DNA of 64,000 nucleotides from Dacryopinax spathularia (taxonomy: Eukaryota; Basidiomycota; Dacrymycetes; Dacrymycetales; Dacrymycetaceae), in contig JBBPFI010000002.1 of assembly GCA_037974965.1 (NCBI GenBank), positions 2,356,001 to 2,420,000 of the forward strand, given 5' to 3'. Position 1 is the stretch's first letter. Each line of letters begins with the position of its first letter. The notes beneath the pieces are model-generated. The model worked only from the letters and a program-made list of their open reading frames with translations, ran no database searches and had not been told where the DNA came from. This document shows positions 1 to 64,000 of this stretch, piece by piece. A program made the translations under genes and the position numbers.

Positions 1-116
1 TTAAATCCCTCCGCCCCGTTGACCAAAACCCCGCCTGTCAAGTCTGAATTGTACGGACTGCTCGTCATCCCCGCTCCGGGTCCATCTTAAGCCGCCCTCT
101 CGCGGGCTCGTTCAAC

Positions 117-2050
117 ATGTCAGACGGCCGTCAAACCCCTGCCGTCCCCTTACAATCTGAAAGGCAAGGACCACTTGGTGCCTGGTAAGTTGTGTTCTAT
201 TCGAATGCTCCTTCGAGCTCTCATCAACTAGTGAACACGAATATACTGGGCTAGATCGACCGTTCTTGGCGCCGAAGAGCCCTAGGGGACGCGGTGTGCA
301 CCAGGCAAGGCCTGGCGTCCTGTACTCTCCGGACAACGTGTACGTGACGCGTCTTCTACTGTTGTCCATGTTTCTTACCACATAACTAGGCCGGAGCTGA
401 TGTTCACAAATCCAGACGATCTTTCTTCACCAACTGAACGTACACCCATATCGCCGACTACCTATCTGCCTCAGACGAATTTCCCTTCTCAGCCTAATAC
501 CGCTGACGAACAACGCCTTGCTGATGGGGATTCCACAAAGAGAGACCGATCAATGGCTGGCGCTTTCCGACAGTCAAAAGGTTTCGAACAAGAAATGGCT
601 CCTCGAGCAGGCGATGAATTGTGGGCCGATAGCCCGCAACTTCCCAGTCTCGACCCACGTCGGCGCATATCAAACCCGGCTCAGCAACTGCCACCTATAG
701 CCTCTCTCTCGACACGCTCGGGAGAGGCAAATCGCAAACCTCCTTCCATTTACATCAGTAACCCTGCGAATGCGTGGTCCGATGATTCGCTGTATTCAAC
801 TGCGCAGGCATCCAGCTCGGTGACCAGTTCGGCATCCCACTATGGGCCTGGTAGCTCGTACGGGAGTTGGGATGCATCACCAATCACGGAAACTTTGGGT
901 CACAATTATTCAGATACCGGCGTCGACATGCGAAGCACCCACCATGAAGAATTCGGATCTATACCCTCTCGCGTGCCGTACGTGCCATCGCCGAGTATTT
1001 CGGCGGGCGTAGCACGAATGAGTGATCACCTGGGACTCTCGACGAGCTCGCCATCGCTGATGGCGCCGGAGATTTCGGAGAAGTCATCCGCAACAGTTAC
1101 TGGAGAGCAGCCACTCTCTGCCAGTGCAACTGATACCAAATCTCCCTTGTCCCCGAAGGAGAGCCTATCTTCACGTTCCGACAAGAAGTCGTCTGCGTCG
1201 ACGTCACCGACAGATGTTCTGTCCATCGACTCCCTCTCCACCGATGACACCAATGCTAAAGGGAAGAGACGAGGGAAGCTTCCTCGGGAGGTGACGGAGT
1301 ATCTCAAGGATTGGCTTATGAAGCACGCCGAGCATCCGTATCCCACGGAGGACGAGAAGAAGGACATGTGCAGGCACACGGGGCTCCATATGACCCAGCT
1401 GTCGAATTGGTTCATCAACGTATGTCCCTCCCAACGTCAATTCCTACTGAGACTAATACCCTTGGCCACAGGCTAGACGTCGCATCCTTGCGCCGAGTCG
1501 CAGTCTCAGAGGTTATCAGGGTGGAGCCTCTCATGGGGGCGGCAACAGTCCTTCCTCGACGTCTGCGATCTCCCGACCTCCTCCAAGCCAGGGATATACC
1601 CACTCACCCACGTACTCTCCCTCGCAATACCCGGGCTTCACTGAGCCCCCGTATTCGAATCGCGCTCATTACGGTCCGCACGTCTCGCATCCGGAGCCTG
1701 GCCCATTCAGCGAAGCGCCGCCTCTTGGTTCGAGCTTGCCCAGGTCGCAGTCTTTCGCCGGAGTACCGACCTACGGTCAACATCTGTACTATCCCTCCCA
1801 GGCCATGCCCGCGCCAGCCCCACATCCGTATAGCTCAGTGGGCGGTGTGCTCCATGGCGACCCTTCCCCTGCAACTTCTCCTCCCGGATCAGCCGGATCA
1901 GTCCCGATGAATTACCCTGGACCGGGTGGTATGGCACCACCGCCCGGCCTCAGACTACCGCACGACATGAACATGCCCATGCTGTATTCTCCACATCCAC
2001 CGGGTCCACGATATTATGGCCGAGAAGACCCGTATTCCCAGTCCAAATAA
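117..2050 (+). CDS. TALE (KN-type) homeodomain transcription factor
   Basis: Predicted nuclear DNA-binding regulator. My model has four exons: 117-184, 232-339, 390-1419 and 1472-2050, giving about 594 aa in one continuous frame across three 47-52 nt GT-AG introns. The start at 117 is inferred. A later in-frame ATG at 400 would drop the first 62 residues. The homeodomain lies at about residues 350-408: a basic N-terminal arm (GKRRGKLPREV), a long loop 1 with HPYPTEDEKK typical of the three-residue-extension (TALE) class, and recognition helix QLSNWFIN plus ARRRIL. The last intron splits that helix between WFIN and ARRR, a placement commonly seen in fungal TALE genes. The rest is Ser/Pro/Thr-rich and low in complexity, and the C-terminus is rich in Pro, Gly, Tyr and Met. 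It could be a developmental regulator. It does not have the typical arrangement of a mating-type HD1/HD2 pair, since no divergent partner lies nearby. Confidence 0.82.
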
Positions 2051-4194
2051 CGACTCAGAGCCCAGCACCGATCTCCTTCACCTGGACAACTTCGCCTTCT
2101 CTCCCTCCCACCCCTTTGTATAATTACCGTCCTCGTTATCGTTGGCTTCGTACGCGTCCCAGGTACGAAGCCGTGTAGCATTCTTTTCTATTCGTCCCTC
2201 CTTGTAAATTCTCTTCCTCCAAACTCAGGTCTTAGTCGCCTACGACCGTCAAACTCTCTCTGTATTAGTAGAAGGTTGACGCTGCCCAAAAGGGCGGCCG
2301 ATGACGATTAGTTACGACTAGTCCAACTGTACAAATAGCCTGTCAAGCTAATGAACAAAGTGAATGAACCCCTGATTGACCCCAGCTTGCAGTCGACGAG
2401 GCATGGCCACATATATATCTTCGCTCATGCGTTTATTCGGATTCCGATCAGAGTACCTCGAGCAAACCATTAAGGAGGGAAGATGCGCTGCAGACTGACA
2501 TTGAGTGGGGAAAATCATGGCCTTCACTGCCCGATAAGTTCGGCACAGTTTTGGCACCTTTTAGTTGGAGCTCAAACAGCAGCAACGAAGCTCGCGTTGA
2601 CTTGACCAGGCGGACTTCTGCGTAGAACACGTCAAAAAGAAAAGAAGCACGCGGCAAATCCTGGAGGGGTCTTCCTTGCGAAGCCAAAACTTTAAATCTC
2701 TGATCAAAAGCTTTAGGGGCTCGTCTGATGAAGTTGAGCGGCGCTACGGGCTGAGAGGTTGCACAGTACTTCAGGTATTCTGAGCCATCTGTGCTGTGAA
2801 GATGAAGTGAGCGATATCGTCGGATTCGGCCTTGAGCTAGCTTGCGGCCGCTAGACCCTCAGGTGTCCTTCCTTGAACACCCATTCCCTCCTCCTACCGA
2901 ATCACAGCGAACCCGGTGTTGGGAGCCCATATTCGAGTCAGAACCAGCTTATGCTCTGACTCTACCAGACTTCGAGGAGGGGTCCACTTCCGCTGAATCC
3001 ACGACAACCCACGCATACCCTTAAATCGAATTCGTCATCTGCCCCGTATCTCAGACAACTCGGTCAGGAACTGAATGGCAGACGGCATATCAAGTGGTCG
3101 TAAGTCCCGTACCTCCGACTTCTACCGCGGTCCACCGCAAGAACGAGCATCTGAGACACGAGCACCGGACAGCGCTTTCCCGGGCCAGCAATATATTCCG
3201 GAGCCGCGCGTGTCTCGCGAATAACGGCACGCTAGCCCTTGTTTGGCGGAGGGCGTGGAGGTCAACTTGCACTATCTTTCACATTCCGCTATGAGAGCAG
3301 GGTGCTAAGACAAGTGCAAGACCTTATAACCGGACCTTCGGAGCAAGTAATAATAGCGGATTTTTCGCCTTGAGGGAAATTACTGTAATGTTGTGGGATA
3401 AGGTAAGGAGCGCGTGCCGCGCGCGCAAAGCCGCTTGCCGCGTCCCTTTCATACAGCGGGGGCGATTCGGCGCGAGGGGGCGCAGAGGTCCTCACCGGCG
3501 GTTGTCGGCGTGGCGCTTTCCTTGCTATGATGGCGAGGGAGATTTAGTGAGCGAGACGAGCAAAAGCTCAGCATCGTAAGGAGCATTCTGCGGCCGCCGA
3601 AATTGGGCAAAAGTTGGGGACAGTGCTGTGCAGCAGAAGAAGCTGGTTCGTAGCTGGGACCCCGAGAGCCCAGATCAGACTTACGGAGCGCTGTATGGTC
3701 TGCGGGGTTCGCTTGGATGGATAAGGGGACGGGTCTCTCGGTCCGACTCTACGGAGACGCTAAGTGAACAGGTCCCTTGACGCGGATGAATGTACGAGGA
3801 CCCCGAATGACCCGGTCTGATCGCTTCCCTCACTGGCGCACAACTTTGTATTTCTGCTACCATATTTTAAACTCCGTACATTCCTCCGCTTTCATTGCCG
3901 GTCCTTGGTCCTGTCCCATCCGCGGAACGACCTATGCGGAACAAAATCGCCATTGTTCATATCAGTCCCAGCGTCCCATTGTTCTACCCAACGTCTGGCC
4001 ACATAACTGATTACAAGTCTGCGCGGGACCTCATCGGCCACCGACGGTAGCATACCATCGATGGCTGTGCAGAAGCAACCAAAAACGAGGCAGAGAGCGA
4101 TTCCGCTCCCAATCATCGTGACTCCTCTGCGCCTCTTTATCTCCTCTGCAAATTTCTCACCTCCCGATATTTCTCTCGTTCTTGCTCTTCTCCC
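2051..4194. other. Intergenic stretch without a recognisable gene
   Basis: The first about 250 bases are pyrimidine-rich and are probably the 3' UTR of the homeodomain gene. The remainder contains only short overlapping open frames on both strands, without intron logic or recognisable motifs. The last hundred bases before 4195 are pyrimidine-rich (CTCTTTATCTCCTC-like), as expected of a fungal promoter/5' UTR. I see no tRNA or repeat here. Confidence 0.5.
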
Positions 4195-6577
4195 ATGGCG
4201 TCTCTCAACGACTTCGAGGCCGACTTCCCGGACTGGGATCCCAATCGGCTAGCAGCGGTACTCACTATCGTCCGCTCCATCGTGTTACCCTCGGATACTG
4301 TCTCTGCCGTCTTGCCCGCCAGTCGCGCCCCTGGTAACGACAACATTATATTCTCGAAAGCGCTGGCCCTGTGCCTCTCCTGGGGCTCTTCGGGCGACGA
4401 GTGGTCACCCATCAGCGCGGTTGCAATGGCCGGCGTTCCCGCGAATGAACGTGTTGATCGCATTGCGACGCCAGATACTATTGAGATTTCGCCCCTGCAT
4501 ACCCTCCGACGAATGATGTCCGAGGGATCCGACTTCCCTCTCGTCAACGTCACCATCCATCCCCAGTACCTCCTCATTGCGCGCAATACGACGGATTCGT
4601 TCATAAACCACCGTCCGGAGAGGTGGCTAGTCGACCCCATCGGCAGGCTCACCGAGGGGCAGGTCCGTCAGCTTCAGCAAACGATATCGCAGTATGTGGA
4701 TCTAACTCTTCATCCCGTGTACCGTCACTGATACGTTCCTGTGTAGATCTATCTCCAGCGCTCGAGCTACAAACGCATTTCTATATTCCATGAACTTGCT
4801 CTCTCTCTTGCAACACCCCGGGACAAGTGCTGCGTGCGACATCCCTCCCAATGATCCACCCGACACTTTTCGCTAACTTTCTTTAGTGTTGTTATTCGCT
4901 ACGTGCTGCGCAACAACAATCTCAAGATTGCCGACCGGCTCAACTCGATCGATCGAATCTTCGACAAGTTCTTCATCGAACTCCTCGAAGACTTCGTCCT
5001 CCAACATCCGCACCCCGACTCCAGCGATCCTTACTCACGTGTCCTCGAAGTATACGTTTCGCCTGATTCAGCTTTTTCCGGGTATTTGCGTGAACTGAAT
5101 CGTCAACGCACCCAAATGGCCTACCATTCGATATCCTGGCACCGTCTGTGGCTACGTACACGACGCAATACCGTTTACCTGTGTCGTTCTAACGCGGATG
5201 TTTGGTGTGCGTTGCTTGCCGTGCTTCTGAGGCAGATACGCGCATGTAATCTGCGCATCGCCAAGCACGACGATCAAACCTCAGTCCTTGCGCACGCCAA
5301 CTTCGACCGCAACATGTCGAGCTTTATCCGCCATATGGAGACGTTCTCTTCCATTTTCTATCGACCCACCCCTGTCAATGGCACTTATACGCCTGGTCTG
5401 GTCGACATACTTACCGCGCTGCTCGGCGACTCCGATTTCGGCTTAGCCTCTCACCTCAGCACGTTCCATCTCCTCCCTTCCTCGGCGCTGTCGCTAATCT
5501 CCCTTTAGGTCAGCATGCCAACCACGATTACGGGTTAGTGGGCTCGTCTCCCTCTTTCCCGGCTGAGAATGATCCACCGGTCCCGGATAAGCAAGCGGAC
5601 CTGGATCACCAAGGGGGCCTGGATGCGCAAGGCGGCGTGGATCCCACGCCCCTTCCTCCTTCCGCGCAGGCCGAGCCCCCATCGCCTCTTCTCGATGATC
5701 CCGACGCTGTCGACGAGGAAATCCGCTCCGTCATCGACGATTCGGATGAAGAAGACGACATCAGTCGCCTCGCGTCAGTCGCCAAACGCCTGCTCATCAA
5801 CCTTGCTGCCTTCTACGAAGCTCCCCGCACCTGTCTACGCTGGTTTCAACCCGTGTCCGAGCCTATCAAGACCCCCACTGTCTTCCATATCACCGGTCAT
5901 AGGTTCCCTCCTATGATCCTACGCGTAAAGGAGAAGAACGATGTCGTGAAGTGGCTGCGCAAAATCACCGCTCCCGACTTCTTCCCGGACCGTAGCCGCA
6001 GTTTAACGCTGCACAAAGCAGAGTTCAGGAACTTCCAAAACGTCGCTTGCACCACTGGCTTCATCCTGCACAAACATTGCGAGAGTATCTTGATGGCGAT
6101 CATTCGAGATGCTGCCGACCCAGAAAGCCAGTACTGCCCGAGCGGACAGTGCTCCCATTTGGATAGTCGATGTGAACTCTTCGCTCGGATCCACGCCTTC
6201 CCCCAACTCGTGACTGCTTTGAAGGTGAGTGAAGTGGCATATTGTCGGACTGGAGCTCATAACTACATACGCAGCGCCCTCTTCCCATGGCTGTTTGCGT
6301 CAAGAAAGCGTGCAGCGTTTGCTGCTTCATGGCCCTATTTGGACCTCGCTTCGTCTTCAACGTCGATGGCTGCCACGGTCGCTGCTTCCGGACCATGCTG
6401 ATGGGTGCATCGCCTGCTACGGCTGGTGCCTTCGCCCTCGCCCTTTACAATACGATCATCAGGAAGGACGCAGGGGACATGACTTATCAAAGCTCCCCAA
6501 ATTACTCTGCGGAAGAAGGTGATCCTCCTATTCCCGTGTTGGCTCACCGCGACCCCACCATCTACCGCACGGCCTAG
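4195..6577 (+). CDS. Hypothetical protein with probable OTT_1508-type deaminase-like domain
   Basis: Exon 1 (4195-4691) starts MASLNDFEADFPDW. The frame continues after an unusually long 195 nt intron at 4887, through a middle exon whose 5' edge (about 5509) is uncertain, to 6224, and then 6275-6577. The C-terminal third has HKHCESILMAIIRD (His-Cys-Glu) followed about 60-70 residues later by KKACSVCCFM (CxxC), then FNVDGCHGRCF. An HxE/CE motif plus a CxxC pair is the zinc-binding pattern of the cytidine-deaminase fold, and this spacing resembles the fungal OTT_1508-like deaminase family, which is expanded in basidiomycetes. The middle has an acidic stretch (DDPDAVDEEIRSVIDDSDEED). Substrate is unknown. 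It sits just outside the repeat-bracketed compartment. The domain call is from motif memory, not from a search, and the exon 2/3 junction is tentative. Confidence 0.5.
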
Positions 6578-7039
6578 TCGCTGACAGGCCGGCAACGTCG
6601 TCATAGAATCCCTTCCTTACTCTCAGCCCATGATTTACTCACGTAGATGTTGCCCAATCCGTGTTTTTCGCGTACTCAATGCAACTCTGGCCAGAATGCG
6701 TATTTGATATGAAGTCTTATTAAGCCCTCCGGTTTACAGCAGATGCTCTGCAGGCACACTTGCTCCCCAGATACAATTCACCCACTCTTGCACCACAGTA
6801 TTCAGCGCCATGCCCCTAGTATATGACAGCTCGATTTCATCATATCATGGCCTGTACGGTCCCACGTTCCGGCCAGGAACGTATCTCACCATGTTCCGCG
6901 CTGAATAGGATGGCGGGAATGGAATGTCGCGGACAAGGACGTATGTTGCGGTCAACATCGGATGTCCCTTGCAGGCTGAAATGGGAAAGACAGCCGTCCG
7001 CCCTGCATCGGAAGATGCATCCAGCGAAGAGAACCTGGT
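6578..7039. other. Intergenic: 3' region of the deaminase-like gene, then degenerate repeat units
   Basis: No gene is visible. From about 6900 the sequence begins to carry degraded pieces of the 38-bp repeat described next (GGATGTCCCTTGCAGGCTGA-like and GGATGTCG pieces), so the left edge of the array is gradual rather than sharp. Confidence 0.45.
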
Positions 7040-7835
7040 GAAGATGGGATGTCGTATGTACAGAAGGTCGCAGCCGCTAGATTGGGAGCCCATTTGAAGC
7101 GCAGGATGTATGGGTTAAGGTGCGCCATCTCCCCCTTCAAGCTGGGAAATACCGTCCAGGATGGCAGCTCGCCTGCAACGTCGGCTTTACCGGGCAGGAT
7201 GGGTGGACGCCTTCAAGGTCGGATGTACCGTCCAAGATGGGACGTCGCCTGCAACGTGGGCTTTACCGGGCAGGATGGGCTGTCGCCTCCGAGGTGGGAT
7301 ATACGGGCGGGAACGGGACGTCGCCTGCGGGGTGGGATGTACGGACGAGGATGGGATGTCGCCTGCAAGCTGGGAAGTACCGTCCAGGATGGGATGTCGC
7401 CTGCAACGTGGGATGTACGGGCGGGGATGGGATGTCGCCTGCAAGCTGGGAAGTACCGTCCAGGATGGGATGTCGCCTGCAACGTGGGATGTATGGGCGG
7501 GGATGGGATGTCGCCTGCAAGATAGGATGTCCGGGTGAGGATGCGATCTCGCTCGCTTTCAACGTGGGATGTACCGGTGAAGATGGGTTGTCGCCTTCAA
7601 GGTGGGATGTACCGACGAGGATGGGACGTCGCCTTCAAGATGGGTTATACGGGCGGGGATGGGACGTCGCCTGCTAGGTGGGATGTACCGACGAGGATGG
7701 GACGTCGCCTTCAAGATGGGATGTCCGGGTGAGGATGCGATCTCGCTCGCTTTCAACGTGGGATGTACCGTCCAATATGGGACGTTACCGTCCAGGATGG
7801 GACGTCGCCGTCAAGATGGGATGTACTGGTAACGG
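7040..7835 (+). repeat. 38-bp tandem repeat array, left copy
   Basis: About 20 tandem copies of a GC-rich 38-bp unit. Each starts GATGGGATGTCGCCTGCAA and continues with a TGGGATGTAC core that has two alternating variants, one with CGGGCGG and one with CCGTCCA. The unit length is clear at 7349-7500, where adjacent copies are nearly identical. Flanking units at 7040-7150 and 7500-7835 are more diverged, and an isolated piece recurs near 7890. Because 38 is not a multiple of 3, open frames run through the array in several frames. I treat all of these as artefacts. The same unit recurs in reverse complement at about 26310-26985. Confidence 0.9.
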
Positions 7836-8147
7836 CGCATTGGTTGGTGCCTGGAGCCAGAGGTAACCCGGTCATCATAGTCAGTATAGGATGTCGCCTG
7901 CAAGCAGAGATGTACCCCTCAACATGACTCGTCGCCGAGAGGCAGCAGGTACCGGCAGGGTAGCAGATAAGGGACATGAATAGTTGTGACCTAGCGGGGT
8001 CGTATATGGACCAGAATAACATCATTATGTAGGGTGCATTGCTATCGTAACTAGTAATTTGTGCACAAAAGGACTGACCTCAAGCGCGGGAACGCAAGTT
8101 GCGTACGAAGAGTTCCATGGGCACAACCCATCAATGTCCTCCCCTTC

Positions 8148-10864
8148 TTACCCCCTTGTCTCATCGCACCCGCCGGCGTATTCCTCATGTCCATCCGGTT
8201 CAACGGGGCCATCATCCATGGAAGTGTGATGGCCAGGCGCTCCCGTTGGTTCAAGGGCTGCCCGGGAGTTCGCTTCTTCCTCTTCAGATGGCAAAGGGAC
8301 TAGACCCATATATGAGCAGTATTCGTTACAAATATGCTCTGCAGGAAATGCCATGAAGGCTTCGGCCACATTCCCGCCGCCAAACAGGTCTCCTTCGAGT
8401 TCCCTGATGAAGTGTTAGCGCCGCAGACCGTATGATGACATTGCTTACGGGCTCGTCATGATTTGAGGGTCAGTTAGGAGCGTGCCCCAGCCTAGAGGCA
8501 CCCTGTCAGGCTATTCATCCTTTCGACATGGGTAAGACACTCACCTTGATAGTCGCTCACGTATGCCATTCCCAGTGTACGCTCGTACTGTAGATGTTGC
8601 GTGAAAGAGAGGAAGCGTGCTATCATGCCTTCTTCCCCTTCGCACACGGATGGCACGGCCGAGGCGTTGTGGATATACTTGACGAAATTTCCACTCGATC
8701 CGGTTGGATGACCGATTAGTTCCTCGATCAACATCGTCTGGTTGACTCGTTTAGACTGACCGATGCGGAACATCCCGCAATGGACGAAGCGCAGCTCCGG
8801 TATGTGAGGAATCGGGGTCGGTCCTCCCACGCAATTCTGCTTGCGGATCTCCTCGTACGCAAGATTCAGCAGAGACGCACCCCAAGTCAGGTTCGTCATT
8901 TCGCCCGCGAGATTGGCCTCCTCCAAATCTTTTCGAACCCTGACACCCTTAGCCACCCACCGCTTCACTGCGACCTGGCAACCTCCCCCAGTTTGAGTGA
9001 GCCACGTGAAGTCCTCCTCCCCAGCGCAACCATGGCCTTGACCCATATGCAGCAGCAGGTTTCCAGGGTGGGCGGTCTTGAAGCTCCCGGTTTTGCCCAG
9101 GAGTGACTCGTTCCGCTCGTCCACCGTCAGCTCGCCCATCCTTCCCGCTCTTACCCAGTCGAGGCTGATTCGGAAGCGATCGTTGATCAACCTACTGAAC
9201 GGGATCGTTGGGCCCATGATGAACAGTCCCATCACGCGATATATGCCTGAATCTCTCATTAGAAATGACGCTGGAACATATAACACAAGGAGTCGTACCT
9301 GCCGGAACTTTCGCAGCCTCAAGATCTGCCGAACTGCCCAACAACGCTTGCCGGATGGCGTCCAACCCTGGGTTGCCACCGGCCCCTTCATTAGAGCCAG
9401 CCGAGGTCTTAGTCAAGCGCTGTGTTCGTTTGGCTGGGGGGGATATCGGTGGTGAGCTCATCTGACGACCTCTCAGTAAATCATCGAGCAGGGGGTTTTC
9501 ATGGTACGCACCGAGCGAGCCTCGTCAGGCTTCCTTCGCTTCCCACTACTTTGGCTCTTCTTACCTCCCAGCGTGGCGATGACAGGTAAAGACTCTCGAC
9601 CACTGTAGCGGTCAAGGGGCGCTCCATCCCCATCTTCAATCCCAGTTATCCCGAATTGATGCTCCAAGCCCTCTAAATGCCTCTGAACGGCCGACCACAG
9701 CGAGAACGACATTTCCAGTCGCACCTCGAACAACTTGTTTTTCAGAAATATGGGTACACCGGCGCTTTTGGCTTTGCCCCCCTGTCGCCCGAAACACTCG
9801 TGGTAGAATAGAGGCTCGTCCGGCGCAAATCGGTCGTAGTCGGTACCATTCTTGCCTCGCAGCTTGAAGTCCGAAGCCGAGAACTGGAAGCCCTGAGTCT
9901 CTTCTATAAGACCTCGCTGTAATAATTTGAAGCACGTGTCCTTGATCATGGGGCCAGTACTACGTGCAGGCATGGATTGCATGTCCTCGAAATTCTGCGA
10001 GCAAAGTCAGATGTTGAAACGCCTCTGCCTCGTTATCTCAGCTGCGAACCCGGAATAGTTGGGAACCTGAGCGGCCTGGCTCCACAAAGTGCACCGCAAA
10101 TTTCACCCGTATCGTCTCGGGCTCAACTGGGGCATAGGCTCTCGTGAGGAACTTTTGCCGATCGGTTTCATAATGGTGGTGATTCGCGGTATACCCTCGA
10201 GTGCCGACAAGCGCTATCGAAGAGCGACTGAGCGACGTGTCGATACCGGCGGCATTCAAGGTACCGATGGCGGCGACGCTCGACCTGCTACCTATAGATC
10301 CGTCTTAGTCTCTCATGGTTCGTCTCAGTCAGGTGACTTACCTCCGCGCTTGATGGACTCATTGAGACGTCGTAATGCTGCGGGATCTGGGACGGCAGCA
10401 GCTCGTCCAGACTGAGACGATGGGTAGTTGCCTATCATCGTAGGGCGGGGCCGCACGGCAGTCGCTCGCACTTTCGTACCTATCTTGTTCTGATAATGCT
10501 GCCAACAAGGCACGCAAACCGGCTCTGCTCGATTATTCGCGTTGATCATTTGATGAGGTTGACCGGGGGCGATGTAGCCGAAATGCTCAGGTTGAAGGCC
10601 CGGCTTGTCAGCGCCGGCTGTGATACAGTTCTCCCGGCGTCGACAGTAGACCGGCCCCTCCGATCTTTCAGTCAGGGCGGCCGGGGCCAGGAGCAACTCC
10701 TCGTCGTGTCGAAGCCGGCTTGTAGGGTACATTACCGGGTTGGACGCGTTTGACGGGGGAGGCGGGACGGGCGGGTGGTGAAGCTCGCGATTCACCTCGG
10801 TGGGGCGCTGCCGCTTTAAACCAAGTCTGCGCTCATCCAGATCACCCAAACTCCACGTACTCAA
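8148..10864 (-). CDS. Alpha-type (eEF2K-like) protein kinase
   Basis: Atypical serine/threonine kinase of the alpha-kinase superfamily, which is hugely expanded in Agaricomycetes. Reading downwards from 10864, exon 1 (to about 10342) carries a Cys-containing segment (YCRRRENC ... VCVPCWQ). Exon 2 starts at 10291, and further exons lie about 9982-9490, 9461-9300, 9240-8560 and two short ones. The kinase domain fills the C-terminal third: CQVAVKRW (the ATP-binding Lys), FVKYIHNASAVPS, EGEEGMIARFLSFTQHLQYE, LTDPQIMTSP (catalytic Asp region), GGGNVAEAF (the family's Gly-rich loop) and HICNEYCSYMGL (zinc-binding His/Cys set). All hallmark motifs are present, so it is probably active. The two smallest exons, around 8400-8540, carry the LTDPQIMT motif and are missed if splicing is ignored. 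It lies inside the repeat-bracketed compartment and may be cargo. Exact exon edges at 10047 and 9490 are less sure than the domain call. Confidence 0.85.
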
Positions 10865-12390
10865 GCGGACCGGGCCGTTAAAAAAAACTCTGCTTGGCGA
10901 CGCCCGATCCAGGAGGCGATAATGCGAACGTCGCCGACTTTGCCCATCATTGATGTCGAGATTGCCTTCTCACACGGTGGCAGCTTGGCCGGCCTCCAGA
11001 GCATCGCTCCAGGCTGGGCCGATGGGGTGTCTACCGCGCATACCGCAGGCTGTCGTGATTTCCACAGCCAAGGAAGGGCGGAATGTACAGGCCCAACCCG
11101 TCCCTGATGACTATGGCAAAACGGGATCTTTGCCCTCAGGCCGCGTGGTCCCGCTACCTTGGTCCTTTTCGGTCCCGTCACTTTGGGTGTAGAATTGGGT
11201 TCTTGTCCTGGAAAGCGGGCTTGCCCGCGCATGCTTCTCTCCTTCATCAAAACTCCGTGTCCGACAGACATAATCGCTGCCCCTGTCGCAATACGGTCAC
11301 CACCAGTCTAGTCACTGGCCAACATCGTCATGGATCCATTCCGTCCGTAGTCGTAGCCCGTTCGGATCCCAAATGCTTCTATCAGAATTGCCCGCAAGGG
11401 TACGTCCTTCCCTCCTCGTCATTGCGATTCCATCAGCTTCTTCGTCTGCGTTCGCAGGCGATCATTCAGGCGTTTCCATGCCCGGCATCAGCGGGTCGCG
11501 TCTAGGCTTTCAATCTTTCCCCTTGCTCACGTCCCCAGTCACTTCTATTCGCGCGCTTTCGATCCCCATCCTTCTCGACTTCTCCTGCCGGTATCCACCG
11601 TCTTAGCCCGATTCATCGAGCTCCGAGCTGTCACCGCGTTTCAAGTTAACCTTCCCCCGTCCTGTGTCGTACGTCCGATTACTTAAAATAGCTGCCCTAT
11701 GCTTGACACGCTACATGCCGATTGGTCGCGCAGTCCCATCGCTTGTCTTCCCTCACTTCCCACCGCACGGTACTAGTTATTCTCCATCAGCGGGTCAGCC
11801 GGAGTCAGACGGCATAATATTAAATAGCTCCATGGTAGCGCTGGTATCCCGTTGGGGCGGTCCCATGTACTTTGGCCGCCGGTCGGCGGAATGCCGAGGA
11901 GGCTACCCTCGATTACGCCAAAATTCCTTGGTCGCTTGAAAGGATCCAAGGAAGCGGAGGATAACGGTTTATTTCACGCTCTAATACAGCCGAGTTCCGC
12001 ATACATGCTTGGCAGGCCTCGTCTCGCCGAATACATGCATTCTACCTTCGTAATCAGTACTATTCAGCGGTTTCGGCGGTTGGATACGCCCTGCCATAAT
12101 GTCTCGATCAAACACGTAAGGACACCGTGATTCTGTCATAGAGATCGAATATGAGGTAATTATATGGGGACAAAGATACCGACATCTTCTGAAGACCACC
12201 TCTTCCTTGCTAGCCGTTCTGCTCTGCAAGCCGATGCCATCCCAACGGACGTCCGTTCCATCGCAGCACCGTATCAGATGGTACCCAGTCCATATCCCAA
12301 AGGGCAACAGAGTCGGACTGTCCTCATTCATTTTGCCTTCAACGTCCGTACGGCTTGGCGTGGCCATCCTAGCCAATCTCATCCGCACTG
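10865..12390. other. Gap between the alpha-kinase and the integrase side
   Basis: Promoter side of the alpha-kinase. Several short frames overlap on both strands (for example around 11083-11505), with pyrimidine-rich runs at 11500-11640. None has intron continuity or a motif that I recognise. Confidence 0.4.
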
Positions 12391-12705
12391 ATGTGGTGCG
12401 ATACTTGGCTACGACATCTCCTGGCTCCGCAACCTCGACCATACACAGATCCGGTAACCGAATCGGCCTGGGAGGTGTACGACTGGACGCTCCGACATCG
12501 ACTCTTCACGCAACTGGCGTATCCCCACCTATGGAAGGAATCTCTCGCTCATATTAGGAAGATTATAGGAGAGGAACCGGAGTATGCGGCCATGCCTCCT
12601 CATGAAAGAGCTTTCAGTATTCAACTCATTGTCTTCGATTTGCTCGACGCTACCGAAGCATACATGGTCGACAGAGACATTCGCTCCATTGAACTACAAG
12701 GTTAG
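12391..12705 (+). CDS. Short hypothetical protein (104 aa)
   Basis: Open frame of 104 aa, beginning MWCDTWLRHLLAPQPRP and rich in amphipathic, protein-like sequence (LRHRLFTQLAYPHLWKESL, FSIQLIVFDLLDATEAYMV). The composition looks coding rather than random. It could be an exon of a larger gene, since an upstream open frame starts at 12164. I do not recognise the family. It precedes the integrase on the same strand within the compartment. Confidence 0.35.
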   Translation: MWCDTWLRHLLAPQPRPYTDPVTESAWEVYDWTLRHRLFTQLAYPHLWKESLAHIRKIIGEEPEYAAMPPHERAFSIQLIVFDLLDATEAYMVDRDIRSIELQG

Positions 12706-13156
12706 GCATGCGCGTTGCTCCGTCCGAAAGGCAGGACTCTGATAAGTGCGTTGTGGGCGATCCTCTAGGATTACCGGGCATTGCCGAGTGCTCATCCGCA
12801 AACGAGGACCCGACTTCGCACGGTCCTGACGAGTTCTATCTTTGGTGCAGCGTCCACGGCTAGTATGGCGTAGAATTGGTGTGCATGGGGCTTGACGTAT
12901 GCGCCCGTGCTCTGATGTATCCGGTTTCATGCTATTAAATTCCCCTTTGAACAATCGACATCAAACTCGGCAGGCTGTCACTTGTTAACCATAAGCCAGA
13001 CCCAAGACGTTCGGGTCTGGGTTGGGTCTCCAGGGTCCTGTCCAAAGAGCCATGCTTCGAGGCAACGCTACGGCTCGCTGGCAGATGCAAGGGTCATGCC
13101 CCCACCTGGTCGATTTCGTATCGACACATCCCCGAACGAACGACTTGTAGGGCACA

Positions 13157-15026
13157 ATGTTGCCTATGGATGCCTCTGCAACCTCCATTTCGTTCTCGCC
13201 CCCTGGATCCGCAAGGAATCGCAATCAGCATCGGCCGAGCGGTAGGTTGGCGAGTCCTTTCGGCTCCGGCTGTACTTACCAGCGGCTGTTAGTGCCCGAC
13301 GCGGAGCTCAATGTCCTTATACCAGTTTATTATCGACGTGGAATGAGAGATGGGGACATCGCGGAGGCCATAAAGAAAGATGTGCGAGCTGCTGAACGAG
13401 GGCTGACCTTGGGGTGCGTACATTTCAGTTCCCACGATACCGAGCTAGGTCTAACATGGTTTGTTAGCGCTTGGACTGTGCGCCGCCGGAGGAAAGAGTT
13501 GCAGCTGCTCAGTGTGCGCCAACAGAGACACAATCTCGACACCATCGCGCGGCACATCGAAGAGGTGCGGGACGAATATGGCCCCGGGGGTACCAAGCGA
13601 ACGGCCGATTGGCTGAGATTGAGCGATATACATGCGTCAGAGTGAGTCAGGCCGATGTTAACGTGTCCCTCGCATCGACTTAGAGTATCATACCAGGAAA
13701 CTAGTTGGAAAATATAACGCCACCTTCTACCCTGAGGAGGTTGCGCGACGTAAAAGCCATCGCTTTGCTCGTAGAAACTTCTGGTCTCCAGGCGTTTTTG
13801 CCTATATCGCGGTCGACCAGCACGACAAATGGGGAAAATACGGACTGTGGCTTCATCTGGGAATGGAGACGTTCTCAGGGGCCCTCCTGTGGCTCAAAAT
13901 ATGGTGGACAAATAAGAACCCTCGACTTATCTTCTCCTATTATTTGGAGATGGCTCGCACCTATGGAGGTTCGTACACTCATGAATATTCGGATGGGAAG
14001 TGACGGCGATCGACAGGGATTCCCCTGCTTACGCAGAGTGATCCTGGCAGCGAGAACAATGGCATTGCTAATGGCCACAGCATGCTTCGTCAAAGACTCG
14101 ATCCTAGTCTCATTGGCACATCGCAGCATATAATCAAGCGCGGTCATGGCAATATCAAGCCTGAAGCGAAATGGTCACAATTTCGGAAAGAACTGAGTCC
14201 AAGCTTCGAAGACTTATTTCGCCAAGGCGTGGTCGCTGGACTGTACGAACCTGGGACGCCGATCGACAAGTACGTGTTATCCAGAAACTTCGTCCACACT
14301 CTCAATCCGCTTGCTGTGCGCAGCTTCGTCTTTCGCCGCCTCGCCATTCCTTTCATGCAGACTCGATTGGATGACTATGTCCGCATGCACAACAACAGCA
14401 AGCCACGGGCTGACAAGAATAAGATCATGCCTATCGGTTTCCCGCAGGACATTCTCGATCACCCCGAGAGACACAAGGGGGCTCGCGATTACCGTGTCAG
14501 TCCATGCATGCAATCGTTAGAGCCTCGTCCCTTCTCACACCTCTCGGCTCAGGTATTTGTAACCGAAGATGATCTGGGGGCCGTCGAGGCCATCTACGCC
14601 CCTCCGGATCATCCCGTATTTGAGTTGGTTCCTCCAGCGTTCGCAGCGGCATTTGATTACCATTATCAAGGTCCCCGTCATGGCTACTCTTGTGGTCGCT
14701 CAAATCGAGACTGATCTCCTTGTCCAGCCATGGGTTCTCCTCCCGTCACGAAAGCGACTTTTTGGGACATTTACCGGCGCATTCGAGGAGCGCTTCTGTC
14801 CTGCCCGAGTACGGAAGCACTGCAAACCACCCTTGCAGCCCGAGCGGAGGAGGAAATGATCATCGAAAACGAACACATCGACCTCTGCCCCTCCTACGGA
14901 GAGGTGGATGAAGACACATTTCCCGATTTTGGTCTGCGCATGGATGTGGATCAAGAAGTACCCGTCCCAGGTCAGCTTGTACCGGAAGTAGGCGACCTGC
15001 TGCGCCCTTCGCTCACCCGGCAATGA
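13157..15026 (+). CDS. DDE integrase of an Agaricomycete mobile element
   Basis: Intron-bearing integrase-like protein. Order of parts: an N-terminal helix-turn-helix-like segment (VLIPVYYRRGMRDGDIAEAI, then WTVRRRRKELQLLSVRQQ), then an RNase H-fold catalytic core. Candidate acidic residues are the Asp in IAVDQHDKWGKYG (near 13815), the Asp in LLTQSDPGSENNG (near 14040) and the Glu in NIKPEAKWSQFRK (near 14163). Downstream is the family-typical YAPPDHPVFELVPP stretch, and the C-terminus includes TFWDIYRRI. Short introns near 13413-13471, 13632-13700, 13970-14030, 14272-14321 and two further downstream keep the frame open, as is usual for this family. It closely resembles, from memory, integrase core-domain proteins found in many copies in Agaricomycetes. 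Element class uncertain. It looks whole. It is followed 0.4 kb later on the same strand by the RAD9-like gene. Confidence 0.8.
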
Positions 15027-15408
15027 CATGTTCCCGTTCCGGAAGAGTGAACAGCTTCGAAGAGGCAGTTAGTCAAGACCGCTGGACACATCTGCACCGT
15101 TGTATCGCCTACTAATAATGCTCATGCTTCGTTGCCGGAAAAATGGTCGACCAGGCCCTCTCTGGGGGCTGGGTCGATGTTGAACGATCGCCTCCTAGGG
15201 TGGACGGCACTGCGTCTGCAGCCAACTCCGCGGCGTGCGCGGAAGCAATTGGCGCATATAACGGGGCTCCTTGTCGTGCATCCTTGCCTCATTACCACCA
15301 CACTCGCAAGCTCAACGCTAAGTACGCTCAACATAGTAGCATGGCTCCCACAAGGAGGACGATATTCCAAGCCGAGTTGAGTATGGCCAACGTTCAAAGT
15401 GAGCAAGT

Positions 15409-17436
15409 ATGTCGTACTTGGTGGACGCGTCTGATGGCGTCCCAGCACTGGTGGACATCCTCAAGTGCCTGGCGCGCTTCGACGACGAGTTAGACATGCA
15501 GGCTTTTGCTACAACCGTGCGCGTTCAGGCTTTATCGGGACACGCCTTCCACTGATGCCTAGCTGCTTAAGCTTGTCTTCTCCGCCGTCAACCCGGCGAA
15601 ATCCGCGTGGGGTGAAGCATCGCTGGATGTATCCTTTTTCACGTCCTATTATGCCGAAGCCCGCGACGTATATGCTCCCTCGGCCTCTCGCGTGACCGAC
15701 CATACACCTGCACCCGTCCACGCACGGTTGAAAACTAAACTCTTGCTTTCGCATCTTCGGAACCGCAATCATCGACGTGGCGTCGCCAAGGTCATCCTTT
15801 TCATCCGAGATACCGTGCCCGCTGGCGGGGTCGAGCATGGAGATGTCACAGATGACTCAGATGACGAAGAAGGAAGCATCGAGGGCTGCTTCATGGTGAA
15901 GTTTGTGTGCGCGTATGGTAAGTGAGCGCATATAGCCTCCTAAATGCGCTCCGATATTCATATTCTGATGCATATATTCGCGTGGCTTAGGGGTTACGAA
16001 GGTCCACCGACTGATGCTCGACGAACCGGTTGTAGTTCTCGCCCCCCATGATGACGACATGGACAACCTTACATGTGCTGTCCTGAGCAGCGCCTGCCTG
16101 GGTAGCCTCCTGGAGCGCATCAAGGTCAGTGCGGACATGGCTGACGGGCAGGCGCAGCTCACCATCCGGGAGGAAGGTATGGAGGTCAAAACTATGGCTG
16201 GTAAGTACGATGAATCCACCCAACCTTGCCATCCGCTCCCTCGTCATCCCCTCATACTTATACTCGACCCCAGATAAGCGTGCTGTCTTCACGGAGATCG
16301 ATATCGCGTCAGAGGATCTGAATGAATACCGCTATGGTGCCGGCGATATTACGCTGTCTTTCCCTGTGCGAGAGTTTGCGGTATGATCTGATGTTGCCAT
16401 GGTATATCCACTGACCCCACGCAGGCGGTGATGACTCTGGCGCATGACGTTATCGAGTCCGTCAAGATCAAGTTCGTGTTGCCTCCTGCCCCAATGCGAC
16501 TGTACATCACCCCTTTGACGAACGGGCTCGGAGCCACTAAGTCCAACTGGTCGTTCCAGTCCTACATCGCCACTAGTGGGCCCCTCGATTTTTCCGGATC
16601 GCCGTCGGCTGCGAAGCGATCTCGTGGGCGGTCCTCCTCGCGCCCTGTTAAGCACCCCAGGTTGGCGAGCCCCTCACCTTCCCTGGGACCGGGCACCCGT
16701 GTGACGGTCCCTGATCCCGCGGCCTCTTCGGAGTCGGTACTCCTTCCGCCCGCGCCCCTGTCGGAGGTGCCCCAGCCGGCCGAGTCGCCATGCGCGGCCG
16801 ATCCCGCAAGCCTCTCGCCCGTCCCGGCTATATCCCTGAAGTCGTCGCCGCCGGAAGGAGCTGCGGCCCTGGCAGTAGCTATCGCCCCAATCTTCAATCA
16901 GACAACCTTGGTCCCCGGTGCGGGCCTATCCATGCCAAAGCCGAGCTCAGATGATCACGCCGGCCCTTCCCTCCAAGGGTCAATATCGTCGCGGCCTGTT
17001 TACCAAGAACTTGTCGCTTCGGAACATGCGCTTCTGTCCACGGCCGCACAGCAGGAGGTTTATGAAAGGACTGGACTGGCTCTGGACCAGAACGATCTGG
17101 AAGACATTGAAATGTATGACGAACTGGGAGGGGCCGGACACGAGCCGGCTTTAACGCATGCAGACGCTTTGCCCGCGCCCACTCAGGAGGTCAGGGATGG
17201 CAGGCTTCGGTGTGGCTTATCACTGACAGATTCTCAGTCTCTGACTGCCTCGCCTATGTACATGCCCTTGGTGAAGGACGAGATGGAGGAAGACGAAGGT
17301 TTGTTTGACGATGCGTCCATCGATTTCGAATGGCCCGCTACGATCTCGAAGGTTTGCATGCTCCCCAACACCCCGTGTGCAGACCAATCTAACATCGATG
17401 CTCTCCGTGCAGTTCCAACCGCTGTTTGACGACTAG
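15409..17436 (+). CDS. RAD9-like subunit of the 9-1-1 DNA damage checkpoint clamp
   Basis: Six exons (15409-15522, 15563-15917, 15991-16200, 16274-16380, 16425-17351, 17413-17436) join in frame to 578 aa. The first about 320 residues follow the Rad9 PCNA-like fold: LVDILKCLARFDDELDM, then FSAVNPAKSAWGE and SFFTSYY in the places where Rad9 has SLSATNSSKSAY and FFSRY. These are followed by CAYGVTKVHRLML (Rad9: KHGVVKTHKL) and TEIDIASEDLNEYRYGAGDITLSFPVREFAA. The C-terminal half is a Pro/Ser-rich tail ending FQPLFDD, like the short acidic end of fungal Rad9 tails. In the checkpoint, Rad9-Rad1-Hus1 form a ring loaded at damaged DNA, and the tail recruits TopBP1/Rpb2-type partners. Sequence similarity is real but modest. 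It could be the host's only RAD9 or a diverged paralogue carried by the element. Its end faces that of the next gene. Confidence 0.68.
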
Positions 17437-17610
17437 CCATAGCGCAGCAGTCAGTACGAGAGTGTATGCTCTGGCAAAATCCCGTTTCATATCGCTACCG
17501 CAAGGGGGCCCCAAGTGTTGTATCACTACGCATCAATATCCGGACTCCAGAGTACAGTATCCTTTGTACAACTATTATACAATAATGGAACAATTGACCC
17601 GACCTCCATC

Positions 17611-19881
17611 CTATTCTACGTCCTTATCCTTCCAAGCAGGAGGGCGGAAAACGTTCTCGAGCGTCCTTCGCAACATCCTTATCACCGCGCGAGCTTCTTT
17701 CTTGTCGAGGCCAAAGGGGTAACAAGGGTAAAAGCTGCCCAGACCCTGACAGGTATCCGGCCGGCGCTTAGCGGGCAGACGTAGCCACTCGCACACCGCG
17801 CAGCGGCCGTTTGGGTGTGCAGGGGATTGCAAGCAGAGCTGTCAACAGTTAGCCTGGCGCGTTTTAGTCGCGCCACACATGGGTGCATACCTGTAAAGCC
17901 TCAAGAGAAGCGGGGTCTCTGAGCAGCTCCTGGTAGAGAGCACAACGTCCGTCTGCATGGACGCATGCCCCCTCACATGTCGGTGTATCGGGTGTGATAT
18001 CGCGAACTGAGTAAAGAACCGACTCGGGGTGGATGTAAGCGACTGGGTCAATCTTTTGGGAAGGCTGCAGCGCGAATCGGAATTCGGCTGGTCGGCGATC
18101 GCCCACGGAAGTGAGTATGGACACCGACGACATGTCAAAACTCGTATTACTATCGAGTTGGACACCCGGCGAGCAAGCGTCTGGCCGCGGTGTCGTATTT
18201 TGCCCAGTGACCACAATGAAGGGTATGCCGGAAGGTCTGACGTCTTCGGGTAACCGTCGATACGCGCTGGCCATTCGCCGCCCTGCTTCCACCCAAAACG
18301 CCAGGCGTTTCAGCAGTTCCCATAGTGAAGGTGGATCTATCATGCCCGCAGCGTCTGTAGCACGAGGATGAGGGACTTCGTAGTCATCTGCAAATAACAG
18401 GAAGAAAGGCTTACATGCCTGCTTTCTCAGATACGCTCGAAGTCCAATGCCGTCATTTCTCAGCAGCTCTTCGAACACCATCGTTGTTTCGGACCTCACC
18501 CCGTTGCCCGTTGCGCGGAAAAAGACGCAGGACCAGAGGACCTCCAGGTGGGCATGCAGACATGTGAAAGCCTGCCTCACGAGCCGTAGTGCCTCGGGAG
18601 GAAGTTGAGGTGTGCCATTGCGAACCGCGGGAATGAGCGGAATGTATTTTTGCAGGATACGAGCTTGGCCAAATACTGCTCGGAGCAGTACGTGCAGCAT
18701 GAAGGCCCAGTTCGCATACGTAGCTGGACCCCATATGCCCACGTAATACGCGCCACGCTTCTGTACAAGTGAGCTCCATAGAGAGTGCGACGGTGAGTCC
18801 CCCTCTACTGCTGCCTCTTCCGACTTCGCCTGAATGTAATCCACGGTGAGAGGGCTCAGGGGAATTAACCTCGTCTTGGGTCTCGCCCGGCCTGGTACGC
18901 TCTGTAGCCTCCAGTCCTCCACCCATTGCAAGAGGTACTCCGAGTCCAGAAGGGGGTAAGCAATGTCGGCCAGGTGGTTCCAAACCAGGTATCGAACGAC
19001 CCGACTGGGGTAAATCAGCTAAGCATCAATTTCAATCGCGGTAAGAGCTCCTCACTTGGACCAGTCCGCCATACACACGTCCGGAACCAAATCCTTCTCC
19101 TGTAAGGGACCTCTTCGTAACATTCCCAGTAGATTGCGCACGAGCTGCGTGGGATCGCCACAAAAGCAGGTTTCGATGCTACAAGCATCAGCGGCATTCA
19201 TCGCAGCAAGGAAGTAGGTACCTGTGGTCAATGCGCTGGAGCAGGTCTTCAAAATCTTTTCCTTCGTCGCAGAAGCGAGCCACGCTCCACGTAACGGGGC
19301 ACGCCGCGCGGCTGGGCTGACGGTTTTCACGCTGAGCTACAGAACGTCAGAGGGAAACAACCGCTGTGGAAGCCACACACGGACCTTCAGGGTGATTGGT
19401 TCCCGCTGAGTCGGGTGGTGAATAAGGCAGATACTGCACGGCAGATAGCCAGGACTGTTGATCTCTTTCGAACGAGAGCGCCGTGCACGCCTCCCGGAGG
19501 ACATTGTCCCCGCGATCTCGTTGCAGAATCCACGCAATCACGTGCAAGACGGAAGGAAAGCTGGACCCATGGGCTGAAAATGGGTTGTCTTGGTGGTGGG
19601 CCGAGAGTCGGGGTTGGATGGCAGACTCCTCTGGGCTGCCATTGCTTCTGCCTGAGTGGATGGAGGCCAAGAGGGCCGACAGCGATAGGACGGCCAGCTG
19701 GGGAGAGGGGGGGGCAGCCTGGGCCGTCCGTGCCATGATCAGCTCGGTGGGGGCCTGCGGACTGCGAGGGATAAGCTCCTGTTGAAGGGCAATATGTTGG
19801 ATAGTAGTAAAAAGTGCCAATAGAGGCTTGGTTGGCGTGGTGGTTTGGATTAAGAGACTGAGAGACACCGCCTTCAGCCAT
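17611..19881 (-). CDS. Unknown multi-exon protein in the integrase/PIF1 compartment
   Basis: No family recognised. Reading downwards, coding texture begins near 19880-19868 (overlapping open frames make the exact start unclear). It continues through TCFCGDPTQLVRNLLGML (near 19140), an intron, then LIYPSRVVRYLVWNHLADIAYPLLDSEYL (from about 19020), a 355-residue open stretch to 17893, an intron, and a final exon to 17611. The C-terminus is Cys-containing: CEGACVHADGRC, then NGRCAVCEWLRLPAKRRPDTC, ending WKDKDVE. This suggests a small metal-binding tail. No membrane segment is obvious. It lies tail-to-tail with the RAD9-like gene and just downstream of the PIF1-like gene on the same strand. Presence of clean introns argues that it is expressed rather than decayed. 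Confidence 0.5.
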
Positions 19882-20135
19882 TACGCGCTTGTAAATGCCC
19901 CTCACTCCAGCGTGACAGCACACGGAGCCTTTCCTTGATTGTTGTTCCAGAATGACCAAATGGCCTGCACTGCCACTCCTAAGAGAAGGCCATTCATTAC
20001 TATATATGGCAGGCAGGCCGAAGAAGCGTGTGCGGAAGGAAACCGGGATATATTGTAGTAGCCGAGAGACCCTTGCCGAGAGGCAACACCCGACAAGAAT
20101 CGCACGGCGACTACAAGATAGAAGCAGCCCATTGC

Positions 20136-22711
20136 TTAACCTCCGGAGCTGTCTTGACCTGAACCCCAATCAGCTGGGGAACCCGGGCTATGCGGGCCAC
20201 CTGTGCATACCAGAGACAAAGGGAAGCGTTCGACAGAGAGGCCATCAGGGTTTGTTGCGCGGGTCAACGCTGTATAAATGTGCCCTGGATCCCCTTTAGA
20301 CACCTTACCACACGGCAATCACAATCACAATCACCGGGCGCCCATGCTTGTTTGGCTTTTACGACGACCCAATCGAGGCTATGGCCCTGCAAGGCATGTA
20401 CGGTCCCCGCATACGCTTGGATGATGTCCAGCTGGCCCATCACGCGGACTAATGAGAGCAAATCAGCCGAAAAGAGGGGAGACTCACTTGCCGGCGATAA
20501 CCAATCATACCCCATTGCCCCCGCTTGCTTTCGGCTTGTGGCTCTTTCATGTCGACTTCCCAGTCCCTAGGAGTCAGTAGTACGATCTTGCAGCATCGGT
20601 CGCCGAATGCCGTGAACTCTACGATGGGATAGCGAATTTGGTGGTACTGAGGCGCTGACGTGTCGTCCGTCATGAGCTGAAGATTGTCCGCGCAAGGTGC
20701 CGATAGTTCTTCGAAGGTGAAGCGTGTCACGTCACATTCCCTCTCCAACCATTCGTTGCTGGTGACGAAGCCGCGAACATAGCCAAAGCGGCCCTTGACA
20801 AGCTCAGGATCTTGCCCGAAGTTTCGCAGCAGTCGCACCCAGGTTCCTACTTTGAGCAGCAACGTAAACGGCACCTTCGTCCGCAGGAAAAGATCCTTAA
20901 CTTTCCGAGCGGATAGATTCTCGCGCCAAAGGACGTCGTAGGCTCGAAATCGGAAAAGATGTCCAGGAAGATCCCGCACGCGTTGGTCATTATGACGGGC
21001 GACCGCCGCCAAATGTGTAAGTCTGTGGTAAACATATATGAACGTATCGAGCACGAGGTTGCATGACCTACATGTAGACGGGCTCCGTATCTGGGGGCGG
21101 GGTTAATTGTCGATCATAGGTCTTCAATAGGTCCATGGATGCTTGACTTAGGTTTTCATTTCGGATCTCGTTCAGTAGTTTTAAGAACTCTGAGCCAAAG
21201 ATGAGCATGGACCCCGCTTGGAGAGGCACATGAAGAGAGTTAGAGGCAACCTTTATTCCTCTGGCGGTAGACCTGGGTAAGCATGACTGTGCTGTCTCGA
21301 CCGGGGAAGCAGAAGTTCCAGCAGGCGGCTTGGAACGCATATAAGCCTTCTCTCTCCTCGTACTTGTTAACGGGAGGGAGCTGAAAGAAATCCCCCGTAA
21401 ACACGAGCTGGGCACGTCTGAGCCACTAAGCAAGACAAGGCGAGCCATACTCACCTGAATGCCACCGAAGGGTTTATTGCATTGACGAGTTCGACGACCC
21501 ATGCGGTCAAGGTAATCCAGAACCTCGGCACTGAGCGACCCCACTATGATAGTAGTGAAAAGCCGGCACGAATAATGTGACACCGAAGTACTCACTTTCG
21601 TCGCAACATAACAAGTCCGTGCTGGTCCAGTTGTTCAGCGCGTCCGGATCGCGGGAGATCTTCGCATGACGGTGTTCAAAATCGTCTTCCCCTGTCCCAA
21701 TTCCGGCCCATTTATGTATGGTTTGTCCTCCCACAAGGAGCGCCGCCAGGTTTGTTGTCACCGTGATGGCAACACGTTTGCTTGGAGCAGCACACCGAAC
21801 TATCTCTTGAAGAAGGCGTGACTTTCCGCATCCTTGACACGCGTCAATCGACCCATACGCATTCACAGAGCTAATCTCATACCCGCGGGACCGGAGAAGA
21901 AGACGTTTTGGCCCGCATCCACCCGTTTGAGAATCGTACGTTGTTCGTCATTCCATTCTACAGTGCTGGTGGCTGGAGCGGGAAACTTACGTTCCACCTC
22001 GGATGGCGCGGTCGGTATTGGGAAGACTTTGGGCTTCACTATCGGAGGATGGGGCAATGCTGACAACTTATGGAGGGTTCGCTCTTTCGGTGGGCTGGCG
22101 TCAACACCACCGGAACGGGAAACGCCTGTGCCCCGCCTTTCTGACTCAATACGAAACCTCGACCGGAGTTCGAGGCTGGCGCTTGGCGCGCTGCTGCGAC
22201 GGGCAGGTGCTTCACTTGAGAGCTCGACGCCGTGCGACAGCGGCACAGACTCCGAGGGGGGGTTTATGCGGATAGGGGGGAGCGCCTTGTCAGGATGGTG
22301 CGAGTCTGTCTTGCGCACACGCATTGGCACGAGGTATCGCTCATTGTGGGCTGGGGCATTCGTGAAATCGAGCGGGGTTATCAGTGGAGAGACACTCGAC
22401 TGGCTATTAAGCATGTCGAGCGTCTCGGCGAAGTCGGCCTGCCAGTATAGGATATCATCTTGATCATCAGATATTGTTTCAAGTAGGTGATTGTCGACAA
22501 GCATCTCAGCTACGGATGGTGCAGGGCACCGGACGTGTACAATAGGCACTGTTGATGGCGGTTGCCAAGGATTTAAAGGCGAGAGTAACGCGGTTAGGCG
22601 ATGCGACGCGACGCCGAACCGCCTTGGACAACGCCGAATCTGCCTCCGGTCGTTCATATGGGGTAAGCGCCTGACGGGCGCCTGCACCGCTGACACTCTG
22701 CATCATCCTCC
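20136..22711 (-). CDS. PIF1-like superfamily 1 DNA helicase
   Basis: ATP-dependent 5'-3' DNA helicase of the PIF1/RRM3 family. Order of motifs, reading downwards: a low-complexity N-terminal region of about 230 aa; WNDEQRTILKRVDAGQNVFFSGPAG (Q-motif and start of Walker A, near 21890); after an intron, GCGKSRLLQEIV (Walker A end); TTNLAALLVGGQTIHKWAGIG (motif Ia); a DE-type Walker B region with LLCCDES; FGGIQ then LVFTGDFFQLPPVNK (motif III, near 21400); VMLTQVYRQR (motif IV); LKVGTWVRLLRN; IIQAYAGTVHALQGHSLD (motif V) and IYTALTRATN (motif VI) near 20250. All main SF1 motifs are present, so it looks functional. The N-terminal start (22696 or 22711) is unsure because two frames are open. It is head-to-head with the next gene. 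Known PIF1 relatives are frequent in fungal mobile elements, but host PIF1 genes also exist. Confidence 0.8.
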
Positions 22712-22760
22712 TCAACAGACTTCCCCCCGCAGACGGCCAAGGTGTGACTATGCGACCACG
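22712..22760. promoter_or_regulatory. Very short bidirectional promoter between the PIF1-like gene and the (+) unknown gene
   Basis: Only about 50 bases separate the likely start codons of the two divergent genes (about 22711 on the minus strand and 22761 on the plus strand). Such a gap forces shared control or overlapping 5' UTRs. No TATA-like box is evident. The call depends on both start codons being right. Confidence 0.35.
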
Positions 22761-25700
22761 ATGACGGACCCCGGCCACACCGACGGTGACCGAAATGAAG
22801 GTAACGATGGACGGGGCGAAGCCGCCGCGATAGATGTATTCATCCGGGCTGGCGACGAACTGCCCGCCGATATGGGAGCCGAGCAAGTGCGAGAAGTAGT
22901 GGTCGCGCGCTTGCCGTCGTTCGTGAAGACGACCTTGGAGGTATTATCGGACATTGCGGAAGATAAAACAGGTATGGAAGGCGGCGCGGAGAAACGGATT
23001 AAAGTGCTCCAGAGACAGGCCAAAAGATTGGTGAGGGGGCCGGAACCGGCCGACTTGAGACATCCACTGACTCTGCGATGAGTCTATATACTCCCGCTTC
23101 TACTACTATCTCGGGCTGGCGAACAAGCATCCTCATCCGCTCAAGGAATCACTGTACCGCTTGATTCACAGGATGGACTTGATGTGGGAGCAAGGAGACC
23201 GGGACGGCTTCGAACGATGCCAAGGCCAGCTGGACATCGAAACGCTGTCCGATCTGTATTTTTACAGCACTCGGTGCGTCGACCGATCGAAGCTGGTTCG
23301 CTGTCCTAAACCGGCTGGTTTCGTTGCCGAAGATGGTAGCGTGGGCATTCAGGCGACAGATCAAGGTCGGCGTCACTCAACGAAAGTGCCCTGGATCGTA
23401 GTCCTTCGGATCCTCTTCGGACAGCTTGCGACTGGTATACTTGGACAGCTAGGGGAAGGCCCTACAGTGGCGAAGGACGGTGGTGTATGTGCGCCGAAAG
23501 TGGTGCAAAAGTGGCTAGACGGAGTCGGCAAGTTATGGGTGAGTGTAGTGGGGCTGAATTGGACTCGGGCTGACGGAGCGGCAGTACCTGATTTCGGACG
23601 CCGCACGAACGCTACAAATCGGCGTCTGGCCAGCATGGCTACAGATCAAGCTCGTCCAACATCTCAAATACGCTGCCGAAGCCTGTATGCTGTTGGATCT
23701 CGATCCGCAACAGACCATATTATACGGCGGCTACCTGCCCCGGGCCTTTCAAGCGTATGCCTTAGGTGAAAGGCCGTGGATCTACTGTCGGCTGACACCG
23801 GGGGTACCGTGTTTGCCAGACGAAGGTAAATGGTGGGAGGAAGACCGCAGCGAGAGCTTTTCTCGCGAGACGAGATTATGCCAAGCTCTGCTCGACTCCC
23901 AGTTTGGTCCGCGACTGATGGAGTCAGAGTGGGTGGCGCCGTCTTGGGACCTCAGTAGCTCAAGTGACAAGTCAGTGGAGCTGTATCTATACCATGCGAC
24001 GGATCACTTGGTAAGCAAACTCTCGCGTGCGTCTTGACCCGCAGGTGGTAACGACCGTCCTGTCGCTAGACGGCATATTTGCTTCAATGTCGTATCGCTG
24101 GATTGGAAGTCCCCGCCCCTATGACCAATTTGATATTGACCAAAGTGGTTCACCTCAAGTCGTTGGTGCTCACGATGCCGAAAGGCGAGTCAACCGTGGC
24201 GATACCGATCCCAAAGAACCTTTTTCCGCGCGGTCAAATAGCGCCTGCGTATACCGATCGATGTAGGGCTGTTAAGGCGTTGGATAAGAAGGACATGCTG
24301 GACATCGTTTCGCGTCTCTGGAAAAGGCAAATTGACAAACTCCTAACGGAGAAGAGTCGGAAGATGCCGTTCGATGAGTGGGTGTATGCTGTCGTCGAGC
24401 ACGCTGTAAGTGTACCGGTATGTAACCCCAGACATGGAGCTTATGCATGAGACAGGGCGTGTTCTATGCTACGTACCACCGTCACGAATACGTGAAGTTC
24501 CAACGGCACCTGCTCGTGCAGAAGATGCTCCATCGCGCATACATGCACTTGGCGGGCCAGATTGCTGCACCCATGACTGCGATGCTCGACATCCGCAACA
24601 TCCCGGACTACGTGCGCCACGCGTCGGCTTCTGCCTATGGGTACACGCCAGAGAGACGGGGAGAGGAGATGCGTAAACATCTTGGACAGTCGATCCGAAT
24701 GGCAGTGGGCCGGGCGACCGCTTTGGATCGACCGGAGGAGGCGGCTTCGCACGAACCTGCTCAGCCGCCTGTCGTGCGATTTGCTAGCCAACCTACGATT
24801 CACGAGTACGAATATACCGAATCGAACTGGGCGGATGGCGGGACGGGAGCGGACAAGGCACAAGCTGAAGAAGGGGATGTTGTCTATCCAGTGGGCTCGT
24901 CGGAGGCAGCTGCGGATATGTTGAATGACGCGTCCGCGCTGCCTCATAACAGCCCTGCAGTTGACGACAAGCGGTGGACTGCCGAGTGGAACGAAGGTGG
25001 GATGGATCCGGAGACGGACGACACCGAAATGGACCTGACGGTGTCAGATAATGAGGCATCCCGCTGGCCGTCAGATCACGACACGGTGCAAGACGACCAT
25101 GTGCCCTGGAGCGAGAGACGGAACCCGACGGCGGGACCGTCCATCGGATCGGGTCGAGCGGCATGTGGCTCGCCAACCGAACCACAAGAAGGCGATCACT
25201 ATCTCGATCCGCCCGCCGACCAATCCGAGGATATTGCGCCAGCAATTGCAGAGTCCAGTGTGCTAGGGAGTAGCCGACCAACCGTGGCGGATGATCCTTT
25301 ACGGAAGACGCTGAAATGGTATTACGACAAGGCGCGGATATCTTTCGAGGTACCCATCTGGATCGCTTTGACGAATGCGAAGGCTCGGTCTTCCACAGTG
25401 TACACTGACGATAAACGGATGTCAGCCGTCCATCAGTTCGATCCTATCTTCATCGAACCGGAAGAGTTGACAGCGGGACTCATACGACGATGGGGTTGGG
25501 TCGCTACGGCGAAACCCGGAGGCTGCACCGTTGTGGTAAGTCAGAAAAGTGCAATGAGGAAGGAAATAACACGGCGTAGTTCGCTCATGGCCCGTATCGT
25601 TGTCGAGAATGCCAAGCATCGGCACACCCAGAAGATCCGCCACCCCGATCCAAGCGGCACGACGCCCGTGGTAAGTCGTTGAAGCCGAGACAAGAAGTGC

Positions 25701-26090
25701 ATCGAGGGTGCGAAGTACGAAGAGAACCAGAGGAAGACGAAGATACGGAAGAGGTCCCGCGCTATCGACTCACAGAAATTTGCGTGTCAGTCCCTTTCGA
25801 AAAGTGCCTTTGTTGCAGTGACAGAGGTCGGACGTGTGAATACTGCAGTCCGGACCTGAAAAACAGTGAGTTTAACCAATGACTGTGCTGCCGAGTCTCA
25901 TCCACATTTAGTCCCTCGAAGGGTATGGTTCCAGCCCGTCGAATGCTGGCAGGCAGGGAGGGTGCCATCCATGGCGCAGTTGTTCGATTGGTTGGCCGAA
26001 CTTCAAGGATGGCGAGGTAAAAGACCACCGAGCAAGCACGAAAAAGCATTCGCTAGTCGGGCTGAACGAGGAGGAGGGACGCGGAGGTAG
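22761..26090 (+). CDS. Unknown large multi-exon protein, divergent from the PIF1-like gene
   Basis: No family recognised. Exons read as: MTDPGHTDGDRNEGNDG... (22761 to about 23070), then FYYYLGLANKHPHPLKESLYRLIHRMD (about 23097 on), ILYGGYLPRAFQAYALGERPWIYC (near 23730), VVTTVLSL and PAPMTNLILTKVV (about 24040-24150), then 24447-25680, a long frame that starts in globular sequence (YHRHEYVKFQRHLLVQKMLHRAYM) and turns into an acidic, low-complexity tail. The last part has a Cys cluster KCLCCSDRGRTCEYC (near 25810) and ends in a basic, Gly-rich stretch at 26090. Junctions are approximate. The coding texture and the steady run of short introns suggest a real gene. It could be an element-specific DNA-binding protein because of the Cys cluster, but that is a guess. 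Confidence 0.5.
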
Positions 26091-26309
26091 GAGGGTAACT
26101 AATGCCAATAGACTGGGGGTTTAGAACGGGACAGTGGATAGCCGCTGATGTCCGTGACGGAAACATGGATTTTGTAACATACACTGCAAGGGTCATCCGA
26201 ATGATTGATTGTTTTACGGGACAACCGTAGCCGCTTCCTACCTCCTAATGCTGCGACGGGCGTCGTCTCGTGTTGACGCTCTATATGCCCTGTTGCAGGC
26301 GGCATGCCA

Positions 26310-26985
26310 TCCTCGACGGAAGGTCCCTCCCTCAACGCGAGCTCGCATCCTCCCCGGTATATCCCAGGTTGCAGGTGAGATTCAATCCTCGCCGGTACAT
26401 CCCGCCTTGATCTCGACATCCCTTCTCCTCGGGTACATCCCACGTAGCAGGCGACATCCTCTTCGCGCTGATACATCCCACGTTGCAGGCGAGATCCCAA
26501 CCTGGAACGTACTTCCCAGCTTGCAGGCGACATCCCATCCCCGCCCGTACATCCCACGTTGCAGGCGAGATCCCAACCTGGAACGTACTTCCCAGCTTGC
26601 AGGCGACATCCCATCCCCGCCCGTACATCCCACGTTGCAGGCGACATCCCATCCTGGACGGTACTTCCCAGCTTGCAGGCGACATCCCATCCCCGCCCGT
26701 ACATCCCACGTTGCAGGCGACATCCCATCCTGGACGGTACTTCCCAGCTTGCAGGCGACATCCCATCCCCGCCCGTACATCCCACGTTGCAGGCGACATC
26801 CCATCCTCGAACGTACTTCCCAGCTTGCAGGCGAGATCGCTTTCTTCACCTGTACATGCCGCGTTGAAGGCAACGTCCCGACTTGAAGACCAGTTCCCAT
26901 CCTGTCCGGTAAGGGCCACGTTGCAGCCAACGTCCGGGTCTCGGTCGTACATCCCACCTTGCAAGCGAGATCCGATCCTGCCCGG
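26310..26985 (-). repeat. 38-bp tandem repeat array, right copy (inverted)
   Basis: About 17 copies of the unit seen at 7.0-7.8 kb, here on the opposite strand (TTGCAGGCGACATCCCATCC and so on). Copies at 26480-26830 are nearly identical to each other and to the central copies of the left array, and they show the same two alternating variants. The outer units (26310-26450, 26860-26985) are diverged. The overlapping open frames are artefacts of a 38-bp period. Confidence 0.9.
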
Positions 26986-27343
26986 TCAAGGCGACGGTGC
27001 AAGTAATGTTCCATGCTGATGGCGGATCATAAGGTGCCAGAGGCAGACCGAGGCCGGGGAATATCGTACGGGTCGCATGCCATATGTCATTCAAAGTGGT
27101 ACAAGCTCCTGGGTTCCTTTCGACCTACCCATGAGCCTCTATACGGTCCCATAACGACGGTGGGGAAGGTTGCCGACGGAGGAGTGGCGTAGATCAAGCA
27201 GTAGGAAGCTGCGCAGGACGATACGAAGGAGGGAATAGCTACAAATGGGATGGAACTGCACGCTCCTGGGATGTACCACATAGTTGGCCGTAGTCGACTA
27301 CATGAATATTGACGTCTATGTGAGCTAAGTAAAGCTTCGGCAT

Positions 27344-27872
27344 TTACATAGCGTTCGGACTCTCGGGGGCATGACTAGAAGACGCCAACGCCGCACAGAG
27401 CAGAGGCCGAATAAGTTGAAAATCGGACTGCCAACGTGCATGGATCTCCAAGAGTTGCTTTTCGTGTTGACGAAACAGATGACGATGCAGGCGTATGAGC
27501 TTGGGATGCGGAACGGCGCGCGCATGAGCAAGTTTCGAGAGACGCAGCCAGTCGTCATGATGTTGTCGAGCTACTGATTCCTCTTCTTGGGCCATGGAAA
27601 GGGAGAGCTGACCGAGCACGGAACAAGTTGGAGAGTTGTATGGAGTGAGGCCGCGCTCATCTAAGGAAAAGAGAGGTAGAGTAAGGCACAGCTAAGGGGC
27701 AGAAACTATGTAGCTTACATAGCGTGCGTAAGGCTGATTCACATTCAGTGCGAATGGTGCTGAAAACGACAACGTTGGTACCATGGGTCTGTGGTAATGG
27801 TGAGCCTTGTCATCATACAGAGAGAGCCGGCGGGCGGACCGTTCCCATGTCGAAGGGACCGAGATTGTACAT
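27344..27872 (-). CDS. Small hypothetical protein (about 139 aa)
   Basis: Model on the minus strand: exons 27872-27840, 27788-27719 and 27660-27344. The frame is kept across introns of 51 nt and 58 nt (the second has clear GTAAGC ... TTAG ends). The product begins MYNLGPFDMG and continues FSTIRTECESALRTLYERGLTPYN, then QEEESVARQHHDDWLRLSKLAHARAVPHPKLIRLHRHLF, a charged helical stretch rich in His and Arg. The last exon alone (from an internal Met at about 27595) could also be translated. Function unknown. It lies just outside the right repeat array, so it is the first gene of the ordinary-looking region. Confidence 0.5.
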
Positions 27873-28213
27873 TTCGATAGTGCAGGACTCCAAGAGCGGT
27901 AAACGTCGAAATTTACTCCGTTCAGGTGGGGGGCGAGAAGGTCGACGTCAACGTCAAAGAGGGGGGGAGGCGGACGTCAAGGCGCGCCGTACTACTAGGG
28001 AGGGCGAGCTGGTCCTGTACTGTTTCAAGCGCAGGTGGCTTGATGGGAGTTGTGAATATAAATAGGTACTTATTGATATTTGTCGCGACGACATGGTTCC
28101 ACCGAGGATGGTGGGGAATCGGGCAGTAGGTCGCCTGTCGTGCCCGAGAACAGAAGGTGTCGGTATGGATACGTGGGTTGACTCGTCGACGTGGTGGGAT
28201 ATCGGAATCGACA

Positions 28214-28266
28214 TGAGCAAGAGCATGAGCAAGCGCAAGCGCAAGAGCAAGAGCAAGAGCAAGAGC
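28214..28266 (+). repeat. Hexanucleotide microsatellite (GAGCAA/GCGCAA)n
   Basis: About nine tandem copies of a 6-base unit, AGCAAG with AGCATG and CGCAAG variants. It lies between two small minus-strand gene candidates and encodes a meaningless Ser/Lys or Cys/Ser run in neighbouring frames. Confidence 0.85.
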
Positions 28267-28303
28267 CACAGCAAGACGACAGTGTGCAAGCGTTACATAA
28301 TGA

Positions 28304-28558
28304 AAGGAGGGAAAGGTAGCGGCAGTCGGGCTTTCGCAGGCTCAGCTGTAAGGCGAGGGAAGCAGGAAAGCCAGTTAAAATCACACCACCTTGTAAGGCA
28401 GCAATGGCGACAGCGAGACCGCTTGTAGGGCTGATGCTAGGGTAACTCAGAGGTCCGCTGCTCAGAAGTCGGATTCTTGGCGTCCGAGCGAGCGCATTGA
28501 TGGTGAAGAAAGGCATGGAGAAGGGGGCATGGAGTGGGGCGCGCGAGACGGAGAACAC
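28304..28558 (-). CDS. Possible small protein with mitochondrial-type N-terminus (about 70 aa)
   Basis: Starts MFSVSRAPLHAPFSMPFF at 28558 with an Arg-containing, acid-free N-terminus (NALARTPRIRLLSSG) of the kind seen in mitochondrial presequences. A likely 45-nt intron (GTGGTG ... TTACAG, about 28399-28355) joins LAVAIAALQ to AEPAKARLPLPFPPFIM and a stop near 28304. Without that splice the frame runs on into the microsatellite, which makes the spliced model more sensible. Function unknown. It is head-to-head with the F-box-like gene starting at 28660. Confidence 0.35.
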
Positions 28559-28659
28559 GCGAGAAGAGTATTCGCGTCACGGGACTTGGCGTGACTAGTG
28601 CATATATGCAGGCGTCGAAGGGGTTTGGTCTATGCCTCTTCTCATTCCTAGCCACCATT

Positions 28660-30255
28660 ATGGATATCCCCAATCATTCATCGTTCGTACGACTGAGGCA
28701 CTACACTGAGGTTTGGGATGGGATACTGGGATACTGTTCTAATCAAACGAAGACACGGCTTGGGAGGACCTCTCGGAAACTGTATCGTGCGCTCGAGCTC
28801 GCCTGGAAGGAAGCTACTATGAAGCATATACTTGCGCTGGTTACGTGCATCTCAGATAAACCGCTCGCCGAGGTAAGATTCGGTAGTAGGAAGAAGAAGA
28901 CTGATATGACCGCGTGTTAGGTGGAGCACAGAGTAGACTTTTATCGTGGTGCCATTCGCGACATTCACCTCGTAACTAAGAACGCCGCGCAAGCCGAGAC
29001 GCTCAAGATCATGCTCGATCTTCTCCGCTTAGAGGCGAGAGAGCGACCTATCTTTCCTCTACTGCGAAGGCTGTATGTGAAAGCGGCGACGCCCAAGGGT
29101 TTGCTGCTCGCGACGAAATGTCTCACCGACACCGTGAGGGGCCTGACGATGACGATTGATAAAGCCATCCAGGGCCCCGCGAATGACTGGACCGAGGTCC
29201 TTCTTGCAGTTCTGGACAATCTTCCCGCCCGGTGTCCGGATCTGACAGAGGTGGGAATACAGCAGACAGGGAACATGCCTTTGGCTTCGTTACCCTCGGC
29301 AAATGTCTTCGGAGCTCTTCCACGGCTGAGAACAGTAGGTGTGAATTTCGCCTCCCTCTCGAGTGAACTACTCTTGCATCTGAATGGAACAGCGGTGGAG
29401 CGACTCGACTTGGTCGGACCACCAAATATTTCGCTACAGAGACTGACTTGCGAAGTACTGGCCAGTCTCCCGCCCTGGAAACGGCTGAAGGAACTACGCC
29501 TGAGTTTGTCCACGCGCAATATTCTGACTCTAATTGAAGCGCTTCGTGCTCCGATCGAAATTCTCTCGATACATGTGCTACATCCGGATCAAACTGCGTC
29601 GATCATGGAAGTGGCGCGTGGGATATCTCGAGCCTTTCCGGAGCTGCAGGCGCTACAATTCGACTTACGCTGTCGACCGGGGGAGGCCGCGGGGCATGTA
29701 ATCGATCTCACGGAGTTCCTATCGTTGGCGGCGTGTTGCGAGATGAAACATTTCGAGCTAAACTACTGCTGTCTGAACCCCATCCGCACAAGTAGCAGCT
29801 CCCTCCCAATCCTTACGGAACGATGGACGAAGCTGGAACATTTCCAAGTAACGTGGGCAGGGCTATCGCACGAATATAATCTACCCGAAAGCATCAACGA
29901 ATGCTTTAATATCTGCGATATTGCTGCTGTAACGCACAACTGTCCGAGGCTGCAGGGGATGGAGGTGACTATGGCGACGTTTCCGGAAGATATGGGTTGG
30001 CCTGAACCCGCGGACCCGGAGGCGAGCTTTCTGCTGCATTTGCAGGCAATCATTGCCGAGCGCCCGTTTATGACAACAGTGAAAGAGCGCATTTGGCCAG
30101 GCCTACGGACGCAGTTCGGGGGAGATGTGCCAGACGTGGTAATTGAGGTGGATGCGGAGGTGGAAGGTATCAGGGCAGCTTTGGCTCGCATTGCAAAGCG
30201 TCGTCGGCCCAGGGTACACAAGAGTGGCGGGTCAAGGGAGGAGAAAACTCTATGA
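28660..30255 (+). CDS. F-box/LRR-like orphan protein
   Basis: Two exons, 28660-28872 and 28921-30255, with a 48-nt GTAAGA...TTAG intron at phase 0, giving 515 aa. The start ATG at 28660 sits in a good context (CCACCATTATGG). The N-terminus (MDIPNHSSFVRLRHYTEVWDGILGYCSNQTKTRLGRTSRKLYRALELAWKE) resembles a divergent F-box: two helices with a LxxxSRxLYxxALE turn. The rest is a loose series of Leu-rich segments (FPLLRRLYVKA, PRLRTVGVNFASL, WKRLKELRLSLS, FPELQALQFDL) typical of basidiomycete F-box proteins with irregular LRRs. Such proteins usually serve as SCF ubiquitin ligase adaptors. The C-terminus is basic. The same architecture is seen in the gene at 45769-47399. Confidence 0.65.
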
Positions 30256-33200
30256 TACATAACCTCTTCAACCGTGTACAAGAAAGTGAATGGAGGGATG
30301 AGGAGAGCCGGATTAATTGTATTTATGGATTGTAACGATGATGACGAGCATGGAAGAAGGTTGTAAGGTTTATTATAAGAACAATAGTAACCGGTAACGG
30401 AAGGTTTTCACGGGAGCGGACGGGTTGTAAACCGGCTCCAAAATGAGGGAAAATGGGATTGAGGGCAGAGTGGGCACGAAATGGGGTCCCCGACGCATTT
30501 CATAGGGCCCTGTTCACTCAGCCCCGTGGGAAACGACCTGTTCACTTAGCGTTTCCGTAGACTCTGATGCAATTGCGGGCTGATGGATTTCTCGACTGCA
30601 TGAATAGAAAGGTGATAGGATCGTTCCAATCGGGTCGACCCCATACGTACTCGGTTCGGGATGATACGGGAATGCGAGCGGGTGCCTGCCAGCAGTGATG
30701 AAGCGCATCTAGTGCTAGAGATGTCGAGTCATTATTGTCCTCAACTCGCTCGTTTTTGACGTCAACATCGGACTGAGGAAGGTAACATACAATGAAGCAC
30801 TGCGACACGGAACTGCGCGATCCTCGGCTGGCCGAAGCAAGTATTGCAATCGATCGTGGAGAGCGAGCGTCATCAGCGCACCAACGGCTTCACCGCTTCT
30901 CTTCAAAGCACCAACCCAAGCTGAGACTCCCGCAAACATTCCAGACGAGAGAAAATGACTCGGCATGCCCCAGAACGCGCGCGTACCAGCAGGCATTCCA
31001 TACCCGTATCTTGAACCAGTGCCTGTATGTACGATGACGACACTCATCCCACTGCACGAGCGACGCAAGCGAGCGAGGCTTTAGTACGAATATGACTCGT
31101 CAGGTTCGCTGCTCGTCCTGGTCATTCGACAATCCTATGGAGTTGGTCCAGCACGGTGGGCGTGACGGTACCTTGCCTGCTAGCAGAAAGCCGGCGTCCG
31201 GCCCAAACCTACGTTCAGCCCAAAGTACTATACTGTACTGTACCCAACCACCAGAACTCCAGACCAGAAACTCCTTTTCCAGTAACCCTACACGCCGAAG
31301 TAGAAAGCCTCGCCCCCAAAACGTGTAAGGAACGAACCGAGCATCCCGAATACCAGAATACCAGAATCTCGGAGACATCCAGAGAGACGGAACGGGAGGG
31401 GGAGCGGGAGCGAGCTGGAATGGAATGTGGAATGGAGGGGCGGCGACCCAGCCTTCCCTTCCTGACCGAAATCGAAGTTTTCCAGGCAGAACGGTTCTAG
31501 AAGGACGGGACTCGGCGGATGTTCGGTGCGAGGCCAGATTCTGGCGGCGGGCGTGGGTGAGGTGAGGAGGGAGGGTGGTGGGAAGGAAGCTGCACTGTAC
31601 TTATGGTCAGCAGTGCGCGAGGAGAAGATGGGGTGGGGTTCGGCCGCGAGGGATGGGAGAAGGTTGGTGCTGGAAGGTTGAATGTTGTGGAGGAACCAGC
31701 GAGCTCGCGAACAACTCGAAAAGCGAGCCTCGTACAGTAGCGCCGGTCATACGCTCGATCGAGAACCGTCTTCTGCCCTACAGAAGCCGAACCTCTTTAA
31801 GCCGCGAACAGCTGTGCTGACGCAGAAGCCCATAAGCCGCTGTACAATGATCTATGTCAGTAGTATCGTGCCGGTCGATGAGGAGATACTAGTCTTACAA
31901 CATTCTCATCCTTCCCCTCCTCCCAAAATGAGAGCCGAACAACCGGCATACTCGGCGCTGCGTCCTGGCCAGAACGCGTATTGCACAATTTTGGGAACGG
32001 TGGACAGGCGTTCTACCTGTGTCTGTGACTCCTCAAGAGTAGGGAGGAAGCCGAACCTTCAGCCGAGGAACGATCCCCATTAGATAACACCGGACTCGCG
32101 TACTGTCAGTCCTCATATGCACAGTAAAGTACTGTACGGACGGTAACGGTTTCGTATTGTCTGGCGTGTTGTTAAGCGGGTTGAGACGTGCCCCGACTCA
32201 GAGCGCTGGGAAAGTGGAGAGGACGAACACTATCCTCCTTAGCCCAGGAACACCGCACAGCTACGAGCCGAGGGTTGGGGCGAGGATGACATTGTTGTCT
32301 TACTTTATCAGGGAGATCTGACGCCCGTCCCCACCAACCGGAGGGCACGAGCTTCCGACACGCTCTGACGGTGATGAGGTGGTTGATGTCATTGTATGAA
32401 TCGCCTGCTGCACCAAAAGCACAAAAGTGCGATGCTGCTGCAAAGAAGTTCGAAAGCTAGACGGAGAACAAGGTTGCTGACGAAGCAACTCTGCCACCCC
32501 GTCTTTAGATCAACAGCTTCTACGCGGACGACCTAGACAGACAGACCATAAACAGCTAGCCCGTTCGATCGATTTCGAATCCACAGCTCTAGCGCAAGAA
32601 TACCACTCCTTCTCTCCACAGCTCGGCCAGATCTTTGCCTGCGGCCGGCGGCACCGCCCTGGCGAAGTAATCCAGGCTTCTTATGGCGCGTTGTTCAGTA
32701 ACGACCACTGGACAGCTATTGCACCGTCGCACGTCTATTTCTACTTACTTCCCAGACTTAAGTGTGAAGAGCGAGCCGAAACTTCGCGCCGAGAAGTAGT
32801 CCCCTACACTGGAATGTAGTAGGTAGGCCCATACGCGCTTGGTCGGTCGTACCTGCGTCGTGTGCATAGACACGCATGCACGCGGCGGACACACCCCGTT
32901 TCACAACAATGGATCATTCGGAGGGGGATGATATTATCCTCCCCCAAGCCGTGGACGGCAAGTCCAAAGCATTGTCAGCAACTCACCCTTTCGCTTCTGC
33001 TAGCGCGAGAAGAGGATATTATCGACCGAGTAAGTGAGTCGGTGAGTACTGAACACCCCAAGCCCCCACCGAGCGGGAGACGATCAGCCCGCGGCGGGAC
33101 GCGCCCGATCTTTCCCCCTTTCCCTTTCTTCGGACGCGGTCTAGCCCTTGCCCTGCCCGTAACGCCAGCCGGCCGCACCATAGACATTTTACATCGTACA

Positions 33201-34628
33201 GAGACGATTTGCATGAGAGAGGGATTGTAAAGAGGCTTCCGAGCGAGAGGAGGTCATATATCCCCCTCCCAGCGGTTGAGCAGCAGCAGACCAAGCTCAT
33301 CCTGATCCTGAAAAGTGCACTCCCGTGCGCACCAAAAATCGCAAAGAAGCCAAGGAGGTGGGGTGCTTCTGGAAGCGACTGCCTGGTTTCCAAGAAGCAC
33401 CGCCTTTGCTTCTCTCAGCTTCTGCGCTTCGGCCCTCCCTTCTTTTCGCTTCTTCCTGCCCAGGGAGAGCGGCCGTTCTGGTCTTTTCGCGGGCCTGTGG
33501 CTCCCCGCTCACTCGAGCTCTGCGCCATTCAACCAGCAACCAGCGAGCGCAGTCAAAACCCAAAAACCCGACGCCGGCCCGGGTGGGGTGAACGAGGAAC
33601 GGGTTCGACAGTATTCCAATACCTTCCTTCGTCGCTGCTTCGCTGCTTCTGGCGCGTCTTTGACGGCCGCGTGCACGGGGTCTGAGCGAGCCGAAGGGAG
33701 GGGTCAACAAACCATCTGCGGTCGTCGTCGTCGCCACCTTCTTACCTCCTCGTCTCAACTAACAGCAACTCAACAACTCATCAACCGTCGTCTATTTCTC
33801 TGGAGGACGTGTTGGAGGTGTTGAACTCTCTGTTTAAGGAGAGAGGCGATTACCACACTGACCCGGGAGGACGAACGACGCCAAGCACGCCAGACGCGTC
33901 GACCGCGGCGGTCTCAAACCTTGTTGTTCATTCCAGTCGCTCAACACGCCTCGCCGTCATCATATCACAAAACCCTATCGAGAGCATTCCAACCACTCCT
34001 AACCAAGACACATCATTCCAATAACCACTAAACCCAGAAAGCAGCCGAGAAGCGCGTCGGCGCGTCGTTTGAACCTTAGGGAGGGGAAAGCCAGAGGAGG
34101 GGGATATACCGACTCGAACCACGCGACGCAGGCTTCCCTTTTGCGCTCCGCCACTGTACACTCCTGGACCGCTGTGTATCTGTGGACTGGCGGTGTGTAG
34201 GGGTGTACGGCATCACTCAGCTCGGTCCACCGACTGGATTGGGATTGGGATTACGAGGACAGGAAGGATAGGCTAGCGCTGGCACGCTGCACGTTTTGCG
34301 TCTAACGCCGCACGACCCGCACCCGCACCCGCGAGCGCTCAACACAGGAAGAGGTGTTGACAAACATCTCGACAGCTACCCTTCCTACCCTTCCTACCCT
34401 ACGCGGACAGCTCGGCTCGGCTCTTCGGCTCCTATCCCTCCCTCCCCCGTCTCCCTCGTGAAGGTCGATTAGGCTCAAGCGCGTGTCGAGCGCGCTCACG
34501 ACGGCTAGAGACGCGCGCTTTCTTCCAGTTGTCGACGACCACGACCACGACCGCGACTACGACGAGGGAAAAAATTGCTGGGAATTGAGTGAGAGTCGAG
34601 ACACGAGAGGTTGGGACGGGACGGAGTT
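30256..34628. other. 4.4 kb gene-poor region upstream of the Ras-GEF gene
   Basis: No frame longer than about 170 codons, and none with motifs. The last 1.3 kb is strongly CT- and short-motif-rich (TTCCTACC repeated near 34380-34405, many CGACCACGA-like runs near 34530) and is probably a long 5' UTR/promoter of the Ras-GEF gene. A near-duplicate CCTGTTCACT(C/T)AG occurs at about 30510 and 30538. I looked for a tRNA around 34090-34160, where a GGTTCGAGTC-like piece appears on the minus strand, but no cloverleaf forms. Confidence 0.5.
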
Positions 34629-37600
34629 ATGACTACGACGATGGCTTACGCGTCGTCGGCTTCTCTTTCGCGCGCTACGGCCTCTACGTCTGGTTCCAGC
34701 TCGTCGACTTCCAGCAACCTGAATATGGGGAGGTCGACAACACCCACTCCTATGTCCGCCACCACATCCACCACGAGCAACGGGCACGCCAACACGCTCC
34801 CCCTCCGGACCCGCGCACGCCCATCAAACCCGCGCGCCCTCTCCCCCTCTCCCCAAGGCATACCAGGCCCGTCCTCAGCCCGCTCTCCATCCCCCCTTCC
34901 TCAACCCCAACCCCAGCGCCCACAGCCCCAGCAACCCCAGCAGCAACCCCAAGCCCCTCAGCCCCACGCCCCGCAGCAGCAGCAGCAAGAAGAATACGTA
35001 ATAGCCCTCCATTCCTACACCCCTCCAGAGGGCATGACGACCTGCATCTCCTTCCAAGCGGGTGACATAATCCTCGTGCACTCAAAGGACCCGGCGGGGT
35101 GGTGGGACGGTACGATTGGCGGGTCTAGTCCGGGCTTACTGGGCGGGGCTGCTTCTGCTGGAGCCGGGGGAGTGAATGAGGTGGGGAGAGTGGGGGGTGA
35201 GAGGAGGGGCTGGTTTCCGAGTAATTATGTGAGTGGGGATTTGGGGGGTGCCCTGGCGGGGTGGGGAGAAGCAGGGGGGAGAGGAGGCAGCTGGGCAGCC
35301 AGCAGCGGAGGAGGAAAGGTGCGTCGCTTCTCTACTTCCCTACCCATTTCCGTTTCTACGGTGTAACTATGGGAAGGGCATGTGCTGATACAGTGCGTAG
35401 AGCCAGCCGGATACGCCAAGTAGCTCGAGGACGAGTGTGCATTCGCATTTGCCTGCTTCTGTCCAGCAGGTGTCACCGTCGTTGAGGCAGGCAGCGGCGA
35501 GGGGTCGGATACCTCAAGCGTTCACCGACGCCCCTTCCCTGTCCAACAAACCCTCAGGATCAAGCACGCTCTCCGCGCCCAACTCCTCATTCCCCCACCC
35601 TCAACCTCCGCAAGCCCACGCACAACCTCATGCTGGGACTCAGAATGGGATAGGAACAGCAGCGGGAAGACGAGCCCATTCCCCGCAGTCCAGCATCTCC
35701 ACCGCCGCCGGAAGCGGCACCGGGAGCGATTTCTCGCGAGGCACAAGGTCCCAGACGAGCTTTACGAGCGCTTCTGTCGCTTCGGGCTGGTCGTACGCTT
35801 CCTCACCATTTGCAAACTCCCACTCCACCTCCATCTCCGCCTCCGCCTCTGCCGCGGGCACTTCAGCCCCAAGCGCGGGGCAAACCCCTACTGGAAGTAC
35901 TACAACTTCACCGCTACCGAGTCCCCTCTCCCCCTCCGCCCGAGCCGGCACATTAGACGCAGTCCAGAAATCCGTCTTACTCCTCACCCGAGCCGCTCGC
36001 GCAGGCCGGAAAGCGCACTACGGCTCCGCCGCGGCCTGTGTGATCAGCTCTGTTAGGACGGTCTTGACTGCTGCGGAGTGCTTGAGTAGGAGCTCGGTGC
36101 AGTTGGAGAGATGGCCGGAGTTGAGGGAGCGGAGGAAAGAGGTTTTGGGGGTGTTGAGCGGGCTTGTGAGGCGGGCTAAGGCTTTGGGCGGCGTGGGACA
36201 GGAATCTGCTGATCCCAGTGGCACAGGCGCTGAGCGTAGTGACACCGGTGTGGAGGGGAAGAAGGATGGGACGGAAGAGAGATTGGGAGAGATGGACGAA
36301 GAAACTGAGAAAAGGGAAGTGGAGAAGATGCTACTCCTCGCTGAGGAAGTGGTGGTACGGTTGAGGGCGCTGGTGGAGACGGCTCTGAAGTGCGGGATCG
36401 ACGTCCCTGGTGCTTCCCTCTCCGCTCTCCAACCTGCTCAGCCTGCTGTTCCTCCCCCCGCAGCGGTGCAGCCCCAGCCGGCTTCTGCGACCGCCAATGC
36501 GGTTGGGGCTGGCGCAGTGGGCCTTTCGTCGCCGGAACCGGATGGTATGCCTACCCCCACACCGGCTTCGGCGCCTCTCGTGCTGCCTAGAGTGGTGGAG
36601 ACGGACATCGAGGGTGAGAAGGAGAATGTGCGGCCGCCCGTCAAGCCCCGTGTTCAAGCTGCCATTGCCGCTCATCGTGCTCGCTCACTTGCGGACTTAC
36701 GAGCGAAGAGGGCGAAGGACGAGGAAGGCCAAGCGCCGCCTTTAGTGCCAGAGATGGTACGCAAGCAGCAGGAGAAGATGCAGGCTCAGGACGCAATCGC
36801 AGCCGGTGCCGGTGCAGGGACGACCAGGAACGGCAGAGGCCGAGGCGGGAGCGAGAGTTCCACCAGCGCGAACCACTCCGGCAGCAGTCAGAGTGGCTCC
36901 ATGGGCTCTCTCTCTTCCCTCGCTTCAGGGCAAACCGACCCTTCCGCCAGCGGCGCCGCACAGCTCAGCGCGTCCATCACCTCCTCCGCCGGCTCCGGTG
37001 GCCCGATCACCTTGACCCCGGCAGAACTGACCATGCTACTCAAACACACGCAAGACGCCTCCGTCTCACTTTTCGCGGCGCTTATCGGGCATGTGCAGAC
37101 CCATTCCTCCGGAGGGCACGCGGCGAGTCATGCGCGGCTTGTGGAGGTCGCTGCGGGCGCGGTGGGGAAATTGAGGGAGGCGATGTGGGTCGTTGATGCT
37201 GTTGTTAACCATCTTGCGGGGAAAGGACGGGATAAGGGGGTGGAGAGGCTCATTAATGCTCGGCGAGGGCTTTGGAGGCTGGCGGGGGAGGTGGTGGACG
37301 CTGCTGCTGGGCTCACGCGCGGGTCATCTACGCCTGGCCCGGATGGTGAGTCGACCGCTGCGGAAGAGGAGAAGAAAGAGCGCCTGACGAAGCGGGGATT
37401 TGAGGCTCTAAGGGCGGTGGGCGACTGCGTGGTGGCGGTCAAGATGGGCCTCGCAGGCCTAGGGCCGAACGAAGGTGTCAAGCTTGAAGAGCTCGCGCCG
37501 GTGGAGGCGTTCATCCGTGGTGGTGTGGTCAGTGCTCTTCCGGGTGGGAATACCGGGCCTGGATCTTCAATCGGGCCTGGTGGTCGACCTGGAACTGCGT

Positions 37601-39807
37601 CAGGAAGAGGGAAGGAGACGCTGGACGCGCTGGCCATCAAGGCTGCTCGCTTGCTGAGCTTGAGGGAGGAGTACCTCGAAGAGGAAGACGAAGAAGAAGA
37701 GGAAGAGGGCGAAGCAGAAGAACTTTCGCATACGCCTGTGGTGGATGTCAACCAGGACACTCTTCGGCCAAAGCAGATCGCGAAGGATGTCGCCGCTACC
37801 GCTCCTGCTGAAATCTCACAACCACTCCCCTCGCCTGTCGAACCATCGCAGCCCATCCCGACGATTCAAACCACCTTGACGCACTCGCATTCGCAGTCCT
37901 TGTCATTCTCAGCACGGCCTGCTGGACCATTGCGCATCCTCACTGCATTCGGTCTTGCTCCTTCCGACGGTCCAGTCTCGCCTGACAGCGGACGATTGTC
38001 CGAAGACGCGCTCAATGACCTCAACATCCCACTCCGATCCCCGACGGCATTCGTCGATCCGAGTCGGCAGCAACTGCTCCTGCCGATGCCATCTTTCGGC
38101 GCTTCGCTCGACGAGAAACTGGATATCGGTGATCTGGGCTATAAACCTCAGTCTAAGCTCAACTCAGGTGACGCTAATGACTGGATCACCAAGGACGACG
38201 ACGAGCCTGCAGATATCATTCTCAATCCAGACGAGACCGTTGTCGGTGGTACGCTCCAAGCCCTCGTCAAGAAGCTTACCCCGCACGTCGTCACGCCCGA
38301 GCTGTCCTTCGCGGCCTCGTTCTTCATGACCTTCCGCCTGTTCACTACTCCGGTCGAGCTGGCCGAGTGCCTCATCAAGCGCTGGGATGTTAAGCTCCCT
38401 ACCCCTCCTGGTGGTCGCGCTATGACGAATATCGAGATGCAAGTATGGCATGATCGCATGCTTGTGCCGATACGTCTGCGCGTTTTGAACTTCGTCAAAA
38501 CTTGGCTTGAGTCACACTGGCGGGCCGAAAGCGACAGTGCAGCCCTAGCTCCTTTACAGTTCTTCGTCGATCAAGTACCGGACGGCATGCTCAAAGCGCC
38601 TTCACGCAAGATCAGTGATCTGATCACAACTCGACGCTTGCGACCTGAATCGATCCACAACAAGTACGCAGCCGCTACCATTTCTCAGGCTAATGGTCCT
38701 CGCGGGCTGGATCGGACAAAATCGTTCGAGCGTTTGCGGTCTGCAACTCCGCTTCCTTTCGGTAACGGGGCTGCCGGATATGCTTCTGCCAACCCTCCGC
38801 CCGCTCCGATGGTGGGCAGAAGCCTTTACGCGTCTCTGCGCACCGGTCACTTCTCGACTATCAATGTCACCGACTTCGATCCACTCGAGCTTGCTAGGCA
38901 GCTTAGCGTGATGGAGAACAAACTGTATATGGCAATCCAACCTCAGGATCTTCTGGATCTCGGCAAACCTGGTGCTCCGCCCGCGGCAAATATCAAGGCC
39001 ATAACCTCTTTGAGTACCGCTATTACAGGGTTGGTGACCGAGAGCGTACTGAGCGAGCCCGACACGAAGAAGAGGAGTAACTTGTTGAAGTACTACATCA
39101 AGGTGGCAGAGGCAAGCAAATCTTCTGATGGTTGGAGGACGTGTCGCTCATTCAATGGCAGCGTGCTCACGATTTGAAGAATTACAGCCTTGTGTTCTCA
39201 ATCCTTGCTGCTCTCACTAGCTCTACCGTCCTACGGCTAAGCAAAACATGGGCGGTATGTTCTTCCGCTCGGGGTCATCAGCCATTGCTGAACAATCTTT
39301 CAGGGTCTCAATACCAAGTATAGGACGAAGCTGGAGGAGCTACGTAAGGTCACTGATTACGCGAGGAACTACAGCGAATATCGCAGCCGGCTGAGGGAGA
39401 CGGAACCGGCAGCCGTTCCGTTCCTCGGCGTCTACCTCACGGACATAACCTTCTGCAACGGCGGGAATCCTTCCCACCGGCCCTCACCCGTGCGAGCCGA
39501 CTTGCAGCTGATCAACTTCAACAAGTATCGCAAGCTGGCCCGAATCATTGCTGACATGCAACGTTTCCAAAAGGCATACAACCTTCTGGAGATCAATGAA
39601 GCTCAGCACTACCTGCAGTATGCCCTGCGGGAATCAAGGACATCCGGAGATCACAAGGATCTGTACCGCCGCAGCTTGTTGATCGAGCCGCGGGAGACGA
39701 ATGCGGAGCCAGCCTCTGCCGATTCAGTGAAAAGCCGAACCGACATTTTCGGCTGGGCCGCTCGATCTCTCGGACAAGCCAATCAAGCGAGTACAGTCGC
39801 AGCATAA
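34629..39807 (+). CDS. SH3-containing Ras guanine nucleotide exchange factor (Cdc25/Ste6 type)
   Basis: Activates Ras by GDP release and acts in nutrient/mating signalling. Exons 34629-35318, 35401-39111, 39162-39254 and 39304-39807 give 1665 aa. An SH3 domain lies at about residues 122-200 (YVIALHSYTPPEG ... AGWWDG ... GWFPSNYV), interrupted by a Gly-rich insertion. A long Ser/Ala/Pro-rich middle follows, with an acidic run (EEEDEEEEEE). RasGEF_N is at about 1178-1296 (LQALVKKLTPHVV, FAASFFMTFRLFTTPVELAECLIKRW), and the catalytic RasGEF domain at about 1386-1610 (DFDPLELARQLSVMENKLY, then RAHDLKNYSLVFSILAAL, LRLSKTWAGLNTKYR, VPFLGVYLTDITFCNGG). The second intron appears to use a GC-AG pair. 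The domain order SH3, RasGEF_N, RasGEF matches fungal Cdc25. The start Met at 34629 is chosen as the first in frame; another lies at 34641. Confidence 0.9.
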
Positions 39808-40289
39808 TTCATGTATGATGTTCCCGTTCCATTTCGTCAAGGATGGATGGTTGTATTTTCCTCTGTCACGAACACCTTCGCTCATTGCTGTACATATAGC
39901 AAGGATTGCTTCAGGATTTTCTTCAATCTCGATTGCCTGTTCTCATATGCTGTCCTGCCTCACCCACTTAGGTCTTTGTCATTTAGCATGTACCCATAGT
40001 CTTAGATCGCATTGCATTTCCGTAATTCACATTCGTCGTGTGGACGCTGTCTCTCCAATTGCAGTGCCATAGGATTGGCGCCAAGGGCCCACCCGATCTG
40101 GACGCTCATTATCGGCGATTACATAACCCTCAGCATGACGCCGCTACGTTTTGCTTGCCGGAAATGTGCTCCTCACCTCAGCAGTCAACATCGGGAAATA
40201 GGTACCGTTTCGTTGTCAGCCTATTTAACCTATCCTTATAGGCAGGCGCTGAGCAGCTTGCCGGCCCCTGGAAGGTTGATGGTGATAGA
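39808..40289. other. Gap between the Ras-GEF and NiCoT genes
   Basis: 3' UTR of the Ras-GEF gene followed by T-rich sequence and the promoter of the transporter. An open frame at 40012-40302 leads up to the chosen start but lacks coding texture. Confidence 0.4.
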
Positions 40290-42045
40290 ATGCCCTGTGT
40301 AGGCCTCCGGATACGGAGAAATGCCGGTTCCGGAGGACGTCGTCTCACTATCTTTGGCCGCTCTGTTGTACTCTTAAGCTCTCTGCTCTTCTTCAATGTT
40401 ATCTGCTGGGTGGTGGCTGGCATACTATTTGGGAGGAGACCGGAGACGAGAGATGTTATGAGCTTATGTCTGCTTGCTTGGGTTGGTCCTTTCTTCTCCG
40501 CGGCGTTGCTATCCATTTACATGGCATCACCAGACTTACGGTCTACGACATGGTAGGCGTTCATTTTCGGAATCGGTGTGCTTGTCTCAGGCTCCGCACT
40601 ACAGCACTTGACAGCGATCATATATCCGCAATTGGTGAGCCATTGGGCGTTCGACATCTGCCCTCCCGTACTAATCTGCCTGTAGATAACGCGACCCGCG
40701 GGCTCCTGGCCCTTGGGCAGCAACCTGTGACATGTGGACTCTTCTTCTCGCTGGGACATAGCACTATCGTAATTGCGGTGGTAAGTAATGCTGCCCGCAG
40801 CTCCCACCCGTCCTGACGGTCGAAACAGAACGTTGCCATCGCAATAAGTACAACCGTGTTCGACCACTTAGACGGCGTCGGCAATGTAGGCGGAATAGTT
40901 GGTACCGCCGTCAGCGCCTCCTTTCTCTTCCTCCTCGCCACCGTCAACTCGATCATATTGTACACGACTCTTCGGCGCAAACAAGCGGTTCGTGGTGTTG
41001 CCTCTGTTTTCCACTTGTAATGCTTATCAGATCGTAGCTTAAGAAGAAGCGAGCCGAGCGAGAACGTCAAATCGCCGCTGGTTTGCCGGTCGAGCCGTTA
41101 GAAGAGAATGACACCGATCCAATCCAGAACCGCACGCTGATGCTGCGTATCCTCGGACCTGTGATGCGAGTCGTCGATAAGCCATGGAAGATGTACCCTG
41201 TCGGCGTGCTTTTCGGCTTTGGATTCGACACGGCTTCTACCATTGCCTTGCTCGCCGTGTCTGCGATTGCGAAATCTTCTGCTCAGGGCAACATCGTCAT
41301 TCTTCCTGTAAGCTCACTCCATTGCGGTGCGAAAAAAAGGCTATAACGAACTTCTCGCAGTTCCTATTCACGGCGGGGATGACCCTTGTCGATTCGATCG
41401 ACTCGATCCTCATGCTCTACTCCTACGCTCTCCCAAGCCGGAAGACCCCCGAAGGCGCACTAGTATTCTTCGAGCGCAAGATCCAAGAGACACAAGATAC
41501 GGAGCAGTTAACGAGGCAAGAATCGATCAAGCCCGCTTCTATAATCAGCAAGAAGGGCGCCGATCCCAGTTCGCCTGTTGCGCTCGAAGCTGGGGAGGAC
41601 GACCAGGAAGAGCAGCAGGAGCAGGATGAAGTGCAAGTCACGAATGCTCATTTGGCGCATAATAAGCAGACGACTCTGTCGGCGCTTAGCATCATTCTGA
41701 CGCTGCTTTCGATCCTGGTCGCTTTCAGGTGAGTCCCCGCCCAGAAGACGCAAGTAGCGCTCGCTCATGTTCTGCAGTATCTCGCTCATCGAGATTATGG
41801 GGTTGATTGGAGACAACTGCGGCCCGTGCCAGGACGCCGCCAACGCGCCAGATGGAGGCGGACTTGCGGGAGCATGGTGGAGAGGCTGGGACACGGCGAA
41901 CGACGATTCAGGCTTCATCGGCGCCTCTATCGTCGGCGCGTTCGTCGTCATAGTCGCAGGATGGTTCGGCGGAAGGTGGGCCTATGGGAAATGGAGAGGC
42001 CGTCCAGTGGTAGACGAGGACGAAGAAGAGATATCTAACATGTAG
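40290..42045 (+). CDS. NiCoT-family nickel/cobalt transporter
   Basis: Multi-pass membrane permease for Ni2+/Co2+ (Nic1/HoxN/NixA family), expected in the plasma membrane and supplying urease. Eight exons (40290-40481, 40534-40552, 40605-40634, 40686-40780, 40829-40987, 41038-41307, 41361-41728, 41778-42045) sum to exactly 467 codons (466 aa). The family signature HX4DH in TM2 appears as RHALDSDHISAIDNATR (residues 69-85), but only when a 19-nt and a 30-nt micro-exon are included. Other hallmarks: LGHSTIVIA, and VGVLFGFGFDTASTIALLA. A soluble acidic, Gln/Glu-rich loop (GEDDQEEQQEQDE) separates the two halves, and the C-terminus is acidic. The N-terminal start is less certain: 40290 is the first in-frame Met, in front of the first membrane segment (SVVLLSSLLFFNVICWVVAGIL). 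Low-affinity or altered forms cannot be excluded. Confidence 0.85.
40534..40552 (+). other. 19-nt micro-exon of the NiCoT gene
   Basis: The 19 bases between CAG at 40531-40533 and GTAGGC at 40553 encode TYGLRHA with the next exon. Its neighbour 40605-40634 is 30 nt. Without it the translation misses the conserved His of HX4DH, and with it phase and motif are both restored. Confidence 0.75.
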
Positions 42046-42117
42046 CATTGTGTCCTCACTATGTCAGGTAAAGCAAAGCACTGAATGAATGCATGAATGG
42101 AACAACAGTACAGTGGA

Positions 42118-43659
42118 CTATGCGAAGTACATGAGATCGTTCTTCTTCTTGCTCTGTACTTCTGCGATACCCTGGTGGAAGTGCTCGTGGCTGAGCTGGG
42201 TGGCGCCTTCCCGCAGAGCGATCATACCAGCCTCGACACAGACGGCTTTCAGCTGTGCCCCGTTGAACTCGTCCGTGCTTCGTGCCAGTTCCTCGAAGTT
42301 GACGTCTGGCCCGACAGCCATCTTTCGGGAGTGGATCTCCAGGATACGCGCACGAGCAGTCTCGTTCGGCAGGGGGAACTCGATCTTCCGGTCGAGACGA
42401 CCGGATCGGAGCAGGGCTGGGTCGAGGATATCGATACGGTTGGTAGCGGCGATAACCTTGATCCGCTCATCCGAGGAAAAGCCGTCGAGCTGATTCAGCA
42501 GTTCGAGCATAGTTCGCTGCACTTCACGATCACCAGATTTGTCGCTGTCGAAACGTTTTGTTCCGATGGCGTCCAGCTCATCAATGAAGATGATCGCGGG
42601 TGCCTTCTCCTTAGCCAATTCGAATGCATCGCGGACTAGTTTGGCACCGTCACCGATAAACATCTAGCACAGAATCAGGAGGGGATCTCGGATCGAAATA
42701 GCGTGTCACGCACCTGCACCAAGGAAGGACCAGCCAACTTCAGGTAGCACGCATTTGTTTGAGCAGCACAAGCACGAGCGAGGAGCGTCTTTCCAGTTCC
42801 CGGAGGCCCGTACATGAGCACGCCCTTCGGTGGCCGGATTCCGAGTGTCTTGAACTTGTCCGCGTGCTTCATCGGCAACACAATGGCTTCCACAAGCTCC
42901 TCGATCTGCTTGTCTAAACCACCTATATCCGTGTACTGCTCCGTCGGTCGTTCATCCACTTCCATTGCCTTAACACGGCTGTCATACTCTGCTGGCAGGG
43001 TTGCGAGGACGAGATAGGAGTCTTTGTTCACGCCAATCAGGTCGCCGGGCTTGAGTTGAGAGTGGGGAACCAGGCCGATGAGTGGGAGGAAGATGGTCTA
43101 CATGTCTGGTAAGCATTTCCATACCAATAGAAGCTGATAGACGCCACGCACCTGTCTCGTGCTGGTCTTGATAACCGCACAGTGCCCTTTCCGCTGGCTG
43201 TCTGCATCCTGGGCTGCACCATCCTCCTCGCCTTCTGGGTCCATATCCAGGATCTCGACGACGTTGCCAACAAGATACGGTAGCACCTTGTTCTGCTTGA
43301 TCTTGTCCCCGTTCTCCTTGATCTTCTCGCGCATCGTCGATTGCTCATGTTGTAACCTCTGGGTCTCCGACCTCATCACCTACAGAGCCCTCGTCAGAGG
43401 ATGTCGCACCAAGTGCACAGAGACGCACTTTGATATCATTCTCGATCAATCGTATCCGTGTCATGATCTCCTCAGGCGTGGCATTGCGAATGTCTTCCGG
43501 GATATCCTCCCATGTCTCGACAGGCGGAGCGGCAGGAGCAGCATCGGTCTCCATGGGTGCCGCACCATCTGCTGGGGCAGCCGGAGCGTTGGACGCAGGT
43601 TGCTGGTCGGGCTTAGAAGACCCTCCGAATGGATCTTGCGGAGGCTGCTCAGACGACAT
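42118..43659 (-). CDS. RPT5: 26S proteasome regulatory subunit 6A (Rpt5/PSMC3), AAA ATPase
   Basis: One of six ATPases in the base of the 19S regulatory particle, which unfolds substrates and opens the 20S gate. Exons (minus strand) 43659-43429, 43379-43152, 43097-42714 and 42663-42118 give 462 aa, slightly longer than the usual about 430-440 because of an N-terminal Pro/Ala/Gln-rich stretch. The coiled-coil ([21 protein letters not shown]) is followed by an OB-fold, then AAA: Walker A GPPGTGKT at about 250-257, Walker B IIFIDE at about 306-311, and the SRH ([24 protein letters not shown]). The C-terminus ends DLMYFA, where the HbYX-type motif (hydrophobic-Tyr-X) of Rpt5 that docks into the 20S alpha ring is conserved. 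Divergent from the DUF202 gene with a 443 bp gap. Confidence 0.96.
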
Positions 43660-44102
43660 GGTGTATCTAGAGTGAGGAAGAGGGGAAGTTGAGACGGAGA
43701 GGAAGGTATATGCGCTGACTGAGTGCTCAAGGAGACGCCAACGATGAGGACGCGTAAGGGCGACAACGGAAGCAGTCACGGATTATCTTCTCGGTTCCGG
43801 CGCGTCGACGACGTCAAAGCGTGTTTGGGCGAGGAATATGAGCAGCGCCGACAATTCGCGCAACTCTGCCACTCGATTGCGCGCTTTTCACTCCGTCCGG
43901 CGCTCCTGGTCTTGCTCGGTGCCATCTCCGGAGTATGTATATGTATCGATAGGTGCTCCTTTGCCCGACGTCCGGCAATCGTTACGACCTGCTCCTCATC
44001 TGTCCCTCGCTTCTCTCCTTTCTCGCACATCCAGGCGAACCCTTGTTGGCACCTCATCCCAACGTTCCAGGATTAAGCGCTGCGGATTGGCACGGCGGCT
44101 AC
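43660..44102. promoter_or_regulatory. Divergent promoter region between RPT5 and the DUF202 gene
   Basis: 443 bp between two oppositely directed start codons. I looked for a proteasome element (GGTGGCAAA) on both strands and did not see an exact copy. Nothing else stands out, apart from short CT-rich runs near 44000 that fit a fungal transcription start. Confidence 0.35.
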
Positions 44103-44816
44103 ATGGAACAACATGCTTCTTCTAATCCAACCACGACGCCCAACTATGGTAGCACAGCAACGACCACAGCACTGTCACCAACGGCGACATCCTCCCACCA
44201 TGCCATAGCAGGCCCGAGTACCTCCCGGGAACGGAACGAGGGACATCCTGGGGAGTCTGGACATCGAAAGAGGAAGACTGTAGGGGAGAAGATCGGAGAT
44301 GCTCTCGGGCGGTTCAACCCCCAGATGACGCTGAAGAATACCGGTAGCGTGGGTACGTGCAATTCCTGTCCTGCAGCCCTCATCTCTCCTCTTACTCGGC
44401 TTGCAGCCCGCGACCACCTCGCGCTCGAGCGCACCTGGCTAGCATGGACCCGCACGTCGCTCTCCATTGCCAGCACAGGCGTTGCGCTAGTCCAGCTGTT
44501 CGCACTCAGCTCTCAGAACTCTCAATCCTCCACTCCGAATCCAGTAAGCGTTCGAATCATGCAAGTGGCAAAGCCACTAGGAGCGACTACGATCGCGTTC
44601 GCTTTTCTTGTACTAATGATTGGTACGTCTGAGACCCTTAATCTGGTCATGTAGAGGGCTAATGGGTATGCAGGAAGCACGCGATACTTTCAAGTTCAGT
44701 ATGCGCTCACTCAGAATTACTTCCCCCCGGCACGCGTCAGTCCGGTTGTCATGTCCGTTATAATGCTTTGTCTGGTAGTAGCCGTATTCGCCGTGGTCGT
44801 TTCGCTGACCAGGTAA
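44103..44816 (+). CDS. DUF202-domain membrane protein
   Basis: Small integral membrane protein. Exons 44103-44352, 44407-44622 and 44674-44816 give 202 aa with exact phase. An N-terminal Ser/Thr-rich soluble part (MEQHASSNPTTTPNYG) is followed by the DUF202 core: ARDHLALERTWLAWTRTSLSIASTGVALVQLF, then TIAFAFLVLMIGSTRYFQVQ, then VSPVVMSVIMLCLVVAVFAVVV, which makes three membrane segments. The ARDHLALERTxLAW(T/I)RT signature is diagnostic of DUF202. In fungi such proteins occur in the vacuole or plasma membrane, and in the VTC1 family a DUF202 module forms the membrane part of the polyphosphate synthase. This one lacks other VTC domains, so no function is assigned. Confidence 0.85.
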
Positions 44817-44981
44817 CCTTGACCGCTCAAATTGAGCTGGAATTTCCCATTTTGCGCACATGTATACCCCCCGGACCTTGCCAAGGCGCACCTTGGGATG
44901 TACAATTCTGGATTACACCCTCATCATGCATGATTAATGATACAAATTGACGACTCCATCGTTGCTCCTCCGTACTGCAGT

Positions 44982-45509
44982 TCACTCCTTGCTCGTGGGG
45001 CTCTTCTGGGCTTCACTCTTGCTTGTCCCCAGATCCTGTTTTGGTGGCTTGCTCGCTGCTTCAGATGCAGCAGAGCTGTTCATACTCTGGCCGGTCTGGA
45101 CGCATGTAAGCATACGCCCGGGGCGACAGTCATACGATACTGCTCACCTCGCTTTCTATCTGACCCTTAGCCTTCTTCGGATCAGCCGTGTTTGGAGAGA
45201 AGGCCGCATCGCTCTTAGCAACCTCATCCGTCTAGCAGTCTCGTATCAGCAGCTGCGCCTCCCGATCCTAACGAGTGAACTCACACTTGGCGCCTGCGGG
45301 CTCGTCTGATCATGCGAATGCTCCTTATCCCTCGCCGGCGGTGCACTCCCCTTATCCTGAGCCACAAACGAGCTAGCAGAGAAAGACCGATTCTGTGCGA
45401 AAGTCTGCATAGGTGTCATCCCCGCGAAAGGCCCTGTGGCGGGTGGAGCCGCGCCGAGCTGGGTGCGGGAGAGGATGGCGAGAGTTCGGGTAATGCGTTG
45501 AAAGACCAT
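44982..45509 (-). CDS. Small mitochondrial-type protein (140 aa), unknown function
   Basis: Minus-strand exons 45509-45285, 45231-45148 and 45095-44982 join in phase 0 to 140 aa. The N-terminus MVFQRITRTLAILSRTQLG is an amphipathic, Arg-rich presequence, and FAQNRSFSASSFV contains a likely processing site (RSFSAS), as is common for matrix proteins. The mature part is hydrophilic: KGSAPPARDKEHSHDQTSPQ, then TDEVAKSDAAFSPNTADPKKAKGQIESE and SKPPKQDLGTSKSEAQ. Family not recognised. Proteins of this style are common and conserved among basidiomycetes. Alternative: a non-mitochondrial stress protein. Confidence 0.65.
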
Positions 45510-45768
45510 TATTTTAGATGGTAGTTCGTAGGGGCGGGGTTGTCGAGGGCGAGTCAGGCGGCGGTTTGGAGGTCAAGAGAGTTACTGAGGATGGATATAT
45601 GCGTCTACTTTTCCTTATATACGAGAAGCGCTACGAGGTAGCCATGGAAGCGCGCGGGGAGCACGACGTCATAGGGGCGGATACAATCGAGCGGATAGTC
45701 GTGGCTTCTGTTTATCCGCGTCTCCGAACCACAATCGGCTGTAATTCGAAGAATCGGAATTGACAACA

Positions 45769-47399
45769 TCACCAAATATCCTCTTCTAGTCTATACCCAC
45801 GTGCGGTAGCCTCAACACCGATCACAGTACCGTTAACCTCGTCCAACTGAATCTTGGCCATGCCAGGAAATAAGACCCGAGCCCGCTCCCTCACTTTGTC
45901 AATGCTCCCACCGCCCATAGCGTAGCTCCTGAACCTTCGGATCCTGGGATTTGCGGCCTTCTTGATGGTCTCGTCCGTCACGGAGGGATCGGCAAGATGC
46001 ACGTCGAGGGTAAGATACTTCAAATTCGGAAGGCCGTCTGCGATGGCTCGGAGGCTTCGTATGGTCGCACGGGGTATGAAGTCCGCGGCGCTCCATCTGA
46101 AGTTGCTTGATAGGTCGAGGCTTCGGAGCTCCGGTAACGTATGCACGATGTCATCGACCCGTTCATCGGTCAGGTCCCAAGGGTACTGCAAAGCCATACA
46201 AAGACGCCGCAGGCGGCGACATTGTAGCAGAGGCGGGAGGTACTTCGCGGGCAGGGGCTCGAAAGAGGCCATGATAGCATCCCATGTGCTGTTAATGTCC
46301 GCGCCTGAAGAGGTCCATTCGAGCCGAAATTCACGGAGCGTTTCCGACCGCCTGGACGGATTGATAGTATTGATGTCCTGCACTGGTATATCGCCGAGTA
46401 TGGAGATCCGCTCTACCTCGTCCGACGAGATGCTCTCGAAAAGAGAACGCGGGTCAAAGTCGTTGCACCATTCCAAATCGAAGTTGATTGCCTTCAGGTT
46501 CTTAAACGAGTTCTCGGGAAAGACGAAGCCGGGGCTTGACTCCATCCTTCCCCACGTCAACGTAGCTGTCTGCAGCCCACGGAGGTTGGCAAGAGCCGGA
46601 AGTAGCAACTCTCCCGTCCAAAGACGAGAAAAGTCTACAGTCTTCAAATTAGGAGCGTTATCGCCCAACTTGGCAAGCAGTGTGACCAGCTGCTCTTCCC
46701 ATGCTTTACGGAAATCAGCGGCCGAGTTGGGATCTTCATGTTCGAGCTTCAATTCCTTCAAGTCGCCGCTGTTCTTGACTAAAACCTCCAGAAGTCTGTC
46801 CAAGAGCGCTGAGGCGGTATTATGGTGCGTTCGCGTTCCGATTGAGAGGGCGACAACTTGCAGGGGCCGGGATAAGAGGAACTCGCAAGCCAAATACGCG
46901 GACCACGATGTGAACTCGAGCGAGATGTCGGTTAGTGAAGTAAATAGGTCTGCGCGGCTTGTTGAGAGGATGAGGAAAGCTCTCGACAGCAAAGTCGGCT
47001 TGTAGTCGTCTTCCGCCCAGATAAGCGTCTCCGTCAACCGGAGGGATCGGATATGCTGGCAGTAGAGACGAACACGTCCCCATTCCGCGTCGGTCAGAGG
47101 TCGTGTCAGAGTTATGTCTTCTAAGGTTTGCCAGAGCTATACAGAAACAGTCAGCCCGCAAACGGAAGCACGAAACGGGCAATTATCACCTTGCTGCCCG
47201 AGCCCGCGAGTTGCACGTCATCAGGTATCAGGTTCATGAACTGCCATGGATCGTAGATAGTCTTCCACATCTCCTGGGCTGCGATCTGCCAGGTCGATCT
47301 GCATAGAAGCATGAAGCGAAGTTGGTCCGGTCGGCTCTGGAGGTGCTCAAAGATGGCGAGCAGGAGCTCCGGAATGTCGAAAATAGGGTGCGCTGCCAT
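45769..47399 (-). CDS. F-box/LRR-like protein
   Basis: Likely SCF adaptor. Exon 1 is 47399-47190, with F-box-like MAAHPIFDIPELLLAIFEHLQSRPDQLRFMLLCRSTWQIAAQEMWKTIY. Exon 2 is 47136-45769, joined in phase 0, for 525 aa. Leu-rich segments recur (LKELKLEHED, LKTVDFSRLW, LQTATLTWGRM, LKAINFDLEW, LRRLCMALQYP, LRSLDLSSNF, LKYLTLDVHL), typical of the basidiomycete F-box expansions. This F-box is clearer than the one at 28660. Intron ends are GTGATA...TATAG, the donor being non-canonical after GT but acceptable. Nothing is known of its substrate. Confidence 0.75.
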
Positions 47400-48132
47400 C
47401 TTGAAGGATATATGCTGAGATTGATGTCGTTGATTACTTTGTATGGTCGGTGTTCTAGCTCTGGCAGTGATGTAGTGAAGAAAGCAGGTGTCTAAGAGAC
47501 GAGATGTCGATGGTGAACAGATGATCAATGATGAAACACGAGGGTAAGGCGGTGCGTCCACCCCTTCGCGTCGAGACCGAGGAAGGGAATGGTCCCGCGA
47601 GGCGTTGTTCCGACGTCGCACAGGCGACCTTCTATGTGGATAGAGCATATGGATCAATATCGGAGGGCGAACCTGGACATCAAGCCCGTGAGCCGCACTG
47701 GTTTTGTCAGGGCGTGCATCGTTCGAGGCAAATGCAATGATCATGAGCTAAAGAGCTAAGGGGGCGAAAATCGGGAACTTGGCATGGGTAATCCCGAGTT
47801 GTGGGTCAATGAGTGGGTTCCGATGCCAATTAGGGCATCGGAACGTACAATGAGTGGTACCCGTAGGCAGACTTCCCCTTGGATACCGTTGCTGTTGTGA
47901 TCGAATAACCGCAACTGATTTATGTTTCGTCATTTGCGCCCTTCTGATTGAATTCTACAGTCGGCGAAGCTTGCGCAATGGACAGGAGCGGACTGCGCCG
48001 GCAAAATTTGCTTGCGTCCATGCTGAAGTGTCCCTGCCTTGAGCGACTATGGTGAGGGATTGGCTAACACCAGGCACTAGGGTTCCTGCGAGATCAACAC
48101 CACCCGAACGCGCCGGCAATAGCACTGCCATA
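47400..48132. other. Promoter side of the F-box gene and 3' side of the GatB gene
   Basis: No gene. Includes the hairpin described next (47807-47857). Nothing else obvious, apart from short frames without coding texture. Confidence 0.4.
47807..47857. other. 11-bp perfect hairpin flanked by a 10-bp direct repeat
   Basis: GTTCCGATGCC at 47817-47827 and its exact reverse complement GGCATCGGAAC at 47834-47844 enclose a 6-base loop. The element is flanked by direct copies of CAATGAGTGG at 47807-47816 and 47848-47857. It looks like a small insertion with a target duplication, or a terminator-like hairpin. No gene family is implied. Confidence 0.75.
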
Positions 48133-50229
48133 CTATTGAGCCCCCTCTCCATCTACACCCAAGATCTTCTTGAGCATCGCAGCTGCGGCTTGAGCATCTG
48201 CACGGCCCTGCGATTCCTTCATCACTTGGCCGACGAGACGGTTCAGGACCCGCAAGTTCCCCTTTCGCACCGAGTCGGCCTCTCGTTGCAAACGGCTGCT
48301 AACTGATTGGCAAATTTGCTCCAAACCTTCTACTCCAGTCGAACGCAGGTTCAGGCGATCAATCACCGTGGATAACGGTTCTGTCGTCGGTTCTTCAAGC
48401 AGGTGCCGAAGCAGGGTCTTGCCGGAAGTCGCTGCGCAAGGCATCAGCTGTAGTGCTTGTGCGTGTGCAAGGTTGGAACGAACCGGTCAGATCTCCTGCT
48501 TGAACGAGGTCAATGATCGTGCCCAGCTGTTCCGCCGGCAATCGTTTTGGCGAGAACGTTTCCTTGCGCCAAGCTAATGCTCCAACCAAGTCATTTGTTA
48601 TCCTGACTTTGTGTCAGCACTGCTAATTGGGATCAGCGCGACGTCCTTACCAGTTGGCGACCACCTTTGGATCTCGATTCTTCGCAATCGACTCGAAGTA
48701 GAAGAGCGCAGTGTTGATGCTCCATTCGCCGTCATAGGGTACGTCGGACCCTTCTTCCAGGCCCATAATCACGTTGATATCCCTGTCAGACAATTTATAG
48801 TATTCTGCCAAGCGCTTTCGTATCTCATTCGGCAGAGGTGGGATCGCTTTCTTCATTCTGCGGATATATTCCTAGGACAGGATCAGCAAGGTATGCAGAT
48901 GCTAGTCGAGCTGGACTGTTCATACAGGACTAATGATCAGAGGCGGAAGATTCGGATCGGGCATATAGCGATAATCAGGCGCATCCTCTTTGCTGCGGAG
49001 CGAGAAGGTCTCGGCGCGATCCTCATCAAATCCGCGCGTTTCTTGTGCGACCCATCCGCCAGATGAAAGCAGAGAGATATGTCGTCGGATCTCCGAGGCT
49101 GAGGCATTATGATGAGAGCCAGATCTCGACGCACACTTGTAGTCTCACTTATGGCAATTTGCAATCCCTTGATCGTATTAAGATTCTTGATCTCACACCT
49201 GGTACCGAAGGGTTCGCCGGGACGGTGGACAGACACATTGACATCGCATCGCAGCGAGCCCTACAAGGATTATCAGGAGTGATCATGCATGCTGAGCGGG
49301 GCGTTTGTCACCTCTTCCATGTTCCCTTTGCTTGCACCAATAGCTCTAAGAACGGAGCGCAGTTCTGTCACATATGCGCCTGCCTCTTCCGGACTCCTGT
49401 AAATAAATGAGTTCCAGGTAAACATGCCAACCAGCACAACGTTACCTCATGTCTGGCTCAGAGACAATCTCCATTAAGGGCACGCCTGCTCGGTTCAGGT
49501 CTATCAGAGTAACGCCCAGCTGATTTGTGGATTTTGCAGTGTCCTGCCAGATTTGATTCAGTGTTTCCTCGGGGAACTTACTGCAATTTTGATACCTGTT
49601 CCAGTTGTATCTGTTTGATTCGCACATTCCGTTCGTGCCTCCCCTTCTTGTCCGTATGGATGATAAATAGGTTTCCTCCGGTAGCAAGCGGGGCTACAAA
49701 GCATTCGTGAGACTGGATTGGGCAAGATGACGAGACCGCAACGTACAGTAGTGTTGGGTGATTTGATAACCAGCGGGTAAATCTGGGTAGAAATAATGTT
49801 TCCGATCGAAGGACGAGTGTTCATGCACTTGAGCTTTCAGTGCCAGAGCTGTTCTGGTACCGAGATCGACACATGCCTTGTTCAGCACCTAAGAAAGAAG
49901 AGACCCTGAGAACCCAGTAACGATCAAGCCAAAATCCCTCGTACTGGCAGGGTCCCAGGAAAAGCAGCATCGAACATCGATATAAAATAGTTCGGCGGAG
50001 CATAATCCATGTCACCGAGAGAGCTGGAGAATAGCTTTCGCCGTGTCCGAATCTGGGCGTGAACTTCGATGCCAATGACTGGCTGCCATCCCGGCCAGCG
50101 CTCATCAGAGAACTCGGTTGAATAGGGTCGGCTCTGGCTTCGTGACAAGCCAGTAAAGCTGCGAAGTGGTGCTCTTCGCAGCATTCTGAGAGACGATGCG
50201 GCTCCGAGATCTGCCCTGATCGGCCTCAT
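48133..50229 (-). CDS. PET112: Mitochondrial glutamyl-tRNA(Gln) amidotransferase subunit B (GatB/Pet112)
   Basis: Part of the GatFAB/GatCAB complex that converts Glu-tRNA(Gln) to Gln-tRNA(Gln) for mitochondrial translation. Starts [27 protein letters not shown], an Arg-rich presequence. The core [26 protein letters not shown], then [42 protein letters not shown] and [21 protein letters not shown] are hallmark GatB motifs, followed by [41 protein letters not shown], and the C-terminal tRNA-binding (YqeY-like) domain [14 protein letters not shown] ... [19 protein letters not shown]. Many short introns (9 or more) split it, and I have not fixed all the edges. Stop at 48133-48135, start at 50229. 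Divergent from UFD2 with a 185 bp gap. Confidence 0.93.
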
Positions 50230-50414
50230 AGAGGTTGTGTGTAGTCAATCAAAGCCATAAGCCTCGCCGCAGAAGTTAAAGAGAGAAGTTGATGGTGCAG
50301 GTTCAATGCGCGTCGGCGGAATGTACCCTCGCTTCCGACGCGTTCGTCCGGCGGTTGATATCGTGCGCGGCCTCGCCACCCTAGCATTCCCATCTCTAAG
50401 GTCCATCATCTACA
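50230..50414. promoter_or_regulatory. Short divergent promoter between GatB and UFD2 genes
   Basis: 185 bases separate the two start codons. Sequence at 50380-50414 (CATTCCCATCTCTAAGGTCC) is pyrimidine-rich, and no known motif is recognised. Confidence 0.4.
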
Positions 50415-53400
50415 ATGTCGAATCCCCTGCAAGACCCTCCGGCGCCTTCCAAGGAGGAACAGGACAAGGTAGGACTACATACGTACATCATGGTCGATGG
50501 TGCGGCTAACCTCGAGTGTAACAGATACGCTTGAAGCGTCTGGCGAAGCTGTCGTCAGCTCCGTCCTCCTCATCTCCATCACCTGCGCCCGGTGCATCAG
50601 GCAGCAATAATAATGGCTCGCTGCCTGTACAGTCACCAGTGCCGAGATCACAACCTACCCCGCCGGTGGTAAAGCCAACGCCCACGCCGTCCATACCTGC
50701 CAGCCGACCGAAAGCCACACCACCGCCTGCACCAGTGGCGTCCCCAACGCCGACCTCGAAACCCAAGCCGAAAGGACCAGAGAAGCTGAACCTTGAGGCA
50801 TGGGAATCAGAGACTATTGGCAACATACTAAATATCACTTTCGATGTAAGTCCCCAAGCCAGGAAGCTCACCCCTGATCTGACACCGTAACCAAAGGCGG
50901 AGGAAGCTCGACGGCAGAATTGGAATGTGGTCTGGTTGAAAGAGACTGCCAAGGAGATCGAGGAGGAGAATCCTTGTGCGTGCTTCTGCATGACTCCGTG
51001 GTTTCTGCTCCATTGATACTCATTGGCGTTCAGCTGGACCCAAGCCCCCTCGGTTGACCTTTGCGGACGCTGACCGCATCCTGACCGCAAGACTGTTTCT
51101 CGACCCTTCCGGCATGAGCGATGACGCGGACATGATAACTGTGCTCAACCACCTGCCGAAGGATCAGACGGTGTTCGAGTACCTGTTAGGTGCCTGGAAG
51201 CGGCTCAACTCCGCAAGAAGTGCTTTGTTGCGGAGGGTGAGTAACAAGGACTCTTACTGGTCCCCCGGTATTGACACACAGTCCAGAACTATGATCCAGC
51301 AGATGTGTCCAAAGCGCTGGAGATGCTCGAAGAGTTGAAGCGCCTCATTGTCTCCTATGCTGGTCTGAACCTACAAGATCCTCACGCCATGTTCCCGCAA
51401 CCGCAAGGGTAGGTCTTCCCTATTTGTGACAGTTATCAAGTCTGACTGGACTGCAGTAAACCCGTCGGCACAATTGAGCTTGTGCAACCGCTATTGCAAC
51501 TGAATGCTCTACCCCTTAACGCACCTCCGACCGCGCTCTCACCCGCAGAGCTAGAGGGTTTTATTACGGACTTGGCTAAGCGGTTTGAGGGTGACGGGCT
51601 TGAGGATACAATGGGACCAGTTGTGAAGGGTGTGATGAACATCCTGAAAGACTACCACTTCGAAATTCCGAACTTGATGGGCGAAGAATGGAGAAAGGCG
51701 ACAGCCGCGCTCGACGCACTCGTGGCAGTGAAGCCCATCGCAGCTATGGTACGCATTCTCTCTGCAGTGGTGGGAGACCTTGCCGAATGCGTCAACAGAT
51801 CCCAAGCCTGGACACCTGGGATCCACCACAGGCGCCACCGTACATCTGGGAGCTAGTGTCCCTACTTGGTCCCCTGCTACGTCTGAGTGCTTTCCCGCGG
51901 GAATGGGTACGGCCTCTCCGGATGACTCGCCATTGCCTGCTAATGCGTTGGTGTAGCCCAAGATCTACAAAGAGTTCTTCCCCGATCCCTTGAAAATGAC
52001 CCGCGACGCCGCAGACACAGCGAACGCGTCGCTAAGAAACACTTTACATACCCTGCACAGCAGCCTGTTCCATATATTCGACGTCATCGTTCGGGCTGGT
52101 CCGCAGCCTCGAGCGGGAACACTGTCGATGTTCTCACATGTGCTCAATATCAATTGGCGACGAGCGGGTTCTCGAGTTTGTGACTTTGTCCTGAGCATGG
52201 TCTCGCAACTGAATGTTTGCCGCAGGTGAGGCCCGAGACCGTTGCTTCAGATGGTCTTTTCGTGAACATCCAAGCGGTGCTGCACAAGTTCGCCGAACCC
52301 TTCATCGACGCCAACTATACCAAGGCAAGGTGATTACCTAATAATGCCTGCGACCTTCTGACGGTATAGCAGATCGACCGCATTGATCCCCTCTACTTCG
52401 CCAAGTCCAAGCTAGTCGACGTCAGCGACCAAACCAAACTGTTGGCATCCTCCGACGAGGCAAAAGAGATCTTTGAGAGATCTCTAGCGGGCGATTGTGA
52501 GTTTGTCCACCACTATAGCTCCGCCTTCTCTGACAGATTGTTCCTAGCCACAGCACCGAACTTCATTTCCGACATCTTCTTTCTCCTATCAGCGTACAAT
52601 CATTTGGGCTATATCCGCTGCCTTGGGTGGCATGGAGAACTGAACCGAGTTGCCGGTGACATCGAACGCGAACTTGAGCGGTTCAAGGCGGATACGCGGT
52701 GGCAGGGAGTAAGTATCGACTGTGTCCCAGCACGGCTGGTGCTGACTCGGTTCGGTCAGACACCAATGCAAGTTCAAGTACAGGCAATGATCGACAAGCA
52801 CCAGAAGGATCTCAACGAGCTCCAGTCCCAGATTCTGGCTTACCAAGTCCAACTCTTCGATCCGGCGATGGTCAATCAATTAATATCATATTCGTGCCTT
52901 GTCATGCAGTGGATAATACGACTCGTGGATCCCTTGAAGCAGCACCCTAGCACGCCCATCAAGTGAGTTCATCCGTGGACGACACTTGGTTGACGCTGAC
53001 GGCTTCCTAGGCTGCCTTTACCTGAGAAAGTGCCCGATGTCTTCAAGGTTCTTCCGGAATACTTGGTGGAGGACGTTGCCGACTTCTATACTGCCATCCT
53101 TCGGTCCGTGCATCCATTTCCATGCGTGGTCTTTAGCAAACCTTACGGGCCTCCAGTATGGTTCCACATCTTCTTGAGTTTGCTGGAAGACGGGAGATCC
53201 TCGTATTTGCGCTCACCTTCTTGTCCTCGCCGTGGTATATTCGAAACCCATACCTGAAGGAAAAACTGGTTGCTGTTCTCGCCTACGGCTCCATGAATCT
53301 TGGTGGCGGTAGACGCGGGCCTCTGGCTGATCTGGTGAATACTCATCCTATGGCCATGGAACATCTGATGCCGGCGTTGATGGCATACTATGTTGGTAAG

Positions 53401-54647
53401 TGGTATATATACTCTACATACCGAATACTGCTGAAGTGTCATCTAGATTGCGAGAATACTGGCACCCATACGCAATTCTACGATAAGTTCGAGATCCGCC
53501 GTAATATCACCATTGTCTTCAACGCAGTCTGGGACAACCCTGCGCACCGCGCTGCTCTCAAGAAGGAATCACAGTGCGTGTTGGCGAGGCCTCGTTCGCA
53601 GGGGATGAACTGACCGGGCCAATAGACACGAAGAGCGATTCACTCGCTTCATCAACCTCCTCAAGAATGACGTTACTTTCCTTCTCGATGAGTCTCTGGG
53701 CAAGCTGCGCTCCATTCAGGAACTGCAGATCGAAATGGCAGACCAAGCGGCATGGGCTGCCCAGCCTGAGGAAACGCGAAGAGACCGAGAAGCACTCTTG
53801 CGTCAGCTGGAAGGCTCCGCAACGAGCTACTTCTCCTTGGGTCGGTCGACCGTGGACCTGCTGAAGAAGTTCACCGCCGAAACGCCAAAAGCGTTCATGA
53901 TTCCGGAGATCGTCGATCGACTAGCGCTCATGCTCGATGACAATCTGGGAAAGATGGTAGGGCCACGGATGAGCGAACTCCGGGTGAAGGATCCCGAGCG
54001 ATATCGCTTCAAACCGAGGGAACTACTCAGCGACATCTTGACAATCTATTCCAACCTGAGCACGGAGCCGGAATTCATCCAGGCCGTTGCGAAGGATCTG
54101 GGCTACTACCGCAAAGAGTCCTTCGAGCATGCCTTGAACATCTGCAGAGGTAGGGCCTTGAAGACGGATGCTGAGATCGAGAAGCTCCGGCTATTCGTTA
54201 TCAAAGTCGAGGAAACTAAGGCCTTGCTCGAGGGCGACGAAGAAGAGCTCGGTGAGGTGCCAGACGAGTTCACAGGTGCGCTGCTCTATCCTCATCAGTT
54301 CCAGATTCCTCACCTTCTTCGTAGATCCACTTCTTGCCACTATCATGCGGGACCCAGTTATACTGCCTTCATCAAGGGCAGTCGTGGACCGATCCACCAT
54401 CAAAGCTCACTTGCTCTCCGACCCCACCGATCCTTTCAACCGCTCCAAACTCACAATAGAGGAGGTTATACCTGGTCAGTCTTCCCCACCATCTTCGAAA
54501 TGATCCCTGCTGACTGCATTGCCAGATACGGAGCTGAAAGCCAAGATCGACGCCTGGCTAGCATCGCGCAAGAACAAAGGCGAAGCACTTAGCAAGCCGC
54601 AAGACGATATCGTAAACATCGACAACGCGGGCGACGTAGTGATGTGA
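50415..54647 (+). CDS. UFD2: Ubiquitin conjugation factor E4 (Ufd2), U-box ligase
   Basis: Elongates ubiquitin chains on substrates, working with Cdc48. Starts [18 protein letters not shown] (exon 1 ends at 50468), and a Ser/Pro-rich N-terminus follows. The core is the large Ufd2 helical domain: [31 protein letters not shown]-like pieces, [102 protein letters not shown] and [38 protein letters not shown]-terminal U-box begins after the intron near 54280: [50 protein letters not shown]. More than ten short introns, with edges not all fixed. The family normally has 950-1100 aa, and this fits. Confidence 0.93.
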
Positions 54648-54822
54648 ACGTGCAGAATAGTTATCGATATCGATATCCATTGTACCTAAGCAATTAGACC
54701 AATCTGTATCATACCAATGACGATGGCTCCGAACACAGCCGGGAAGGGCAAGATATGCGTGACTAGTACTGGTACAAACTGCACGGCTACAGTAACATCC
54801 AAGAACTACTGAACGAGGCTAA
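54648..54822. other. Convergent gene-end gap (UFD2 and RRP6)
   Basis: 175 bases between two stop codons. Contains AT-rich TATCGATATCGATATCC-like repetition near 54662, likely 3' UTR and polyadenylation signals of both genes. Confidence 0.5.
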
Positions 54823-57692
54823 TTACTTGAAGATCATCGACCGACTGCCCGACTTCGGCTCGGTACGCGGCTTAGGAGGCTTCTTGAACGTATTCTGCTG
54901 CTGCTGCTTTTCTTGCTGAGCATTCGACCTCTGCCCACCCTTGCCCTTCTTCTGCCTCTTGGGCTTCTTACCGAACGTCGCAGGGTCGTCGTCCAATATG
55001 TTCGGCAGAGCAGCATAATCAAACCCGGCCTCTTCGCCCTCTAGAGCGGGTAGCCGGTCTTCGGCCATCTCATCTACCCCACCCGGTGCAGACGGGGCGC
55101 GCTTAGCAGCGGCAGCGGAAGAAGCGTTTTCGACGATCTCGTCCACCTGTAACTCCCGGTCGCGCTTGCGTTTCTTGTTCTTCTTCTGCCCCACCACCAC
55201 CACCGTCTCCCGATCATCCGCAGCATCCGGCTTGGTTTGCCTAGCAGACTTGGGCACAAAGGGCACCTCCGCCGTCGCAGCTGCCGACTCGGATCCCGGG
55301 GCAGTTCGTGAGGTGGAAGGTGGAGCGAGGGTGTGGATGGTAGGGGCGAGGAACAGACTGCTATGTATCTGCTTGACGGCAGTGAGGAAGTCTGTCTTTT
55401 CCTGGGGTTGTGCTTGACCGGGAAGGGAAGAGGGAAGGGTGCTCCCGAAGAGATTGCTGGACTGGGCTAGGAGCGTGGGGCTGGGCTGGTCGATGCTGGG
55501 GAGGAGGGCGGGTCCGAATAGTGACGAGGTGGGCGCTGCGAGGGAGTCTGTAAAAGTCAAATTAGAAAATTGTCAAAATGAGGATACATCGCTGACTTAC
55601 CACCCGCCGTGCCCCAGATATCCACACTAGGCAGCTCGCTCGCCTCGGCCTCCGCAGCCGTCTCATCAGGAACGTCCTCCATCTCCTCATCCACTCCAAG
55701 CAGCGCAAACCTATTCCGCGACCCCTCGCTCCTCCCCTTCGCGCCCTCAGCAGCCGCAGCCGCCTTAGCGCCGTCAACCTCCAACCTCCTCAACTCCTCC
55801 TCCCTCTCCCTCTCCCTCCTCTCCCTCTCCCTCTCCCTCTCTCCCTCCAACGTCCCCCTCACAAGCGCCGCCACCTCCTCCGCCTTCCCCAGCGCCAAAC
55901 AAGACCCCCCAGCCAAACACGCCATCACCCCCCTCCCGTCCCTCGGCAGCGTTTCCGCAAGCCCGAATAACTGGTGATTAGGGAGGACAAAGCGCAGGGA
56001 CTCGTCTTCCTCCCTTGCGACTCTGTCCCTCCATGCGTGCAACGCGCGGTACACGGCTTCCTTAGGGCCGAAGAAATGTTTGTTCCACCGCTGGGCGAGC
56101 TTGCGCCAGCCGGTCGGGCCGTCGCCGGAGGGGTCATAGTGCTCCGGAAGCCAGTACTGGAGAGCCGTCTCTTTGCTCATCTCGAACACTCTCTGTACGC
56201 CATTCATCCCCTCCCCCTCTCCCTCCCCCTGCCCTCGGCTCCCAGGACGATGGGAAAGCAGATCGTTCCGCATCCGATCATACACATACAGCAAGAAATG
56301 CGTGTCCGACCTCGCGTACTCCAGCATCTCTTTTGGCAACGGCCGGATCCTCCAGTCCGCGAGTTGGAAACGTTTGTCGGGTTTGTAGGAGGCGTAGTAT
56401 TCTAGCAGGAAGGAGAGGCTGTGTGCTGGGAAAGAGAGGACGTGCGAGGCTTGGTACGTGTCGAACAGGTTGAGGAGGTAGAGGTTGAGGTCTCGTTGGA
56501 GCCAGATGACGTCCATCTGGGCGCCGTGGAGGACCTGCTCGCGCACTACTGTCAGCGACTCCGGAGCTTGCAGTAAGGAGGCAGGCAGGCAGGAAGACGT
56601 ACTTTTACGATATTAGGATCAGCGAACACCTCATTCAACACCTCCAGCTCCTCCCGCAGCTTAAGCGTATCAACCACCCAATCCCCCTCCCTCGTACTAA
56701 CCTGCATAAGACACACAATCCCCCAATAACTCCGATAATCATGATGTTCCAAATCGACCGCCACCTCCCTCGCCCCCCTCAGCCTCTCAAGCATCCTCTC
56801 CAGCCCCTCGGTTGTATCAACCCACTCAAATGGGGTTTCGTCGAAGCTTTTCGGTTCCTGCGGAACACACGGCTGGAGAGAGGACGGGGGAGGGGAAGAG
56901 GTGAGGATCTCGTAGGCGTAGGGCTGGTCGGCGCGGTCTATATGCTCGGCGAAGAGGGCCAGGTCGGAGGAAGTGCTGGGTTTCCAGCCGAGAGGGACTT
57001 TGGCGTGCGGTTTGGTTTTGAGTTGCGGGGTCCAGTGGGGAGGGGGGAAGTTGTTCGGCGGGTGGGGGAACGTGAGTTGAGGTTTGGGGATGCGGGCATT
57101 GAGTATTTCGGGGGCTAGCTTTCCACTGGGCGTAATCAATGGTTGTTGCTGCTCGCACAAGTCAGCCGCCTGCTCTGTTCTCTTCGAGGAGAAGAGGGAG
57201 GGAGGGAGGGAGAGGACATACCCTCGTCGGATCCCGTTTCCTCATCACAGCGTCATTCACAACCACCTTCGTCTCCCTCCTCCTTCCCAACAGCTCATCG
57301 AGGGCAGTATCAGCCCGCTCAAGCAAAGAATCCGTAACGTCCACCACCTCCCCATACCTATCCTCCAGCTCCTCTTTATCCTTCCACAACTCCTTCCCCT
57401 TGCCCTTTCCATCTCCTTTCGCTTCTCTCCCCGATGGGGACGGGTCCGAAAATTGAATGAGCTGACCAGCGAGCGCTATGAGTCGATCGGCGCATCGGTC
57501 GACAGCGCGAGAGAACCGACGGTCAAGAGACCGGTGGAAGTCGATGTCTTCTGGTAGGCTTGCTGCTGCTCGGGAGGCGGAGGCGAGGGTGCGGAGGAGG
57601 AGGGGGTGATACGCTTGGAAGGATGTTTGGGGGGAGGGGATGGGCTCGGCTTCTTCTGATGATGATGATGAGGAGGAAGCTGAGGGGGACAT
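54823..57692 (-). CDS. RRP6: Exosome 3'-5' exoribonuclease Rrp6 (EXOSC10)
   Basis: DEDD-Y ribonuclease of the nuclear exosome, which processes rRNA and snRNA and degrades aberrant RNA. Reading from 57692: a PMC2NT-type N-terminus (SFQAYHPLLLRTLASASRAAASLP), then the nuclease: REVAVDLEHHDYRSYWGIVCLMQVST (DxE, near 56740), LHGAQMDVIWLQRDLNLYLLNLFDTYQAS (D), and YARSDTHFLLYVYD (YxxxD, near 56320), followed by an HRDC region (FVLPNHQLFGLAETLP). The C-terminus is low complexity, with a Glu/Arg-rich run (EREREREEELRRL), then DEEMEDVPDETAAEAEASELPSVDIWG, and a basic lasso-like tail (KKPKRQKKGKGG) that ends in SRSMIFK. All four catalytic acidic residues are visible. Introns are present at about 55560-55600, 56530-56600 and 57140-57230. 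Confidence 0.92.
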
Positions 57693-58300
57693 TGTGGGTA
57701 TATGCTAGCCGTGATGGCTAGAGAGGGGTGGTGTTAAGGCGCTTGTAGGAATGTAGGTAAGTGTGCAGCTTTGAAGTCAGTCACTCTTTGCGGGTTTTGC
57801 GGGTTGTTCAGGGTCTGAAGATCAAAGTCGGAGACGCGGAGAAATCCCAAATTTGTGCGCGCCTGTTTTTGGCCTCGGTCATGTTCAACTTCACAACGGA
57901 TTTCACCACAGACTGATCCAAATCCATCTTTCTCACCGCACCGCTGTAGCATCTATATATAGAGCGTAAATGACAAAACCCGCAACGTAAGCTGCAACAA
58001 GTGCCACGACCAGCTTCGTTCGGGATACTCTGTGAGAGGGGAGGTCACATGACTTTATTCCCGATCAATGGATCAAAGGTGGGTCCGATCGTGCAGGTTG
58101 AGAGCAAGAAAGATCGTGTCTATATCTGTCCAATATTCTACAATGTCGACATATATACCAAACCCCTCCTCCTCCACCAGTCCTCTCCCGACGGGGTGCT
58201 CCTCAGCCATACATACTTCCCACCCGTCACCTCCCGCTCTCCTACCTTTTGAAAACAAACTCAAATATACAGCGTGATAGACGTCTTTCGACTCAAAAGT
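57693..58300. other. Gap between RRP6 and the phosphate carrier gene
   Basis: RRP6 promoter (57700-57950) and the 3' region of the carrier (58260-58300). Short frames here have no coding texture. No RNA gene seen. Confidence 0.4.
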
Positions 58301-59743
58301 CTAGTGCCCACCAGCACTAGCAGGCGCCGCACTCCCCTCCTTATGTATCTCCACCCCCGGCGCACCTCCCAAACCATTCTTGATCCACCCATACAGCAAG
58401 AACTGCCCAGCCACAAGGCCGGCAGTCATGACCATCCTTGGCCCTAAGCCTGCGAAGAGACCGCGGGGACCGGCTTCGCGCGCTAGGGCGGCGAGACGGT
58501 ATAGCATGGGGCCTTTGGGGCCGTGGCCTTTGTTTATTTGGGAGAGGAGGGTGTCGGCGGGCTACAAGGCGAACGCATGTCAGCTCTTCAATCCACTACC
58601 ACCTCTCAAGCACCAAGGGGGCTGCCAATGGCACGAAGGAGATGTTTGGTTAAGGGGGGAAGGACGTACCTGAGAGAGGATGGCAGCCGCAAACCCAGCC
58701 GTAATACCCGACCCGAGCGAGATCCCAAACTTCGACGTCCCCGACAAATTCTTCCGCGTCTCTTCGGACATTTGACGATATATCAGCTCATGGCAGAACT
58801 CATTAACCGTGAACTGGCCAATAGCGTATGGGATTTGCCTAACCAAGCCTGGTTAAGGAAGATGTCCGAAAGAGAGGGAAAGGATGCGAGGGGACGGGAC
58901 GTACTTGCAGAGAATGGGGAGGAAACCGGCGTAGAGCGTGCTGATGCCGCCTTCGGCTGCGAGCTTTGTGAACCCGCTGACTAGGCCTGATGCGTATCCT
59001 CTCTCTGAGACGAGCCGAATGCGGGTCGCTTCCAGCGGGGTGAGGAGGATGTCGGCAAAGAACCTATCATTCGTTCAGCTTCTCATTCCGGCAGATCGAC
59101 GAGAGCAGAGCAGGGGAAAGGAGAGAAGAGCAGAGGAGGCGAGAGACGCACTCAGCAACACTCGACGCCCCCAAATAAATAGCCGTCCGATACTTGACCG
59201 CCTCATCCTGGCTCCCCACAGCCTGGACAAACTGTTTCTTCCAGAACTCGTACCCCGCAAACTTGGCGCCTCCCTGCACCAGGTAGCCCACCGCGGTGGG
59301 CCCGAAGCCCGTGAGGAGGGCGGACGGCCCTTCGGCTGCGATGATTTTGCGGCCGCCGGAGAGGAGGGACTGGCCTTTCATTGCGGGGTCGATTTGGATG
59401 CGGGTCTTGATTACGTCGATTGCTATTCGCCGTCCATCTCAGCCCCTTCCTTCCTAATCGTAACGGCGTGAAGAACATACGGGTCATAGCGCCATGCGTG
59501 ATCCTCCCCCCAAAATCAGCACTAACCCCCTCCAACCCTGCAAAGTAGAACTCACGTGCAACATAACGCCCCTACACCCCCTCCTCATCAGTCTCCACCC
59601 TTTCCAAGCGAAGGAGGAGAGGACGCACCAGCAGTAAAGAAGATCCCATAGTCCTTCAACGTGAAGTTTGGCGTTAGGGGAGGGGAAGAGGCAGAGGCGA
59701 GCTTCTCTTTGCCCTGCTGGGCTTGTTTGACTAGGCTGGACAT
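58301..59743 (-). CDS. Mitochondrial phosphate carrier (Mir1/PiC type)
   Basis: Inner-membrane carrier exchanging phosphate with OH-/H+. Starts MSSLVKQAQQGKEKLASASSPP at 59743. Six membrane helices in three repeats with PX[DE]XX[KR]-type signatures: ITHGAMT(P)IDVIKTRIQ (around 59425), then the middle repeat around 59020 (RIRLVSERGYA), and PADTLLSQINKGHG near 58550. Other hallmarks: LTGFGPTAVGYLVQGGAKFAGYEFWKK, SKFGISLGSGITAGFAAAILSQ and GPRGLFAGLGPRMVMTAGLVAGQFLLYGWIK. Five or more introns, with the second junction (about 59560) uncertain. The C-terminus has a short Pro/Ala tail (EIHKEGSAAPASAGGH). The family identification (phosphate rather than another substrate) rests on the GAKFAGYEF and QGGAKFAGYEFWKK motifs. 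Confidence 0.85.
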
Positions 59744-60205
59744 CGTTGTTGGTGGTGGTGGTGATTTGTTGGCGGACGCGTGCGGGGGTGGTCAGCTGCG
59801 GTGGGAGCGAGATGTATGCGCTTAGGTTGGGTCGAGCGAGCAACCAAATAGATCTGGTAGAACAACAAGCAGAGCAAGCTAGAGCAAAGTAGCTCGCAGG
59901 CAGGACGTCCCCCGAGCCTTCGAGATAGACGCTACCGGATGAGGATGGGCACGCTACTCTAATGCTGCTTACGCCCAACGGAACTCACCCTCCGTCCGCC
60001 CTCACCATTCGTGGGCGCGACGAGGGCCAGTGTGGGTTGTGACGTCAGGGGTCACTATAGAGAAAACCCTCCGGGCAAACCTGGGACCTTGACGGCTCGG
60101 TGGCGTTGTCGTTCGCGTGACGGTGTATACATTACGTGATCATTCGTAGGAAACTTAGCTACTTTATACACTATTGTGAAACGTTACGAGGCCGTTATCG
60201 GTTGT
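59744..60205. other. Composition-change zone upstream of the RPA-like region
   Basis: Contains the carrier promoter and then, from about 60060, a change in texture to CGTGA/TACGT-rich sequence. No gene is visible. This is where I would place the boundary of the accessory block. Confidence 0.4.
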
Positions 60206-60656
60206 CTACTTACGTTCGGGCTGCTTGCCCTTTCCACGAGCGCGTTCGTTCTGCTTTTCGCACACGACGAAGCGTTCCACAAGCATACGACGTCTGCGAA
60301 AGTCATCAGTGCGTGTTTTGAGTACGTTTCATGCGTACGTACTGGTCATCGCTGAGTTCGACGACAGGGCGTATCGAGGGCGAGCGAGTTATGGCCGGTG
60401 CGGACGGCTAAGTTCGTGTCAGTGTTCGTTCGTGGGTGCAGTCGTTACTTACCGTAGCAGGACGTGCAGTTGTGTTATCGGTAGTGGTACCCGAGCCGGA
60501 TGGGGTAGGAGGCGTTTCGGATGCGTTCGGGCGCGTAACGGAAGTTTCTGGGCCGTTGCTCGTGTGGCTTCGCAACGTCCTGGAACGTTTGGACTGAGTT
60601 GCCGGAGGCGTGTCATCTTCATCGCGGGTACGTTTATTGTTCTTTTTGGGCGGCAT
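60206..60656 (-). CDS. Small basic nuclear-type protein (118 aa)
   Basis: Minus-strand exons 60656-60453, 60407-60343 and 60293-60206 keep phase exactly to a stop at 60206-60208. Starts MPPKKNNKRTRDEDDTPP, a bipartite-like basic cluster followed by acidic residues. A Ser/Thr/Pro-rich middle (SGPETSVTRP, PSGSGTTTD) leads to RPVVELSDDQRRMLVERFVVCEKQNERARGKGKQPERK. Unrecognised family, divergent from the RPA-like gene at 60933. A longer upstream open frame (60634-60897, MADVTRRVMSRV...) is open but cannot be joined in phase by the splice sites I see, so I leave it out. Confidence 0.55.
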
Positions 60657-60932
60657 GTCGTTTATGACGAGTCTTTCTGTAGAGTGAGTCAGTTTCCAGT
60701 AGCATATATCCGTAAATCGTGCTTACCGTGTGCCGTTGAGGAGGAGGAGACGATGAAAGGACGATAGCAAACGATGCAAAACGATTATTGAAGGCACGAC
60801 GCGTTTGCCTCCGTACACGTGCAGCGTACTTTATCGTTCTGGAACGATTTGCTTCCGACCCGACGCGACTCATAACGCGTCGCGTCACGTCTGCCATTTT
60901 CTTTTATCGACCACGACGTACTACAGTTCAAG

Positions 60933-63168
60933 ATGATGCTCACTGATAAAGCCTGTGCCATTCTGGTCGGTGAAGAAGAGGAGTACCCGCGCTTGACCAT
61001 GCAGTTGTTGTCTGTCGAGCCTACTAGCGTCGACGGAGAGGTGTTGTACCCCATTCGGTACAGGTACGTTTACGAAACGTAGCTGTATGCGCATACACTT
61101 ACATCGAACCAGGGCCGTTTTGAGTGACGGGAAGTACGCATTCCCCGTTATGCTCTCCATGTATTTGGAGCCGCAAGTCAAAGCAAACATGTTCAGTCAA
61201 AACTGCATCGTTCGTGTACACCAAATCACTCGAGAGATCGTCGGGGACATTATGTAAGCCGGTGGAGACTCACCTATGCGTCCTTGCTCATGTATATGCG
61301 TAGCGTTGTGATCGTTTTGCAGCTGGAAATTCAGCAACGTTACGGAGCGGTTATCGGATCGCCGAAGGAGTTGAAGCCAACGAGGGACGGAGTGGAGGAA
61401 ATGTTCGCCACGGATGAGTCGTTCAAGGCAACCGTGCTGGACGAAGGAGATTACCCGCTCATGAAAGTCAACCAGCTCACGCCCCTTAAAGACAGGTACG
61501 ATGTGTACGTTCCCATAACGTTCCACTCACATGTTACTAGGTGGACCGTGATCGTTCGTGTACATCGCAACACGGGTATCATGGTCACCGCCACGAAGAA
61601 GACCGTCATCAACTTTACGTTACTGGACGAAACGGTACGTTTCACGCTTCGTGTACGAAACGAGGTTGACACTGCCCAGGGTACTATCAGTGCGGTCGCG
61701 TTCGGAGCCGGACCAGCCGGAAGATGCGCGTGGTTGGAGGCGGGAAAAGTAAGACGGTCACACCGTATCGGTGTTAGGTTCACTGATCGTTCCCAGGTGT
61801 ACCGTATTTCTCGTGGTACCGTTACGGCTGCGAATCAGTACTATCGGGATGGATCTCAGTATCAAATCAAGTTCGGGATGGAGACCGTTTTTGCCGAGGT
61901 TTGTGACCACTTTGGGATGCGAAAGGATATGCTGAAATCGTTCAGGTCGAGGACGACGGAACGATCCCTAATCCAACGAGGGAGTTCGTCACCATTGATC
62001 AGCTACCTCTTAAGTTGAATACGATTCAAAGTACGTGCGGTTACGTTTGGATGGCGATGTTATTTATGTTTTTGCAGATGTCATCGGCGTCATTATATCG
62101 GTTGGATCTTCGTTCCAAGTCACGAAGAACAAAGCTCGTCGTGTTCTGTCCGGACCCAGCACATTCACGCCAGTGTCCCAAATGGATGAAGTCCAAGTGA
62201 AGAAGGCGTTGTTGGAATTGCAAATCGTCGACCAAACCAAGTGTGGTTGCAGGGTTGCGTTCTGGGACAAGGTCGCGACGGATTTCGATCAGTCGGTCGG
62301 GTCGGTTATCGTGTTGCGGAACATCAAGATCTGCGATTTCGGCGGGATCAGCCTCAACACGCAACCGGACACGAGCATTTCGTATGACGAGGACATTCCG
62401 GAAGTGAACGTTTTGCGTGCCTGGTACGTTTGCTGTTCGTTTTAATGCAAGGGTTTCGAGCTGATTACCCTGTAGGTTCGAAGAGCATGGACGTGACACA
62501 ACGTTCCAAATGCTGTCCGGAGCGCATTTCAGAGCTTCTTCAGCGACTCAATTGACCAACACCGTTTTGAAAGCTGGTCCGATGACGCTGTCGGACGCAG
62601 CGCAACTCATGCCCGCAGACGCGTCGGGTCACTTGTTCGAAACGGTTGTGACATTGAAAGACCTGGACAAGGAATCGTTGGCGTATAATGGCTGTCCCGA
62701 GGCGGGATGTAACGGAGGGGTGAGCCGTAATCAAACGGACCCAAACGCTGCCCAATGTTCGACTTGTCGCAAGGTGTTTACGGACTTCCAACACCGGTGC
62801 GTGACTGACATTGTCTCGTGGTTGTATGATATTTACGCTGTCGAAGGTATTGCTTGAAAGTGTTATTGACCGACGGCACGAAGGAACTGTGGTGTACCAT
62901 ATTCGATCCGGTTGCGGAACGTATGGTTGGCGTTTCGGTCAAGGTACTGGAAGGTTTTCGGTTCGTGGGCAGTACACGTTTTGAAGGCGCGTTGAAAGCT
63001 CTTAAACGCAAGTGGAAGATGACACTGTGTGCGAAACTGGTTCGTGATCGTCCATACGTGTGGAAACGTACCTGATTGTTTTTTTGTCAGGGGAGAGCCG
63101 GTAAAATGTACACCGTGGTCAAAGCCGAACCTGTGCCGGAAACGGCGACACCAAGTGAAGAGGACTAG
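60933..63168 (+). CDS. Replication protein A large-subunit (RPA1)-like protein
   Basis: Single-stranded DNA-binding protein. Starts MMLTDKACAILVGEEEEYPRL. Exon 1 60933-61063, exon 2 from 61113, then several exons. OB-fold parts: N-terminal domain (YAFPVMLSMYLEPQVKANMF), DBD-A (LTPLKDRWTVIVRVHRNTG ... INFTLLDET), DBD-B (VIGVIISVGSSFQVTKNKARR, LLELQIVDQTKCGCRVAFWDKVA, FGGISLNTQPDTSISYDEDIPEV) and a zinc-ribbon DBD-C (CPEAGCNGGVSRNQ ... CSTCRKVFTDFQHR), with LKRKWKMTLCAKLVRDR after it. The end is either 63075 or, with a small intron, 63168 (KAEPVPETATPSEED tail). Sequence is clearly RPA1-like yet diverged, and its codon use is rich in CGT and ACG, unlike the host genes upstream. RPA-like genes occur both as host RPA1 and as cargo of Helitrons in fungi. 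Confidence 0.8.
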
Positions 63169-63441
63169 GAGTGACAGGGGATACGATTCCGAAGAGTGTG
63201 CCGTGAAATGGACTGACCGCTTGACATTAACGATTATGGACACCTGTATGCATACATACCGCACCGCCCAAACAATGACGATACATCTTCCTTTGCCAAT
63301 ACGTGCTGATGATTGAATACGCGGACGTGGCCGCTTAACGCGAGACGCATACGAATCGAAGTCGTAAATTGAACACATTCATCGAACAACCGATCATACT
63401 ATTTCAATGGACGTGGACGATACAGGAAGCGTTTCATAATG

Positions 63442-64000
63442 TTACACGCGATAGATGCGAATCACCGAGCAGACGCGTAAGTGTGCCTACGTAACTACGT
63501 CACGAAAACCGTTTTGAGGGACGTGAAGGGAAACGTACCTGTACGTGCACGCGAAAGGATACACGGTAAGTGTGATGCAGTAGGCTTTGGAGTAAGTTGA
63601 CGTAAGCCGCGTTGTTCGTGCGGCGAAGATTGTCCATGTCCATAGGTGTTTCATCCCCGAATAGGGAGCGACCGGCTTCGTCATATATGCGAAAGCGAAC
63701 GGTTTGAGGAACGTGTTGGAAACGAGCCGTGATATTGAACCTGCAGCGATCAGTTCGGAACGTGAAATGTAACGTGAATGCTCACCGGCGAGTATGGAAG
63801 TCGTAGTCGTGATTGCAACGTCTGCAATACCATTTGCCGTTGACTGTGTGGTTGACGAGCGTACGGCAGTGGTCGACAGGGCATCCAGCGTACGTTATGT
63901 TGCCTTGGACGATGTCGACCAAGACGGCGTCGAACTTAGCAACGCGCCAATTCGCGAGGTTGACGATCTGTTGCGGAGACGTCCATTCTATGAAACGGTC
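63442..64000 (-). CDS. Second RPA1-like gene, C-terminal part (runs off the window)
   Basis: Minus strand from beyond 64000. The coding piece at the edge gives DRFIEWTSPQQIVNLANWRVAKFDAVLVDIVQGNI, then a zinc ribbon with spacing CPVDHC ... YCRRCNHDYDFHTRR, as in RPA1 DBD-C. After an intron (about 63787-63740) it reads FNITARFQHVPQTVRFRIYDEAGRSLFGDETPMDMDN, then LLQSLLHHTYRVSFRVHVQ and a stop at about 63442 following a further splice. It is not identical to the first copy: different zinc-ribbon sequence and different C-terminus. Only the last about 170 residues can be seen, so the N-terminal domains are unknown. The gene ends tail-to-tail with the other RPA-like gene, with about 270 bases between. 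Confidence 0.7.

Follow-up and report, generated by a model that had tools for sequence, protein, structure and literature searches.

What kind of DNA lies between two arrays of one 38-bp repeat that stand about 18.5 kb apart in opposite orientations, and does it move? The arrays lie in the window, the whole 64,000-nucleotide stretch of DNA analysed here (C2:2356001-2420000, C2 being the second contig of the assembly). The original prediction took the interval to be a large mobile element with subterminal repeats, carrying a DDE integrase, a PIF1-like helicase, a RAD9-like clamp protein, an alpha-kinase and two large genes without assigned function.

The arrays probably lie inside a giant DDE-type DNA transposon

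In a single genome (29.2 Mb, 24 contigs), judged from its intron size and transposase type to be probably that of an agaricomycete, a DNA-level search with the interior of the element turned up similarly ordered blocks on C2, C5 (two blocks), C8 and C15. The original prediction had asked for other copies to be sought; they share gene set and order with the window, with the core inverted in two of the six. Termini were read where the C2 and C8 copies, about 95-98% identical when the arrays are excluded, cease to match: TACGGAAACGCTAAGTGAACAGG stands at one terminus and is reversed at the opposite one. The window contains it at 3750-3772 (1 mismatch) and 30537-30559 (0 mismatches), where 100 shuffles led us to expect none. 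This comparison of near-identical copies places the ends of the element at window 3750-30559, a length of 26,810 bp.

The window element is bounded by 25-bp terminal inverted repeats (TACGGARACGCTAAGTGAACAGGTC), located by a shared-end scan across copies at 3750..3774 on the + strand (the gene A end, TACGGAGACGCTAAGTGAACAGGTC) and at 30535..30559 on the - strand (the gene I end). Immediately outside them, sequence comparison among copies identified the target site duplication GACTC on the left (3745..3749) and on the right (30560..30564). With A or G allowed at one position, the terminal repeat had 12 full matches genome-wide, which form six facing pairs; all 12 ends have 25 bp in common, of which one base varies. 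The six elements so defined, spread over four contigs, are C2:2263550-2289972 (26,423 bp), the window element at C2:2359750-2386559 (26,810 bp), C5a at C5:138297-164664 (26,368 bp), C5b at C5:186899-212865 (25,967 bp), C15:285063-311331 (26,269 bp) and C8:1216261-1263962 (47,702 bp). Perfect 5-bp target duplications flank 6/6 elements, every one different: GACTC in the window, then GCGGC, CTACT, CTGAA, CCGAG and CGTCT. Because the same 25-bp ends are combined with six different perfect duplications, transposition is established, and we put at roughly 80% the probability that the interval with its arrays forms the core of a giant transposon of DDE type occupying window 3750-30559.

The original prediction of a large mobile element with subterminal repeats is thus supported, and the terminal inverted repeats and target duplications that it asked to be looked for are present, but its extent needs correcting. 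The arrays are ruled out as the ends of the element: the left one is 3.4 kb and the right one 3.7 kb inside the termini, so that the duplications are not just outside them, and they bracket only a core, with further conserved genes (A and I) on the outer arms.

C5a and C5b are 99.0-99.8% identical over the four genes compared. The C8 copy diverges from the C2 copy 36 bp short of the right end, where it has about 23 kb of other sequence (C8:1240773 to about 1263926, 36 bp inside the gene A end), probably a nested insertion. Two further candidate ends, C18:35540 (3 mismatches) and C6:61010 (1 mismatch to a 16-mer), had no facing partner and were dropped, and a genome scan of the end motif at up to 1 mismatch found no short derivatives with these ends. 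When the flanks were joined in silico, the longest open frames across the predicted empty sites measured 168 aa in the window and 175 aa in C2.

Eight genes recur among the copies

In the window the order is gene A (+), array, alpha-kinase (-), transposase (+), Rad9-like gene (+), gene E (-), PIF1 (-), gene G (+), array and gene I (+). To follow these genes we compared all open frames of the element of at least 25 codons with the fetched parts of C2, C8, C15 and C5a. Eight genes recur in other copies, encoding a DDE transposase, an alpha-kinase, a Rad9-type clamp protein, a PIF1 helicase, three proteins without assigned function and one leucine-rich protein. Genes A, E and G, the kinase, the transposase and the Rad9-like gene were found in all four copies; PIF1 was found in C2, C8 and C5a by frame comparison and in C15 by a separate PIF1 search; and gene I was found in C2 and C8, the corresponding arms of C15 and C5 being outside the comparison.

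The IS3EU-like DDE transposase (13157..15026, +) was modelled as six exons (13157-13413, 13468-13641, 13697-13968, 14017-14269, 14324-14670 and 14728-15026) from a spliced model and an alignment with other genomic loci. That alignment revealed the in-frame intron 14270-14323, whose 18 residues were retained in the protein used for the Pfam, genome, structure and NCBIfam searches. In this protein, the integrase of the original prediction, the conserved D, D and E (in DQHDKW, QSDxGSEN and E.KWSQ), which we infer to be the catalytic triad, are unchanged in 9/9 other aligned genomic loci, and the gene recurs in the copies; its match to Pfam rva_4, however, scores 20.3 bits, below the curated cut-off of 26, and there were 0 matches to NCBIfam or, by profile, to solved structures. 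As a query against the genome, the transposase returned 81 matching pieces at roughly 18 loci.

Pfam matches of spliced models confirmed the alpha-kinase, Rad9-like and PIF1 genes between the arrays, single unspliced exons giving far weaker matches or none. The alpha-kinase (8151..10969, -; 7 exons modelled, 5' end provisional) matches Pfam Alpha_kinase at 50.2 bits (E 4.3e-13) and is conserved in the copies. The PIF1 helicase (20145..22504, -; 8 exons modelled, 3' end provisional) carries the motifs GPAGCGKS, DE, GDFFQLPPV and QGHSLD and matches Pfam PIF1 at 117.6 bits (E 8.3e-34). The Rad9-like protein (15409..17429, +; 5 exons, 594 aa) matches Pfam Rad9 at 71.5 bits (cut-off 25; E 9.6e-20) over profile positions 2-238 of 253, and solved human RAD9A weakly (E 0.09); it thus resembles the Rad9 subunit of the 9-1-1 clamp along most of the family profile, with putative binding to Hus1 and Rad1. 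A Rad9-like search of the genome that admitted E values up to 1 gave 17 matches, of which 7 exceeded the cut-off, with Hus1, another 9-1-1 subunit, serving as a control that has one locus.

Two large genes without assigned function, likewise foreseen between the arrays, are genes E and G, both recurrent in C2, C8, C15 and C5a. Gene E (17611..19736, -; 5 exons modelled) rests on a spliced model and on genomic homologues, with 23 matching pieces in the genome; its large exon has no Pfam family, and its profile had 0 matches among solved structures (PDB) at E 10. The large, many-exon gene G (22842..26069, +) was recognised by exon-by-exon conservation with the copies and by dN/dS. On the outer arms, gene A (4195..6574, +; several exons) is 39-60% identical in amino acids to the other copies, exon by exon, and shares a cysteine-containing region with gene E (E 4e-5), while gene I (28612..30252, +), leucine-rich by eye, is 33-36% identical to C2 and C8 and has no Pfam family (best E 0.12). 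A weakly shared open frame at 27410..27646 (-) shows 28-47% identity over 32-81 aa with C2, C8 and C15. Window 10,970-13,150 has no open frame in common with the fetched parts of C2, C8, C15 and C5a; this kinase-transposase gap is longer in the window than in C15 and C2.

Pairwise dN/dS between copies was estimated by NG86; dS is close to 1 or higher, which makes the figures rough. Between C15 and C5a the values were 0.07 for the transposase, 0.24 for Rad9, 0.18 for E, 0.13 for the kinase, 0.10 for G and 0.21 for A, and between C15 and C2 they were 0.07, 0.23, 0.15, 0.14, 0.09 and, with dS saturated, 0.06, respectively. Constraint looks weaker between C2 and C8 (0.22-0.66), where we obtained 0.35 for the transposase, 0.57 for Rad9, 0.36 for PIF1, 0.53 for E, 0.66 for the kinase, 0.53 for G, 0.22 for I and 0.36 for A. 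C5a and C5b gave 0.44-0.48 on few changes, with PIF1 lacking synonymous differences. Distance saturates dS for most genes of the window copy, whose transposase is 69-71% identical in amino acids to the others; gene I of the window against C2 gave 0.35 at a dS of 2.2.

The Rad9, PIF1 and kinase genes, recurring as they do across copies, are not random cargo. They might still be passengers that take no part in transposition and instead act, say, against silencing or on the host, and we give this a little less than an even chance. Roles of that kind have been proposed for the TET/JBP genes of other fungal transposons. According to the parts of PMC12730594 available to us, fungal transposons carry accessory enzymes likely to act against silencing, and an alpha-kinase is a known companion of IS3EU elements. 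Against passenger status, the Rad9-like gene is present in 6/6 elements and adjoins E and PIF1 in two distant relatives as well (C5:988870-996629, which has a transposase match, and C8:143415-154390, which has none), and there is purifying selection on Rad9 (0.23-0.24) and the kinase (0.13-0.14). Recurrence and selection together show that the element uses these genes, but not for what.

The paired arrays change quickly but keep a 19-bp register

The array unit of 38 bp is made up of paired 19-bp halves bearing the motif TGGGAY and forms higher orders of 76 and 152 bp. In the window, Tandem Repeats Finder (TRF) detected the forward array at 7134-7785, with periods of 38 and 76, and the reversed array at 26346-26879, with periods of 38 and 152. 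A unit scan that includes weak copies widens the arrays to about 6851-7934 and 26300-27003, the weakest copies (22-24 of 38 bases) scoring no higher than 4 stray matches in other parts of the window. From TRF, unit scan and motif comparison together we place the left array at 7134..7830 (+), with TGGGAY facing inward, and the right array, the same unit inverted, at 26282..26890 (-). Their longest facing arms measure 418 nt with 82% complementarity, and two alternating variants, ..GCTGGGAAGTAC and ..CGTGGGATGTAC, were located in each array, so that the opposed repeats and shared variants of the original prediction both stand. Arrays spread widely through the genome without the genes, which it had named as evidence against mobility, were not what we found: all 21 genome-wide matches to the unit pattern at up to 3 mismatches fall inside the two window arrays (reversed-pattern control, 0 matches), which rules out a widespread satellite.

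Arrays were examined in five of the six elements (the window, C2, C8, C15 and C5a), and an inverted pair lies at the same place in 5/5. TRF periods are 152 with 303 and 455 in C2, 152 in C8, 114 with 228, 341 and 455 in C15, and 114 with 342 in C5a. Across the five copies TGGGAY points inward 142 times and outward once, and 117/132 spacings are exact multiples of 19 (129/132 within one base). Among moduli 10-45, 19 fits best, with 86 spacings fitting 38 and 8 fitting the next; in the window core outside the arrays only 1/17 spacings is a multiple of 19.

We measured array likeness as best-match identity of 38-mers, for which a shuffled control gave 0.51. Left and right arrays of one copy are alike (window 0.84/0.88, C15 0.89/0.93, C5a 0.94/0.94, C2 0.99/0.94), those of C8 less so (0.73 and 0.88, over a stretch that passes the TRF limits and includes some non-array sequence). 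Between copies, likeness was 0.49-0.58 for the window against the others, 0.52-0.65 for C15 or C5a against C2 or C8, 0.67-0.69 for C15 against C5a and 0.72-0.94 for C2 against C8. High likeness within copies and low likeness between lineages indicate that the arrays are common to the copies, change fast and are kept alike inside each copy.

Alternatively, the arrays could be inverted minisatellites that evolve neutrally, bind no protein and stay similar through gene conversion, with any inversion of the core a side effect. We consider this unlikely, though it is well worth keeping in view: turnover is rapid, the window arrays resembling the others about as well as the shuffled control does, and inverted repeats recombine anyway, yet nothing in neutral arrays requires the 19-bp register (117/132), the single strand (142/143) or the one position in 5/5 copies. 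Our own reading is that the arrays are putative binding platforms, which a protein of the element would read in 19-bp register. More tentatively, the cysteine-containing region shared by A and E could mark an element protein as the candidate reader.

Distant relatives of gene E (L053 2555-3352 and L054 2531-3429) adjoin other tandem arrays, some of them TGGGATGT-rich, with periods of 351, 94, 87 and 173, none a multiple of 19.

The core is inverted in two of the six elements as assembled

In the window, C15 and C5a, the kinase side of the core adjoins the gene A arm, whereas C2 and C8 have the gene A arm on the G side and the gene I arm on the kinase side. The two ends also differ in type: motif comparison revealed a second GCTAAGTGAACAGG motif at the gene I end only (30509..30522 in the window, -, 1 mismatch), 28 bp inward in 5/6 elements and broken in C8, and a second GCTAAGTGAACAGG at the gene A end in 0/6. 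The end types of C5b are like those of C5a. Since arm genes and end types agree, the core of about 18.5 kb is inverted in 2/6 elements (C2 and C8) as assembled, with breakpoints in or beside the arrays. Given how closely these two copies are related, one old event may account for the flip in both.

Assemblers can be misled by inverted repeats, and the inverted core might be an artefact of this kind at the arrays. This is improbable, because the same orientation was assembled in two copies that lie on different contigs and are 2-5% apart, and because end types and arm genes concur. Less credible still, to the point of having almost no chance, is a non-mobile segmental duplication of host RAD9, PIF1 and kinase genes beside unrelated minisatellites: the genes are intron-bearing and host-like and PIF1 has many relatives in the genome (90 matching pieces), but the same 25-bp inverted repeats bound 6/6 blocks, and the six differing perfect 5-bp duplications contradict it.

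A model for movement and core inversion

For a DDE-type transposon of this build, family knowledge suggests that the transposase would bind two unlike ends, with one GCTAAGTGAACAGG motif at the gene A end and two at the gene I end, and would join both to target DNA with a 5-bp stagger. DDE transposases act on unlike ends in Tn7 or Mu. Recombination between the two inverted arrays would flip the core and keep the arrays of a copy alike, which would explain both patterns together.

The Rad9-like protein, PIF1 and the alpha-kinase may act on host checkpoint and repair to allow copying of the 26-kb element or refilling of the gap that its excision leaves; judged from sequence, this has a real but minority chance, about one in three. 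PIF1 drives break-induced replication in yeast. The fullest version of the model, which we hold to be doubtful, is that of a transposon whose own checkpoint-clamp subunit, PIF1 and kinase form a kit for repair or break-induced replication, its core isomerising between co-evolving, 19-bp-registered arrays that load this machinery. If so, DNA synthesis that depends on recombination would go along with the movement or amplification of a 26-kb element. The yeast 2-micron plasmid, whose amplification is driven by flipping, offers a loose parallel to this repair-kit reading. In the IS3EU literature consulted we met no such mode.

Transposition is said, in the portions of PMC6431247 at hand, to become less efficient with growing distance between the ends; despite this length penalty, the present family, with its recurrent and constrained genes, is mobile at a length of about 26 kb. 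That a transposon keeps a Rad9-type clamp protein and PIF1 suggests that the element may handle checkpoint or long-tract repair itself. The paired arrays, fast-changing in sequence and persistent in register, strand and pairing, accompany a visible core inversion, and the exact ends and duplications offer a handle for finding relatives in other fungi.

Comparison with known transposons

The closest known kind is the IS3EU/GingerRoot transposons. IS3EU families have TA..TA termini and usually, not always, 6-bp duplications (PMC10045372, in excerpt). From the passages seen of PMC12730594, TET-bearing IS3EU elements of rusts have TAYGG..CCRTA ends, inverted repeats over 30 bp and 6-bp duplications, and all TET-bearing IS3EU elements have an alpha-kinase opposite in orientation to the transposase. 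The present element is alike in its TACGG..CCGTA termini (TACGG at 12/12 ends), its integrase-like DDE transposase and its kinase (-) opposite to the transposase (+). It is unlike them in its 5-bp duplications (6/6), its 25-bp inverted repeats, shorter than those described from the rust families, and its Rad9, PIF1, genes A, E, G and I and paired arrays, none mentioned for IS3EU in the consulted parts of PMC10045372 and PMC12730594; no TET/JBP gene was seen in it. As termini and kinase agree, duplication and repeat length differ and the transposase falls below the Pfam cut-off, the element is IS3EU-like, likened by published descriptions, and not a proven member. In the openly licensed PMC literature, which covers the field in part and lacks most subscription papers, we found no IS3EU element reported to have Rad9, PIF1 or arrays of this sort, nor any transposon reported to encode a Rad9-like protein.

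Other large elements differ more. Polintons (Mavericks) are likewise giant, with an integrase and terminal inverted repeats; they encode a protein-primed DNA polymerase B, usually together with capsid proteins, and their duplications are usually of 6 bp. No Pfam family of DNA polymerase B or capsid was found among the element proteins scanned (part of the exons). Fungal Helitrons share a PIF1-type helicase and can be large; they have an HUH Rep domain and are without inverted repeats or target duplications, whereas inverted repeats, target duplications and a DDE transposase are all present here. Starships use a tyrosine recombinase, unlike the DDE transposase, inverted repeats and duplications of this element. 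Like it, both Starships and the KDZ transposons (Zisupton, Kyakuja, Dileera) are large fungal elements with accessory genes, and KDZ duplications are 8 bp (Zisupton and Dileera) or 7 bp (Kyakuja) in the sections of PMC12730594 consulted, against 5 bp in 6/6 cases here. The nearest parallel that we found for the inverted middle is Teratorn of medaka, described in the available text of PMC6431247 as a giant DDE-type element with inverted repeats and two subtypes that differ by an inverted middle. In Teratorn, according to the same text, a piggyBac transposase is fused to a herpesvirus over 41-182 kb, whereas no virus gene was seen here.

Related loci elsewhere in the genome

Further relatives of the transposase occur as near-identical pairs or with PIF1 nearby (C8:809k/C4:938k and C2:2958k/C7:111k), which makes further families of such elements likely; the stretches beside a more distant pair (C8:796001-803000 and C4:945001-952000) share no homology. 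Rad9-like loci outside the elements include C3:1068k, C1:2528k/C8:320k and C5:1823k. Two sets of Rad9-like loci, C1:2528701/C8:319927 and C4:1012613/C17:256624, form inverted pairs whose members are almost identical over 3.3-3.4 kb (99.9% and 99.6%), apart from the listed transposase loci, and are perhaps other mobile DNA with Rad9-like genes. Finally, one and the same weak Rad9-like match flanks, on either side, the mirrored 14,375-bp intervals at C10:1139224/1153599 and C2:1810554/1824929, with PIF1 matches inside them at C10:1151692 and C2:1812320.
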